Assembly (NCBI GenBank): GCA_025642075.2
Contig: JAODUO010000440.1
Coordinates: 446,501-510,500, forward strand
Source: Ridgeia piscesae
Taxonomy: Eukaryota > Annelida > Polychaeta > Sabellida > Siboglinidae
Direction of reading: 5' to 3'
Length of the DNA: 64,000 nt
Notes under the pieces: generated by a model
Told to the model about the DNA's origin: nothing
Databases searched by the model: none
Seen by the model: the letters and a program-made list of their open reading frames with translations, nothing else
Translations under genes and position numbers: made by a program
In this document: positions 1 to 64,000 of the stretch, one piece after another
Layout: every line of letters begins with the position of its first letter
Numbering within the stretch: the first letter of the stretch is position 1

Positions 1-2912
1 CGAAAATTTGTTGTTGAAGACCAGGGTGATGATGCAGTGTTGCCATCTGTAGGGGATAATAAATTCATTAATAATAAATGCATATTTTTTTAAATGATAG
101 TAACAACAGTTGTAGAGATCACACCGACAGGAGTGGGAATTCAAAGGCATAACAAATTGGAACCGAAAAATAGCAGAAAACGTAGTGTGCAAAGTTGATT
201 GTTAGTGCATGGATGGGCATGCCACTGATTGAAAGTGGGAATGCAATTAACACAAATTGACGTCTCAATGTATTTTAACAAAAGTTGCTATTTTTAAGTC
301 AGGGATTTTATTCCATATTTAGAGCACTACTGTATAGAAAAGCAGACCCACACAATGGCGTGATCATGTGTAATGAAGTAGTTAATTTGAGCAGTAAACA
401 ATCCTATTTTAATCAAGATAAAATTGACTCAGGGTGTAAAATTAGGCAGGGCACAGTACCTAGTCTACGTACAGTAATTGTGTTTAGTTAGAAAAACTTG
501 TCAGCCAATAGTTTGATTACTCCGGAAATTGCCTCAGGGAATAACCAGTGAAATTTGTCAGTGTTGCTCCAACTGCTTCTGACTGCATCCGGTGTTTTTT
601 GTAAGCTTAATGTGCCTATGTTATGTCAAGATGACCTATGTGTGTATATATAATTGTATAGTATATGCTCCATGTTCTGTGACAGCTCAATGAAGATCTA
701 TGCACCGGTAGTCCTGCAGTTGCAATATTAGCTTCGGTTGTGTTTTTATAACACGATATCGGTGTTATTCTCACTTGAGTTTCATTCTTAGAAATACTCC
801 GATAGTAAAGGGTGAAACGTCCAGACAATCAGCTCGAATTCATTCCATGCCCAGGTGCAGTGCAGACAGAGGCTATTTGAGACAATTTGCATTTGCATTT
901 GATTTATCATATGGCTTGTCTTTCATTTCTGTGGAAATGTTGCAGCGTTGAGTTTATAGCATTGAGAGCTCATCTGGTAAATGTATATTAATTTTATTTT
1001 AAATAACATCGCTACCGTTAATTATTGCTATGAAATATGAATGGACCAAAATTACATATTTATGTATTTATATGACTTAAATTTACTGTTGAATTTATAA
1101 ACTTGTAACATTCACATTTACTAATTATCGTTATTGTTATTGTTATTGTTAATTTATTGGAGCAATTCAGGTGGTGTGATATGTGACATTTATTTTATTT
1201 TAACTTATTTAAAAAGAAACGTCACCAAAGTATGACATCCTGTTACAATTATAATGCTGGCTAATTCCAGGTATTGGAATGGATGGCTTGGTCCATGTCC
1301 TTTTATGAATAGTAATACTATCTTACATGAGACATCAGAGTTTTGACAGCTTCCCCAAATCTGCTATGATTAATAGGTGCCTTTCTCAGATGCATTTAGT
1401 CCAGAGACAGCAGATGTTGTAAATAATATATAGATCTGAAGATGAACTCTGATAAATGATGGTAGAGTGATGCGAATATGTTTGAATCAGTAGATAAATA
1501 TAAATCCAGGTCAGTGCTGAGTTAATTCAGCCATCTACTTCAGTGCATTGTGCCTTCAGTGGCTTACCCACAATTCATTGTTTGATCGAACAATTATTAC
1601 TGGACATGATTGACCAAGTAGACTGTATGATCTGCCAGATTGAAGTGGGTTTTAAGACACTAAATTGTGGAGTTTTGAAATTTTTTTGCTTTTGACGTTT
1701 CAAGAGCTAAAGAGTAATATATTATTATAGAAGTAGGTAAAAAACTAATATCGGAAAGAATGAAATATGAAAAATAGTTCATAATATGAAGTCACCATTT
1801 TATAAACATAAAGTGATTTTGACCAGTAAGATCATATGGGCCCATTAACAATTTCTGTGCAATTACACATGCATTTTATCATACCATTATTACACGATAG
1901 TTTGATTTTATACTCTGTGATGTATGCACATTTTAGTTTAATTACTAATCCTGTTAAAATTATTATTTAATTCTATTCTATGCCTATATTTCATTACAAA
2001 TGGTTTCATTAATCACTTACAATCTTGACAACATATCTAAACAAATAACTCTGCATACATAGAGTTTCTAGTTTAAACTCGGCATGTACTATCTATGAAT
2101 GTTCGGTTCAGTTCGCCAGACTTTGGTTATATCTGACAATTTCACTTTGTTTAAAGTCAACAGTAATTGCGTGGTTTGCTATACGTTCATGAATATTCAT
2201 TATAATTGGGTTGCATAATTAATCACCCATATGGCAACAAGCTCAAAGTGATTAGCATAAACACAATAATGTATTGGCTTGTTGTGAAGATAACACCCAA
2301 ATTATGCATAGAATTGGAAGACAAACATAGCTAAGGAGGTACCTGGGGAAATTATCATGTTTTGACAGTACATCTCAAATGCATACTACAAGCTTACAAA
2401 GAACCTCTTTAATAGGCAGTACTTATTTTCTAAAACCGTGAATATTCTTATGCAACATGAGGTCATTTGTGTCAGTACATGTCATTATTGACAAATATAT
2501 TACTCATACTGTCCTATTGGTGTTGTCTCGAAGATCTGCCTATGAATATTGTTGTGAGTGACTTTTAGTTTTAAACAGATGCCCTTGTTAAGATTTGCCT
2601 AAAATTTGGAATAGTCAATTGAACAGCAATATTCGTGAAATATATGAAGTTTAACTTCCACAGTGCAATGTCTATACATAAATCTTTCTAACAACTAGCC
2701 TGCAGTTCTTTAGAAATTATTATTCACACCTGTTCGAAACTATTTTACACAAAAATGTCAACAAATTATGTTTGACAAATTCACCTGTATTTACTGAGTG
2801 GAATAGGTGTATGCAAAAGGGTACTGAACAAGGTCCAACTTAATACCCAGTTTGTTTTCCTGGTGAAATAAGACAATTATAAATTTGAACATAACAGTAT
2901 TAATGTGTATCT
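1..2912. other. AT-rich non-coding sequence, no gene seen
   Basis: No exon, RNA gene or transposon could be recognised on either strand. Open frames are short, not conserved-looking and full of AT-rich filler. The stretch lies upstream of the first recognised RGS exon. It is most simply a large intron of that gene or intergenic DNA, and the sequence does not decide which. Confidence 0.5.
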
Positions 2913-5053
2913 AGGTCTCTATTGGTAATGGTGACAGTGTGGGTCTCTATTGGTAATGGTGACAGTGTTGGTCTCTATTGGTAATGGTGACAGTGTGGGT
3001 CTCTATTGGTAATGGTGACAGTGTCGGTCTCTATTGGTAATGGTGACAGTGTGGGTCTCTATTGGTAATGGTGACAGTGTGGGTCTCTATTGGTAATGGT
3101 GACAGTGTGGGTCTCTGTTGGTAATGGTGACAGTGTGGGTCTCTATTGGTAATGGTGACAGTGTGGGTCTCTATTGGTAATGGTGACAGTGTGGGTCTCT
3201 ATTGGTAATGGTGACAGTGTGGGTCTCTGTTGGTAGTGGTGACAGTGTGGGTCTCTGTTGGTAGTGGTGACAGTGTGGGTCTCTATTGGTAATGGTGACA
3301 GTGTGGGTCTCTGTTGGTAGTGGTGACAGTGTGGGTCTCTGTTGGTAGTGGTGACAGTGTGGGTCTCTGTTGGTAATGGTGACAGTGTGGGTCTCTATTG
3401 GTAATGGTGACAGTGTGGGTCTCTATTGGTAATGGTGACAGTGTGGGTCTCTATTGGTAATGGTGACAGGGGCTCTTTGGTAGTGGTGACAGTGTGGGTC
3501 TCTGTTGGTAGTGGTGACAGTGTGGGTCTCTATTGGTAATGGTGATAGTGTGGGTCTCTGTTGGTAGTGGTGACAGTGTGGGTCTCTGTTGGTAGTGGTG
3601 ACAGTGTGGGTCCGGTATTACAGTGTGGGTCTCTATTGGTAATGGTGACAGTGTGGGTCTCTATTGGTAATGGTGACAGTGTGGGTCTCTGTTGGTAATG
3701 GTGACAGTGTGGGTCTCTATTGGTAATGGTGACAGTGTGGGTCTCTATTGGTAATGGTGACAGTGTGGGTCTCTGTTGGTAGTGGTGACAGTGTGGGTCT
3801 CTGTTGGTAGTGGTGACAGTGTGGGTCTCTATTGGTAATGGTGACAGTGTGGGTCTCTGTTGGTAGTGGTGACAGTGTGGGTCTCTGTTGGTAGTGGTGA
3901 CAGTGTGGGTCTCTGTTGGTAATGGTGACAGTGTGGGTCTCTATTGGTAATGGTGACAGTGTGGGTCTCTATTGGTAATGGTGACAGTGTGGGTCTCTAT
4001 TGGTAATGGTGACAGTGTGGGTCTCTGTTGGTAATGGTGACAGTGTGGGTCTCTGTTGGTAGTGGTGACAGTGTGGGTCTCTATTGGTAATGGTGACAGT
4101 GTGGGTCTCTATTGGTAATGGTGACAGTGTGGGTCTCTGTTGGTAGTGGTGACAGTGTGGGTCTCTGTTGGTAATGGTGACAGTGTGGGTCTCTATTGGT
4201 AATGGTGACAGTGTGGGTCTCTATTGGTAATGGTGACAGTGTGGGTCTCTATTGGTAATGGTGACAGTGTGGGTCTCTGTTGGTAATGGTGACAGTGTGG
4301 GTCTCTATTGGTAATGGTGACAGTGTGGGTCTCTATTGGTAATGGTGACAGTGTGGGTCTCTATTGGTAATGGTGACAGTGTGGGTCTCTTTGGTATGGT
4401 GACAGTGTGGGTCTCTGTTGGTAGTGGTGACAGTGTGGGTCTCTATTGGTAATGGTGACAGTGTGGGTCTCTATTGGTAATGGTGACAGTGTGGGTCTCT
4501 GTTGGTAGTGGTGACAGTGTGGGTCTCTGTTGGTAATGGTGACAGTGTGGGTCTCTGTTGGTAATGGTGACAGTGTGGGTCTCTATTGGTAATGGTGACA
4601 GTGTGGGTCTCTATTGGTAATGGTGACAGTGTGGGTCTCTGTTGGTAGTGGTGACAGTGTGGGTCTCTGTTGGTAGTGGTGACAGTGTGGGTCTCTATTG
4701 GTAATGGTGATAGTGTGGGTCTCTGTTGGTAGTGGTGACAGTGTGGGTCTCTGTTGGTAGTGGTGACAGTGTGGGTCTCTGTTGGTAATGGTGACAGTGT
4801 GGGTCTCTATTGGTAATGGTGACAGTGTGGGTCTCTATTGGTAATGGTGACAGTGTGGGTCTCTGTTGGTAATGGTGACAGTGTGGGTCTCTATTGGTAA
4901 TGGTGACAGTGTGGGTCTCTATTGGTAATGGTGACAGTGTGGGTCTCTATTGGTAATGGTGACAGTGTGGGTCTCTATTGGTAATGGTGACAGTGTGGGT
5001 CTCTATTGGTAATGGTGACAGTGTGGGTCTCTATTGGTAATGGTGACAGTGTG
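2913..5053. repeat. Minisatellite, 28-bp unit, about 76 copies
   Basis: A 28-bp unit with core GGTCTCTATTGGTAATGG followed by TGACAGTGT is repeated head to tail. Two main variants are interleaved: CTATTGGTAATGG and CTGTTGGTAGTGG. A few units carry indels, near 3470-3480, 3610-3625 and 4390-4397. The interleaving looks like repeated block duplication of multi-unit segments, since the same runs of variants recur (for example around 3250-3450 and 3780-3960). No coding role is evident. Confidence 0.95.
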
Positions 5054-6016
5054 GTGCCCAATTGAGATGTTCCCTGGATGTTCAAGACATGTTTTATCAC
5101 ATTTAATATGTTCAGTTTAGTGGCCAATCTTTTGTTAATTAGTTGACAAATGCTGAAACTGCCATCACAGTCAAATCAAAATGATCTATGTGAACTTTGT
5201 CAGGCTGTGCCTTATTGACAACTGTGTTGACCCATGTACTGGGTGTTACCTTACTTAGGGACGAATCTGCCAGGCCAGTCTTTTCGACATGGAGGTCACA
5301 TTAAAAATACACATTTGAGACTGGGAATTTCACCACAAATACAGTGAATGTCCAACAAATTCACACTGGCCATTTTGTAAAGTATATACATAACATGTTG
5401 CAACGCAGTAGTTCAATCCGTCAATCGTTTAGTGCAGAATTCTCTCCGACGTCAAGGTCTTGGATATGTGGTTATCAGGTACTGCTTTATGAAATTGAGT
5501 GTTGATTTTTGAGTAATGTGCAGAGTTGCCACTTTCTGATGGCCTTGTGGTCAGTGCAGTGATTTCTTGTACACATGCGTAATAGGTTCGTGTCGTGACA
5601 TGCGCACAAACTCATTTGAGCCAAATTAGTTGATTAAACATTTATCGAATATTCTGGGAAATGGAAATGAGATAATTAGGAGAGATTTGTCATATTCAGT
5701 GCGGATATCCCCATGGTGTCTGGTCAAGTCCCTTGTTGTGTCCAGTGTCATAAATTAATAAATTAATCTCAACAGGGATTCCAAACTGCAAGATAAGGGC
5801 TGATGAATAGGCTGTGTGTGCACTGCTACTGAAGAAATCATTAACATTTAATGTTGTGACGAAAGGATTCATGCAGGAGATAACTAGATATCATTTGCAT
5901 CAATGGCAAACATCTTTTGAGTGAGTGTTCCACAATAGATGGCTGTTATTAAAAACTTGTTATTATACTATATTGTACATATTGTTCATGGCTCCAAGAA
6001 TGGATTATTGTAGTAT

Positions 6017-6152
6017 AATTTAACTTACTTTGGAACATAATTGTCGATGATGAGCCAACACATGTGACACCAGTACGTGAACAAAACCCATAGCTGACAG
6101 GTCGAAATGCCGTACTCATCATCGACAATTATGCTCCAAAGTAAGTTAAATT
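6017..6152. repeat. Hairpin-forming inverted repeat (fold-back element)
   Basis: Arms at 6017-6054 and 6115-6152 are reverse complements at 37 of 38 positions, around a 60-bp spacer. The left arm begins AATTTAACTTACTTTGGAAC. A 13-bp direct repeat TTGTTATTATACT lies at 5957-5969 and 6151-6163, overlapping the outer edge. It could be a target-site duplication or a chance match. The near-perfect arms suggest a recent fold-back insertion or a small MITE. No coding content. Confidence 0.8.
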
Positions 6153-6195
6153 GTTATTATACTGTAAAACAAGCAGTGGTTTAATTAGTGTTTTG

Positions 6196-6197
<2 letters not shown>

Positions 6198-6240
<43 letters not shown>

Positions 6241-6242
6241 TA

Positions 6243-6284
<42 letters not shown>

Positions 6285-6294
6285 GATCTGTATG

Positions 6295-6355
<61 letters not shown>

Positions 6356-6373
6356 AACATATATATACAATAA

Positions 6374-6428
<55 letters not shown>
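6198..6428. repeat. Compound (TA)n and (CA)n microsatellite
   Basis: Three TA runs (about 6198-6237, 6248-6281 and 6299-6352), split by short unique stretches, are followed by a CA run at about 6376-6428. Open frames across it are dinucleotide translations (IYIY, HTHT, CVCV) and not genes. Confidence 0.95.
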
Positions 6429-6432
<4 letters not shown>

Positions 6433-9115
6433 GTGAGACTTGGAATTATGATCAATCCAAGATGGTTTCTAAAAACCACAGCCAATACCAGCCCAATTTA
6501 ATAGGTGTGATATGATTGCCAATACATGCCCCACCCTGCTGGCAGGTTTAGATATCCACAAGAGTATCAATGTGCACTAGTGGCTGTTCTACCTGTGAGG
6601 TGTCACCACTGTATCAGTTTATTTCCTCCATCAACCCACCTATACATAATACAACAAAATTAAACTGAAGCATCTCTTAAATCATAAAAATCTTTTGAGT
6701 AAGTGGTTCACTATAGACGGCTTCAACTAGAACATGAAGAAATGCATGAGATTATCTAATTAAGTTAAGATTATATTGTTTCAAGGTTGCCATAACGTGC
6801 CACAAGTTCTTGCTCAAAACGAATATTTAGTCACTGCATAGCCGTGTGCGTGCGTGCGTGTGTGCTTATCTAGTCCTCTCACTCATGTTGTTGGCCATTC
6901 AGCTGGGGTGATAAATTATAAATTACAATCTAAAGAAAGTATCAGTTTCTACACAAGAACACAACACAGGTCCTTGTGTTGGTGTGTTTGTTTGGGAAAT
7001 ATTAGTACTTGGGGGTATTTGTTGTTATCCTGCTATTGATTCTACATATTCATACAGTTTAGACTTGCCTGTCCAAGAGCATGGTATTTTTTGAAAGAGT
7101 GAACAGCAAAGGATATGACTGGTATGTTTTTTTAGATTCAAAACATTGGTTAATTTTAACTCAATTTACATAGTACATGTAGTAAGTTCTTCTAGAATAT
7201 TGTAACTGTTTTATCCTGTGGGATGAAGTGATAGTTAACAGGAACAAAGTTAGTGTCATGAGTTATGGTGCTGTAAGGTTTATATTCCCGGAGGTTTTGA
7301 TAATGTGGTATTTTAGAGAAGTGCCGGAACATCTTGGTTCTCCTGCAGTCAGTTTTGGATGAGATTTACACCAGAAACCTGGCATTTGTCATTTAGCGGT
7401 CAAATGATATTGATGTGGTGGCTTAGGGTGGTGGAACCATCTTTATCAATGCATATATGCAGCCAGTCTATGGCTTACAGGACCGTGATATATATCTCTT
7501 CCAGGACGCATATGCAAAAACGGTTTATGGAATACAGTAAATATACCAGTTCATTTATTTGCACATATTTTATAAGAAATTTAGCTAGGGTTTGATTATG
7601 AGTTATGGATAAACACTGCATTTTTATCTCTAGCATAATGTGATAATTTCCCAGTGGGAGATGTCACCCGTCCTGCTAAATTACATCAGAAAGATATACT
7701 ACAAAGACTTTCCACAGGGAATTGATATTATGTGTGCTTTTCTTGAGCCTGCATAAGATAGACTCCACCCATTCAGGAAGGGTTGTGATATAGAAGCAGT
7801 GATTTTCATCAGACAATGTTGGAAGTCATGCAGATTCACATGCAAAAGCATTTAAGAATGCGCATTTATTCGATATACATAACTCTTATGTTTTAATGGG
7901 ATGGAACAGCTAGCCTTTTAATTAGTAGCTTTTTGTCCAATCAGAAGCGAGTGCTTCAATTTGGCCCATACTACACAATAGCCGCTTCCATGGTGGATCC
8001 AGTGTACATTGGCCATTGGAGACATCCATAATGCACCATTGAAGTTATTGTCTTGTAAAAGCAGAATCACACCGTATCATAGTTACCAAAGATGGATATT
8101 TATGGAGTTTGTGGGTGAAACCAGGAGCCATAGACGGAAAAGCTCACAAGAAAATCAAAGTGGGATATAGATCTTATATTGTATTTTCCACCCACATAAA
8201 CTATGCTGTGATATCTTCCATGGGATATGTGTTGTTACGGTGTATGTTACGGCATGTTTATTGGTAAATAAACTATGATTTGATCCGGCGGTGTTTTCTT
8301 GTAGCATATTTCCAGTGGGAATAATATTAGGTTATTTGATCATGACATTAATAATGAAGTATCCCTGTAGGCATCAGATGGTCCATCTTTGCGGATGTTG
8401 CCCGCATCTGATCATAATGTTCTGTGCAACGCACGCACATCCCATGTATATCCGTAATCGTATGAGTAAAGCATCCCCTGCATGTTGTTGGTCGTTCACC
8501 TGAACCAACGTCATCGCTGTGAGTCACTTGGAATTGTTAATGTCATCTGATCACGTCCACATCACTAGTTGTGACTCAAGTTGTGAGGACCGTCTGGTTC
8601 AGAGATGAACCACAGCCATGGCCATGGTGATGCACAGAGACAAATTATAATACCTGTAGTGTCAACATTAGCCAGGGTAGAAATCAGGCATTTAAGATTC
8701 TGTTGAACGTTAATTTTGATAATTTAATTTATTATGTTTACAGTTTTCAGGATGAACCTGTCATATATGGAGCCATGGCATTAGTAATGTAGAAATAACT
8801 CATAGCCTATATCACATCTTGTCCATTTTTGTCTGTCATGTCTGTAATGCAACACAACATAGGTAGTCATATTCGGTTTTGAAGTGTTATGTAATGAATA
8901 ATGGTGATGCACAGTAGTTGTTTCAGCTTAAACGACAACATTGATAAATAGTACAGATGGACATTAAATGAGCCTGGAGGGTAACTGTCATGCCCCTCAT
9001 AGTCAGGTCAGCAGGTCAATGTCTTCCCAGGATGCAGTAGTGTCTGTCCCCTGCCACCTAGTAAAATGATTCTGTAGACAAGGTCTTTCTGGTTGCTTTT
9101 GTTTGGACAATGTGA

Positions 9116-9333
9116 TGACAGTGATGTCTGTCTAGTGATATATGTCTGTGCAGTGTGTTGCTAGTGTTGCGTCTGCAGTGTGCTCTCAGTTGTGTTTGTC
9201 TATATGCATGTCGTGTTGTATTTCTTGTTTGTCTATGTAGTGTGCTGCCAATGATGTCTGTTGATGTGTTGTCAGTGATGTTGTGATGTGATGACTGGTA
9301 TTTGTCTGTAATGTGCTGCCAATGCTTATGGTG
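9116..9333. repeat. Degenerate edge of the 27-29-bp minisatellite
   Basis: Loose, diverged versions of the following array's words (TGTCTGT, GTGTGCTGCCA, TGTTGTGT) recur with irregular spacing. This looks like the old, decayed flank of the array that starts at 9334. Confidence 0.55.
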
Positions 9334-12300
9334 TTGAGTGTCTAGACGCTGTGCTGTCAGTGTTGTATGTCTAGATGATGTGCTATCAGTGTTGTGTGTC
9401 TAGACGCTGTGCTGTCAGTGTTGTATGTCTAGATGATGTGCTATCAGTGTTGTGTGTCTAGACGCTGTGCTATCAGTGTTGTGTGTCTAGACGCTGTGCT
9501 GTCAGTGTTGTGTGTCTAGATGCTGTGCTGTCAGTGTTGTGTGTCTAGATGCTGTGCTGCCAGTGTTGTATGTCTAGATGCTGTGCTGCCAGTGTTGTAT
9601 GTCTAGATGCTGTGCTGTCAGTGTTGTATGTCTAGATGCTGTGCTGCCAGTGTTGTATGTCTAGATGCTGTGCTGTCAGTGTTGTATGTCTAGATGCTGT
9701 GCTGTCAGTGTTGTGTGTTTAGATGCTGTGCTGTCAGTGTTGTGTGTCTAGACGCTGTGCTGCCAGTGTTGTGTCTAGACACTGTGCTGCCAGTGTTGTG
9801 TCTAGACACTGTGCTGCCAGTGTTGTGTCTAGACACTGTGCTGCCAGTGTTGTGTCTAGACACTGTGCTGCCAGTGTTGTGTCTAGACACTGTGCTGCCA
9901 GTGTTGTGTCTAGACACTGTGCTGCCAGTGTTGTGTCTAGACACTGTGCTGCCAGTGTTGTGTCTAGACACTGTGCTGCCAGTGTTGTGTCTAGACACTG
10001 TGCTGCCAGTGTTGTGTCTAGACACTGTGCTGCCAGTGTTGTGTGTCTAGACACTGTGCTGCCAGTGTTGTGTCTAGATGCTGTGCTGCCAGTGTTGTGT
10101 GTCTAGACACTGTGCTGCCAGTGTTGTGTCTAGACACTGTGCTGCCAGTGTTGTGTCTAGATGCTGTGCTGCCAGTGTTGTGTGTCTAGACACTGTGCTG
10201 CCAGTGTTGTGTCTAGACACTGTGCTGCCAGTGTTGTGTCTAGACACTGTGCTGCCAGTGTTGTGTCTAGACACTGTGCTGCCAGTGTTGTCTCTAGATG
10301 CTGTGCTGCCAGTGTTGTGTCTAGACACTGTGCTGCCAGTGTTGTGTCTAGACTGTGCTGCCAGTGTTGTGTCTAGACGCTGTGCTGCCAGTGTTGTGTC
10401 TAGACACTGTGCTGCCAGTGTTGTGTCTAGACACTGTGCTGCCAGTGTTGTGTCTAGACACTGTGCTGCCAGTGTTGTGTCTAGACACTGTGCTGCCAGT
10501 GTTGTCTCTAGACACTGTGCTGCCAGTGTTGTGTCTAGACACTGTGCTGCCAGTGTTGTGTCTAGACACTGTGCTGCCAGTGTTGTGTCTAGACACTGTG
10601 CTGCCAGTGTTGTGTCTAGACACTGTGCTGCCAGTGTTGTGTCTAGACACTGTGCTGCCAGTGTTGTGTCTAGACACTGTGCTGCCAGTGTTGTGTCTAG
10701 ACACTGTGCTGCCAGTGTTGTGTCTAGACACTGTGCTGCCAGTGTTGTGTCTAGACACTGTGCTGCCAGTGTTGTGTCTAGACACTGTGCTGCCAGTGTT
10801 GTGTCTAGACACTGTGCTGCCAGTGTTGTGTCTAGACACTGTGCTGCCAGTGTTGTGTCTAGACTGTGCTGCCAGTGTTGTGTCTAGACTGTGCTGCCAG
10901 TGTTGTGTCTAGACACTGTGCTGCCAGTGTTGTGTCTAGACGACTGTGCTGCCAGTGTTGTGTCTAGACGCTGTGCTGCCAGTGTTGTGTCTAGACGCTG
11001 TGCTGCCAGTGTTGTGTCTAGACGCTGTGCTGCCAGTGTTGTGTCTAGACACTGTGCTGCCAGTGTTGTGTCTAGACACTGTGCTGCCAGTGTTGTGTCT
11101 AGACGCTGTGCTGCCAGTGTTGTGTCTAGACGCTGTGCTGCCAGTGTTGTGTCTAGACGCTGTGCTGCCAGTGTTGTGTCTAGACGCTGTGCTGCCAGTG
11201 TTGTGTCTAGACGCTGTGCTGCCAGTGTTGTGTCTAGACGCTGTGCTGCCAGTGTTGTGTCTAGACACTGTGCTGCCAGTGTTGTGTCTAGACACTGTGC
11301 TGCCAGTGTTGTGTCTAGACACTGTGCTGCCAGTGTTGTGTCTAGACACTGTGCTGCCAGTGTTGTGTCTAGACACTGTGCTGCCAGTGTTGTGTCTAGA
11401 CACTGTGCTGCCAGTGTTGTGTCTAGACACTGTGCTGCCAGTGTTGTGTCTAGACACTGTGCTGCCAGTGTTGTGTCTAGACACTGTGCTGCCAGTGTTG
11501 TGTCTAGACACTGTGCTGCCAGTGTTGTGTCTAGACACTGTGCTGCCAGTGTTGTGTCTAGACACTGTGCGCCAGTGTTGTGTCTAGACACTGTGCTGCC
11601 AGTGTTGTGTCTAGACCTGTGCTGCCAGTGTTGTCTCTAGACACTGTGCTGCCAGTGTTGTTCTAGACACTGTGCTGCCAGTGTTGTGTCTAGACACTGT
11701 GCTGCCAGTGTTGTGTCTAGACACTGTGCTGCCAGTGTTGTTCTAGACACTGTGCTGCCAGTGTTGTGTCTAGACACTGTGCTGCCAGTGTTGTGTCTAG
11801 ACACTGTGCTGCCAGTGTTGTCTCTAGACACTGTGCTGCCAGTGTTGTTCTAGACACTGTGCTGCCAGTGTTGTGTCTAGACACTGTGCTGCCAGTGTTG
11901 TCTCTAGACACTGTGCTGCCAGTGTTGTGTCTAGACACTGTGCTGCCAGTGTTGTGTCTAGACACTGTGCTGCCAGTGTTGTCTCTAGACACTGTGCTGC
12001 CAGTGTTGTCTCTAGACACTGTGCTGCCAGTGTTGTGTCTAGACACTGTGCTGCCAGGTGTTGTGTCTAGACACTGTGCTGCCAGTGTTGTGTCTAGACA
12101 CTGTGCTGCCAGTGTTGTGTCTAGACACTGTGCTGCCAGTGTTGTGTCTAGACGCTGTGCTGCCAGTGTTGTCTCTAGACACTGTGCTGCCAGTGTTGTG
12201 TCTAGACACTGTGCTGCCAGTGTTGTGTCTAGACACTGTGCTGCCAGTGTTGTGTCTAGACACTGTGCTGCCAGTGTTGTCTCTAGATGCTGTGCTGCCA

Positions 12301-12656
12301 GTGTTGTGTCTAGACGCTGTGCTGCCAGTGTTGTGTCTAGACACTGTGCTGCCAGTGTTGTGTCTAGACACTGTGCTGCCAGTGTTGTCTCTAGATGCTG
12401 TGCTGCCAGTGTTGTCTCTAGATGCTGTGCTGCCAGTGTTGTCTCTAGACACTGTGCTGCCAGTGTTGTGTCTAGACACTGTGCTGCCAGTGTTGTGTCT
12501 AGACACTGTGCTGCCAGTGTTGTCTCTAGATGCTGTGCTGCCAGTGTTGTGTCTAGACACTGTGCTGCCAGTGTTGTGTCTAGACACTGTGCTGCCAGTG
12601 TTGTGTCTAGACACTGTGCTGCCAGTGTTGTCTCTAGATGCTGTGCTGCCGGTGCT
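9334..12656. repeat. Minisatellite, 29-bp then 27-bp unit, about 120 copies
   Basis: The unit reads roughly CTGTGCTGCCAGTGTTGTG followed by TCTAGACA. The first 400 bp has 29-bp units with an extra TG (TGTATGTCTAGATG). From about 9770 it shifts to 27 bp. Each common unit holds the 10-bp perfect palindrome TGTCTAGACA, and CAGTGT/ACACTG could pair around it. Because 27 is divisible by three and the unit lacks stops in several frames, long artefactual open frames run through on both strands. The array ends only 36 bp before the 3' splice site of the RGS exon at 12693. Confidence 0.97.
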
Positions 12657-12692
12657 GTTGGTGTAGACTGTAGACAGTGTTGTCTGTTTCAG

Positions 12693-12806
12693 TTTGATTC
12701 ATCACTGCCAGCAATATGAGGAGTTGGACCCATTCCTGTTTCCTGCCCTGCCATCAAATCCCTGGATCTCTGACGATGTGAGCATGTGGATGCTGAATAC
12801 CGTCCT
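12693..12806 (+). CDS. RGS9: RGS9/11-like gene, exon A (linker between GGL and RGS domains)
   Basis: Regulator of G-protein signalling of the R7 family: these proteins pair with a Gbeta5 subunit and speed GTP hydrolysis by Gi/o-class alpha subunits at the membrane. This exon translates, after one base that completes a split codon, to a segment containing [20 protein letters not shown] then ISDD. That matches the conserved YxEYDPFLxPPxPSNPWxSDD stretch just upstream of the RGS domain in R7 proteins. It is flanked by TTTCAG at 12687-12692 and GTGAGT at 12807, and ends in phase 2, which fits the exon at 27123. The preceding 3.3 kb is minisatellite, leaving only about 36 bp of unique intron before the acceptor. 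Earlier exons (DEP, DHEX, GGL) were not found in the window, so the gene is 5'-incomplete here. Confidence 0.88.
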
Positions 12807-15300
<2,494 letters not shown>

Positions 15301-15770
15301 TATACATATACATATGCGCACATATTTATTGGACAAACAACACCAAACACTGGATGTTCTCAAACATTTCAGTGGCAATAACAAGTATTTCAACATATTA
15401 ACCAATCTGCAACATTCTGAGAACTACTCTGTCAATACTCGTGCTAATTGATCGGATATATTAGTTCATCGTGGAATGCCTCCTATATTTGTCCCGACAC
15501 AAGAATAACTGATGTGGGATTGAAGTGGCCAGAAATCAGGTACAGCAGACTTTGTTTATGTCCATCACTCGCTATATTAATCTTGGATTTTTTGGATGAA
15601 CATAACAAAATAAGCAATTTTGGGCCAGTGAAAGAAGACGGAACAAGAATGGTGTGTCGGTGACATTTGGTGATAGCTGGACTTAGTTGGAGATCCAGTA
15701 ACAGGTAGACACAAACTGACTGGAGGCCGTGTCATCTCCCAGCCTGCCACACACTGGGGTGTACTTAACA

Positions 15771-16730
15771 CCCCCTGGCAGTGTCTAGGTAGTAGGTACA
15801 CCTCCTGGCAGTGTCTAGGTAGTAGGTACACCTCCTGGCAGTGTCTAGGTAGTAGGTACACCTCCTGGCAGTGTCTAGGTAGTAGGTACACCTCCTGACA
15901 GTGTCTAGGTAGTAGGTACACATCCTGGCAGTGTCTAGGTAGTAGGTACACCTCCTGGCAGTGTCTAGGTAGTAGGTACACATCCTGACAGTGTCTAGGT
16001 AGTAGGTACACCTCCTGGCAGTGTCTAGGTAGTAGGTACACCTCCTGGCAGTGTCTAGGTAGTAGGTACACCTCCTGGCAGTGTCTAGGTAGTAGGTACA
16101 CCTCCTGGCAGTGTCTAGGTAGTAGGTACACATCATGACAGTGTCTAGGTAGTAGGTACACCTCCTGGCAGTGTCTAGGTAGTAGGTACACCTCCTGGCA
16201 GTGTCTAGGTAGTAGGTACACCTCCTGACAGTGTCTAGGTAGTAGGTACACCTCCTGGCAGTGTCTAGGTAGTAGGTACACCTCCTGGCAGTGTCTAGGT
16301 AGTAGGTACACCTCCTGGCAGTGTCTAGGTAGTAGGTACACCTCCTGGCAGTGTCTAGGTAGTAGGTACACCTCCTGGCAGTGTCTAGGTAGAAGGTACA
16401 CCTCCTGGCAGTGTCTAGGTAGTAGGTACACCTCCTGGCAGTGTCTAGGTAGTAGGTACACCTCCTGGCAGTGTCTAGGTAGTAGGTACACCTCCTGGCA
16501 GTGTCTAGGTAGAAGGTACACCTCCTGGCAGTGTCTAGGTAGTAGGTACACCTCCTGGCAGTGTCTAGGTAGTAGGTACACCTCCTGGCAGTGTCTAGGT
16601 AGTAGGTACACCTCCTGGCAGTGTCTAGGTAGTAGGTACACCTCCTGGCAGTGTCTAGGTAGAAGGTACACCTCCTGGCAGTGTCTAGGTAGTAGGTACA
16701 CCTCCTGGCAGTGTCTAGGTAGTAGGTACA
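15771..16730. repeat. Minisatellite, 30-bp unit, about 32 copies
   Basis: A 30-bp unit, GTGTCTAGGTAGTAGGTACA followed by CCTCCTGGCA, is repeated with very few variants (CATCCTGACA, AGAAGGTACA). Low divergence points to recent expansion. A 393-codon minus-strand frame (repeat peptide LPRHCQEVYL) runs through it only because 30 is divisible by three. It has no start context, family match or flanking exons. Lies inside the 14.3-kb RGS intron. Confidence 0.97.
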
Positions 16731-16974
16731 TGTACAAACTTTGGCAATTCTGTGTCAATGAAACCTCGCCTATGTATTGTATAAAACGACAGTTTCACTG
16801 CTTCAATGTTTTGACTGATGAAACATATGTTTGTAGGTGTAAATGTGGAGGATAGGTAACTGTGACATTATGGCTATGGTGATTCACATCGTTGCTACGG
16901 TAACTCATATTATAACGCCATTTTTGAGGACGACTTGAAATAAACTGGGTGCGTATGTTGGGTTGGTGTGTCGA

Positions 16975-17125
16975 ACCTTGGACATGTTCATTTATTCCAC
17001 ATTGCTCTGTTTGACTCAGCTACATGATAGAGTACCTGGCTGTAGACAGGCATGGATATTTCTGTACATAATAACCTTTGTGCATTAATGACAGCATGGC
17101 TGAAAGCTTCCCAGAGAACTGTGTC
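16975..17125 (+). mobile_element. SINE fragment (same family as the copy at 46846)
   Basis: It shares with the copies at 46846-47147 and 39565-39680, in the same order, GAGTACCTGGCT, GCATGGATATTT, TTTGTGCATTAA, ACAGCATGGCTG and CAGAGAA. The tRNA-like head with A and B boxes is not evident here, so the copy is probably 5'-truncated or diverged. Orientation is inferred from the fuller copy. Confidence 0.6.
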
Positions 17126-17208
17126 AACGTTGCTGCTATGAAACAATCACTGGCAGCCTGACACCCCTAATTATGCAAATGGTTTGACCCAACACTGTGT
17201 GACACTAT

Positions 17209-17636
17209 GGCCGACTTCGATTGGCCTACTCGGGTTACTCGCGTCACCCTAACGTGGTATCCAGTTTACGCTGCGCATGCAGTACCACGAGAGTATCCAA
17301 CTGAATGGCGATGATCGTGATCACAGAGAAAAAACTTATGTAAATAAATAAAATAATCAATTGTTCAGTGACTTTAATACATATTCAAATTATTGTGTTG
17401 TGTAATGTTTAATTAATTTCTTGTGTAGTAGGGGCCTAGGTTCCTTATTGGCTGTCACTGCTAATGATGTCAGTTACTCGAGTGAATCCTCTCCAAACTG
17501 CGATTGCCCCGGGTAGCGGCCTTGAAGATTCACCTTGTTTATCTATGTCAAAAGGGTCACGTGAGCAAGTGATCTTGGATGTTCGATTGGGACTTGGGTT
17601 ACTCATATTACTCGTGTAGCTCAATCGAAGTCGGCC
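17209..17636. mobile_element. MITE-like element with terminal inverted repeats, 428 bp
   Basis: The ends are inverted repeats. The left starts GGCCGACTTCGATTGGCCTA at 17209, and the reverse complement of the right end (17636 inward) starts GGCCGACTTCGATTGAGCTA. The first 15 bp are identical and similarity continues for about 40 bp. Sub-terminal GGGTTACTC words recur inside both ends. A flanking TA is the only candidate target duplication, so the superfamily is left open. No transposase frame is present. Confidence 0.75.
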
Positions 17637-18628
17637 TACATGGCTATAACATGCCGATCTCTCACTGATGTCACTGAGTGGTGTCAGGTACCATGGCAAT
17701 GAAACATGGTGGAATCAAAAAAAAATTAATTGTCATACAGATCCAAAGAAAATACATTATAAAAGTGGAATTGCCAACATTACACAACTGAACACACAAA
17801 CCACAAAAACCATATGGGCTGTGATTTTAGTCCAAATAAATAACTCCTCTTGCAATGTCTGGTACAAAATTAATAAATATGAAGTACTTGTACATTGGTT
17901 TGCAATGCAATAGTAACATATGTGCATATGTCATAAAAATACAAAAATTCCATCACTGGTTTTTTACATTTATAATACAATTAATATGACATGTTGAATC
18001 CTCTATTCGCTTACATTTCAGATAAAATGGTTCTAACGTAAAATGACCCACGTAAGGCTGAACATTGGCCTTTGCTTTCAAAACAGCCTACACCCCCTGG
18101 CTCAAGCTTGTTGCAGTCGTAATCCCATAACTCCAACTAAATCTGTTGCATGGTGTTGTGTATCACACACGTTTCAAATCCATGAGACATTTGGTGTAAA
18201 TTATTCACCTTGCCTTTATGTCGTCCAGATGAGATGGGCAATGAAAGAAAGGCATGCGAGGCACGTGTACACACACGTGCACACACACTACACACATATG
18301 TATACACACACACATGCACACACGTGCCACGCATGCACCTCTGCATGCTTGCTTGTTCCCCTCACGTCACACAGTTGCCAGGCTGTGCCTGGATACGAAG
18401 CCAATATGTGGTTGCGTTGACGTAAAAACCTTGGCAACTGACTTGGAGCTGATGAAGTGGAGCAGGCAGGGACGGGTGCAGTGATTGGTTCTGTCCTGTC
18501 AGTAGACGGCTGCCCGGTGTGCCTGCTCTGTGCAGCCAATAAACTGCCTTCATTACGGCTGTGACTGGCCACAGACAGCAGCAGTAGTTACTGCAGCACA
18601 CAGTCTTTACAACTGGGTAGAGACGTCA

Positions 18629-18694
18629 CGGTGATGTGATGTCAGGGTGATGTGATGTCAGGGTGATGTGATGTCAGGGTGATGTGATGTGATG
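18629..18694. repeat. Short tandem repeat, 16-bp unit, about 4 copies
   Basis: GGTGATGTGATGTCAG is repeated about four times, ending in extra GATGT pentamers. The same TGATG word makes up the long pentamer repeat at 58928-59150. Confidence 0.9.
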
Positions 18695-19029
18695 TAGTGT
18701 GACGCCACAGCAGGAGTGTTGTACTTTTTTATCACCCGCTGGGACTTTGGTCATCTTTGTGCTGAGTTGGAGCCGTCCGCACTGTGCCGTGCTGGGCATG
18801 GAACGACCTGGAGTGTGCGTGGAGCGTATACCACCTGGCGTGACCTCGGTTGTGTCGAAGTTGTGTCTGCCGCAGTTGGTTGGTACTCTGGAATGTCACT
18901 TTGGATGCGGTTATGATGCTAAGACGCTAAGGCAGTGTCGATAATTAAGTTGACGCAGTATTAAGTAAGTTTGTGTAAAGAAACTTCACCAGGTATTATT
19001 GGCATGGTGGGGTATTTATCCACTCGTTT

Positions 19030-19720
19030 CTTGTCAGACAAGTGTCACGCTTGACTGGATTAGTGTCACACCTGAAGGAATTAGTGTCACACACTGCTGA
19101 ATTAGTGTCATGCCCAACTGATTGTGTAACACTTGACTATATTAGTGTCACACTCAACTGAGCAGTGTCATATCGAACTGGATAATCTGGATTAGTGTCC
19201 TACCTGGCTGGATTAGTGTCACACTCAACTAAGAAGTGTCCCACCGATTTCGGTCTGGTTTGGTGTCACACCTGGCTGGATTAGTGTCATAACCAACTGG
19301 GTTAGTGTCACGATTGACTGACTTACTATCATACCTGGCTGGATTAGTTAGTGTCACCCTCCTTGAATTAGCATTACCTGGTTGGATTAGTGGCAACAGA
19401 CTGGATTAGTGTCACACAAGAGTGAATTGGTATCATACTCAACTGGATAGTGTCACTGGATTAATACCACACCTGGCTGGATTAGTGTTACACCTGACTG
19501 AATTAGTATCACATGTGACTGAATTAGTCACACCTGATTGGAGTAGTGTCACCTGATTGGATTGGTTTCATGTGACTAAATAACTGTCACACCCGACTGG
19601 ATTAGTGTTAGTTACCCAACTAGATTAGTGTCATCTGACTGGATTGGTTTTACTTCACTGGATTACCGTCACGCTTGACTGGATTGGAGTCACGCTTCAT
19701 GGCATCATCATCACTGAATT
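19030..19720. repeat. Highly diverged tandem repeat, unit about 22-27 bp
   Basis: ACTGGATTAGTGTCACACCTG-like words recur more than 25 times with irregular spacing and many substitutions. The pattern is that of an old minisatellite no longer being homogenised, unlike the neighbouring near-identical arrays. No coding content. Confidence 0.85.
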
Positions 19721-20221
19721 GGTGTTATGGTTGAGCGGATTGAAGATGTTTTATTTGTATGGAGGAGAAGACGGGGAAGACGAGAGGGAGGACCCGGGAT
19801 CTGGGGATGTTGGGAGCATAGCCGGGAGAGTGGCGGTTGTGTTGACTGTCACAGACAGCTCCTGCGGTGACAGTGACGTGTGAGTATCACCAGTGGCGGC
19901 CCTGGGGAGGGACCCAGGTCTACAGGGATTGGTTTATTCCTGGTGTCTGCCACAGGGCATCAATTAACATCAAATCCTTGTGTGTGTTCTCTCCCTTGTC
20001 CCCTATACTACAGGGTGAGGGTGAGGGCGAGTTCAGATACTGCCAAGTCACTCTGTTAGTACATTCTTTCTAGACAGTGCTATGCTAGGTCTATCTCAAT
20101 CTGACATCCTGCCATGACTTCATGCCCCTCCTCATGCAGTTGTCCCCCTCAACTCACATAAAGTGTTACAACAATGTAACAGTACATACACAAATGTGCA
20201 TGCATGCATACATCTGTGCGT

Positions 20222-20290
20222 GATGCTCTGCAAGGCCGTCCGTCCATCTGCCTGTCCGTCCGTCCATCTGTCTGTCCGTCCGTCCGTTCA
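20222..20290. repeat. (CCGT)n-rich microsatellite
   Basis: Runs of CCGTCCGTCCATCTGTCTGT give a short tetranucleotide repeat with CCAT and CTGT variants. Confidence 0.85.
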
Positions 20291-20932
20291 TGTGCCTGGC
20301 CATCCATCCTTCCGCCGGTGCGACAGGTCATCATAACCTGTTCTAATCTTTCTCTATTGATTCCCAATAAGCACCAACTGCGACTGAAGTGGCTCTTGGC
20401 ATCCACTTGATCTGTTCTCATTACTCACACTCAGGGCCGACACAGCCCTGATTGGTTTGTTGTCTACACACAGGCCTCCGCACATGCCTGTGTGAACATG
20501 GCTGAACGGTAAACGACAGCAAGGTTTGGATGAAAAGGTCAAGAGTAAGTTGTATAATTGCAAAACCAAACCACACACTCTAACTGGGCGTTGAGGACTC
20601 CTGAGTTAAGGAACATGTCAGAATATATACTGGATTTGTTCTATTAAGAATGCACTAGGCTTAACAAAAATTACTGGAATGTGAAAATGTGTCAGAATTC
20701 ACATGAATTCACATTCTGATTAACGACATATGTAATCATTATTTGTTTGGTTCCCAAAACAGTTTCAATGTATTACACCAGGTGGCGACACTACCAGTAC
20801 ACAAAACTGACAACACAACATTGTATGTATGTATATACATACACAAAATATCAATTCAGAAAAAATGTTGCATGGTGGTCACATGACATGTTATATATAT
20901 CTTCTTCCAATGACCTCATAAAATAAACTTCT

Positions 20933-20933
<1 letters not shown>

Positions 20934-20992
<59 letters not shown>
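20934..20992. repeat. (TA)n microsatellite
   Basis: An uninterrupted TA run of nearly 60 bp. Confidence 0.97.
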
Positions 20993-20996
<4 letters not shown>

Positions 20997-21465
20997 GATG
21001 ATACACAAGTTATCCTCTGTGTGACAACAGACTGGATATACTTACACAGTACAGCCATCTCAGCAGATTGACAAGCAAATAGATTTGTCCAAATGTATGC
21101 AAAAGATAAATAGAATACGAAAATATATTTAATTTACATGGACCAACAGTTAAGGAGACTGTCACGGTTGAACATTGAACCAGTGTCACATTGGTAGAAA
21201 TGTAATTATGATTATTGAATCAATCGTTGATGTTGCTTCGTATTTGGCTTTATAATTTGTTGTCACGGTGTAATACTATGCTGTCAAAAAGGGGTGTGTA
21301 CATTGATTAGGGCATGTACATTTAATTAACAGACTAAGTACAGTAGGTTGGTTGTCTGTCTCCTTTCCCTGATTCAGCTAGATCACAATTAAATAAAAAC
21401 TGACAAACCAACAGCATACTGATTTGGTGGACATCATTGGGGAAAAATAATATATTGTTTCAGTT

Positions 21466-24400
21466 ATCAGTGCTGTTACTGGGTCCTATGTATCAGTGCT
21501 GTTACTGGGTCCTATGTATCAGTGCTGTTACTGTGTCCTATGTATCAGTGTTGTTGCTGGGTCCTATGTATCAGTGCTGTTACTTGGTCCTATGTATCAG
21601 TGCTGTTACTGTGTCCTATGTATCAGTGTTGTTACTTGGTCCTATGTATCAGTGCTGTTACTGTGTCCTATGTATCAGTGTTGTTACTTGGTCCTATGTA
21701 TCAGTGCTGTTACTGGGTCCTATGTATCAGTGTTGTTACTGGGTCCTATGTATCAGTGCTGTTACTGGGTCCTATGTATCAGTGCTGTTACTGTGTCCTA
21801 TGTATCAGTGTTGTTACTTGGTCCTATGTATCAGTGTTGTTACTGGGTCCTATGTATCAGTGCTGTTACTGTGTCCTATGTATCAGTGTTGTTACTTGGT
21901 CCTATGTATCAGTGCTGTTACTGGGTCCTATGTATCAGTGCTGTTACTGGGTCCTATGTATCAGTGTTGTTACTGGGTCCTATGTATCAGTGTTGTTACT
22001 GGGTCCTATGTATCAGTGCTGTTACTGGGTCCTATGTATCAGTGTTGTTACTTGGTCCTATGTATCAGTGTTGTTACTTGGTCCTATGTATCAGTGCTGT
22101 TACTGGGTCCTATGTATCAGTGTTGTTACTTGGTCCTATGTATCAGTGTTGTTACTGTGTCCTATGTATCAGTGTTGTTACTTGGTCCTATGTATCAGTG
22201 CTGTTACTGGGTCCTATGTATCAGTGCTGTTACTGGGTCCTATGTATCAGTGTTGTTACTGGGTCCTATGTATCAGTGTTGTTACTTGGTCCTATGTATC
22301 AGTGCTGTTACTGGGTCCTATGTATCAGTGCTGTTACTGGGTCCTATGTATCAGTGTTGTTACTGGGTCCTATGTATCAGTGTTGTTACTGGGTCCTATG
22401 TATCAGTGCTGTTACTGTGTCCTATGTATCAGTGCTGTTACTGGGTCCTATGTATCAGTGTTGTTACTGGGTCCTATGTATCAGTGCTGTTACTGGGTCC
22501 TATGTATCAGTGTTGTTACTTGGTCCTATGTATCAGTGCTGTTACTGGGTCCTATGTATCAGTGCTGTTACTGGGTCCTATGTATCAGTGCTGTTACTGG
22601 GTCCTATGTATCAGTGCTGTTACTGGTCCTATGTATCAGTGCTGTTACTGGGTCCTATGTATCAGTGCTGTTACTGGGTCCTATGTATCAGTGCTGTTAC
22701 TGGGTCCTATGTATCAGTGCTGTTACTGGGTCCTATGTATCAGTGTTGTTACTGGGTCCTATGTATCAGTGCTGTTACTGGGTCCTATGTATCAGTGCTT
22801 TTTACTTGGTCCTATGTATCAGTGCTTTTTACTGGGTCCTATGTATCAGTGTTGTTACTGGGTCCTATGTATCAGTGTTGTTACTGGGTCCTATGTATCA
22901 GTGTTGTTACTGGGTCCTATGTATCAGTGCTTTTTACTTGGTCCTATGTATCAGTGCTGTTACTGGGTCCTATGTATCAGTGCTTGTTACTTGGTCCTAT
23001 GTATCAGTGCTGTTACTTGGTCCTATGTATCAGTGCTGTTACTTGGTCCTATGTATCAGTGCTGTTACTTGGTCCTATGTATCAGTGTTGTTACTTGGTC
23101 CTATGTATCAGTGCTGTTACTTGGTCCTATGTATCAGTGCTGTTACTTGGTCCTATGTATCAGTGTTGTTACTGGGTCCTATGTATCAGTGCTGTTACTG
23201 GGTCCTATGTATCAGTGCTTGTTACTTGGTCCTATGTATCAGTGTTGTTACTGGGTCCTATGTATCAGTGCTGTTACTGGGTCCTATGTATCAGTGTTGT
23301 TACTTGGTCCTATGTATCAGTGCTGTTACTTGGTCCTATGTATCAGTGTTGTTACTAGGTCCTATGTATCAGTGCTGTTACTGGGTCCTATGTATCAGTG
23401 CTGTTACTTGGTCCTATGTATCAGTGTTGTTACTGGGTCCTATGTATCAGTGTTGTTACTGGGTCCTATGTATCAGTGCTGTTACTGGGTCCTATGTATC
23501 AGTGTTGTTACTTGGTCCTATGTATCAGTGCTGTTACTGGGTCCTATGTATCAGTGCTGTTACTGGGTCCTATGTATCAGTGTTGTTACTGGGTCCTATG
23601 TATCAGTGTTGTTACTGGGACCTATGTATCAGTGCTGTTACTGGGTCCTATGTATCAGTGTTGTTACTGGGTCCTATGTATCAGTGTTGTTACTGGGTCC
23701 TATGTATCAGTGTTGTTACTGGGTCCTATGTATCAGTGCTGTTACTGGGTCCTATGTATCAGTGCTGTTACTGGGTCCTATGTATCAGGCCTGTTACTGG
23801 GTCCTCTGTATCAGTGCTGTTGCTGGGTCCTATGTATCAGTGCTTTTTACTTGGTTTCCTCTGTATCAGTGCTGTTACTGGGTCCTATGTATCAGTGTTG
23901 TTACTGGGTCCTATGTATCAGGACTGTTACTGGGTCCTCTGTATCAGTGCTGTTGCTGGGTCCTCTGTATCAGTGCTGTTGCTGGGTCCTCTGTATCAGT
24001 GCTGTTCCTGGGTCCTCTGTATCAGTGCTGTTCCTGGGTCCTCTGTATCAGTGCTGTTCCTGGATCCCATGTATCAGTGCTGTTCCTGGGTCATATGTAT
24101 CAGTGCTGTTCCTGGGTCCTCTGTATCAGTGCTGTTCCTGGGTCCTCTGTATCAGTGCTGTTCCTGGGTCCTCTGTATCAGTGCTGTTCCTGGATCCTAT
24201 GTATCAGTGCTGTTCCTGGGTCCTCTGTATCAGTGCTGTTCCTGTGTCCTCTGTATCAGTGCTGTTCCTGGGTCCTCTGTATCAGTGCTGTTCCTGGGTC
24301 CTCTGTATCAGTGCTGTTCCTGGGTCCTCTGTATCAGTGCTGTTCCTGGGTCCTCTGTATCAGTGCTGTTCCTGGTTCCTCTGTATCAGTGCTGTTCCTG

Positions 24401-26205
24401 GGTCCTATGTATCAGTGCTGTTCCTGGGTCCTCTGTATCAGTGCTGTACCTGGGTCCTCTGTATCAGTGCTGTTCCTGGGTCCTCTGTATCAGTGCTGTT
24501 CCTGGGTCCTCTGTATCAGTGCTGTTACTGGGTCCTGTGTATCAATGTTGTTACTGGGTCCTATGTATCATGGGTCCTATGTATCAGGACTGTTACTGGG
24601 TCCTCTGTATCAGTGCTGTTCCTGGATCCTCTGTATCAGTGCTGTTCCTGGGTCCTCTGTATCAGTGCTGTTCCTGGTTCCCCTGTATCAGTGCTTTTTA
24701 CCCGGGTCCTATGTATCAGGGGCCTTTTTCCCTGGGTCCTCTGTATCAGTGCCTGTTCCTGGGTCCTCTGTATCAGTCCTGTTCCTGGGTCCTCTGTATC
24801 AGTGCTGTTCCTGGGTCCTCTGTATCAGTGCTGTTGCTGGGTCCTCTGTATCAGTCCTGTTGCTGGGTCCTCTGTATCAGTGCTGTTCCTGGGTCCTTCT
24901 GTATCAGTCCTGTTGCTGGGTCCTCTGTATCAGTGCTGTTCCTGGGTCCTCTGTATCAGAGTTGTTGCTGGGTCCTATGTATCAGTGCTGTTGCTGGGTC
25001 CTCCTGTATCAGTCCTGTTACTGGGTCCTCTGTATCAGTGATGTTACCTGGGTCCTCTGTATCAGTGCTGTTGCTGGGTCCTATGTATCAGTGCTGTTGC
25101 TGGGTCCTCCTGTATCAGTGATGTTACTGGGTCCTCTGTATCAGTGATGTTACTGGGTCCTCTGTATCAGTCCTGTTGCTGGGTCCTCTGTATCAGTGCT
25201 GTTGCTGGGTCCTCTATATCAGTGCTGTTGCTGGGTCCTCTGTATCAGTGCTGTTCCTGGGTTCTCTGTATCAGTCCTGTTGCTGGGTCCTCTGTATCAG
25301 TGCTGTTGCTGGGTCCTCTATATCAGTGCTGTTGCTGGGTCCTCTGTATCAGTGCTGTTCCTGGGTTCTCTGTATCAGTCCTGTTGCTGGGTCCTCTGTA
25401 TCAGTGCTGTTGCTGGGTCCTCTGTATCAGTGCTGTTGCTGGGTCCTCTGTATCAGTGCTGTTGCTGGGTCCTCTGTATCAGTGCTGTTCCTGGGTCCTC
25501 TGTATCAGTCCTGTTGCTGGGTCCTCTGTATCAGTGCTGTTCCTGGGTCCTCTGTATCAGTGCTGTTGCTGGGTCCTATGTATCAGTGCTGTTGCTGGGT
25601 CCTCCTGTATCAGTGATGTTACTGGGTCCTCTGTATCAGTGATGTTACTGGGTCCTCTGTATCAGTCCTGTTGCTGGGTCCTCTGTATCAGTCCTGTTGC
25701 TGGGTCCTCTGTATCAGTGCTGTTGCTGGGTCCTCTGTATCAGTGCTGTTCCTGGGTCCTCTGTATCAGTCCTGTTACTGGGTCCTCTGTATCAGTCCTG
25801 TTACCTGGGTCCTCTGTATCAGTGCTGTTGCTGGGTCCTATGTATCAGTGCTGTTACTGGGTCCTCCTGTATCAGTCATGTTACTGGGTCTCTGTATCAG
25901 TTATGTTACTGGGTCCTCTGTATCAGTCCTGTTCCTGGGTCCTCTGTATCAGTCCTGTTGCTGGGTCCTCTGTATCAGTTATGTTACTGGGTCCTCTGTA
26001 TCAGTTCTGTTCCTGGGTCCTCTGTATCAATCCTGTTACTGCGTCCTCTGTATCAGTCCTGTTACTGCGTCCTCTGTACCAGTCCTGTTACTGGGTCCTC
26101 TGTATCAGTGCTGTTACTGGGTCCTCTGTATCAGTCCTGTTCCTGGGTCCTCTGTATCAGTCCTGTTACTGCGTCCTGTGTATCAGTCCTGTTCCTGGGT
26201 CCTCT
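21466..26205. repeat. Minisatellite, 26-bp unit, about 180 copies (4.7 kb)
   Basis: The 26-bp unit is built from CAGTGCTGTTACTGGGTCC followed by TATGTAT. Composition changes along the array. GTTACTGGGTCCTATG dominates to about 23.8 kb, GTTCCTGGGTCCTCTG from about 24.0 to 24.7 kb, and GTTGCTGGGTCCTCTG with CAGTCCTG to the end. All three forward frames are stop-free for kilobases, giving 1236-, 1199- and 620-codon open frames that each cycle through the same 26-residue translation. This is expected for a 26-bp stop-free unit and is not evidence of a protein. Lies in the 14.3-kb RGS intron, ending about 0.9 kb before the next exon. Confidence 0.97.
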
Positions 26206-26589
26206 GGACCTGTTGGAATCAGACTAACTACAACACATCAGATCGAAAATTATCCAGTGATGTACATAATGAACATGATGTAAATATTTCTCTCCATCCT
26301 GGTGAGAGTTAATCACATAATCTAGGACATTATTCAAGCCGAGTTTTTGCTGCAAACTAATGGACATAAAGATGAGAAAGTAATCAGCCCAGACAGGACC
26401 TTCCTAGTAGATCATGCTTACGGTGAATTGTGGGTTCAATTACTCTGCTTATTTCCCCGTGAATGTCAGTCCATGTTGGTATTCGAATAAAGCTTGCCTG
26501 GGTTTTGGAAGTCCTAATAATAACTAAGCTAAATGGATTGAGTGTGGCTTGTGTCACAAATGTTGACCTATTTGTGAAACTGGCTGGGG

Positions 26590-26704
26590 GAGCAGCCATG
26601 GCAGGAGGGAGCAGCCATGGCAGGAGGGAGCAGCCATGGCAGGAGGGAGCAGCCATGGCAGGAGGGAGCAGCCATGGCAGGAGGGAGCAGCCATGGCAGG
26701 AGGG
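26590..26704. repeat. Minisatellite, 19-bp unit, about 6 copies
   Basis: GCAGCCATGGCAGGAGGGA is repeated six times with no visible variants, so the array is young. It lies 0.4 kb upstream of the RGS exon at 27123. Confidence 0.95.
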
Positions 26705-27122
26705 AAATACCAAACCAAATTGACTCAATGGCAGCATTTCACTGAAATACTTTTACTCGTACTTGAGCTAATTAAGTACAGATTGTTCACTGTGTACTCG
26801 TTACACATACTTTTATTCATATATATTAAACTTAAACCTATATATTAAACTACTCAGTATTCGCTAAAAATAGTAATATATAATGTGTGTGTGTATGTAT
26901 GTATATTATAATTTTAATCTGTAGAAATGAACACTTGGCTGTAAATTTTAACTGGTTTATGCCACTGAATATCTTCCTCACTATAATGACACCATGTCTG
27001 AATGCTGCGCTGAGATGCTGTCACATTGGTGTCACAGTGAACAGGTGCATGATGGGAGGATCGTAGGCTACTCTGTGTTGTCATGCTATGACGTGTCAGA
27101 AGGTCTCTACTGTGGTCCTCAG

Positions 27123-27326
27123 GGTTGACACACCGACAGAGCGCCGAGTCAAACGATGGTCGTTCTCACTGGAGGAGCTGTTGGCCGACGCAACCGGCCG
27201 ACACGAGTTCCAGATGTTTCTCGAGAAGGAATACAGCAGTGAAAACTTGCACTTCTGGAATGCTGTGGAGGAACTGAAAGGACTGCCTCACTCCCAAGTA
27301 CCCAGCAGAGTGCACACCATCTACCA
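27123..27326 (+). CDS. RGS9: RGS9/11-like gene, exon B (first half of the RGS domain)
   Basis: After a base that completes a Leu codon with exon A, the exon encodes VDTPTERRVKRWSFSLEELL and then RGS helices. The RVKRWxF motif that opens R7 RGS domains is present, as is SSENLHFW, whose Asn corresponds to the Galpha-contacting Asn88 of RGS4. The end, VPSRVHTIYQ, matches VPSRVQEIWQ of RGS7. The acceptor is TCCTCAG at 27116-27122 and the donor is CCA|GTAAGT at 27327. The last 30 bp and this donor are also the first unit of a 63-copy, 40-bp tandem array (27297-29830). Reading past the first donor meets an in-frame TAA at 27328-27330, so use of a later donor would truncate the RGS domain. Confidence 0.95.
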
Positions 27327-29830
27327 GTAAGTCCCACGTACCCAGCAGAGTGCACACCATCTACCAGTAAGTCCCACGTACCCAGCAGAGTGCACACCAT
27401 CTACCAGTAAGTCCCACGTACCCAGCAGAGTGCACACCATCTACCAGTAAGTCCCACGTACCCAGCAGAGTGCACACCATCTACCAGTAAGTCCCATGTA
27501 CCCAGCAGAGTGCACAACATCTACCAGTAAGTCCCACGTACCCAGCAGAGTGCACACCATCTACCAGTAAGTCCCACGTACCCAGCAGAGTGCACACCAT
27601 CTACCAGTAAGTCCCACGTACCCAGCAGAGTGCACACCATCTACCAGTAAGTCCCACGTACCCAGCAGAGTGCACACCATCTACCAGTAAGTCCCACGTA
27701 CCCAGCAGAGTGCACACCATCTACCAGTAAGTCCCACGTACCCAGCAGAGTGCACACCATCTACCAGTAAGTCCCACGTACCCAGCAGAGTGCACAACAT
27801 CTACCAGTAAGTCCCATGTACCCAGCAGAGTGCACAACATCTACCAGTAAGTCCCACGTACCCAGCAGAGTGCACACATCTACCAGTAAGTTCCCACGCA
27901 AAATTACCCAGCAGAGTGCACACCATCTACCAGTAAGTCCCACGTACCCAGCAGAGTGCACAACATCTACCAGTAAGTCCCACGTACCCAGCAGAGTGCA
28001 CAACATCTACCAGTAAGTCCCACGTACCCAGCAGAGTGCACAACATCTACCAGTAAGTCCCACGTACCCAGTAGAGTGCACACCATCTACCAGTAAGTCC
28101 CACATACCCAGCAGAGTGCACACCATCTACCAGTAAGTCCCACATACCCAGCAGAGTGCACAACATCTACCAGTAAGTCCCACATACCCAGCAGAGTGCA
28201 CACCATCTACCAGTAAGTCCCAAGTACCCAGCAGAGTGCACAACATCTACCAGTAAGTCCCACATACCCAGCAGAGTGCACAACATCTACCAGTAAGTCC
28301 CACATACCCAGCAGAGTGCACAACATCTACCAGTAAGTCCCAGCATACCCAGCAGAGTGCACAACATCTACCAGTAAGTTCCACATACCCAGCAGAGTGC
28401 ACAACATCTACCAGTAAGTCCCACATACCCAGCATCTACCAGTAAGTCCCACATACCCAGCAGAGTGCACAACATCTACCAGTAAGTCCCACATACCCAG
28501 CAGAGTGCACAACATCTACCAGTAAGTCCCATGTACCCAGCAGAGTGCACAACATCTACCAGTAAGTCCCACGTACCCAGCAGAGTGCACAACATCTACC
28601 AGTAAGTCCCACAGTACCCAGCAGAGTGCACAACATCTACCAGTAAGTCCCAAGTACCAAGCAGAGTATATACCATCTACCAGTAAGTCCCATGTACCCA
28701 GAAGAGTGCACAACATCTACCAGTAAGTCCCACATACCCAGCAGAGTGCACAACATCTACCAGTAAGTCCCAAGTACCCAGCAGAGTGCACACCATCTAC
28801 CAGTAAGTCCCACAGTACCCAGCAGAGTGCACAACATCTACCAGTAAGTCCCACATACCCAGCAGAGTGCACACCATCTACCAGTAAGTCCCACGTACCC
28901 AGCAGAGTGCACAACATCTACCAGTAAGTCCCACATACCCAGCAGAGTGCACAACATCTACCAGTAAGTCCCACATACCCAGCAGAGTGCACAACATCTA
29001 CCAGTAAGTCCCACGTACCCAGCAGAGTGCACAACATCTACAGTAAGTCCCGCATACACAGCAGAGTGCACACCATCTACCAGTAAGTCCCACATACCCA
29101 GTAGAGTGCACAACATCTAACAGTAAGTCCCACATACCCAGTAGAGTGCACATCATCTACCAGTAAGTCCCAAAAAGTTACCCCCAGTCCCAGGGGTGCA
29201 CAACATCTACCAGTAAGTCCCACGTATCCAGCAGAGTGCACAACATTTACCAGTAAGTCCCAAGTACCCAGTAAAGTGCACAACATCTACCAGTTAGTCC
29301 CACGTACCTAGCAGAGTGCACAACATCTACCAGTAAGTCCCACGTACCCAGTAGAGTGCACAACATCTACCAGTAAGTCCCATGTACCCAGTAGAGTGCA
29401 CAACATCTACCAGTAAGTCCCACGTACCCAGTAGAGTGCACACCATCTACCAGTAAGTCCCACATACCCAGTAGAGTGCACACCATCTACCAGTAAGTCC
29501 CACATACCCAGCATCTACCAGTAAGTCCCATGTACCCAGTAGAGTGCACAACATCTACCAGTAAGTCCCATGTACCCAGTAGAGTACACAACATCTAGTA
29601 ATTCCCACGTACCCAGTAGAGTGCAGAGCATCTCCCAGTAAGTCCCACATACCCAGTAGAGTGCACAGCATCTACCAGTAAATCCCAAGTACCCAGTAGA
29701 GTGCAACACATCTACCAGTAAGTCCCACGTACCCAGTAGAGTGCAAAACATCTACCAGTAAGTCCCAAGTACCCAGTAGAGTGCACAACATCTACCAGTA
29801 AGTCCCAAGTATACAGTAGAGTGCAACACA
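27297..29830 (+). repeat. Tandem array of an exon-intron junction: 40-bp unit with 5' splice site, about 63 copies
   Basis: The unit is GTACCCAGCAGAGTGCACAC plus CATCTACCA, then GTAAGTCCCAC. The first unit is the end of RGS exon B and its splice donor. The rest of the array copies both the coding end and the donor, so most units keep CTACCA|GTAAGT exactly. Early units are nearly identical; later ones drift (CCACATACCC, GTAGAGTGCA, CAGTTAGTCC at 29291) and the array fades out by about 29940. Small deletions drop part of a unit near 28434 and 29514. The unit length, 40, is not divisible by three, and every frame meets TAA within three units. Confidence 0.96.
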
Positions 29831-30320
29831 TCTACACGTTGGTCCGTAAGTACTCAGCAGAGTGCACACTATTTACCAGTAAGACCAGATATCGTCTACC
29901 CGTAAGTCCCTTGCACCCTGCAGAGTGCACCATATCTAACTACAACACCTGTATCTATCAGAGCATTTTTCTGGATTGGCAAAAAATTGAATCTACACAC
30001 AGATGTAGCGGAGTCCACTTTAATGGTTAAGCACACAATGCTAAAAAAAAATTTATTATTATTATATAATAACCTTGTATTATATGATAACACAGACATC
30101 TGAAATGTCGTCAAACTTAATGCACGTGTTTTCAATATTTCTAGGGAGCTTGCTGCTTGCAAAACATAGATGGTGTAACTGAGGTTGTCTGCTCTCCACC
30201 AGATGAAGGCTCATTCAGTTGTTTTAGTGCACATTTGCAGTGATGTTGTCGCATTGGCAACACTTTGTGTGATAGTAAGCTGGTTGTTTAGTTTCACCAT
30301 TGCCATGTCTGCTGCTTCAG

Positions 30321-30410
30321 ACAGTATTTGGGGCCAGGCGCCCTACACGAGATCAACATTGACGGAAAGACAATGGAAGAAACAGTGGAAGCAATGAAGT
30401 CTCCCTCTCG
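30321..30410 (+). CDS. RGS9: RGS9/11-like gene, exon C (middle of the RGS domain)
   Basis: It joins exon B in phase 2 (CA plus A gives Gln) and encodes QYLGPGALHEINIDGKTMEE and then TVEAMKSPSR. INIDGKTM is the signature of RGS9, and the LGPGA/LAPGA turn is typical of R7 members. The Asn in EINID corresponds to the catalytic-contact Asn128 of RGS4. The acceptor is GCTTCAG at 30314-30320 and the donor GTGAGT at 30411. At 90 bp it is symmetric (phase 2 to phase 2). Confidence 0.93.
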
Positions 30411-31382
30411 GTGAGTGGGACCCGCCGTTATCTGATCTTCCTCAGGCAACAGTGTTGATGGTCCTAGCGCAGTTTACAAGACTCATTTGGGTTTTATCGC
30501 AACAGTGCTAGTTGTTGACCATTACTCATGCTGCTGACCGGGTGTAGATGTTTTAATGGCTTGGGTGATGTTCCCTGTCATGTGTATTAGGAAACAAGGA
30601 TTGTTTTTTATTTTCAGTTAAACCCAATTTCATATTGATAATTATTTTTCTCAAGGTTAAACATCCTAGAATGGGGTACTTTTCAAAATCACTGGCATAT
30701 GAATTATTTGTGAAACCTAAAGGTGGAAGAAAATATTGACCTGTCCCTGAGTACACCCTATCTCAGCATATCATCTTGACTTAATTGCGGTTCCTGGAGG
30801 TGTGTCTGTGTAATGTTCTACTTCGCCTCTGGTATCACTGAGGTCAGTGCAGTTTTGTTGGAATAATAAAAGTACTGATATATTGTATAGTTTTTTAAAG
30901 ATATATGAACCCATGAAAATTTGATGTCAAAGATGCAAAATATCGAAGAGGGAAAACGTAAAATACATCACCCTTGTACATCCTAACTTAATTCTACTTT
31001 ATGTTAAAATGACTATGGCTGCCCCACGACTTGGAATTGGCCAGCGTAGTAATTTGTGACAGGGCGTCTGCTGTATTGAACGTGGGAACGTCGGAGATGA
31101 AAGAGTATTATGGTATGGTGACTAGCCTTAACAATATTGCCACTAAAGCTTGTTTTCAACCTGGATGGTTTGTTTACCATGTGGTCATGTTATGCAGTGG
31201 ACACTTACAAATTGCTAGTGTTACAAGGTTAAAGTAATTAAACACAATTTGGCTGAGAGTTTATTTGCAACATGTGTATCTTAAAAATGTTAATTTAGCA
31301 AACAAAGCCCAGGAGCAGGAGCCCACCTTTTAGTAAATGGAGAATAAACAGGAGTTGTAACGATGTATTTTGGTGTTTGCAG

Positions 31383-31511
31383 ATTCACGTTTGACAAAGC
31401 TCAGGCTCATATCTTCCTGCTCATGAAGAAGGACAGTTACCAGAGATTCCTGCGGTCAAACGAGTACAAAGCTCTGCTGGCCAATGCGGTCATTCCAAGC
31501 ACAAAGAAAAA
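31383..31511 (+). CDS. RGS9: RGS9/11-like gene, exon D (end of the RGS domain)
   Basis: Encodes [20 protein letters not shown] and then [16 protein letters not shown], with the RGS-domain helix motif KKDSYxRFLRS that contacts Galpha and closes the fold. MKKDSY and the following AxIP resemble RGS9 and RGS11 more than RGS6/7. The acceptor is TGCAG at 31378-31382, and the donor GTAAGT at 31512-31517 is canonical. A 73-bp tandem repeat begins about 30 bp after the donor. The exon is 129 bp and symmetric. Confidence 0.95.
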
Positions 31512-31540
31512 GTAAGTCAGTCTGATGAAATACAAATCAA

Positions 31541-32915
31541 GACAATTATTCAGGAAAAACCTAGTGGCCTCAGGTAGTGAGGTAATGTACTGTGAGAGGA
31601 GGTTATACAGCGAGACAATTATTCAAGAGAAACCTAGTGGCCTCAGGTAGTGAGGCAATGCACTGTGAGAGGAGGTTATACAGCAAGACAATGATTCAAG
31701 AGAAACCTAGTGGCCTCAGGTAGTGAGGCCATATATGTGAGAGGAGGTTATACAGCGAGGCAATGATTCAAGAGAAACCTAGTGGCCTCAGGTAGTGAGG
31801 CAATGCACTGTGAGAGGAGGTTATACAGCGAGACAATGATTCAAGAGAAACCTAGTGGCCTCAGGTAGTGAGGCCATGTACTGTGAGAGGAGGTTATACA
31901 GCGAGGCAATGATTCAAGAAAAACCTAGTGGCCTCAGGTAGTGAGGCCATGTACTGTGAGAGGAGGTTATACAGTGAGGCAATGATTCAAGAGAAACCTA
32001 ATGGCCTCAGGTAGTGAGGCCATGTATGTGAGAGGATGTTATACAGCGAGGCAATGATTCAAGAGAAACCTAGTGGCCTCAGGTAGTGAGGCCATGTACT
32101 GTGAGAGGAGGTTATACAGCGAGGCAATGATTCAAGAGAAACCTAGTGCCCTCAGGTAGTGAGGCAATGTACTGTGAGAGGAGTTATACAGCGAAGCAAA
32201 CAAGAGAAACCTAGGGCTCAGGTAGAGGCCATGTCTGTGAAATGTTTTACAGCGAGGCAATGATTCAAGAGAAACCTAGTGGCCTCAGGTAGTGAGGCAA
32301 TGTACTGTGAGAGGAGGTTATACAGCGAGACAATGATTCAAGAGAAACCTAGTGCCCTCAGGTAGTGAGGCCATGTACTGTGAGAGGAGGTTATACAGCG
32401 AGGCAATGATTCAAGAGAAACCTAGTGGCCTCAGGTAGTGAGGCCATGTACTGTGAGAGGATGTTATACAGCGAGGCAATGATTCAAGAGAAACCTAGTG
32501 GCCTCAGGTAGTGAGGCAATGTACTGTGAGAGGAGATTATACAGCGAGACAATGATTCAAGAGAAACCTAGTGCCCTCAGGCAGTGAGGCCATGTACTGT
32601 GAGAGGAGGTTATACAGCGAGGCAATGATTCAAGAGAAACCTAGTGGCCACAGGTAGTGAGGCCATGTACTGTGAGAGGAGGCTATACAGCGAGACAATT
32701 ATTCAAGAGAAACCTAGTGGCCTCAGGTAGTGAGGCAATGTACTGTGAGAGGAGATTATACAGCGAGACAATGATTCAAGAGAAACCTAGTGGCCTCAGG
32801 TAGTGAGGCCATGTACTGTGAGAGGAGTTATACAGCGAGACAATGATTCAAGAGAAACCTAGTGCCCTCAGGTAGTGAGGCCATGTACTGTGAGAGGAGG
32901 TTATACAGCAAGACA
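31541..32915. repeat. Minisatellite, 73-bp unit, about 19 copies
   Basis: Units carry ATTCAAGAGAAACCTAGTGG, CCTCAGGTAGTGAGGC and TGTGAGAGGAGGTTATACAG in order. One strongly eroded unit lies near 32175-32245. The word CTCAGGTAGTGAG in each unit resembles a splice donor (CAG|GTAGTG). The array starts within the intron about 30 bp after the donor at 31512. Confidence 0.95.
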
Positions 32916-34038
32916 AGAGTCACTGTTAGGGTTACAAAGGTCACACCCCAAAATTGCTTAAATTGTGCACAATTTGGCAAAGGCGTCATGGCTGATAGGG
33001 CTGCTTACTTCTCTGTTGTGTTACTTAATGAAATTAAAATTTTTATTTCCCCAGAATGGGTGGATTTCATGATTAAGTTCCCAAACCTAAGCTCAGCATT
33101 GGCAAGTGTTGTCTCTGCTGCTTCATCCAAAATGTAGAGACACCTCCGGGGTTACTCCGTATAACTGAAGATCATCTGAAACTATATAGCCACCTTTCAC
33201 AAAATAATTATGCTCTATCACATCTGGGATTACTTCAAAGTATTAATAAAATTACTCCAAGTTCAAATTACATAATTTTGTGGACTTTGTTGAACTTTGT
33301 TTTCATCATTAGTAAGGAAATATGTGAGTGTAATGCCACTTCACCAATGCATTCTGGGAAGCATTAAATGGAGGTAGTCTATTGGCCACGGACATAAGCA
33401 TTAGTAGGAAGTTGATAAAATTGGTTGTCTTTAATCTGGAACATCACAAGGCTTTTTGTTTAAGCCTTCTGTGTTCACAACACCACTGTGTCACAGCTGT
33501 GTATAATAATCTGAACATATTGTAGACATTTTGCACAACTATTTGGCCGGCAGTCTTCAAAATATGTATTTAGACATGCTTTAGACTTTAGCAAATTATC
33601 AGATGTAACAACCAAAATAATTTCATTTGACCAATGAAGCAAAAGCAATCACTTTTGTATTAAACTGAATGTGACATAACTATGACATGATGCTTGTGTG
33701 GACACAGATAACTAGGTTCACAATGGCTAATCCACTCGAGGAATCAATATTGTTGCAGAAACCAGGGGTGTCAATCATACATTGCTTTTATGAAGTTTTT
33801 GTTATCTGTTTCATGTATGTTATGATTATTTTAGTTTTTTATTTATTTTATATAAACCTTGTTATTTGTTACTTTTATTGTTTTGCGCAGATACTAATAC
33901 GTTAATGCGTATTGTGTGATTGGTATGAAAGATAAATAAATAACAAATAGCGCAAATTAAGAATTTCACCAAGTGAAGATAAAACTACAAATCAAACAAT
34001 TAGTCACACACCTGAGTTCACACGCCACGTGGTTGTAG
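32916..34038. other. Remaining intron between RGS exons D and E
   Basis: AT-rich, with no supported exon. The 72-codon frame at 33687-33905 is rich in Phe/Tyr/Ile from AT-rich sequence and lacks splice-phase support. Exons D and E join in phase without additional sequence. Confidence 0.55.
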
Positions 34039-34227
34039 GTTCTTTGCATTTGGCAACAAAAAGAAGAGTCCGAATCCGAGTCCAAAGAGCAAGCGTCGGG
34101 GCAGTGCAAGTAGCATGATGACCACTGACCACTGTCTTGCCGCTAACACACTCACACAACACAGCTACAGCACTGGCAACCTGCAGGAGCTGGACACCAC
34201 AAGGTCCAGCAAGAGCTCGCCTTCTGA
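34039..34227 (+). CDS. RGS9: RGS9/11-like gene, exon E (C-terminal tail, basic/Ser-rich)
   Basis: AA plus G completes Lys, then the exon encodes FFAFGNKKKSPNPSPKSKRR, GSASS and a Ser/Thr-rich stretch ending SSKSSPSE across the next junction. The stretch is low complexity, basic at first, with an RRGS site of the kind phosphorylated by basophilic kinases (inference). This is the divergent C-terminal tail after the RGS fold, and RGS9 also carries a long tail here. The acceptor GTTGTAG ends at 34038; the donor GTGAGT starts at 34228. Exon membership rests on splice signals, unbroken phase and composition, not on family match. Confidence 0.8.
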
Positions 34228-34563
34228 GTGAGTCACAGCGCCCCCCCCCCGCTGGGCTGACTGCCGGGCGGGCAGAAGTAAAATCACAGGAAGTCACAGT
34301 AATGAAGTCATACTTCTGATTAGGAAGTCATAAGAAGTATAATCACAGATTAATTTTATTAGAAAAATGTAAGAAATAATGTCCGGTAATTGAATGTAAT
34401 AAAGTTTGATGACCGTGGTTGTTGTGTTTTCAATTATTGGAAAATACAACAAAGCATAATTAGAATAATGATGTGCCCCCCCCAACATTCACACTCAGTG
34501 TCTGTTTGTTAAATCAGCAGGCTGTATTCCTTGTACACTCATGAGTTCTTTTTCTTTCTGCAG

Positions 34564-34602
34564 GTGCACAATTGAGGAGCAAAAGACATCTAACCACAGA
34601 AG
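34564..34602 (+). CDS. RGS9: RGS9/11-like gene, exon F (39-bp micro-exon in the tail)
   Basis: A 39-bp exon encoding ECTIEEQKTSNHR with split codons at both ends. It has a good acceptor (TTTCTTTCTGCAG, ending 34563) and a donor, AAG|GTGAGA, at 34603. It joins both neighbours in phase 2. The tail has no family motif here, so the call depends on the strong splice signals and the frame. A 32-bp tandem array starts directly at its donor. Skipping it would keep the frame. Confidence 0.68.
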
Positions 34603-36166
34603 GTGAGATCTCTGCTGGAATCAGTTACTAATACATGAAATCTCTGCTGGAATCAGTTACTAATACATGAAATCTCTGCTGGAATCAGTTACTAATACAT
34701 GAAATCTCTGCTGGAATCAGTTACTAATACATGAAATCTCTGCTGGAATCAGTTACTAATACATGAAATCTCTGCTGGAATCAGTTACTAATACATGAAA
34801 TCTCTGCTGGAATCAGTTACTAATACATGAAATCTCTGCTGGAATCAGTTACTAATACATGAAATCTCTGCTGGAATCAGTTACTAATACATGAAATCTC
34901 TGCTGGAATCAGTTACTAATACATGAAATCTCTGCTGGAATCAGTTACTAATACATGAAATCTCTGCTGGAATCAGTTACTAATACATGAAATCTCTGCT
35001 GGAATCAGTTACTAATACATGAAATCTCTGCTGGAATCAGTTACTAATACATGAAATCTCTGCTGGAATCAGTTACTAATACATGAAATCTCTGCTGGAA
35101 TCAGTTACTAATACATGAAATCTCTGCTGGAATCAGTTACTAATACATGAAATCTCTGCTGGAATCAGTTACTAATACATGAAATCTCTGCTGGAATCAG
35201 TTACTAATACATGAAATCTCTGCTGGAATCAGTTACTAATACATGAAATCTCTGCTGGAATCAGTTATCAATCCATGATTTCTCTGCTGGAATCAGTTAC
35301 TAATACATGAAATCTTTGCTGGAATCAGTTACTAATACATGAAATCTCTGCTGGAATCAGTTACTAATACATGAAATCTTTGCTGGAATCAGTTACTAAT
35401 ACATGAAATCTTTGCTGGAATCGGTTACTAATACATGAAATTTCTGCTGGAATCAGTTATGAATCCATGATATCTCTGCTGAAATCAGTTACCAATCTAT
35501 GGTATCTCTTCTGAAATCAGTACCAATCCATGAGATCTGCACTGGAATCAGTTACTAATCCACGAAATCTCTGCTGGAATCAGTTATGAATCCATGATGT
35601 CTGTGCTGGGATCAGTTATCAATCCATGAGATCTCTGCTGGAATCAGTTACCAATCCATGAGATCTCTGCTGGAATCAGTTATCAATCCATGATGTCTGT
35701 GCTGGAATCAGTTACCAATTCATGAGATCTCTGCTGGAATCAGTTACAATCCATGAGATCTCTGCTGGAATCAGTTATCAATCCATGATGTCTGTGCTGT
35801 AATCAGTTACCAATTCATGAGATCTCTGCTGGAATCAGTTATCAATCCATGATGTCTGTGCTGGAATCAGTTACCAATCCATGAAATCTCTGCTGGAATC
35901 AGTTACAATCCATGAGATCTCTGCTGGAATCAGTTACAATCCATGAGATCTCTGCTGGAATCAGTTATCAATCCATGATGTCTGTGCTGTAATCAGTTAC
36001 CAATCCATGAAATCTCTGCTGGAATCAGTTACCAATCCATGAAATCTCTGCTGGAATCAGTTACCAATTCATGAGATCTCTGCTGGAATCAGTTACCAAT
36101 TCATGAGATCTCTGCTGGAATCAGTTACCAATCCATGATAATCTCTGCTGGAATCAGTTACCAATA
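34603..36166 (+). repeat. Minisatellite, 32-bp unit, about 49 copies, starting at a splice donor
   Basis: The first unit begins with the donor of exon F (GTGAGATCTCTGCTGGAATC followed by AGTTACTAATACAT). Next come about 20 near-identical units in which the start is GAAATCTCTGC, then a diverged half with GAGATCTCTGC, GATGTCTGTGC and ATCAATCCAT variants from about 35260. The array therefore shows a sharp boundary between a homogenised 5' half and an older 3' half. TACTAAT in each unit resembles a branch-point consensus (TACTAAC). Confidence 0.95.
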
Positions 36167-36606
36167 GATAAGTCGTTCTGTGATAGATTGAGTCTGTACA
36201 CACTTAGGCAGAAGACAGTATTTGTAGCTACTTTTTGTTAATTTGAAAAAAATTGCAGTAAATTGTAACTCTGCATATTGTCAACAACTGTTCAATTCAA
36301 TCATATGTGTCAATTGCAAAAAAATATGGTGCATAATATTGTTAGCAATTGCCAAATGTCCTTCCAATGTCCAGTATGAACCGTTAATCCATATGTTTTA
36401 ACAGTGGTCATATTTTATTTAGTGTATGAAAGTTTGTCATCCAAAATTTGTAGTAGAAAATGTTAACATACCACTCAATACATGCATACATGGCTGTATG
36501 CTGGTTCAGTGACATTTAGGTATCACTATATTTGCATTGGCTGGTTATTTTATTTTACACCCTGAAGCCGCAAGTAATAAAACAATATGTTAAATTTATA
36601 TTGATA

Positions 36607-36710
36607 ACATAACTTTGAGCCAAGTGTTTGGTTTACCAAGTAGCTTCATGAAGTCGAATGGCCTAGTGTGGAATGAGAATAATAACGTCTGTGTGTTTGT
36701 TTCTAAATTA
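36607..36710 (+). pseudogene. Degenerate duplicate of the intron-exon G junction
   Basis: About 129 bp upstream of the last exon the sequence repeats the same words in the same order. TTGAGCCAAGTGTTTGGTT matches TTGAGCCGAGTGTTTGGTT before exon G, and a 19-bp identity, ACCAAGTAGCTTCATGAAG, lies at 36635 and 36764. More exon-like sequence follows (GAATGGCCTAGTGTGGAATG). The copy lacks about 12 bp that hold the CTTTCAG acceptor, so it should not be spliced as an exon start. The 129-bp offset keeps the frame, and the reading frame is open from the copy into exon G. Confidence 0.8.
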
Positions 36711-36757
36711 AATTGTATTGGTAACAGAACATTGAGCCGAGTGTTTGGTTCTTTCAG

Positions 36758-36995
36758 CCTATCACCAAGTAGCTTCATGAAGAAATTGAATGACCTGGTG
36801 CGGAGTGAGAACACACGTAGTAACCTCGAGGTGCCGTCCCACCCCGCCCAGCTGACCGCTGACACCCAGCAGTCAGACGATGGGGGTGGAGGGAGCAGCG
36901 AGAGTGATGAACCGGCAGGGAGCAGCATTGCGCTGAACATTGCCGTGCCGAACACCAAACACAACGTCGTCGCCCCTTGGGAGGAGGACATATAG
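36758..36995 (+). CDS. RGS9: RGS9/11-like gene, exon G (last coding exon and stop)
   Basis: AG plus C completes Ser, then LSPSSFMKKLNDLVRSENTR and a Gly/Ser/Asp-rich stretch, ending VVAPWEEDI and TAG at 36993-36995. The end resembles the VICPWESL terminus of the long vertebrate RGS9 isoform, which supports both the frame and the RGS9/11 class. The acceptor is TTCTTTCAG, ending at 36757. All six introns between the recognised exons are phase 2. The seven exons sum to 333 codons plus stop. Confidence 0.88.
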
Positions 36996-38370
36996 ACTGC
37001 TGCTGCCAGTGGGACTAGTTTGGGATGTCGGGAACAAACAAACAGTTCATTAGAGTTTATCATTATGTGACAATAGAGCAAACAGTCTGTCTGTTTGGTC
37101 ACATGTAGTTCACTGTACTGTTGATCTGCTTAGTCCATATTCCCTGATGCCTGTGTCTGGTGTACAGAGAAATTACCATATTCCCTGCCCCCCTGTGTTT
37201 GGTGTACAGAGAAATTACCATATTCCCTGACGCCTGTGTCTGGTGTACAGAGAAATTACGATAAACACATTAATGTTATAACAATGAAAACTAATATTAG
37301 TACAACTACGAATCTTTCAGGTCTGGGAGACTTTCAGTGGGGTTATGTAATAATTTTAGCAGGAATGAATTGCAGCTGGCCGATTCCAAAACACATGTTT
37401 ATGCACACTTGCCAGCTCTGGTTTTGTAACATTTGTTTAGGGATAATTTCAAGTATTGGTGGACGAGTCTAAGAAGTTATGACAATAATTTTTAGTCAGC
37501 TTCCTTTAAAATAGGTGATCCTGTCAAGCAGATGTTACATTAAAAAAAATCAGCAACGCTGAGCAACAACAGAAAACGTCTTGCAGAGACATGAAAACTC
37601 AACAATTTGGACTGACAAAGGATCATTTAAACAAGTTTTTCAGTATGCTGATTTCGAAGGAACATTGTATGCTACAGTTAATGTCAGAGCAAACATTCTT
37701 TTAGATGGTGCAAAATGTACTATATTTATTAAGAGGCAAACACTGTAGGTAAAGTTAAGTATATACGCACACCTCTCAGTGAAATGTACAGATGTAGACT
37801 GAGCTGTTTGTTTTGACATTATAAACCTAGATATAGAAACAAACATAATTGCACATTCAAGCATTTTAGTGTATGTATGTGTGTGTGTATTGAGAATGAC
37901 GAGATGACTTGTTTTGGTATGATTACAAGGTTTTGCATCTTCATGGTTCAGACGTAGGCCTGTAATGTGGGTAAAAAGCATTGTGTAAATATAACGGGAC
38001 TTCAGTGAGATCCCTGTGACACAGGCCATTGGTGACAGCAATTCTGAGGTAATTCACGACTCTGAGGGGGTCATACCTATTGTCTCTACACTGTCCCGAT
38101 CAAATAGTAGCCCATAGAAAAAGGTGCCTGCATTTCTTCTTTTCTATCTTGAGCAGTTTAAAAACACAAATGTTTGAGTATTATATGTAAACATTAACTG
38201 TATTGTTTTTAAAAGACATCGGACAGTAAGGTATTTTCATACTGAAACTAAAGAACTGATGTTCCTCTAAAGCTGGGACAGTTAATTATTTGTAATTGTG
38301 ACCTTTAACATGTGTGTGCACAAGATGAGTTGACACATCATCCCGACAAAGTGTCAACAGGGTGCCTCAA
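36996..38370. other. 3' flank of the RGS gene, probable 3' UTR then intergenic
   Basis: Holds three 41-bp direct repeats at 37137-37259 (CATATTCCCTGATGCCTGTG and following). A possible polyadenylation signal ATTAAA lies at about 37539-37544, about 545 bp after the stop; it is a weak call. No further gene was recognised. Confidence 0.4.
37137..37259. repeat. Tandem repeat, 41-bp unit, 3 copies
   Basis: Three copies of a unit starting CATATTCCCTGATGCC and ending GTACAGAGAAATTAC, with few differences, in the presumed 3' UTR of the RGS gene. Confidence 0.9.
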
Positions 38371-39242
38371 ACATACCACATGGTCTGTGTCTGGTTGTGA
38401 CACAAACACACCACATGGTCTGTGTCTGGTTGTGACACAAACACACCACATGGTCTGTGTCTGGTTGTGACACAAACACACCACATGGTCTGTGTCTGGT
38501 TGTGACACAAACACACCACATGGTCTGTGTCTTGTTGTGACACAAACACACCACGTGGTCTGTGTCTGGTTGTGACACAAACACACCACGTGGTCTGTGT
38601 CTGGTTGTGACACAAACACACCACATGGTCTGTGTCTGGTTGTGACACAAACACACCACATGGTCTGTGTCTGGTTGTGATACAAACACACCACATGGTC
38701 TGTGTCTTGTTGTGATACAAACACACCACGTGGTCTGTGTCTGGTTGTGACAAACACACCACATGGTCTGTGTCTGGTTGTGACACAAACACACCACATG
38801 GTCTGTGTCTTGTTGTGACACAAACACACCATGTGGTCTGTGTCTGGTTGTGACACAAACACACCACGTGGTCTGTGTCTGGTTGTGACAAACACACCAC
38901 ATGGTCTGTGTCTGGTTGTGACACAAACACACCACATGGTCTGTGTCTGGTTGTGATACAAACACACCACATGGTCTGTGTCTTGTTGTGATACAAACAC
39001 ACCACGTGGTCTGTGTCTGGTTGTGACAAACACACCACATGGTCTGTGTCTGGTTGTGATACAAACACACCACATGGTCTGGGTCTGGTTGTGACACAAA
39101 CACACCACATGGTCTGTGTCTTGTTGTGATACAAACACACCACGTGGTCTGTGTCTGGTTGTGATACAAACACACCACATGGTCTGTGTCTGATTGTGAC
39201 ACAAACACACCACATGGTCTGTGTCTGGTTGTGACACAAACA
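38371..39242. repeat. Minisatellite, 35-bp unit, about 25 copies
   Basis: The unit contains CCACATGGTCTGTGTCTGG then TTGTGACACAAACACA. Variants include CACGTGG, TCTTGTTG, GATACAAAC and 3-bp deletions (TGACAAACAC). Minus-strand frames of about 300 codons are repeat artefacts. Intergenic between the convergent RGS and EEF2KMT genes. Confidence 0.96.
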
Positions 39243-39564
39243 ACTGACAACTCTTAGCAGTGATAATGATATGCCAGAAGTGACCAACGAGTTGGACATC
39301 TGAGCTTTTAATATCGGTATAATCAATAGGTGCACTGAATTAGTCAATATAATTGAATAACTTATATACGAAACTGTATCGTTAGTCGTAATGTGGTAGT
39401 TGTCCCATTTGAATAATTTTTTACTTATTAAATAGTTACGGTGACTAAGTGGATGACAAATGATATTTGGAAACTAACAGAACTGAATGTTGCCACAACC
39501 ACACAGAGGACATGATGTAGTTGCTCACAATCGAGTAATTCTAGTTTTTAATCCACCTGCTAAC

Positions 39565-39680
39565 ATGTTGAACCCCGGGCTGGTTTCTTCTCTCCTTACT
39601 CCAAGTACCTGGCAATGGTGGGTGTTTGTGCATGAATAGTCTTTGTGCAGCAATACAAGTGTAGCTGAATATTTATAAAA
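39565..39680 (+). mobile_element. SINE fragment (same family as the copy at 46846)
   Basis: Carries AAGTACCTGGC, TGCATGAATAGTCTTTGTGC and GTAGCTGAAT in the same order as the copies at 46846-47147 and 16975-17125. Only the central part is recognisable; the tRNA-like head is missing or diverged. It sits just before the 45-bp array. Confidence 0.55.
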
Positions 39681-39689
39681 TTAGAGGTG

Positions 39690-41140
39690 AGATGGTGTAC
39701 GACTGAACAGGTGTGACAGACAGGCTGTGTATCTGTCCTGTGTACGACTGAACAGGTGTGACAGACAGGCTGTGTATCTGTCTTGTGTACGACTGAACAG
39801 GTGTGACAGACAGGCTGTGTATCTGTCTTGTGTACGACTGAACAGGTGTGACAGACAGGCTGTGTATCTGTCCTGTGTATGACTGAACAGGTGTGACAGA
39901 CAGGCTGTGTATCTGTCCTGTGTACGACTGAACAGGTGTGACAGACAGGCTGTGTATCTGTCCTGTGTATGACTGAACAAGTGTGACAGACAGGCTGTGT
40001 ATCTGTCCTGTGTACGACTGAACAGGTGTGACAGACAGGCTGTGTATCTGTCTTGTGTACGACTGAACAGGTGTGACAGACAGGCTGTGTATCTGTCCTG
40101 TGTACGACTGAACAGGTGTGACAGACAGGCTGTGTATCTGTCCTGTGTACGACTGAACAGGTGTGACAGACAGGCTGTGTTTGTCCTGTGTACGACTGAA
40201 CAGGTGTGACAGACAGGCTGTGTATCTGTCCTGTGTATGACTGAACAGGTGTGACAGACAGGCTGTGTATCTGTCCTGTGTACGACTGAACAGGTGTGAC
40301 AGACAGGCTGTGTATCTGTCCTGTGTATGACTGAACAGGTGTGACAGACAGGCTGTGTATCTGTCCTGTGTACGACTGAACAGGTGTGACAGACAGGCTG
40401 TGTATCTGTCCTGTGTACGACTGAACAAGTGTGACAGACAGGCTGTGTGTCTGTGCTGTGTATGACTGAACAGTTGTGACAGACAGGCTGTGTATCTGTC
40501 CTGTGTATGACTGAACAGGTGTGACAGACAGGCTGTGTATCTGTCCTGTGTATGACTGAACAGGTGTGACAGACAGGCTGTGTATCTGTCCTGTGTACGA
40601 CTGAACAAGTGTGACAAACAGGCTGTGTATCTGTCCTGTGTATGACTGAACAGGTGTGACAGACAGGCTGTGTATCTGTCCTGTGTACGACTGAACAGGT
40701 GTGACAGACAGGCTGTGTGTCTGTCCTGTGTACGACTGAACAGGTGTGACAGACAGGCTGTGTGTCTGTCCTGTGTACGACTGAACAGGTGTGACAGACA
40801 GGCTGTGTGTCTGTCCTGTGTACGACTGAACAGGTGTGACAGACAGGCTGTGTGTCTGTCCTGTGTACGACTGAACAGGTGTGACAGACAGGCTGTGTAT
40901 CTGTCCTGTGTACGACTGAACAGGTGTGACAGACAGGCTGTGTGTCTGTCCTGTGTACGACTGAACAAGTGTGACAGACAGGCTGTGTGTCTGTCCTGTG
41001 TACGACTGAACAAGTGTGACAGACAGGCTGTGTATCTGTCCTGTGTACGACTGAACAGGTGTGACAGACAGGCTGTGTGTCTGTCCTGTGTACGACTGAA
41101 CAAGTGTGACAGACAGGCTGTGTATCTGTCCTGTGTATGA
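39690..41140. repeat. Minisatellite, 45-bp unit, about 32 copies
   Basis: The unit includes GTGTACGACTGAACAGGTGT, GACAGACAGG and CTGTGTATCTGTCCT. Variants are few (GTATGACTG, AACAAGTG, TGTGTGTCTG). Frames of up to 476 codons on the minus strand arise because 45 is divisible by three; there is no family match or exon context. Confidence 0.97.
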
Positions 41141-42380
41141 ACTTACAATTTACTCAAAATAACTTCCATCTAGAATAGTTATTTATTTGCTCGGGGTAAT
41201 TCATTGCCATAAACAATAATTGGAATAACATTTTAAACTTGACAACTTCTAAAGCAACCAGAGTGGGAATGAGAAACTGACCTCTCATCTACAAAGGTCA
41301 GATTTTTTATGAAGGGTCATACAGGGTTTGTAAGTGGTCCTAATACTTGTTACCAGCAGGTTATGTAAGGTTAATGTGCAATAAGTGTATAGATGTACAC
41401 TACCAGGTATGTATGTAATTTATTATAATGCAAATTAACTGATATGGTCAGATACTATATTACTAAGCAAAGTTAACCCAATACTGTAGTTATAATGTGT
41501 GTACAATTTCTTTTTGAGAATAGTAATATTTATTCAATTGTTATCTCTTGCAATATTACTGCCTTTAGTATCACTGGATAAATTGTCAGGTGAGAGGATG
41601 ACTAGTCATTCTCATTTCGCACTAAACCAATGCACTAAAACATGTATTTATGTTTGTGTTTCTAGAACCCACAGCAGAGATTTAGATGTGCAAATGACAG
41701 AAGTCAGTCATAATGTGCAACGTCTGGTGTAATCCATGCACAAAACACCATTGGTGTAATTGTGTAATTACATCACTAGTCATATTTACATAATGTTTAC
41801 AGCATAATAAAATGTTGATACTGTTTATGTAATCATTTTGTTGCTGCTTATTGTTCTATCCAGTTTCATGTAAACTGTCCACACTTTGAATACCGTTTTC
41901 CAAATGCACATTTTGCACAATTCTACAAGATGCTAAAACTCTGTCATGCTTGCAAATAAATTCATAGCTTTATGTAGAGAGACCATCTCAACCAAACGAA
42001 TATGGATGGGTAGAATTCTATATGGGTGGACGGGTAAAAAAAATGAAAGAGCAAAAAAAGGTCTTCCAAAACCATTGATATATTGTTAGTTATGCCTTGA
42101 AATTGAGTGAAAATGGTGTCACGTGTGTTTGTAGTCCATTTCTGGTCATCGGACACATTTAAAACTTTGTAAACTGGCTTAACAGTTAACATCCATGTGT
42201 CTACCAAAACATGTGTGACTGGCAATAATTTTATGCTGCATAAAGCCCTGAATAAATCAGACAATTATATCAAGCATATATTGTACACTTGTAATTGGAA
42301 TGTAATTTGAAAAAATATGAAGTGAAAGGCATGTCACCATGAATCATTTGAAGACAGTAGCAAACACAATCTTGTTCAAG
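41141..42380. other. Intergenic sequence, no gene seen
   Basis: AT-rich sequence between the last minisatellite and the polyadenylation signal of EEF2KMT. The open frames at 41499-41732 (+) and 41962-42264 (-) have no recognisable domain. The minus-strand one could lie in read-through transcript but is not supported as coding. Confidence 0.5.
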
Positions 42381-42386
42381 TTTATT
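42381..42386 (-). terminator. EEF2KMT: Candidate polyadenylation signal of EEF2KMT
   Basis: AATAAA on the minus strand (TTTATT on the plus strand), about 126 bp after the EEF2KMT stop codon. The position is normal for a compact 3' UTR; the cleavage site was not determined. Confidence 0.5.
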
Positions 42387-42511
42387 CAGAATACTTCCAG
42401 TTTTAGTCTCTTTCTGTGAGATGACTACACATATAAATAGTCTTCACTGGGCTAGTTAACATTTGTCTGCGTACATACTTGTATGTCCACAACGTTTCTA
42501 CAAATACAACA

Positions 42512-42621
42512 TCAGCTTCCCATCACCGTCAGCTGCAGAATGTCAATGACAGTAGTTTGGTCATAGAAGAATGTTTGCGTGGCTGGCCTGCTCAGTTCTG
42601 TGTGCCTAATATGTACCGACT
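42512..42621 (-). CDS. EEF2KMT: EEF2KMT exon 7 (C-terminal strand and stop)
   Basis: After a split Glu codon it encodes SVHIRHTELSRPATQTFFYD followed by QTTVIDILQLTVMGS and a stop (TGA, complement of 42512-42514). It aligns with the end of human EEF2KMT, where a hydrophobic/acidic strand, an F-Y segment and a final LxLT strand follow the TVRN motif. The acceptor is CTTTTGCAG on the minus strand. Phase 1 matches exon 6. The preceding intron contains a hAT-type MITE (43179-43597). Confidence 0.85.
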
Positions 42622-43178
42622 CTGCAAAAGAAACGCCACAAATTGATTTATTTTATGACTAGTACACTTGTTAACCTCGCAAATTCGCCTTCCCCTAAGC
42701 AGCCGTACAATGTGATTAGAGTGCACACCTTACAAGTGTCTAATGTATGAATAATCAGTTATGGAGACAAGAGGAATCAATTTAAATAGTCAAACGTGTT
42801 TTTTATTAATATGACTTGGCACATGGCTTTTTCACTCTGTAAATCGCAATAGTTTATTGTCGTTATCAATTTCCAGCCAGTCAATACTAGTGAATATTTC
42901 TCGAGTCTTGAGAATCTAATTATTTCAGTAAAGACAGCTGTGCTCCCATATAATTATCTATCCCAAATGATACCCCATCAGAATGTAATTGTTTTAACAT
43001 AAATCAACCTCTCTTTCCCTATGTGAATTCTGCATTAATGCATGTAACACAAATTCACATGAGATCATAAAATTTACCCGCTTAGTCCAAATTATTACTC
43101 ATTCTGGTATAATTATGCAGAACTTCTCAAACGTGACATTTCACGTATAGTGTTGAGGAGATGGCATAGTATTGACAG

Positions 43179-43597
43179 CAGACATGGGGTCAAGTACATT
43201 GAAATATATTTAAATACTCTTGAGGGATTCAAATACTTTTTAAAGTGAAAGTATTTTTATTTTATTTATTTAGGTAAAATAAAAGCAAATCATATATATA
43301 GAGACATCTAGTTTTAGTAGTTTATAGGCATAATTAGTGTTTTGCTCATACAATGACAGACAGACCAGTGCTAGGGAGTCTTGTTATTGCTAACTACATC
43401 ACAGAAAACTCCACCCACAAAGGTAAATATAATGACAATGTATCTTTAAAAGTATTTGAAAGTATTTGAAAATGTCAAATACTTTAGGAAAATATTTAAA
43501 TACAAATACACATACTTTTAATTCCTAAACATCAAATACAATTACTTAAAAAGTATTTAAATACTTTCATATACAAATATATTTGACCCCATGTCTG
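43179..43597. mobile_element. hAT-type MITE, 419 bp, with 8-bp target-site duplication
   Basis: The terminal inverted repeat begins CAGACATGGGGTCAAGTACA at 43179. The reverse complement of the right end (43597 inward) begins CAGACATGGGGTCAAATATA. The interior is AT-rich, with AAATACTTT and AAGTATTT words near both ends. It is flanked by an exact 8-bp duplication, ATTGACAG, at 43171-43178 and 43598-43605. CAG ends with an 8-bp duplication are diagnostic of hAT elements. There is no transposase, so it is non-autonomous. It lies in the last EEF2KMT intron. Confidence 0.9.
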
Positions 43598-43847
43598 ATT
43601 GACAGCAGTTGGTGGTGTTATTGTTTTTAGTAATTTCTAGTCATAAAAGTTGTTACTAAATGTATAATGTAATATAATGCATGGGTAAGACAGGATAATC
43701 TTTTACAAACGTAGACTGCAACAGTGTCAGGCAGCAGCAATTAAAGACATAAAATAATGAACGAAATTTATGTAAGTATTGTGAAGTTTTCTAATTTACA
43801 TAAACTGTAAAGAGAGCATAAATAACGTGTAAGAAATGAAGTGGTAC

Positions 43848-44006
43848 CTAGTGCCTTTAAGAAGCTGTCTCTTGTATCTGTATTCCGAACCGTGGATGCA
43901 ATATACATGACTGGTGTACGACCATCAGTTGACTTTCTTGGCCATGAGAGGAGCCACTGTATAACTCGCACCAGTGCGTCAATGATACTTGTATCATAGA
44001 CTACAT
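43848..44006 (-). CDS. EEF2KMT: EEF2KMT exon 6 (DxxY motif and following strands)
   Basis: Encodes (D)VVYDTSIIDALVRVIQWLL, a linker, then VMYIASTVRNTDTRDSFLKAL. The split D plus VVY gives the DxxY motif that marks methyltransferase family 16 and sits by the substrate-lysine pocket. IASTVRN matches VAFTVRN of the human enzyme. The acceptor is ATGTTGCAG and the donor GTACCA. It joins exons 5 and 7 in phase 1. Confidence 0.93.
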
Positions 44007-44641
44007 CTGCAACATAGCAACACTGACTGCCTTCACAATTCCATACACAAATATAATGTCTTAGAAGTGATGGTACATGTGTTTGTTGCATATTGAACTG
44101 GCTGTTATTCCATTTCCAATTAATGGAAAAACAACATGTGTATTGCAACAAGTATTACATCTACATAAAAAGTAAGTGTTAGGTAGATATTTTTATTTAT
44201 AAAAACAAAACCACTGGTGCCACAATGTAGTATATTTTCTGGATTTATGCTAAAAATTCAAATTGCATAACTTTGAATGGACAATTGTCATTCACTGGTT
44301 TTCATATGTCCTTTGCTGTATAGTCTGGTAACATACTAAAAACAAGTACTTTTGACTTTTAACTTTACTTTTAGTTACTGCTGTCATACGAAGGAAATAA
44401 ACTATTCAACCATGATATTGTCTTCAACCATAAACACACTTATTAGAAACAATATAGACTAATTTAAAATGCCAGAGTGAAAAACAAAGTGCCACTGTTG
44501 ACAGTGTCAATGAAGAGTAAGTTTATGCACAAACACATTTCTGCCATTCTGTCTTCATCTCTGCACTGGTTGATCACGCTGCCATTTCACTGCATTCGGA
44601 ATTCTGTTTTACACCGTGAAATGTTCCACATTCACATTTAC

Positions 44642-45033
44642 CTGCAGCCAGAAACACATCCACCCCTGCTGCCAAGTCCTCAAGGTCACCCTCAGTGACC
44701 TTCTCCCAGTCCAAGGACACAACTCTGACGCTGGTACATCGCCCTTTCAAGTTGTCTTTAGACATCTCTACACTAGCCTTCTCTGATGACAAGTACAATT
44801 CGTCACACTTCCTGTCATTGTCACTACACTGGCTTAGTGATTCTGGATGGACGTCCGTGGCCTGTGTTTGTGCTAGACCCTGAGCATATGTTGGTATGTT
44901 CAGTGCAATGTTCCTTTTCAGAGTGGCTAATACGTCCTTGTGGCAGTCTGTAAAGATGTACTGCTTTGGGTGGCAATTCTGGCAGACAACAAGGCCAGTG
45001 AACCCAAGCCCACTGCCCAATTCGAGGACGCAC
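44642..45033 (-). CDS. EEF2KMT: EEF2KMT exon 5 (SAM-binding core)
   Basis: The enzyme methylates a lysine of eukaryotic elongation factor 2 in the cytosol using S-adenosylmethionine. The exon starts with a split Arg and reads CVLELGSGLGFTGLVVCQNC, the glycine-rich motif I. Next comes YIFTDCHKDVLATLKRNIAL (acidic loop binding the SAM ribose) and, after a variable region, VRVVSLDWEKVTEGDLEDL, then VDVFLAA leading into exon 6. About 35-40 residues between the NIAL and SLDW segments (Gln/Ser/Glu-rich) are not present in the human protein as remembered. The acceptor is ACATTTCAG and the donor GTAAAT. Confidence 0.95.
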
Positions 45034-45520
45034 CTGAAATGTGACCTTTGAACTTAGTCATTTATCTGTGAAACACTACATGTAAACATGTATAATGAAT
45101 AGCAAGAATATGAAAACTCAAAATAATTTTATGATGGACGGTAATTTCCAAATATCTTGAATATTACAAAAATAAGAAAACAAACATAAAATAAAAAACA
45201 AACATACAACGTTGCAACATATACTGTTAAGCAGTTTGCAAATCCACAGCTGGAATTGGAGTTGGATTTAATAATTATTGTATTTATCACTTTATTTTCA
45301 TACATGACCCCAACAAAGTCATTATGACGATTATACATCATCATTGTAATTGACTCATAATTTATTACAGAATATAAATTAGACAATTATTATACAACTT
45401 GAGAGATAATAAAAATTTGTTTTGTAGACACTGACAGCATTGTTATTTTTATCCGACGGAAAACCATTAAACTTGCAGACTGCATCTCCAACTTTGTCCA
45501 TGTGTATGTGTATGTTGCAG

Positions 45521-45660
45521 GTGTACCATTGTACATGTGCACCATTGTACATGTGTACCATTGTACATGTGTACAGGTGTACCATTATGCAGGTGTACCA
45601 TTGTATGGCATACATTTGTACCATTGTACAGTTATACAGATGTACCGATGTACACGTGAC
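45521..45660. repeat. Short imperfect repeats of GTACCATTGTACATGT
   Basis: About eight diverged copies of a roughly 16-bp word containing GTACCATTGTACATGT, partly self-complementary through TGTACA. In an EEF2KMT intron. Confidence 0.8.
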
Positions 45661-45688
45661 AGTTGTGTGGTGAGCTGTATGTTGATAC

Positions 45689-45828
45689 CTGTCCTCCAAG
45701 ACGTGTGAGTGAGCCAGTGTCCACTCAGCCAGTCGTTGGGCGGCGGGCCAGGTCTGTAGACCCGTTGTCCCTCGACTCACCAGGTTCACAGACTCCTCCA
45801 TTGTGATCACATGTCCCCTGTCATCTCC
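45689..45828 (-). CDS. EEF2KMT: EEF2KMT exon 4 (motif before the SAM fold)
   Basis: Encodes GDDRGHVITMEESVNLVSRG, TTGLQTWPAAQRLAEWTLAH and SHVLEDR. It aligns with the human segment of the form SGGSVTLSES...ISxGTTGLVTWDAALYLAEWA, the family-16 pre-motif (GTTGLxTW) that precedes motif I. The acceptor is CTCTTGCAG and the donor GTATCA. Starts in phase 0 and ends in phase 2, matching exons 3 and 5. Confidence 0.94.
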
Positions 45829-45848
45829 CTGCAAGAGGAAACAAGTAC

Positions 45849-45868
45849 ACTGTGTGTGTGTGTTTGTG

Positions 45869-45933
<65 letters not shown>

Positions 45934-46258
45934 TGTGCGTGTGTGAATGCATGCATGTGTGTGTATGTTTATGTGTGTGGTGTGTGTGTGAATGTGTGTG
46001 AGTATGTGTATATTTGTGTGTCTGGCATTCATGTTGTGTGATATGCATGCTGGTGTGTACATGCACGTGTGTGTGTGTGTGTGTGTGCGCGTGCATGTGT
46101 GTGCGTGTGCGTGTGTGTATGATGACTATGTATGTACGTATGTACTTATGTATGTACTTATGTATGTATGTATGTATGTATGTATGTATGTATGTATGTA
46201 TGTATGTATGTATGTATGTATGCATGCATGCATGTATGTATGCATGCATGTATGTATA
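45849..46258. repeat. Microsatellites: (TG)n and (TATG)n
   Basis: A long TG run lies at about 45862-45932, mixed TG/ATG-rich sequence extends to about 46120, and a tetranucleotide TATG run with a few GCATGCAT units lies at about 46124-46258. All in the intron between EEF2KMT exons 4 and 3. Confidence 0.95.
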
Positions 46259-46577
46259 GTACTTTATAGATATTTACTCATATACACATATATACATACA
46301 AGTGTATGTATGTGTATAATATTTATCTATATATAGTATTATATACATGATCTACATTAAGTGATTTATTCATATTCTCTGTTGATGATAACAGCAAACG
46401 TTTTGATTATTGAATCGGTCTTCTCAGCTCAATGCAAAGTTTTCAGACTTGATACCAGGTATTGTGTGGGATAAACAAAGTTTTATTTATAGTCATTCTG
46501 CACTTACAGTTTATAATTTTAATAATTTGTTTATCATACACATCAAACTTGAACATTGTCATGAACTGTCAACCCAC

Positions 46578-46685
46578 CAGAAAGTACGTCTTGTAGCAAA
46601 GTTCGTCCTCCACCAGTGGCCTGGACATGATGTTGGTGAACTCCTCATAGAGTTCGTCACAGACATCTACATTGGCCGATTCCAG
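46578..46685 (-). CDS. EEF2KMT: EEF2KMT exon 3
   Basis: Encodes LESANVDVCDELYEEFTNIM followed by SRPLVEDELCYKTYFL. It aligns with the helical LDELYEALAETL segment of the human N-terminal region. The acceptor is ATTTACAG and the donor GTGGGT. At 108 bp it is phase 0 at both ends. Confidence 0.9.
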
Positions 46686-46845
46686 CTGTAAATATTAACG
46701 AACAAATGGCAAGACAGTAAGCATGGATTTAATAATACGTCAAGTCAAATCAAATTTATTGTAACTCTTTACAATACATACAAACCAAATCCAGGCAAAT
46801 AACTTTTTATTCATTCGTGACTGCCAAAACATTATTTCTGGCTAT

Positions 46846-47147
46846 GTAGAGTGCGGTGGTTCAGGGGTAGAGCTTTGGGCTCTCGACTAAAAGAACCTGG
46901 GTTTGAATCGTGTGTTGCATTGAGAAACTTTGGGCAACTGTTGTCATTCTACCTAGCTCCAGTTAATTGAGCTGTATAAATGAGTACCTGGCTATAGATG
47001 GGATTAGACAGCGATGGATATTTGTCGTATAGAAATAGTCTTCGTGCATTAACTACAACATAGCTGGATGCTCTACAGAGAAGTTGAGATGGTGGTCTCC
47101 CAGGGAGTAAAGTGCAAAGCACTTTGAGCAGTATATAAGAACTGACC
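46846..47147 (+). mobile_element. tRNA-derived SINE, near full length
   Basis: The 5' part resembles a tRNA: GTGGTTCAGGGGTAGAGC (A-box-like) is followed about 45 bp later by GGTTTGAATCG (B-box-like), as expected for an internal RNA polymerase III promoter. A unique body with GAGTACCTGGCT, GATGGATATTT and CTTCGTGCATTAA follows, and the end carries GCACTTTGAGCAGTATATAA. The AGCACTTTGAG...TATATAA tail resembles that of V-SINE-type families (from memory, not checked). Antisense in intron 2 of EEF2KMT. A tail-only fragment lies at 47528-47575. Confidence 0.78.
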
Positions 47148-47196
47148 TTGAAGGGCACGCCACGGACGGACTACAGACCAACCACTGGAGTCTCAC

Positions 47197-47337
47197 CTGT
47201 GATATGACGTACTTGAGGAACACCCGGCGGTACTGAGATGACGGGGGGTGCAGTCTGTTGAGAGGATGCAGCACAGTCACCTGCATCAGCTGACTCTGGA
47301 CATCACAGGTGACAATGGGCCAGTCGTCCACAACTTC
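47197..47337 (-). CDS. EEF2KMT: EEF2KMT exon 2
   Basis: Encodes EVVDDWPIVTCDVQSQLMQV, TVLHPLNRLHPPSSQYRRVF and LKYVISQ. HPxxxxHPPSxxYxxxFLxxxI matches the human sequence in this position. The acceptor ends ACAG at 47338 and the donor is GTGAGA. At 141 bp it is phase 0 at both ends. Confidence 0.93.
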
Positions 47338-47527
47338 CTGTCACCAATACCAAGTGGACATTGGTCAAGTACAATTCCAATTACATTAGGACAAGTGCTA
47401 GGACAGTACTAAGGACACTGAAATATAAACTTGTATAGTATAATAACAGGTACATTAGGTCAATACAAGGACATGTCGGGGCACATTTAATTAATTTGGA
47501 CTACCAGGTAATGCCAATTTTGCTTCA

Positions 47528-47575
47528 GTCAGTGCCTGGGAGTAAAGTGTAAGTGCTCTTAGCAATCCTGAAAAG
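47528..47575 (+). mobile_element. Tail-only SINE fragment
   Basis: GGGAGTAAAGTGTAAGTGCT followed by CTTAGCAATCCTGAAAAG is a diverged copy of the 3' end of the SINE at 46846-47147 (GGGAGTAAAGTGCAAAGCAC). Confidence 0.5.
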
Positions 47576-48059
47576 TGTAAACTGTGCGTTTATATACTTA
47601 TGCTATGTAAGATTTTCTTTCTTATCTTTTCAACACACAATGTGTTCAATTATTTTGTGGTGATTAACCTTTAGTTAGAGATCATGTGATATAAGAACAA
47701 CATGCATTAGTATTAGTAGAAAAGATATACACTATAGTCTACATGGTTTTTCAATTTATGCCAAAAAGCTTCTTTGAAAAATATAATTACACACGTACAA
47801 TTCAAAATTGTTATTCATGTCGTCAAAATAATTAATATTAATTGTTAATAAATGGACGCTAAATATTACAGCTTAAATGTTGAAAAAGCCAACAAGATAT
47901 GTAAGTAGGTAATTGTGTTATTACTGTGGTGGCTCCAATGATAGGAGGCTTGCTGTACGACGCACACTCCCACTTTATCCTCAGTTTGATTAGCAAGCGA
48001 TGGACTATTTGTGACGGCTATGTCCAGCCTCCAGGTAGTTTTTTCTTCCGGGTATTTAC

Positions 48060-48670
48060 ATGAACTATTTAGTCTAGGCCTAGGTCAGCTTTCATGTTCA
48101 GAAAAAGAAAAAGGTTGTTTAGGGATTTGGGATGCCTCACTTTGCACGGAGTGGGCTTCTAGGAATCAGTTAGCCAGTCACTGTCGGGTAAGTTAAAGCC
48201 GCTGGATATCCAGAACGTAGCTGTGGGGTATGATTGCATAAGGGAGGTAATGGTGTCTCTGACATAAATGGCCATGGTGACATCCGTTAGGAGAACAGTA
48301 GACACTGAAGTGATTTGTGGGCATTGGCTGCAGGACATTTTAAGTTTGCGTGCTGATATTTCACCTCTAATGTGATTTTTGTTTGCTGTAGGTGTGTCTT
48401 CTGCAGCTATATTGGTTTTTTTAAATGCAATAAGGGTTCCACCATAACCCGTGATGACCGCTGCTGATGTTCTCCTCTGTCAGGTCTAGATGCTGTGTGA
48501 TAACCAGGTGGGAGGAATTCTGGGTCTGTTGTTGTGTAGCTGGGTTTCTGTTGCAACAAAAATGTATGGGGAGATAGATTCGGTGGTGAGTGCTAGGGTG
48601 TGGTATTTTCTTATTATGGATAATGGATTGGGTATTGACTACCAATATTCTTATTAATGTGTTCTTTGTA
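48060..48670 (-). pseudogene. LINE relic: apurinic endonuclease domain, broken
   Basis: On the minus strand, in shifting frames, come ILVVNTQSI, then IFVATETQLH, then GYGGTLIAFKKTNI, and at about 48174-48199 FNLPDSDW. These match in order the endonuclease domain of CR1/L2/Rex1-type LINEs (NxQSI, ATETWL, GGVLIAxK, GDFNxPxIDW). The Asp of GDFN is changed, and there are several frameshifts and stops. No reverse transcriptase follows. It sits in intron 1 of EEF2KMT in the same orientation. Confidence 0.75.
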
Positions 48671-49319
48671 GGAGGTATAGCTTTGGGTTTCCACATTAGA
48701 ACTACCATATGATATATCCACAAAACCTTAAAGTAATGCCACTTACCTGAGTTTCCTGTGAAATTAACGTTTACGTGAAAAAACGACTGAATTTCGTGTT
48801 AATTTTTACGACCTAATTTTTATCGATAAAAAACTTAAATTTTATATATTTTCTTACCTTAAGACCGGTCGATAGTTGCCCACAACTGAGCATTGAGACC
48901 GTCTCAAGATTTATTTTCTGATGTTGCAGTTTCTCTATTTTGATCATGCGATGAGTGTACCCTTGTCTTTTAGTATATAGGTGTAAACAGATGCAAGATG
49001 CGAAAAGGTATGAGTGTATCTGTAACTGTAAGTGGCTGTTTTCATGTCTTTTTCGAGGTGTGTGCGTAAGGGCTAAACCGCAAAAGTACACACCAGTGGT
49101 GTAGGCGGTGAGGGTGTAGCCTAGCTGAATGGGACAGTGCGTCAGTGGCCTGATACTGAATCTCAGTGGGTGGGTGTGCGTAAAATTGCGTATACACAAA
49201 AACATGGGCAAACATCACATGTATATTGTAGTACAGCTGAGCTAGCTATTAGCTAGAGCCTAGAGGCTAGACTACCTATCGCACCCCGTCTCCGGCAATT
49301 TAAGAATAAGTGTACTTAC

Positions 49320-49379
49320 TTTCCAAGTGATATCTTTGACGCGTCTCATCGCGAAATACTGAGCTTTCAAAGACTGCAT
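49320..49379 (-). CDS. EEF2KMT: EEF2KMT exon 1 (N-terminus; start uncertain)
   Basis: In the frame that joins exon 2 the exon ends MQSLKAQYFAMRRVKDITWK with donor GTAAGT. QYFAMRRxKxxxW matches the FERRFLAxRxLxxFPW start region of the family. I chose the Met at 49377-49379. The same frame stays open upstream to 49481. A better-placed start, ATGGCGGCG (complement, about 49434-49442), opens a different frame that reads towards SSDILLLRYRHA. That suggests either a one-base frameshift (real or assembly) or a non-used upstream start. With this start the protein is 369 residues, against about 330 in human. Confidence 0.7.
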
Positions 49380-49485
49380 GTCGGTAACGCAAAAGTAAAA
49401 TATCAGACGACCGAGCGATAAAACAAGAATCAAACGCCGCCATGTGTTACTTGCGTCACCTGCCGGAGTCTCCTGCAACAATAGT

Positions 49486-49655
49486 CTCGATTAACCAGAC
49501 TCCGTGAGGTGGCAGCACCTTTCAGCACCCTCAAATCCGCCTGTTTGCGTTGTTCTGCTGATGTTACCTAAACAGGATACAAATGTGCAGTTGTCTATAA
49601 TGCAGGGATTGTGGCAGGATTATCCAGGCTCCGTGGCTCCGTAAGGAGGTTGCGC
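49486..49655. repeat. Dispersed repeat, copy 1 (two conserved blocks)
   Basis: Block 1 at 49486-49544 (CTCGATTAACCAGACTCCGT and onwards) is nearly identical to 55629-55686. Block 2 at about 49604-49655 (AGGGATTGTGGCAGGATTAT) resembles 55889-55941. The blocks have the same order at both places. This copy lies in the 5' flank of EEF2KMT. Type unknown; no inverted ends were seen. Confidence 0.8.
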
Positions 49656-50009
49656 ATGCGCGAAGATTCACTCGACTTTTCCGTGAGCTCCGCTTTTTCC
49701 CGCTGTTTTTCTAGGAAATCAGACTTATTTCCTTGTCAAAACCCGACTGTTTCTTAGAAGTACCATTTATTGTCTTCCTGGAAGTAAAAGGTGAGCAATT
49801 TGTTTCATTACATTACTGACATCCGCCAAGAAAATTTTGATTATTCTGCCGCGAAATTTCAAATGTAAACAAACATGGCGGACTACTACGGGTCAATGCC
49901 AACCTGAAACTGTTCACAGTTACGTGTCCATTACATCCGTGATCTGATGATCGATGATATTCACCAGGTCTAGGAATTTACAATATTTAATACTTTATGT
50001 GACTACTGT

Positions 50010-50657
50010 GTGCATCGTCGTGCTGTACCTGTATTTTTCACAAGTCATGGAAAAACAACACCACCGACCTCACCTCATCACCAAGACGAACACACACACT
50101 ACCCCTGTGGTATATGCGATCACTCCGTTGGATGGGACCAGTGTGGAGTTGCTTGCGAATCATGCGGACAGTGGTTCCATGCTGGATGCCAACATATAAC
50201 CAGTAGATCGTATGAACACCTCGGCAGAAGTGATGTCACCTGGCACTGTGTCATCTGTGCTAATGCAAACCATAGCTCTATTGCTTATGACCTACATGGC
50301 CTGAGCCTCACCCAGCACAATATAACACCAACAGCAGACTCATCCCTGGACACAAACTCGGACAGCCCATTCCACCCGTACCACACATCCACCCCATCAA
50401 GAGCAAGCAAACAAGATAAACATGCTAGACGACCACTCCGTTTTCTCTCTGTGAACTGCCAGTCCATTGTTGGCAAGGTTGCAGAATTTGACAATCTTAT
50501 ACACACCTTAAGACCAGATGTAATTCTTGGAACGGAATCATGGCTAACTCCATCACACACCAACGCAGAAATATTCCCCAGGGGTTTTAACATCTATCGC
50601 AGACACAGACCTAGTAAGAGTGGGGAGGAGTATTCATTGATGTATCTGAAGACGTAA
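50010..50657 (+). pseudogene. LINE ORF part 1: PHD finger and start of endonuclease
   Basis: A complete C4HC3 PHD finger opens the frame: CGIC, then ACESC, WFHAGC and WHCVIC supply the eight metal ligands. A low-complexity linker leads to RPLRFLSVNCQSI and ILGTESWL, the first two endonuclease motifs (catalytic Asn and Glu). The frame is lost near 50640, where the continuing sequence shifts. Confidence 0.88.
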
Positions 50658-51178
50658 ACTCCTTGGAAATGCCTGAACTGACTACAGACTGCGAAATCAT
50701 ATGGGTAAAGGTAAAACTACAGGGACGACGAACGCTGTTGGTCTGCTGCTTTTACCACCCCCATACAGAGGACTCGAACAGCATGAAGGCCTTTGCGGAA
50801 TCTGCCCACCGTGCCTCCGATATAAATAACGCCGTAATTGTAGCAGGCGGAGCCAACCAAGACCTAAAGAAGGGATCCCCCAGCCCGAGTATCCACCGAA
50901 AATTCATGGATGATATCAACGACGTAGGCTGGGAGCAGATGATACAGGATCCTATGAGAGGGGAGAACTACCTAGATCTGTTCCTGACCAACCACCCAAA
51001 CCTGGTCCCCCGAACTAAAGTACTGCCAGGGCTTGCCGACCATGATGCAGTCTACAAGGAACTGCAGATCCATCCTCCGAAGAAATACCAGCCAAAACGC
51101 TTCATCCCCATATACACAAAAGATTGCAATCAGCCACTAAAACATGCTGAAGAATCGCATTATGTCCATCTTCCATGA
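50658..51178 (+). pseudogene. LINE ORF part 2: rest of the endonuclease
   Basis: Continues in another frame with LLVCCFYHPH, VIVAGGANQDLKKGS, YLDLFLTNHP and LPGLADHDAV. The family's GGDFN motif here reads GGANQD, so the catalytic Asp is displaced or lost. The ADHD motif keeps the essential Asp-His pair. The frame shifts again near 51135. Confidence 0.85.
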
Positions 51179-52667
51179 ACATAGTGGAGTAGAAGACATA
51201 TGGACAGAACTCAAGACTGGCCTTAGCCAAGCCCTCACAGAATATGTCCCCCACAAGCAAACTAAATAAAAACCAAGCCACCCATGGGTTTACTATGAAA
51301 CCAAGAAGCTGATCCAAAGGAGGAACAGGATTCACAAACGCTGGAAAAAGTGTGGAGATGAAGATCTGAAACAGGAATTCAAATTGCTGAAACGGCAAGT
51401 CCAGAAAAGCCTGCGCCGCCTTTACTGGAGACATGTAGAAAACCTGATCTCAGATGACGTGACAAATCCAACCTCCTCCAAGAAGAAGTTCTGGTGCTTC
51501 ATCAAAGCAAGAAGAACTGAGGGGATGGGACTCTCTCCACTCAAAAATACTGGGAAACTCATTACAGACCCCAAAGAACAAGCCCAGCTTCTCAATAACC
51601 AATTTTGTTCTGTGTTCAGTCCCAGAGATACTGTTACTGCTGAGGAGTTTAAACTACATTGCCCCCAAAAACCAGACCTTCCTGAGTACACAGACTGCAA
51701 AAACATCAACATTACTGAAGAAAGGGTGAAGAAACTGCTTCTAAACTTAGACCCTAACAAAGCCTGTGGTCCTGACGGGATCTCACCAAGGCTCCTGAAG
51801 ATAGTTGCAGAAGAAGTCACACCAGCCCTTACCTTGCTCTTCCGAAACTCCTACCAGACTGGAACATTGCCACTCGACTGGAAATTAGCCCATATCACGC
51901 CTGTCTTCAAGAAGGGAGAACGATACAAGGCAGAAAACTACCGCCCCATCTCACTCACATGCATAGCTTGCAAGGTAATGGAGCACATCATCGCCAGTCA
52001 CATCATGTCACACCTAGAGAAGAACAGCATTCTCTGCCCAGAGCAGCATGGCTTCCGATGCGGTCGATCCTGTGAGACACAACTTCTGGGGTACGTGGAT
52101 GAAACAAGCGAAGAGCTGGAGAGGGGAAACCAGGAGGACACCATTGTCCTTGACTTTGAAAAAGTATTCGACAAGGTGAGCCATACCCTCCTAGTTCACA
52201 AGCTGCGTCGCTGTGGAATCGGAGGTCGACTTAATGCATGGATTGACAGCTTTCTCGAGAACAGAAAGCAGGCTGTAGTGGTTGGGGGAGAGTGATCAAA
52301 CTTCATGCCTGTGGACTCGGGAGTCCCCCAGGGATCAGTCGTTGGCCCGTGTCTCTTCCTTCTGTACATCAATGACCTACCCATAGAAATTGAATCAAAA
52401 ATCCGACTGTTTGCTGATGACACCCTGTGCAGTAACACCATTAAACACAAAGAGGACCAGAAAAAGCTGCAAAAAGATCTTGATTCCCTCACCACTTGGG
52501 AGAAACAGTGGTTCATGAGCTTCCATCCACAGAAATGCTACACATTGAGTGTCACCGGAAAGAAAGAAAAAATGGTACCGTCATACCACCTACACGGACA
52601 CAACCTGCAAAACGTCAGCACAGCAAAATACCTTGGCGTAAACATACAGGACAACCTGAACTTCACA
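51135..52667 (+). pseudogene. LINE ORF part 3: reverse transcriptase
   Basis: One frame with two internal stops (TAA at 51267, TGA at 52293). RT motifs appear in order: LDPNKACGPDGISPRLLK, ITPVFKKG, NYRPISLTCIACKVMEHIIA, EQHGFRCGRSCETQL, VLDFEKVFDKVSH (usually DFxKAFDxVxH, so Ala is changed to Val), SGVPQGSVVGPCLFLLYIND and the catalytic LFADDT. YLGVNIQDNLNF follows before the frame breaks. The active-site Asp pair is intact, but the frame is not. Confidence 0.92.
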
Positions 52668-53212
52668 TAGACACCATCACCAATAAAGCGAACAAGACAC
52701 TTGGCTTCCTCAGAAGAAACCTAAAAAATCTGAAACAAGAAAACAAAAGAAACAGCATATAAAGCCTTTGTCCGCCCAATCCTGGAGTACTCGGCCACTG
52801 TCTGGGACCCACACTCTGCAAACAACATAAAAACAATAGAAAAAGTCCAACGCCGTGCAGCAAGATGGGTTACAAATAGACACCACCAGACATCCTGCGT
52901 CAACTCCATCATCGACTCTCTTGCCTGGCCCACACTCCAACAACGCCGTAAAAAGCTCGACTTGAAATGTTTTACAAATTTCACCACCACCTCATCACCA
53001 TTGATTCTGAATACCTACCACAGCCAACAGAAACCAGATCAAGCCACAGAAAGAACGACACACACAGCTACAATATCCCCTACTGCAGGACACAATACAG
53101 ACATATCTCATTCTTCCCCCGGACCATCCCCGAATGGAACAGCCTGCCCCAGGAAATAGTGGCAGCCAAGTCCCTGGACTGTTTCAAGTCCAGGCTTGCT
53201 GCCCACCTGTAA
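52668..53212 (+). pseudogene. LINE ORF part 4: C-terminal region
   Basis: HIDTITNKANKTLGFLRRNL in one frame, then after a shift near 52740 AYKAFVRPILEYSATVWDPH, KVQRRAARWV and finally FFPRTIPEWNSLP with a stop at 53210-53212. These are the conserved C-terminal motifs of CR1/L2/Jockey-clade elements. Confidence 0.88.
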
Positions 53213-53392
53213 ACAGACAGACCACCCCTCCCCTTCCCTCCCCTCTTATTTCTTATGTCTACTACCCCCCATCTACTATGCCACACACCCTTTCACTACA
53301 TTTCAGAAGTGTCTACTGCAACCTCCACAAATCAGCATAATCATCACAACATTGATGTTGGCTGATTAATAGAATAAGAAGAAGAAGAACAT

Positions 53393-53982
53393 GCTCAATG
53401 AGGCTTCTGTCACTATTTAATTTCGGAGTCTGTTCTACGATTCAATTATCCGATTCGTGAAGAAGTGGTTACGGATATCCGTACACGAGTAGCTCTTCTG
53501 TAGTTTTAGATTATAATTATGGTAAAGCATATAATTATTACCTCTCAAATTGATTACGAATATAATAATTCTTTTTTTACAAGGAATTGATCAGGGGTAA
53601 ATCTGTTGAGGAGAGACAGTGCTAATGACTATATATTACAATCTTCTAGTGAACCCAACTGAACTCTGCCAATGTGGAGACGAGTATGTATGAGTACCAG
53701 CTTGCATGGATCGAGCTTGATTAAAGATGATGGTGTGGTCGGACGAATGCGACTGTGTATGTCTGTGTGGTATATCGCTAATAAACGAAACGATGTACAG
53801 GTTTGTGACAGAAGTAGCAAAAAACGTGACAGTAATTAGCAGTGTTAGCTGAATAACACATTGGCGACTATTTCTTTCCTTTTGTTCATACACTGACCAT
53901 GTGCTATCACGTTACTTACCTGTCAACGCCGAAAGAGCCCAGCCAGGGCGCAGGCACGGTATCGTGTACGTGCTGGCAGTGT
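53393..53982. other. Unique non-coding sequence
   Basis: No exon or repeat recognised between the LINE tail and the MITE at 53983. Confidence 0.45.
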
Positions 53983-54196
53983 CCCAGATAGCATGCAAAC
54001 GTTACATTAACGTTTACATTTGGTTAGATCCGTTTCATTTTGGTTACGGTTAAATCTCTAGCGTTCCCGGAACGTTAGTTTTTGGTTGTTTTTGTTTTCT
54101 TAGAAACTGAAACGTAGATCTACGTTAAAAAACCAGCAAAATACCGCAAAAAACTTTCGCATTTAACGTTAGATTAACGTTTGCATGCTATCTGGG
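53983..54196. mobile_element. MITE, 214 bp, with terminal inverted repeats
   Basis: The left end reads CCCAGATAGCATGCAAACGT (53983) and the reverse complement of the right end (54196 inward) begins with the same 20 bases. Similarity extends to about 30 bp with further AACGTTA words inside. TGT on both outer sides may be a 3-bp target duplication. Non-coding and non-autonomous; superfamily not assigned. Confidence 0.88.
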
Positions 54197-55310
54197 TGTA
54201 TAGATAACAGATCGTATCAGATGCTCGGCTGACGATGTGTGGGTTTATCTAGATAAACGACGTCGTCATTCATCATAAGCATATCCGAAATAAATACATC
54301 GACTATCGTATTTCTTCTTTCTTTTAGCTTCTGAACTCTTTCCTTTGTCAGACTCTGTGCTCGTACGGCAACTGTGCTTTATTAAAACGTTGCCGCATTT
54401 ACTTCCGGGAAACGTCTGGCGCGTCACCTAGTGATAATGATTGTAACCTTGGTCAAATCAAAGCGCGCCACGTGTCATCTGTGTACACAACTACACATGC
54501 TCTTCCCAATGCGCATGTTTACACAGGACTTGCTAGCATATAGTCTGGTGAATTTTAGTTTCAAGGGAACATTATGTTGTATTTTGCACTTATAAGCAGA
54601 TCTTATTGTTTTTAGGGGAACCCTAACAAAATGAATAGGCACTGGCTGACACCTAAAGCAGAGTGCGGTTTTTGTATTTGGATTCTATTCACACAATTTA
54701 ACATTAAGCATTTAACGTCCTTCTTCGTATGCGTTTTTCTTCTTCTTATCCTATGACTCTGTGTATTGTTTTCTGATGTAAACTGGACATTAGCATGCAT
54801 TCGGCCTTTCCTTTATTCCGTCACTTTTAATGGCAGACGTCCACGCTAGAGTTGGTAGAACGGTGATTGTGAAAGCCACGATTAGCCCCTTCTGCTCCTA
54901 CCAGAATGCAAGTATTCCACCATACCTCCTCCGTCACGGTTGCACTTTGTCGTAATATTTCCACCTCCTTCCTCAAAGTTTCGACGTGCACCGAGGTAGG
55001 TGACTTCAATGTGTCTGGTATGTGTTCATTGTGCAACTTGTGTATATATTTCTGCTACGTTTTCCTTCGTACTAATAATTTCAATTAACGATTACAACCA
55101 AATGAAATGAAATCAACATCACAATATAACAACATAAATATTACGAAGTGTAACGAAACTATAACACAGCATCGTTGATGGTCAACACTTGCCTTGACGT
55201 CTGGAGGTAGTTAAAGTTCGACAGGAGGAGTGGCGAGTCGCACAATGTGCCTAGAAGTGTACATACAAAGTTGTATTAACCACGCAACCACATTTTAAAA
55301 CTAGTGTTGC
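54197..55310. other. Unique non-coding sequence
   Basis: Mixed composition with scattered CpG. The short open frames near 54612-54800 and 54827-55088 show no domain or splice support. Confidence 0.45.
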
Positions 55311-55384
<74 letters not shown>

Positions 55385-55505
55385 TGTATATGTGCACATG
55401 TGTATGTGTGTGTACGTGTATTTATGCGTGTGTGTGCGTGTGTGTGTGTATGCGCGTGTGTGTACACACGTGTATGCATGAGTGAGTGCGTGCGTGCGTG
55501 CGTGT
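55311..55505. repeat. Microsatellite: (TA)n then TG/CG-rich run
   Basis: A TA run at about 55314-55380 is followed by TGTGTG/GCGTG-rich sequence ending in four GCGT units near 55490-55503. Confidence 0.95.
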
Positions 55506-55628
55506 AAAGAGGAGACAGTTATTTCCGAAGTGTTTTTATTGAGGGAATTGTTCAGCCACTGCTATTTCCCTCATGACGTACCCGTCCAATACGCGTTGTA
55601 GCTCAACAATGGCCGCCTCGGACCTAGC

Positions 55629-55945
55629 CTCGATTAACCAGACTCCGTGAGGAGGCAGCACTTTTCAGCCCCTCAACTACGCCTGTGGATTTAATGGGCT
55701 ACCTATGTAACCGACAGGGTGGCCTTATCCCAGACTAGGGTAGAGACGCTGACTGGTTCTCAGACCGAATTTGTAATAACAAATAAATAAGGATACCTTT
55801 TTATTAGATAATGTTGTATTATAAAAAAACAACTATTCAAAATTAAACTTACATTAACACAAACATATTTTTTCAGGTGTTTATCAAATAGGAATTACGG
55901 CAGGATTAACCGGTATTCGTGAGGTGGCATCATCACCCTCGGAGA
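55629..55945. repeat. Dispersed repeat, copy 2 (two conserved blocks)
   Basis: Block 1 at 55629-55686 matches 49486-49544 apart from about six positions. Block 2 at about 55889-55941 matches 49604-49655 more loosely and itself resembles block 1 (GATTAACC...CGTGAGGTGGCA). This gives the same order and strand as copy 1, but with 203 bp between the blocks instead of about 60. Confidence 0.78.
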
Positions 55946-58135
55946 ATATTAAAAAGCCGTCAAAGTCACCAGACTGTCTTGTCGGCGTAGTTCCGCAGCC
56001 GACCAACAGTCGGTTAAGCGAGACAACCTCGGTCCACGACCACAGCCAATCGGAGCCGCCCGGAATAATTCAGCCAAACACCGCTTTGGCGTTAGTCGAT
56101 TAAGTTGTCCGAACACGGTGTTGAACCTGTGTGACCCGCGCCGTGTTCATTACACGCCCAACTACGCTTCTTTGATATAAATCGATATCGCGTATGGGTG
56201 TGACGTGGACACACTGATCGGTTATAAATATTATATAAAGATGTGAGTAGCAATAACACTTCACGAAGGCAATTTGTATACGACAAGCCATATATAATTA
56301 CATGTAATCGTTCATAATGTACACCCTTATGCAATCTCACAATCTCACGCAATCTCATAGATGGGTTCGTTTTGGTTGTGAAATCTTAATTCAGTTATGC
56401 AATGCAGTTTTGTTTAAAGGGAGACAACGGTGATTTCTCAAGGTCTTGTTTATCGATATTGTTTAATACAAATTAACCACTTGCAACTATAATCATGATT
56501 ACCTTTACTTTACAGTAGAAAAGCCTGGTTGAACGCATACAATTAAAATTGCATTGCCTGCGCCCTCTGAAATTACGAGTTTTATAAAATATCAAAACAC
56601 TACTCTGAGAACACACTTCGAGTACATCTGAGGCGCTATGTTTGATTGTAGTTGCAATTTTTATAGGCTGATAAACATTTTGTTCGTTTCCCTGTGTTAA
56701 TAGAACTATCAACTATTAACCATAGCGGTCTAATGAAATAACATTCAAGTAAACAAATACCTTCAGCTGCACGGCTATCGCTGCCATGACGTTATTGCAT
56801 ATTTAATGTTATTGAACCGTTTTATTGAAACGCCGTTACTCTGGCGATTATGCCTCCTACGAATGACACACAAATGTGAACAAACGTAGTATAACAGACA
56901 ATACTCCAATTTCCTCGCGAGCGAGGCTGCAAATGGCAGACATATTGAAAATCGAAGTCAAGTGGTAAACTGATGGATTACAGATGTCATTATCGAGGCG
57001 TGCCAAGCCATATCGACCGCTATTGTTGCCGTCGTCACTGCTAACACCGCCACCGCCCGCGGCTCTCAAAACCGTCAGATATATCGATTTTTTTTAATGA
57101 ACAATTGTTTTAGGTACTTTCTTTGTTATCGTTATAGTTCGTATACCAACATATCATACAACTGGACAAAATACAATAAGATTTAACACGGAATCACCAC
57201 ATATTACTTGATTTAACAAACATTTTACGACTTGCCATCCATGCCAACCGTATCTTGCCAACCGTATCTGTGTCGCTTTTTAAAATATACGTGCAGCTAG
57301 CATTTAGCCTGCACAATATGTATGTTACTATTGGTTTGAGTCCTGTGTGAGGGACAAGACACACCTCTTGTATCATTTACACTGTTCCTTCCATAATCTT
57401 CTACATAACTGGTTTTTCAGCATAAATAAAACGTAACCAGTTGCTTTCGAATGACTGACTTAGAGGTCTATTTCCGATGTCATCGCCGTTGTCGTCTTTT
57501 TCACAACCAGGCTCCACCGCCACAACCACCAACTACACGTCACCTATTTCACCCCGTCACCAAGACACACAGAACAATCAAGCAGATCCATGAACCGAGA
57601 GGAACGTACGCTGTTGAAATCGCATCTGTCGACGAGACAACACAACGGAAGCAACAAAGAAGCTATGCAATGCCCCACTTGAATAATTCACCAAGCAAGT
57701 ACTACTAGCTATTACAAAGTAGCTGCATTACAATGACACCAGTTAAACGGCACCATAAGATATACGCTTTTCGTTACCATCGACGGCATTGTCGCCGTCT
57801 CGGGCCCGTGCACTGAAGCCGCCGGCTCTTTGACAACGTATTAAGCCGGCTGATGCATTTAACCACATTAGAGGCTCCTCAGTGCGTCGCCTGTTGCTGG
57901 AAAAGACGCCAGCCCAGAAACCCGTGTTAACAGCGTTTCCCAGCCTATTAGCAGTGCATGAATTATTGAAAGCGAAAGCCAACTTGTAGGAATTAAGCAC
58001 AGTCAAAGCTCGTCCATCGATCACCGTTGAGGGAGACACTCAAAAAATGAAATATGGTCACATGCACGGCAACCCGTCTGATTCAAAGGCACCTACCAAA
58101 ACAGGTTTCAAGATTGAGAAATGCGGGTGTATGGT
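55946..58135. other. CpG-containing unique sequence, no gene recognised
   Basis: More CpG and less repetitive than the rest of the window, especially 55960-56200, 56905-57080 and 57770-58030. Open frames at 57451-57708 (+) and 57743-58039 (-) have no recognisable domain. The sequence texture would suit conserved regulatory DNA, but this cannot be shown from one sequence. Confidence 0.35.
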
Positions 58136-58139
58136 GTAC

Positions 58140-58147
58140 AAGTCAGT

Positions 58148-58196
<49 letters not shown>

Positions 58197-58197
58197 G

Positions 58198-58269
<72 letters not shown>

Positions 58270-58272
58270 TAC
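58140..58272. repeat. Microsatellite: (TG)n followed by (CGTG)n
   Basis: A TG run to about 58194 switches to a tetranucleotide GCGT run of about 18 copies to 58268. Confidence 0.96.
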
Positions 58273-58927
58273 GTAGTTACATCATCATCACAGTTTTAGA
58301 TAACTACATTATTTTTGTTTTCTATGGCTATGCGTATACTTCTAAAAGAACTCAAACAGTCAACGTTAAATGTCCTGTAATTCTGTCACATCAACCATGT
58401 TCAGCGATATCTACGTTGCTTAAATTTCTAATTATGTTGTCAGTCTAAATGCACGCTTTGATAACTCCACCCTTTAATAAAAGGCCCTATACAGCCTAAT
58501 CATACTCAAACATATCATAAATGCGTCGACTTTCGATTGCACTTGGACATAATTTGCGTCGCGTCTCTGTATAAAATGCCATTCTGACTCGGTTTGCCTT
58601 ACGCGACAAAACACTGAAATACAAATAATAGAAATACAAAAGTAATACTGAGTCCACATCCAGGCCTGTGGATGCGGATGCATTTTTAACGCGTCTGCAG
58701 AAGGGGAAACTCAAATCGCCAGTGTTTGAGTTTAGCATTGCACTCGTGGTCCTGCAGGCCAATCGAATCGGACCATATCGGATTTGACGTGAAAACGTCT
58801 AATGTACGTACGCTACCAAAGTCACACAATGATGGTATGATCTTGCACACGTACCTGCACCTAGACTTTCTGCTTTTGTATTTGATAGCTTGGGAACGTT
58901 TGAATGATTGTATGATACGTTATTATA

Positions 58928-59200
58928 ATGTGATGTGATGTGATGTGATGTTGATGTGATGATGATGTGATTTGATGTGATGTGATTTGATTTGATGTGA
59001 TGTGATGTGATGTGATGTGATGTGATGTGATTTGATGTGATGTGATGTGATGTGATGTGATGTGATGTGATGTGATTTGATGTGATGTGATGTGATGTGA
59101 TGTGATGTGATGTGATGTGATGTGATGTGATGTGATGTGATGTGATGTGATAGATGATAGAATAGAATAGAATAGAATAGAATAGAATAGAATAGAATAC
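58928..59200. repeat. Pentanucleotide repeats: (TGATG)n then (AATAG)n
   Basis: TGATG repeats with periodic TTTGATG variants span about 58928-59150, followed by about nine AATAG units at 59157-59199. Open frames (TSHHI) are artefacts. Confidence 0.96.
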
Positions 59201-60476
59201 ATTACAATGTAACATGCGGACCGTTTTATGCATTTATCGCCGAATTTCAAGTTGGTCTTATAATAAAAATAATGGAGTGCAGATGTATGATTTCTAGAAA
59301 ACTGAATAATACATTTTCGTCATACAGTTAGCTATCATAGGCTGGATTGTTCGCGAAATGATACTAAAAGGAGACGGGAATAAATTGAGTTGAAGAAGCA
59401 GGCTTACAGTTGATAGCTATATTCGTACATTGGATTGTAAGAGTCCAGTACAAAGATGCGGTAATGTGTGTAGAAGTGAAGGTTGATTTGTAGCGCCGTG
59501 ACTTAGGGACGTGGTGTATGACCAAAATAGAACCACATCATTAGATGCTACAGTGGTCACATTCTGTTGGTACGGCGATGACTCAAATCTTTCAATTAAC
59601 ATTTTCTGTATTAAAGAGCATTTGTTTTGTCACACCCACTTTATGTCACTGTGCACACAAATGCCACGAAAAACCATAGGGGACTATTTTTTTGAAATCG
59701 TCCCTATACGACCGGAAGGCTGATCGATAGATGTTAACGCCGTAACGATGTCGAGTGATTTTTTCTCGTTACGCACGCGAGGTGGTTGGGCGGTCCGTCG
59801 TCTGAGCAGGTAGGTATTAGCTCGTCCCGGGGGATCGCGCTCTCATCTCGGCGTGTAGGAAATGACGAACAACACCAGCCGTAAGCCGACACCTTGTAAG
59901 CGACAGCGCATGCGTCTCATACAATCTGTGAATGTCATCGGTCTCAAGTAGCCGTTATGCGTGTTTAACGCTCAGAGCACACGTCATTTGTCTATCTACA
60001 CGATACCAAGTCAAATGTGATACTAGCAAACAAATACAGGTGTATAGATAGGCGTGTTCAGTCGTAATAGTGTCGCTCGCTGGAACATGTGTCATGCTGA
60101 ATGAAACTGACCGAGTTGAGAGTATCTAGATATGGTGACTCTTCTTTTCACTCCTTCCCTTAACCACGACTCTCCCATTCTCCCTCCCGGTCCTCATTCC
60201 CTGGCTTTTCCCTTTTCTTTCTTTCCTTTTATCTGTCTGTCTGTTTATCTATCTGTTTGCGTATATTTTGTTTGTCTACGTGTGTGTGTACGTGTGTATT
60301 TGCGTATACGTGAGTGTACACACGATGCGACTAATTGGCTAGACCTAAGGTTGCATTTATATTTAGCAGCTGAGACTTTCATCAGCTACACATGTGTGTT
60401 ACGAAGTGTTTTCTTTTCTATAAAATAACACGTAAACACATACATCCGTATATAGACACGCACAAGCATATATAGA
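59201..60476. other. Unique sequence with a possible non-coding exon end at 59809
   Basis: No coding exon recognised. A CpG-containing stretch at 59750-59960 includes GAGCAG|GTAGGTATT, a good splice-donor match at 59810, so a 5' non-coding exon ending at 59809 is possible. A pyrimidine-rich stretch with TCTG/TTTC words lies at about 60140-60260. Confidence 0.25.
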
Positions 60477-60699
60477 CCCACTCACTCACTCACTCACTCA
60501 CTCACTCACTCACTCACTCACTCACTCACTCACTCACTCACTCACTCACACACACGCACGCACGCGCACGCACACGCACACGCACACGCACACGCACACG
60601 CACACGCACACGCACACGACACACACACACACACATCACACACACACACACACACACACACACACCACCCCACACACACCACACACACACACACAACAC

Positions 60700-60782
<83 letters not shown>

Positions 60783-60902
60783 CACAGACACACAACCACA
60801 CACACGCACACGCACACGCACACGCACACGCACACAAACACAAACGCACACGCACACGCACACACACACGCACACGCACACGCACACATACACACGCACA
60901 GA
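60477..60902. repeat. Microsatellites: (CTCA)n then (CA)n/(CACG)n
   Basis: CTCA tetranucleotides at about 60479-60548 are followed by CA and CACACG runs with short interruptions to 60902. Open frames are artefacts. Confidence 0.96.
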
Positions 60903-60989
60903 CGTTCACTTTTTTGCAGATGCACCTCTTCGCGTGACAAGATCGAATGCCAATATTATCGTGATCCGTGATGCTGAATGTCATCGTGA

Positions 60990-61394
60990 TATACGACACG
61001 ACATAATCCTCGCGCGGCGCGGACGAGGTGCAAACTGCGCGCACCGCCAGCGTCGCGATGTATCACAGCGATTGGCTACGTGTGCGTACTCGCTTTCGTA
61101 TGTAATATTTATGATTTTAATGGGCCGCTCGCTGAGTGCCGCACGCCGGCCGTTTGACCGATAAGGCGGCCGTGTGGACGAGTCGGAATCACTCGGCGCA
61201 GTCGCTACAGCCGCCCGGGAACGGGTACTGGAACGCTATCGCGGACACCGGGCTCGTGATTCTCCCGCGTAGAGGGGTTTCAACCGACGTCAGATGGCCT
61301 GAAGGCGGAGTAGTGGATAACTCACGTAAAACTTTACAGTCGTCGACCGAGTGGTTGGACTGTCGGTGACATTCACTGCGGCGCTGTCTGTCAG
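60990..61394 (+). promoter_or_regulatory. CpG-rich candidate promoter and non-coding first exon
   Basis: The most CpG-rich stretch of the window (CTCGCGCGGCGCGGACGAGG, GCGCGCACCGCCAGCGTCGC, GCACGCCGGCC). It contains an inverted CCAAT box (GATTGGCTACG near 61070) and ends with CTGTCAG|GTAGGT, a strong splice-donor match at 61395. A + strand first exon ending at 61394 that splices to the acceptor before 62716 is a consistent model, but there is no direct evidence of transcription. Confidence 0.3.
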
Positions 61395-61981
61395 GTAGGT
61401 GTTCCCGTGTCCAACGTAGTTCTACCGAACCGGAAGCACGTTGTATTCGCGAGATTCTTAACGCGTCGCGCAACGCAATCATATTTAATATACAATAAAA
61501 GTGAAACAATCGCGGTTCTATTAACTCTAAAGATTATTTCTGTTCCCGCCGACCAAGACAATTGGAAACAATCCTTATGAAATGGAAGACTATGTGATGC
61601 TCAACCGTAGTGTTTGTGCGTGTACCAGTAAACTGTATGTAAGAGGGTACCCGTACGTCACAATACGTACCCGCATAACAGTACGTGGCGATACGCAAGA
61701 CTATGATAGTAATAGTTGGCCAAAGTAACAATGCGTAAACGCCGCTAACTATAAGGGTGGCTGTCCTACATTCAGAACATTCCAGTGGTATAAACAATTA
61801 TCTTTATTCGCACACGTTATTGAATATTGGCTTTCTTTTCTCCTGACGATTGTTGATTGGATCTGAGACTGGCGTGTCGTTATTCTCGCACACAAGACGC
61901 TATTGTTTCGCTGTTAAAAATTTATAAACGACGCTTTATTCGAGTTCCGGTACTTACAAAATTGCATGTAGTAGGGTTTCA

Positions 61982-61982
<1 letters not shown>

Positions 61983-62019
<37 letters not shown>

Positions 62020-62043
62020 GCGTGCGTGCGTGCGTGCGTGCGT

Positions 62044-62077
<34 letters not shown>

Positions 62078-62101
62078 TGTGTGTGTGTATGTGTGTGTGT
62101 C
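61983..62101. repeat. Microsatellite: (TG)n with (CGTG)n core
   Basis: TG runs at about 61985-62015 and 62045-62100 flank about six GCGT units. Confidence 0.95.
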
Positions 62102-62715
62102 TTTATGTGTTCAAACGTGCGTACATGTGAATTTGTATGATTGTTTGTATAGCAGGATACATTATTTTATTATGTATGTAATAATAACACTATTTATATA
62201 AAAGATACACGTGTACACACTACGTTCAATATGTAAATTTATCATGATTTATTTCAACTTTTAATTATATTATTCTTTCACCAAACAAGATAAAGTTGAA
62301 TCTTTGTGGCAAACTTAAAATCTGACGTTTTGTTCAAAATAATAGTAAACATTTTATTTTGACACATTCCCTTTCCTGTGACAAAAACAGTGCGGAGACA
62401 ACCTATCCCGGGGGACTCTGGCGCTGTGTCAGATAATGACCAAGTCACGCGTTGTCGCGTGTTCTGTTGCAACATTAATTAGTTGACCTTATGCATGACC
62501 CTTGGCACTAAAAAAACACACAGTAATCCACTTCATTATTTACCAGTCGCAAATGTTGTACAGTCCAGTAATTTATGTTGAAATCTGGCGAAAAAGGGCC
62601 GGGAGATAATTGTTGGTTTGGGTGGATAAGTTGCACTGCGAAGCCATCATCGTCTCTGCTAAATGAAAAAGGTGACATTTCCAATGATTTAATATCATCG
62701 CCTCGTCCATTCTAG

Positions 62716-62801
62716 AGTGGTCAACTCTCGGACACCGACTGGACGTGAGTTGGGCGTCGCTTACATGGCGCCGGGAGCCGCCAATAGAGCCAACACTTGT
62801 G
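62716..62801 (+). promoter_or_regulatory. Possible 5' UTR part of a signal-peptide exon, with upstream ORF
   Basis: CCATTCTAG|AG at 62715/62716 is an acceptable 3' splice site. An upstream ATG at 62765 opens a 28-codon frame that overlaps the candidate main start and ends near 62850, which could dampen translation if this is a real mRNA. Confidence 0.22.
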
Positions 62802-62865
62802 ATGAAGCGACTCTTATGTGCGGCGGCCTTGTTGGCTCTCCTCCTGCTTGAGGACATCGGCATTG
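62802..62865 (+). CDS. Candidate first coding exon with a signal peptide (gene continues beyond the window)
   Basis: The ATG at 62802 has G at -3 and begins MKRLLCAAALLALLLLEDIG. This is a textbook signal-peptide pattern: two basic residues, a Leu/Ala core of about twelve residues, then polar residues. The exon ends ATTG|GTGAG at 62866 (phase 1, common for the intron after a signal peptide). It would start a secreted or membrane protein on the + strand whose remaining exons are outside the window or unrecognised. Only 21 codons support it, so chance cannot be excluded. Confidence 0.4.
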
Positions 62866-62897
62866 GTGAGTAGATGACGTCATCGTGACGACACAAT

Positions 62898-63100
62898 TCA
62901 ACACCTCAAGTTCAACACATAGACGTAGACTTTGTTCCTCCTGGTGTTTTCGGGATATCGGGCGACGAGCTTTCTCCGTCTACTGCGATCTTTCGCAATT
63001 TATTTGGCTTCATTCCAGGTAATTTCCATTTCTGCCAGATCGTCATTGAACATCTTGAGCCAGGTCTTAGCTTAGGTCTTCCTCTCTTTCTGTTGCCACC
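62898..63100 (-). pseudogene. LINE relic: C-terminal tail of a reverse-transcriptase ORF
   Basis: The minus strand reads RKRGRPKLR, then after a one-base shift TWLKMFNDDLAEMEITWNEA, then IAKDRSRRRKLVARYP with one stop between (TAA after EAK). The order RGRPxxxW...DL...xWxEAxxxAxDRxxWRxLV is the usual C-terminal end of RTE- and R2/Jockey-like LINE ORFs. The frame ends at the TGA complementary to 62898-62900. Nothing of the rest of the element was recognised. Confidence 0.65.
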
Positions 63101-64000
63101 TTCAGAATTCAGGTACCATTTTATCGCTATTGTGTATCCAATCTCATGAAAAGCGTGATTTACCGATGTCCATGCCTGCTCTCCAAATCACTTCTTCTCT
63201 AGTGATATGCCTCCTTCGCGAAATGCCTAATATGTTGAAATATGAGCGAAATAAACAACTTAAATATGCCCGCTTTACATATAGTGAATATTCAACAATA
63301 CCAAAAGAAACCGCGACATGTTTTATCTTACGACTGATTTCCATATAGATAAAAGAAAATAGAAAGAACAAACTCTGTTAAATAAGTAAAATGTACGTAG
63401 ACTCGTATAAATGTGGGTCTATTGGTTGACGTAAACACAGCGTGCACGTACCTGTCTCCACAACAGTGGCCACCGAATCACCGACCTCACCACGCGCTCT
63501 CGCTGCAAACTCATATTGGCGTTGCTTCTAAAGTATTAATGACAACATCAATAGGCCGACCTATTGTACAATCACCAAATCGACGGTGTTCGTTGGGTAC
63601 CGTACGCGCTTAATATTGCTACTAGGACGTTATGTTGTTTAGCGGTTGAAAGGAGTGATAATCCAGCGAAGATCGTGTTCTTCTTGTGAGTTCGTTAAAA
63701 AAGTTGGTATCTTGCAACAGCAGCCCTTGTAAATAACAATGATGCACATGCGACAGCATTGGGATTGTTGAGCAGTTAGTGGATAGTAACGTCTGTTAAA
63801 GACAGGCGAACAAGTAGCTGGTGTCACTGTTTAATGTACGTAGCAAAGACCCAAACTTACTCTAGTGAAACGAATGTATTGTAACGAATCGTGGCTTTAT
63901 TCACATAGTAGGAGGCAATAAATATAACAACCCAAATACTTGTAATACAGCAGATAACTATGTATAGTAATGTACTTTCGCAGCCTAGGGTAAAATGAAG
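63101..64000. other. Unique sequence to the window end, no gene seen
   Basis: Short open frames on both strands have no domain or splice support. Part of 63100-63230 may be further eroded LINE sequence continuing from 62898-63100. Confidence 0.4.

What the first reader, a model, noticed from the sequence alone, without database searches (positions are those of the whole stretch)
27297..29830. An exon end plus its splice donor amplified about 63 times
The last 30 bp of a conserved RGS-domain exon and its GTAAGT donor form the first unit of a 40-bp tandem array. The array therefore presents dozens of near-identical 5' splice sites in a row, each preceded by the authentic exon sequence. Only the first gives a functional protein: reading on meets TAA at 27328. 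The gene must either choose the outermost donor reliably or lose RGS function through decoy use, and copy number could tune RGS output. I know of no described case of this scale, though I cannot search.
Basis: partly seen in the sequence, partly recalled or inferred. Interest (0 to 1): 0.88.

Follow-up and report, generated by a model that had tools for sequence, protein, structure and literature searches.

The report
Splice site repeated 65 times
In an animal genome that is likely a deep-sea tubeworm's, the end of one protein-coding exon together with the start signal of the next intron is repeated 65 times in a row, and since only the outermost copy would give the whole protein, the splicing machinery is predicted to pick that one and leave the look-alikes unused.

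Summary
The last 35 bases of an RGS-domain exon plus GTAAG form the first of 65 tandem 40-bp units at 27292-29886; GT is kept in 65 of 65 and GTAAGT in 60 of 65. Reading past the first donor meets TAA at 27328. The kind of thing is known: 'mirage' minisatellites of amphioxus repeat exon-intron boundaries (PMC3087553, PMC3902484, passages read). New here are the likely phylum (annelid), the copy number, and the recurrence. The same gene has a second exon-end-plus-donor array (14 GTAAGT) and an acceptor-plus-exon-start array (13 copies). Of the four arrays in the truncated listing of a genome scan for repeated donors, two start in exons of other genes: condensin-2 D3 and an asparagine-synthase-like gene. 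Arrays in this gene touch or nearly touch splice junctions more often than random placement gives (4 of 19, null mean 0.47; thresholds chosen afterwards). Most likely these are junction-seeded minisatellites that grow on the intron side and are tolerated because the outermost site is used. Splicing, copy-number variation and any regulatory role could not be tested.

The parts
27123..27326 (+). RGS exon whose end seeds the array (first part of the RGS domain)
   Evidence: Pfam RGS E 7.3e-10; tblastn of relatives; acceptor ctcag before 27123
27327..27332 (+). authentic donor GTAAGT, the first of the row
   Evidence: sequence; relatives' proteins continue across the join to 30321
27292..29886 (+). 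40-bp tandem array, 65 units; GT in 65 of 65, GTAAGT in 60 of 65
29887..29963 (+). degenerate tail of the array
   Evidence: seen under loose scoring only
27328..27330 (+). in-frame TAA met if the first donor is passed over
30321..30410 (+). next RGS exon
31382..31511 (+). third RGS-domain exon
   Evidence: Pfam RGS E 1.1e-7
31540..32922 (+). 73-bp array that starts 28 bases after a donor; no exon sequence in it
34564..34602 (+). small exon followed by donor GTGAGA
   Evidence: placed by its splice signals; no tblastn match of its own
34604..36169 (+). 32-bp array that starts at base +2 of that donor; its copies hold no GTAAG or GTGAG
9338..12668 (+). 27-bp array that ends about 24 bases before the acceptor of the GGL exon 12693-12806
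36612..36653 (+). degenerate second copy of the start of the last exon (36758-36995), without the TTTCAG acceptor
   Evidence: by eye in the sequence

Best explanation
In a genome that is likely a vestimentiferan tubeworm's, the last 35 bases of an RGS exon plus the first 5 of its intron stand 65 times head to tail, and splicing is predicted to use the outermost of these donors while the rest stay unused decoys. It is a 'mirage'-type minisatellite: a repeat that spans an exon-intron junction and has multiplied on the intron side. Shown by sequence: the unit's make-up, the kept donors, the stop codon met beyond the first donor, the ordered divergence away from the exon, a second exon-end-plus-donor array and an acceptor-side array in the same gene, and donor arrays that start in exons of two other genes. 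Inferred: the array arose by tandem duplication across the junction and grew by later slippage or unequal exchange near the exon. It is probably tolerated because a copied piece that ends at or beyond +5 leaves the first donor whole and puts every extra copy into the intron. The first donor probably wins because it is transcribed first and is paired with the upstream acceptor across the exon (exon definition, general knowledge). The array would then be nearly neutral, with at most a leak into nonsense transcripts.
For: 65 units, donor intact in 60. Copied piece ends at +5 in this array and at +6 in the second donor array of the gene (L012:8210-8742, 28 exon bases plus GTAAGT), so the first donor is whole in both. 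Acceptor-side array at L010:3242-4192: 69-bp unit with the acceptor and exon start, 13 copies counting the real one, which is the copy that borders the exon. Exon-near units almost identical, far ones worn (0.43, 2.46 and 4.24 mean mismatches for units 1-14, 15-40, 41-65; rank correlation 0.69); same shape in the 32-bp array at another donor (0.73). Array edges at junctions exceed random placement in the same introns: 4 of 19 against 0.47, P 0.0004; within 35 bp 6 of 19 against 0.94, P 2e-5. Other genes: condensin-2 D3 exon (PDB match E 2.7e-10) with about 20 copies of 59 bp, and an asparagine-synthase-like exon (Pfam E 0.0021) with about 10 copies. Genome scan with the donor word: 950 matches, reversed word 432. 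Amphioxus mirages are reported not to disturb splicing.
Against: No transcript was seen, so use of the first donor is inferred from homology and frame alone. Its predicted U1 pairing is weak (-5.6 kcal/mol, tied for the weakest of 12 donors listed) and no better than that of the decoys. Per base, junctions are not favoured: arrays cover 41% of the gene span and 112 of 300 random 22-mers had five or more copies, against 3 of 25 junctions. The placement thresholds were set after seeing the data, one exon was not found, the first intron's start is arbitrary, and one array counted as touching is 1 bp away. The gradient is not special to junctions: the 26-bp array 916 bp from the next exon has it too (0.64), the 73-bp array 28 bases from a donor does not (0.13), and the acceptor-side array does not show it; its complete inner copies all differ from the real copy at two exon bases. 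Of four arrays in the truncated genome listing two (C7, C18) show no exon. The match counts overlap within arrays and are not independent.
Confidence: 0.75

Rival explanations
1. The inner donors are used at a rate that grows with copy number. Transcripts from them stop at TAA 27328 and would be destroyed by nonsense-mediated decay, so the array would tune RGS output.
For: Decoys match the real donor in exon context and in predicted U1 pairing (57 of 58); GTAAGT is intact in 60 of 65.
Against: No transcripts. The donor columns are not clearly better kept than other quiet columns of the unit. Authors report or cite undisturbed splicing at amphioxus mirages.
Confidence: 0.12
2. The row of U1 sites works as a landing pad that protects the intron from premature cleavage and polyadenylation, or as a sink for U1.
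For: Dozens of identical U1-like sites in one intron. The protective role of U1 is recalled.
Against: No test here. Predicted pairing of each site is weak (-5.6 kcal/mol). The 32-bp array beside another donor of the gene holds no GTAAG or GTGAG in its copies, so donors are not needed for such an array.
Confidence: 0.05
3. Ordinary minisatellite turnover in an array-rich gene that happened to include a junction; splice sites play no part in where arrays start. The structure is the same as in the best explanation, only the preference for junctions is denied.
For: Arrays cover 41% of the gene span and junctions are in arrays less often than random 22-mers. Two of four listed donor arrays show no exon.
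Against: Counted per array, touching a junction is in excess, and the donor word is in tandem about twice as often as its reversal.
Confidence: 0.35
4. Assembly artefact: copy number inflated or units misplaced.
For: The amphioxus globin authors found one mirage aberrantly assembled in a draft genome (PMC3087553, passage).
Against: Units carry private substitutions, insertions and deletions in a gradient; two more junction arrays lie in this gene and others in separate contigs.
Confidence: 0.03

Closest known systems
'Mirage' minisatellites of amphioxus (globin genes BflGb6 and BflGb9, Adh3, TnC; PGBD5 compared with them)
   Same: Tandem repeats that span an exon-intron boundary, on donor or acceptor side, many units with AG/GT signals, authentic site beside the exon (PMC3087553 and PMC3902484, passages).
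   Different: Likely an annelid; 65 units against 3 and 6 in the two BflGb6 haplotypes; unit 40 bp (BflGb6 150-160 bp, Adh3 10-72 bp); three amplified junctions in one gene. Length instability and splicing not tested here.
Variable internal tandem repeats at exon-intron boundaries of human segmental duplications
   Same: Minisatellite units of about 30 bp at exon-intron boundaries (PMC2812944, passages).
   Different: There units average four copies, lie in recent paralogues, and can change the splicing pattern; here the exon end is kept and 65 units lie in one gene.
Intron gain by tandem duplication of exon parts with AG/GT sites
   Same: Tandem duplication that copies splice-like signals (titles and abstract starts of PMC4974935 and PMC2891723 in the listing; model cited in PMC3087553).
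   Different: Here no new intron is apparent; the copies lie inside an existing intron.
Minisatellites in the first intron of earthworm metallothionein genes
   Same: Annelid gene with large tandem repeats in an intron (PMC12783039, passages).
   Different: In the passages I saw no amplified splice junction is described.

Membership tests
mirage minisatellite | tandem unit spans an exon-intron boundary of a gene | tested here: met
   35 exon bases plus GTAAG in each unit; exon conserved
mirage minisatellite | units carry splice signals | tested here: met
   GT in 65 of 65, GTAAGT in 60 of 65
mirage minisatellite | regular splicing of the mRNA is not disturbed (reported, not strictly defining) | not testable with these tools
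   no transcripts available
mirage minisatellite | length instability between haplotypes (reported) | not testable with these tools
   one assembly, no reads
R7-type RGS gene (host gene) | DEP region, GGL domain and RGS domain in one gene | tested here: met
   RGS E 7.3e-10 and 1.1e-7; relatives with DEP, DHEX, GGL and RGS domains align from N-terminus to C-terminus; the GGL match itself is below its cut-off (23.8 against 27.1 bits) because only its second half was found
human boundary tandem repeats (ITRs) | repeat number varies between recent paralogues and alters the transcript | not tested
   no paralogue or transcript examined

The most novel reading that the evidence does not exclude
In this genome splice junctions are preferred birthplaces of minisatellites: duplication across exon ends keeps seeding arrays that grow into introns, so that many genes carry rows of intact decoy splice sites and the spliceosome must read the outermost one by position alone. 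That would be a natural, genome-wide test of how a splice site is chosen among identical copies.
Probability: 0.4. Interest if true: 0.8.

Novelty: new variant of a known kind. Interest (0 to 1): 0.62.

Why it matters
Which of several identical donors a cell uses is an old question, usually asked with engineered genes holding a few copies (recalled). Here nature offers dozens with the same exon context, where only one leaves the protein whole. Transcripts from this gene and the condensin gene would show directly how strongly position decides. The find also suggests that mirage arrays are not a peculiarity of amphioxus; they may mislead gene prediction and supply raw material for new introns.

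Tried and rejected
RNA folding of the exon end plus about four units: not more stable than shuffles (z 1.04), so masking of decoys by structure is not supported. Splicing inside the array: no acceptor-like site (12 of 16 pyrimidines before AG) found in 27330-29880. Selection on the donors: nine donor columns hold 11 changes in 61 units against 113 in the other 31 columns, but 89 of the 113 sit in four hypervariable columns and some other nine-column windows are as quiet, so it is not claimed. Amphioxus as the source, suggested by the word 'mirage': none of the listed rows for the host gene is a lancelet (120 of 193 and 120 of 178 rows listed), and the transposon in the window points to Ridgeia (120 of 263 rows listed; one lancelet row at 46%). 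The 28, 30, 26, 35 and 45-bp arrays of the window are not near known junctions (nearest 916 bp). A second donor word (CAGGTAAGT) did not complete, so the genome-wide part rests on one word. A random sample of the genome was given up. Some exon edges in the script are off by one or two bases; the test allowed three errors. The script ended in an error after printing its table; one search repeated the alignment.

Full report
What was checked. The window holds the second half of an R7-type RGS gene on the + strand. The exon at 27123-27326 codes the first part of the RGS domain (Pfam RGS E 7.3e-10; PDB RGS7 E 2.1e-28 for two joined exons) and ends in ATCTACCA|GTAAGT. Relatives from Capitella, Tubulanus and an unnamed source run straight across this point, so the join 27326 to 30321 is supported by homology, though by no transcript.

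The array. From 27292 the sequence is a 40-bp tandem repeat. Wrap-around alignment gives 65 units to 29886, with a degenerate tail to 29963 under loose scoring. Unit 1 is the real exon end: 35 exon bases and GTAAG. GT is kept in 65 of 65 units and GTAAGT in 60 of 65. Passing over the first donor means reading TAA at 27328, so an inner donor would give a protein cut inside the RGS domain. Predicted pairing with U1 is the same for the real donor and for 57 of 58 scanned array donors; at -5.6 kcal/mol it is tied for the weakest of the 12 donors listed for the gene (U1 end recalled).

Gradient. Units near the exon are almost identical and units far from it are worn: mean mismatches to the exon-near unit 0.43 for units 1-14, 2.46 for 15-40, 4.24 for 41-65; rank correlation of distance to unit 1 with position 0.69 (units are not independent, so its P value is only a guide). 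The 32-bp array that starts at base +2 of another donor in the gene has the same shape (0.73). Against a special role of exons, the 26-bp array 916 bp from the next exon also has a gradient (0.64); the other six of nine arrays have weak or none (-0.12 to 0.35), among them the 73-bp array 28 bases from a donor.

The rest of the gene. I fetched 80 kb upstream and placed 13 exons, 12 with relatives' proteins and one small one by its splice signals; one linking exon was not found. Two more junctions are amplified. At exon E6 (L012:8210-8742) the last 28 exon bases plus GTAAGT repeat, with 14 GTAAGT. At exon E1 (L010:3242-4192) a 69-bp unit holds the acceptor and the exon start, 13 copies counting the real one. 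In both donor arrays the copied piece ends at +5 or +6, just where the donor signal is complete. In all three the functional site is the copy that borders the exon. The E1 array shows no gradient towards the exon: its complete inner copies all differ from the real copy at two exon bases. Of 25 junctions tested, 3 are amplified. The 32-bp array beside another donor holds no GTAAG or GTGAG, so decoys are not a rule.

Is this more than an array-rich gene would give? Two answers. Per base, no: arrays cover 41% of the gene span and 112 of 300 random 22-mers had five or more copies, against 3 of 25 junctions, which would fit constraint on exons. Per array, yes: 4 of 19 touch a junction where random placement in the same introns gives 0.47 (P 0.0004), and 6 of 19 lie within 35 bp where it gives 0.94 (P 2e-5). 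The thresholds were set after seeing the data, the first intron's start is arbitrary, one exon is missing, and one array counted as touching is 1 bp away.

Elsewhere in the genome. The window lies in contig C440 of a 628-Mb genome of 4875 contigs. The word CCAGTAAGT three times with gaps of 14-54 matched 950 times, its reversal 432 times; matches overlap within arrays and are not independent. The truncated listing showed arrays on four contigs, and I inspected those four. On C3 the array (about 20 copies of 59 bp) starts in an exon that matches condensin-2 subunit D3, E 2.7e-10. On C2 (about 10 copies of 59 bp) it starts in an exon with an asparagine-synthase match, E 0.0021, below the curated cut-off; the closer name ASNSD1 is recalled. 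On C7 and C18 I saw no exon. So 2 of 4.

Source. A retrotransposon frame in the window is 95% identical over 53% of its length to a protein named as Ridgeia piscesae, a vestimentiferan tubeworm; the host gene's best named match by local identity is Capitella, an annelid, at 65%. The assembly is not the published Ridgeia one, which is 575 Mb with contig N50 10 kb (PMC9921365, passages). 'Likely a tubeworm' is as far as this goes.

Prior work. [quoted passage not shown] the globin paper reports 6 and 3 units in two haplotypes of one gene, both donor and acceptor sides, and takes RT-PCR and the Adh3 data to suggest that splicing is not disturbed (PMC3087553, passages). The PGBD5 authors compare their repeats with them (PMC3902484, passage). 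Human boundary repeats average four 30-bp units (PMC2812944, passages). The listings of my paper searches, which are capped, showed me no report of an array of this size at a splice junction; subscription papers are mostly not held, and the first mirage paper was not held.

Mechanism (inferred). Duplication across the junction, then growth on the intron side, with the exon held by selection. The outermost donor stays whole and is predicted to be chosen by exon definition and order of transcription. Decoy leakage is possible and untested. I found no sign that the decoys are kept by selection or masked by RNA structure.

Verdict. A real and large example of a known kind of structure, likely in a new phylum, with hints that it is general in this genome.

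Noticed in passing
window 1-41140 and L009-L013: The gene is unusually rich in minisatellites: arrays cover 41% of a 73-kb span, some with more than 100 units (26 bp x 182 at 21465-26206; 27 bp x 122 at 9338-12658).
   Followed up: partly
window 34604-36169: A 32-bp array starts at base +2 of a donor; its copies have lost the donor (TGAAATC in 29 units, TGAGATC in 11), unlike the 40-bp array.
   Followed up: partly
window 36612-36653: A worn second copy of the start of the last exon lies just upstream of it, without the acceptor; perhaps an old acceptor-side duplication.
   Followed up: no
window 50117-53159: Reverse-transcriptase reading frames of a non-LTR type element; the frame 51270-52295 is 95% identical over 53% to a Ridgeia piscesae protein.
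   Followed up: partly
window 43768-45053 (- strand): Open frames that look like a neighbouring methyltransferase gene (EEF2KMT/FAM86 type by recall).
   Followed up: no
G000:C7 519052-521297 and G000:C18 about 954800-959702: Donor-word arrays without a visible exon: 20 bp x 82 in the part held on C7, and a 34-bp array of several kb on C18.
   Followed up: partly
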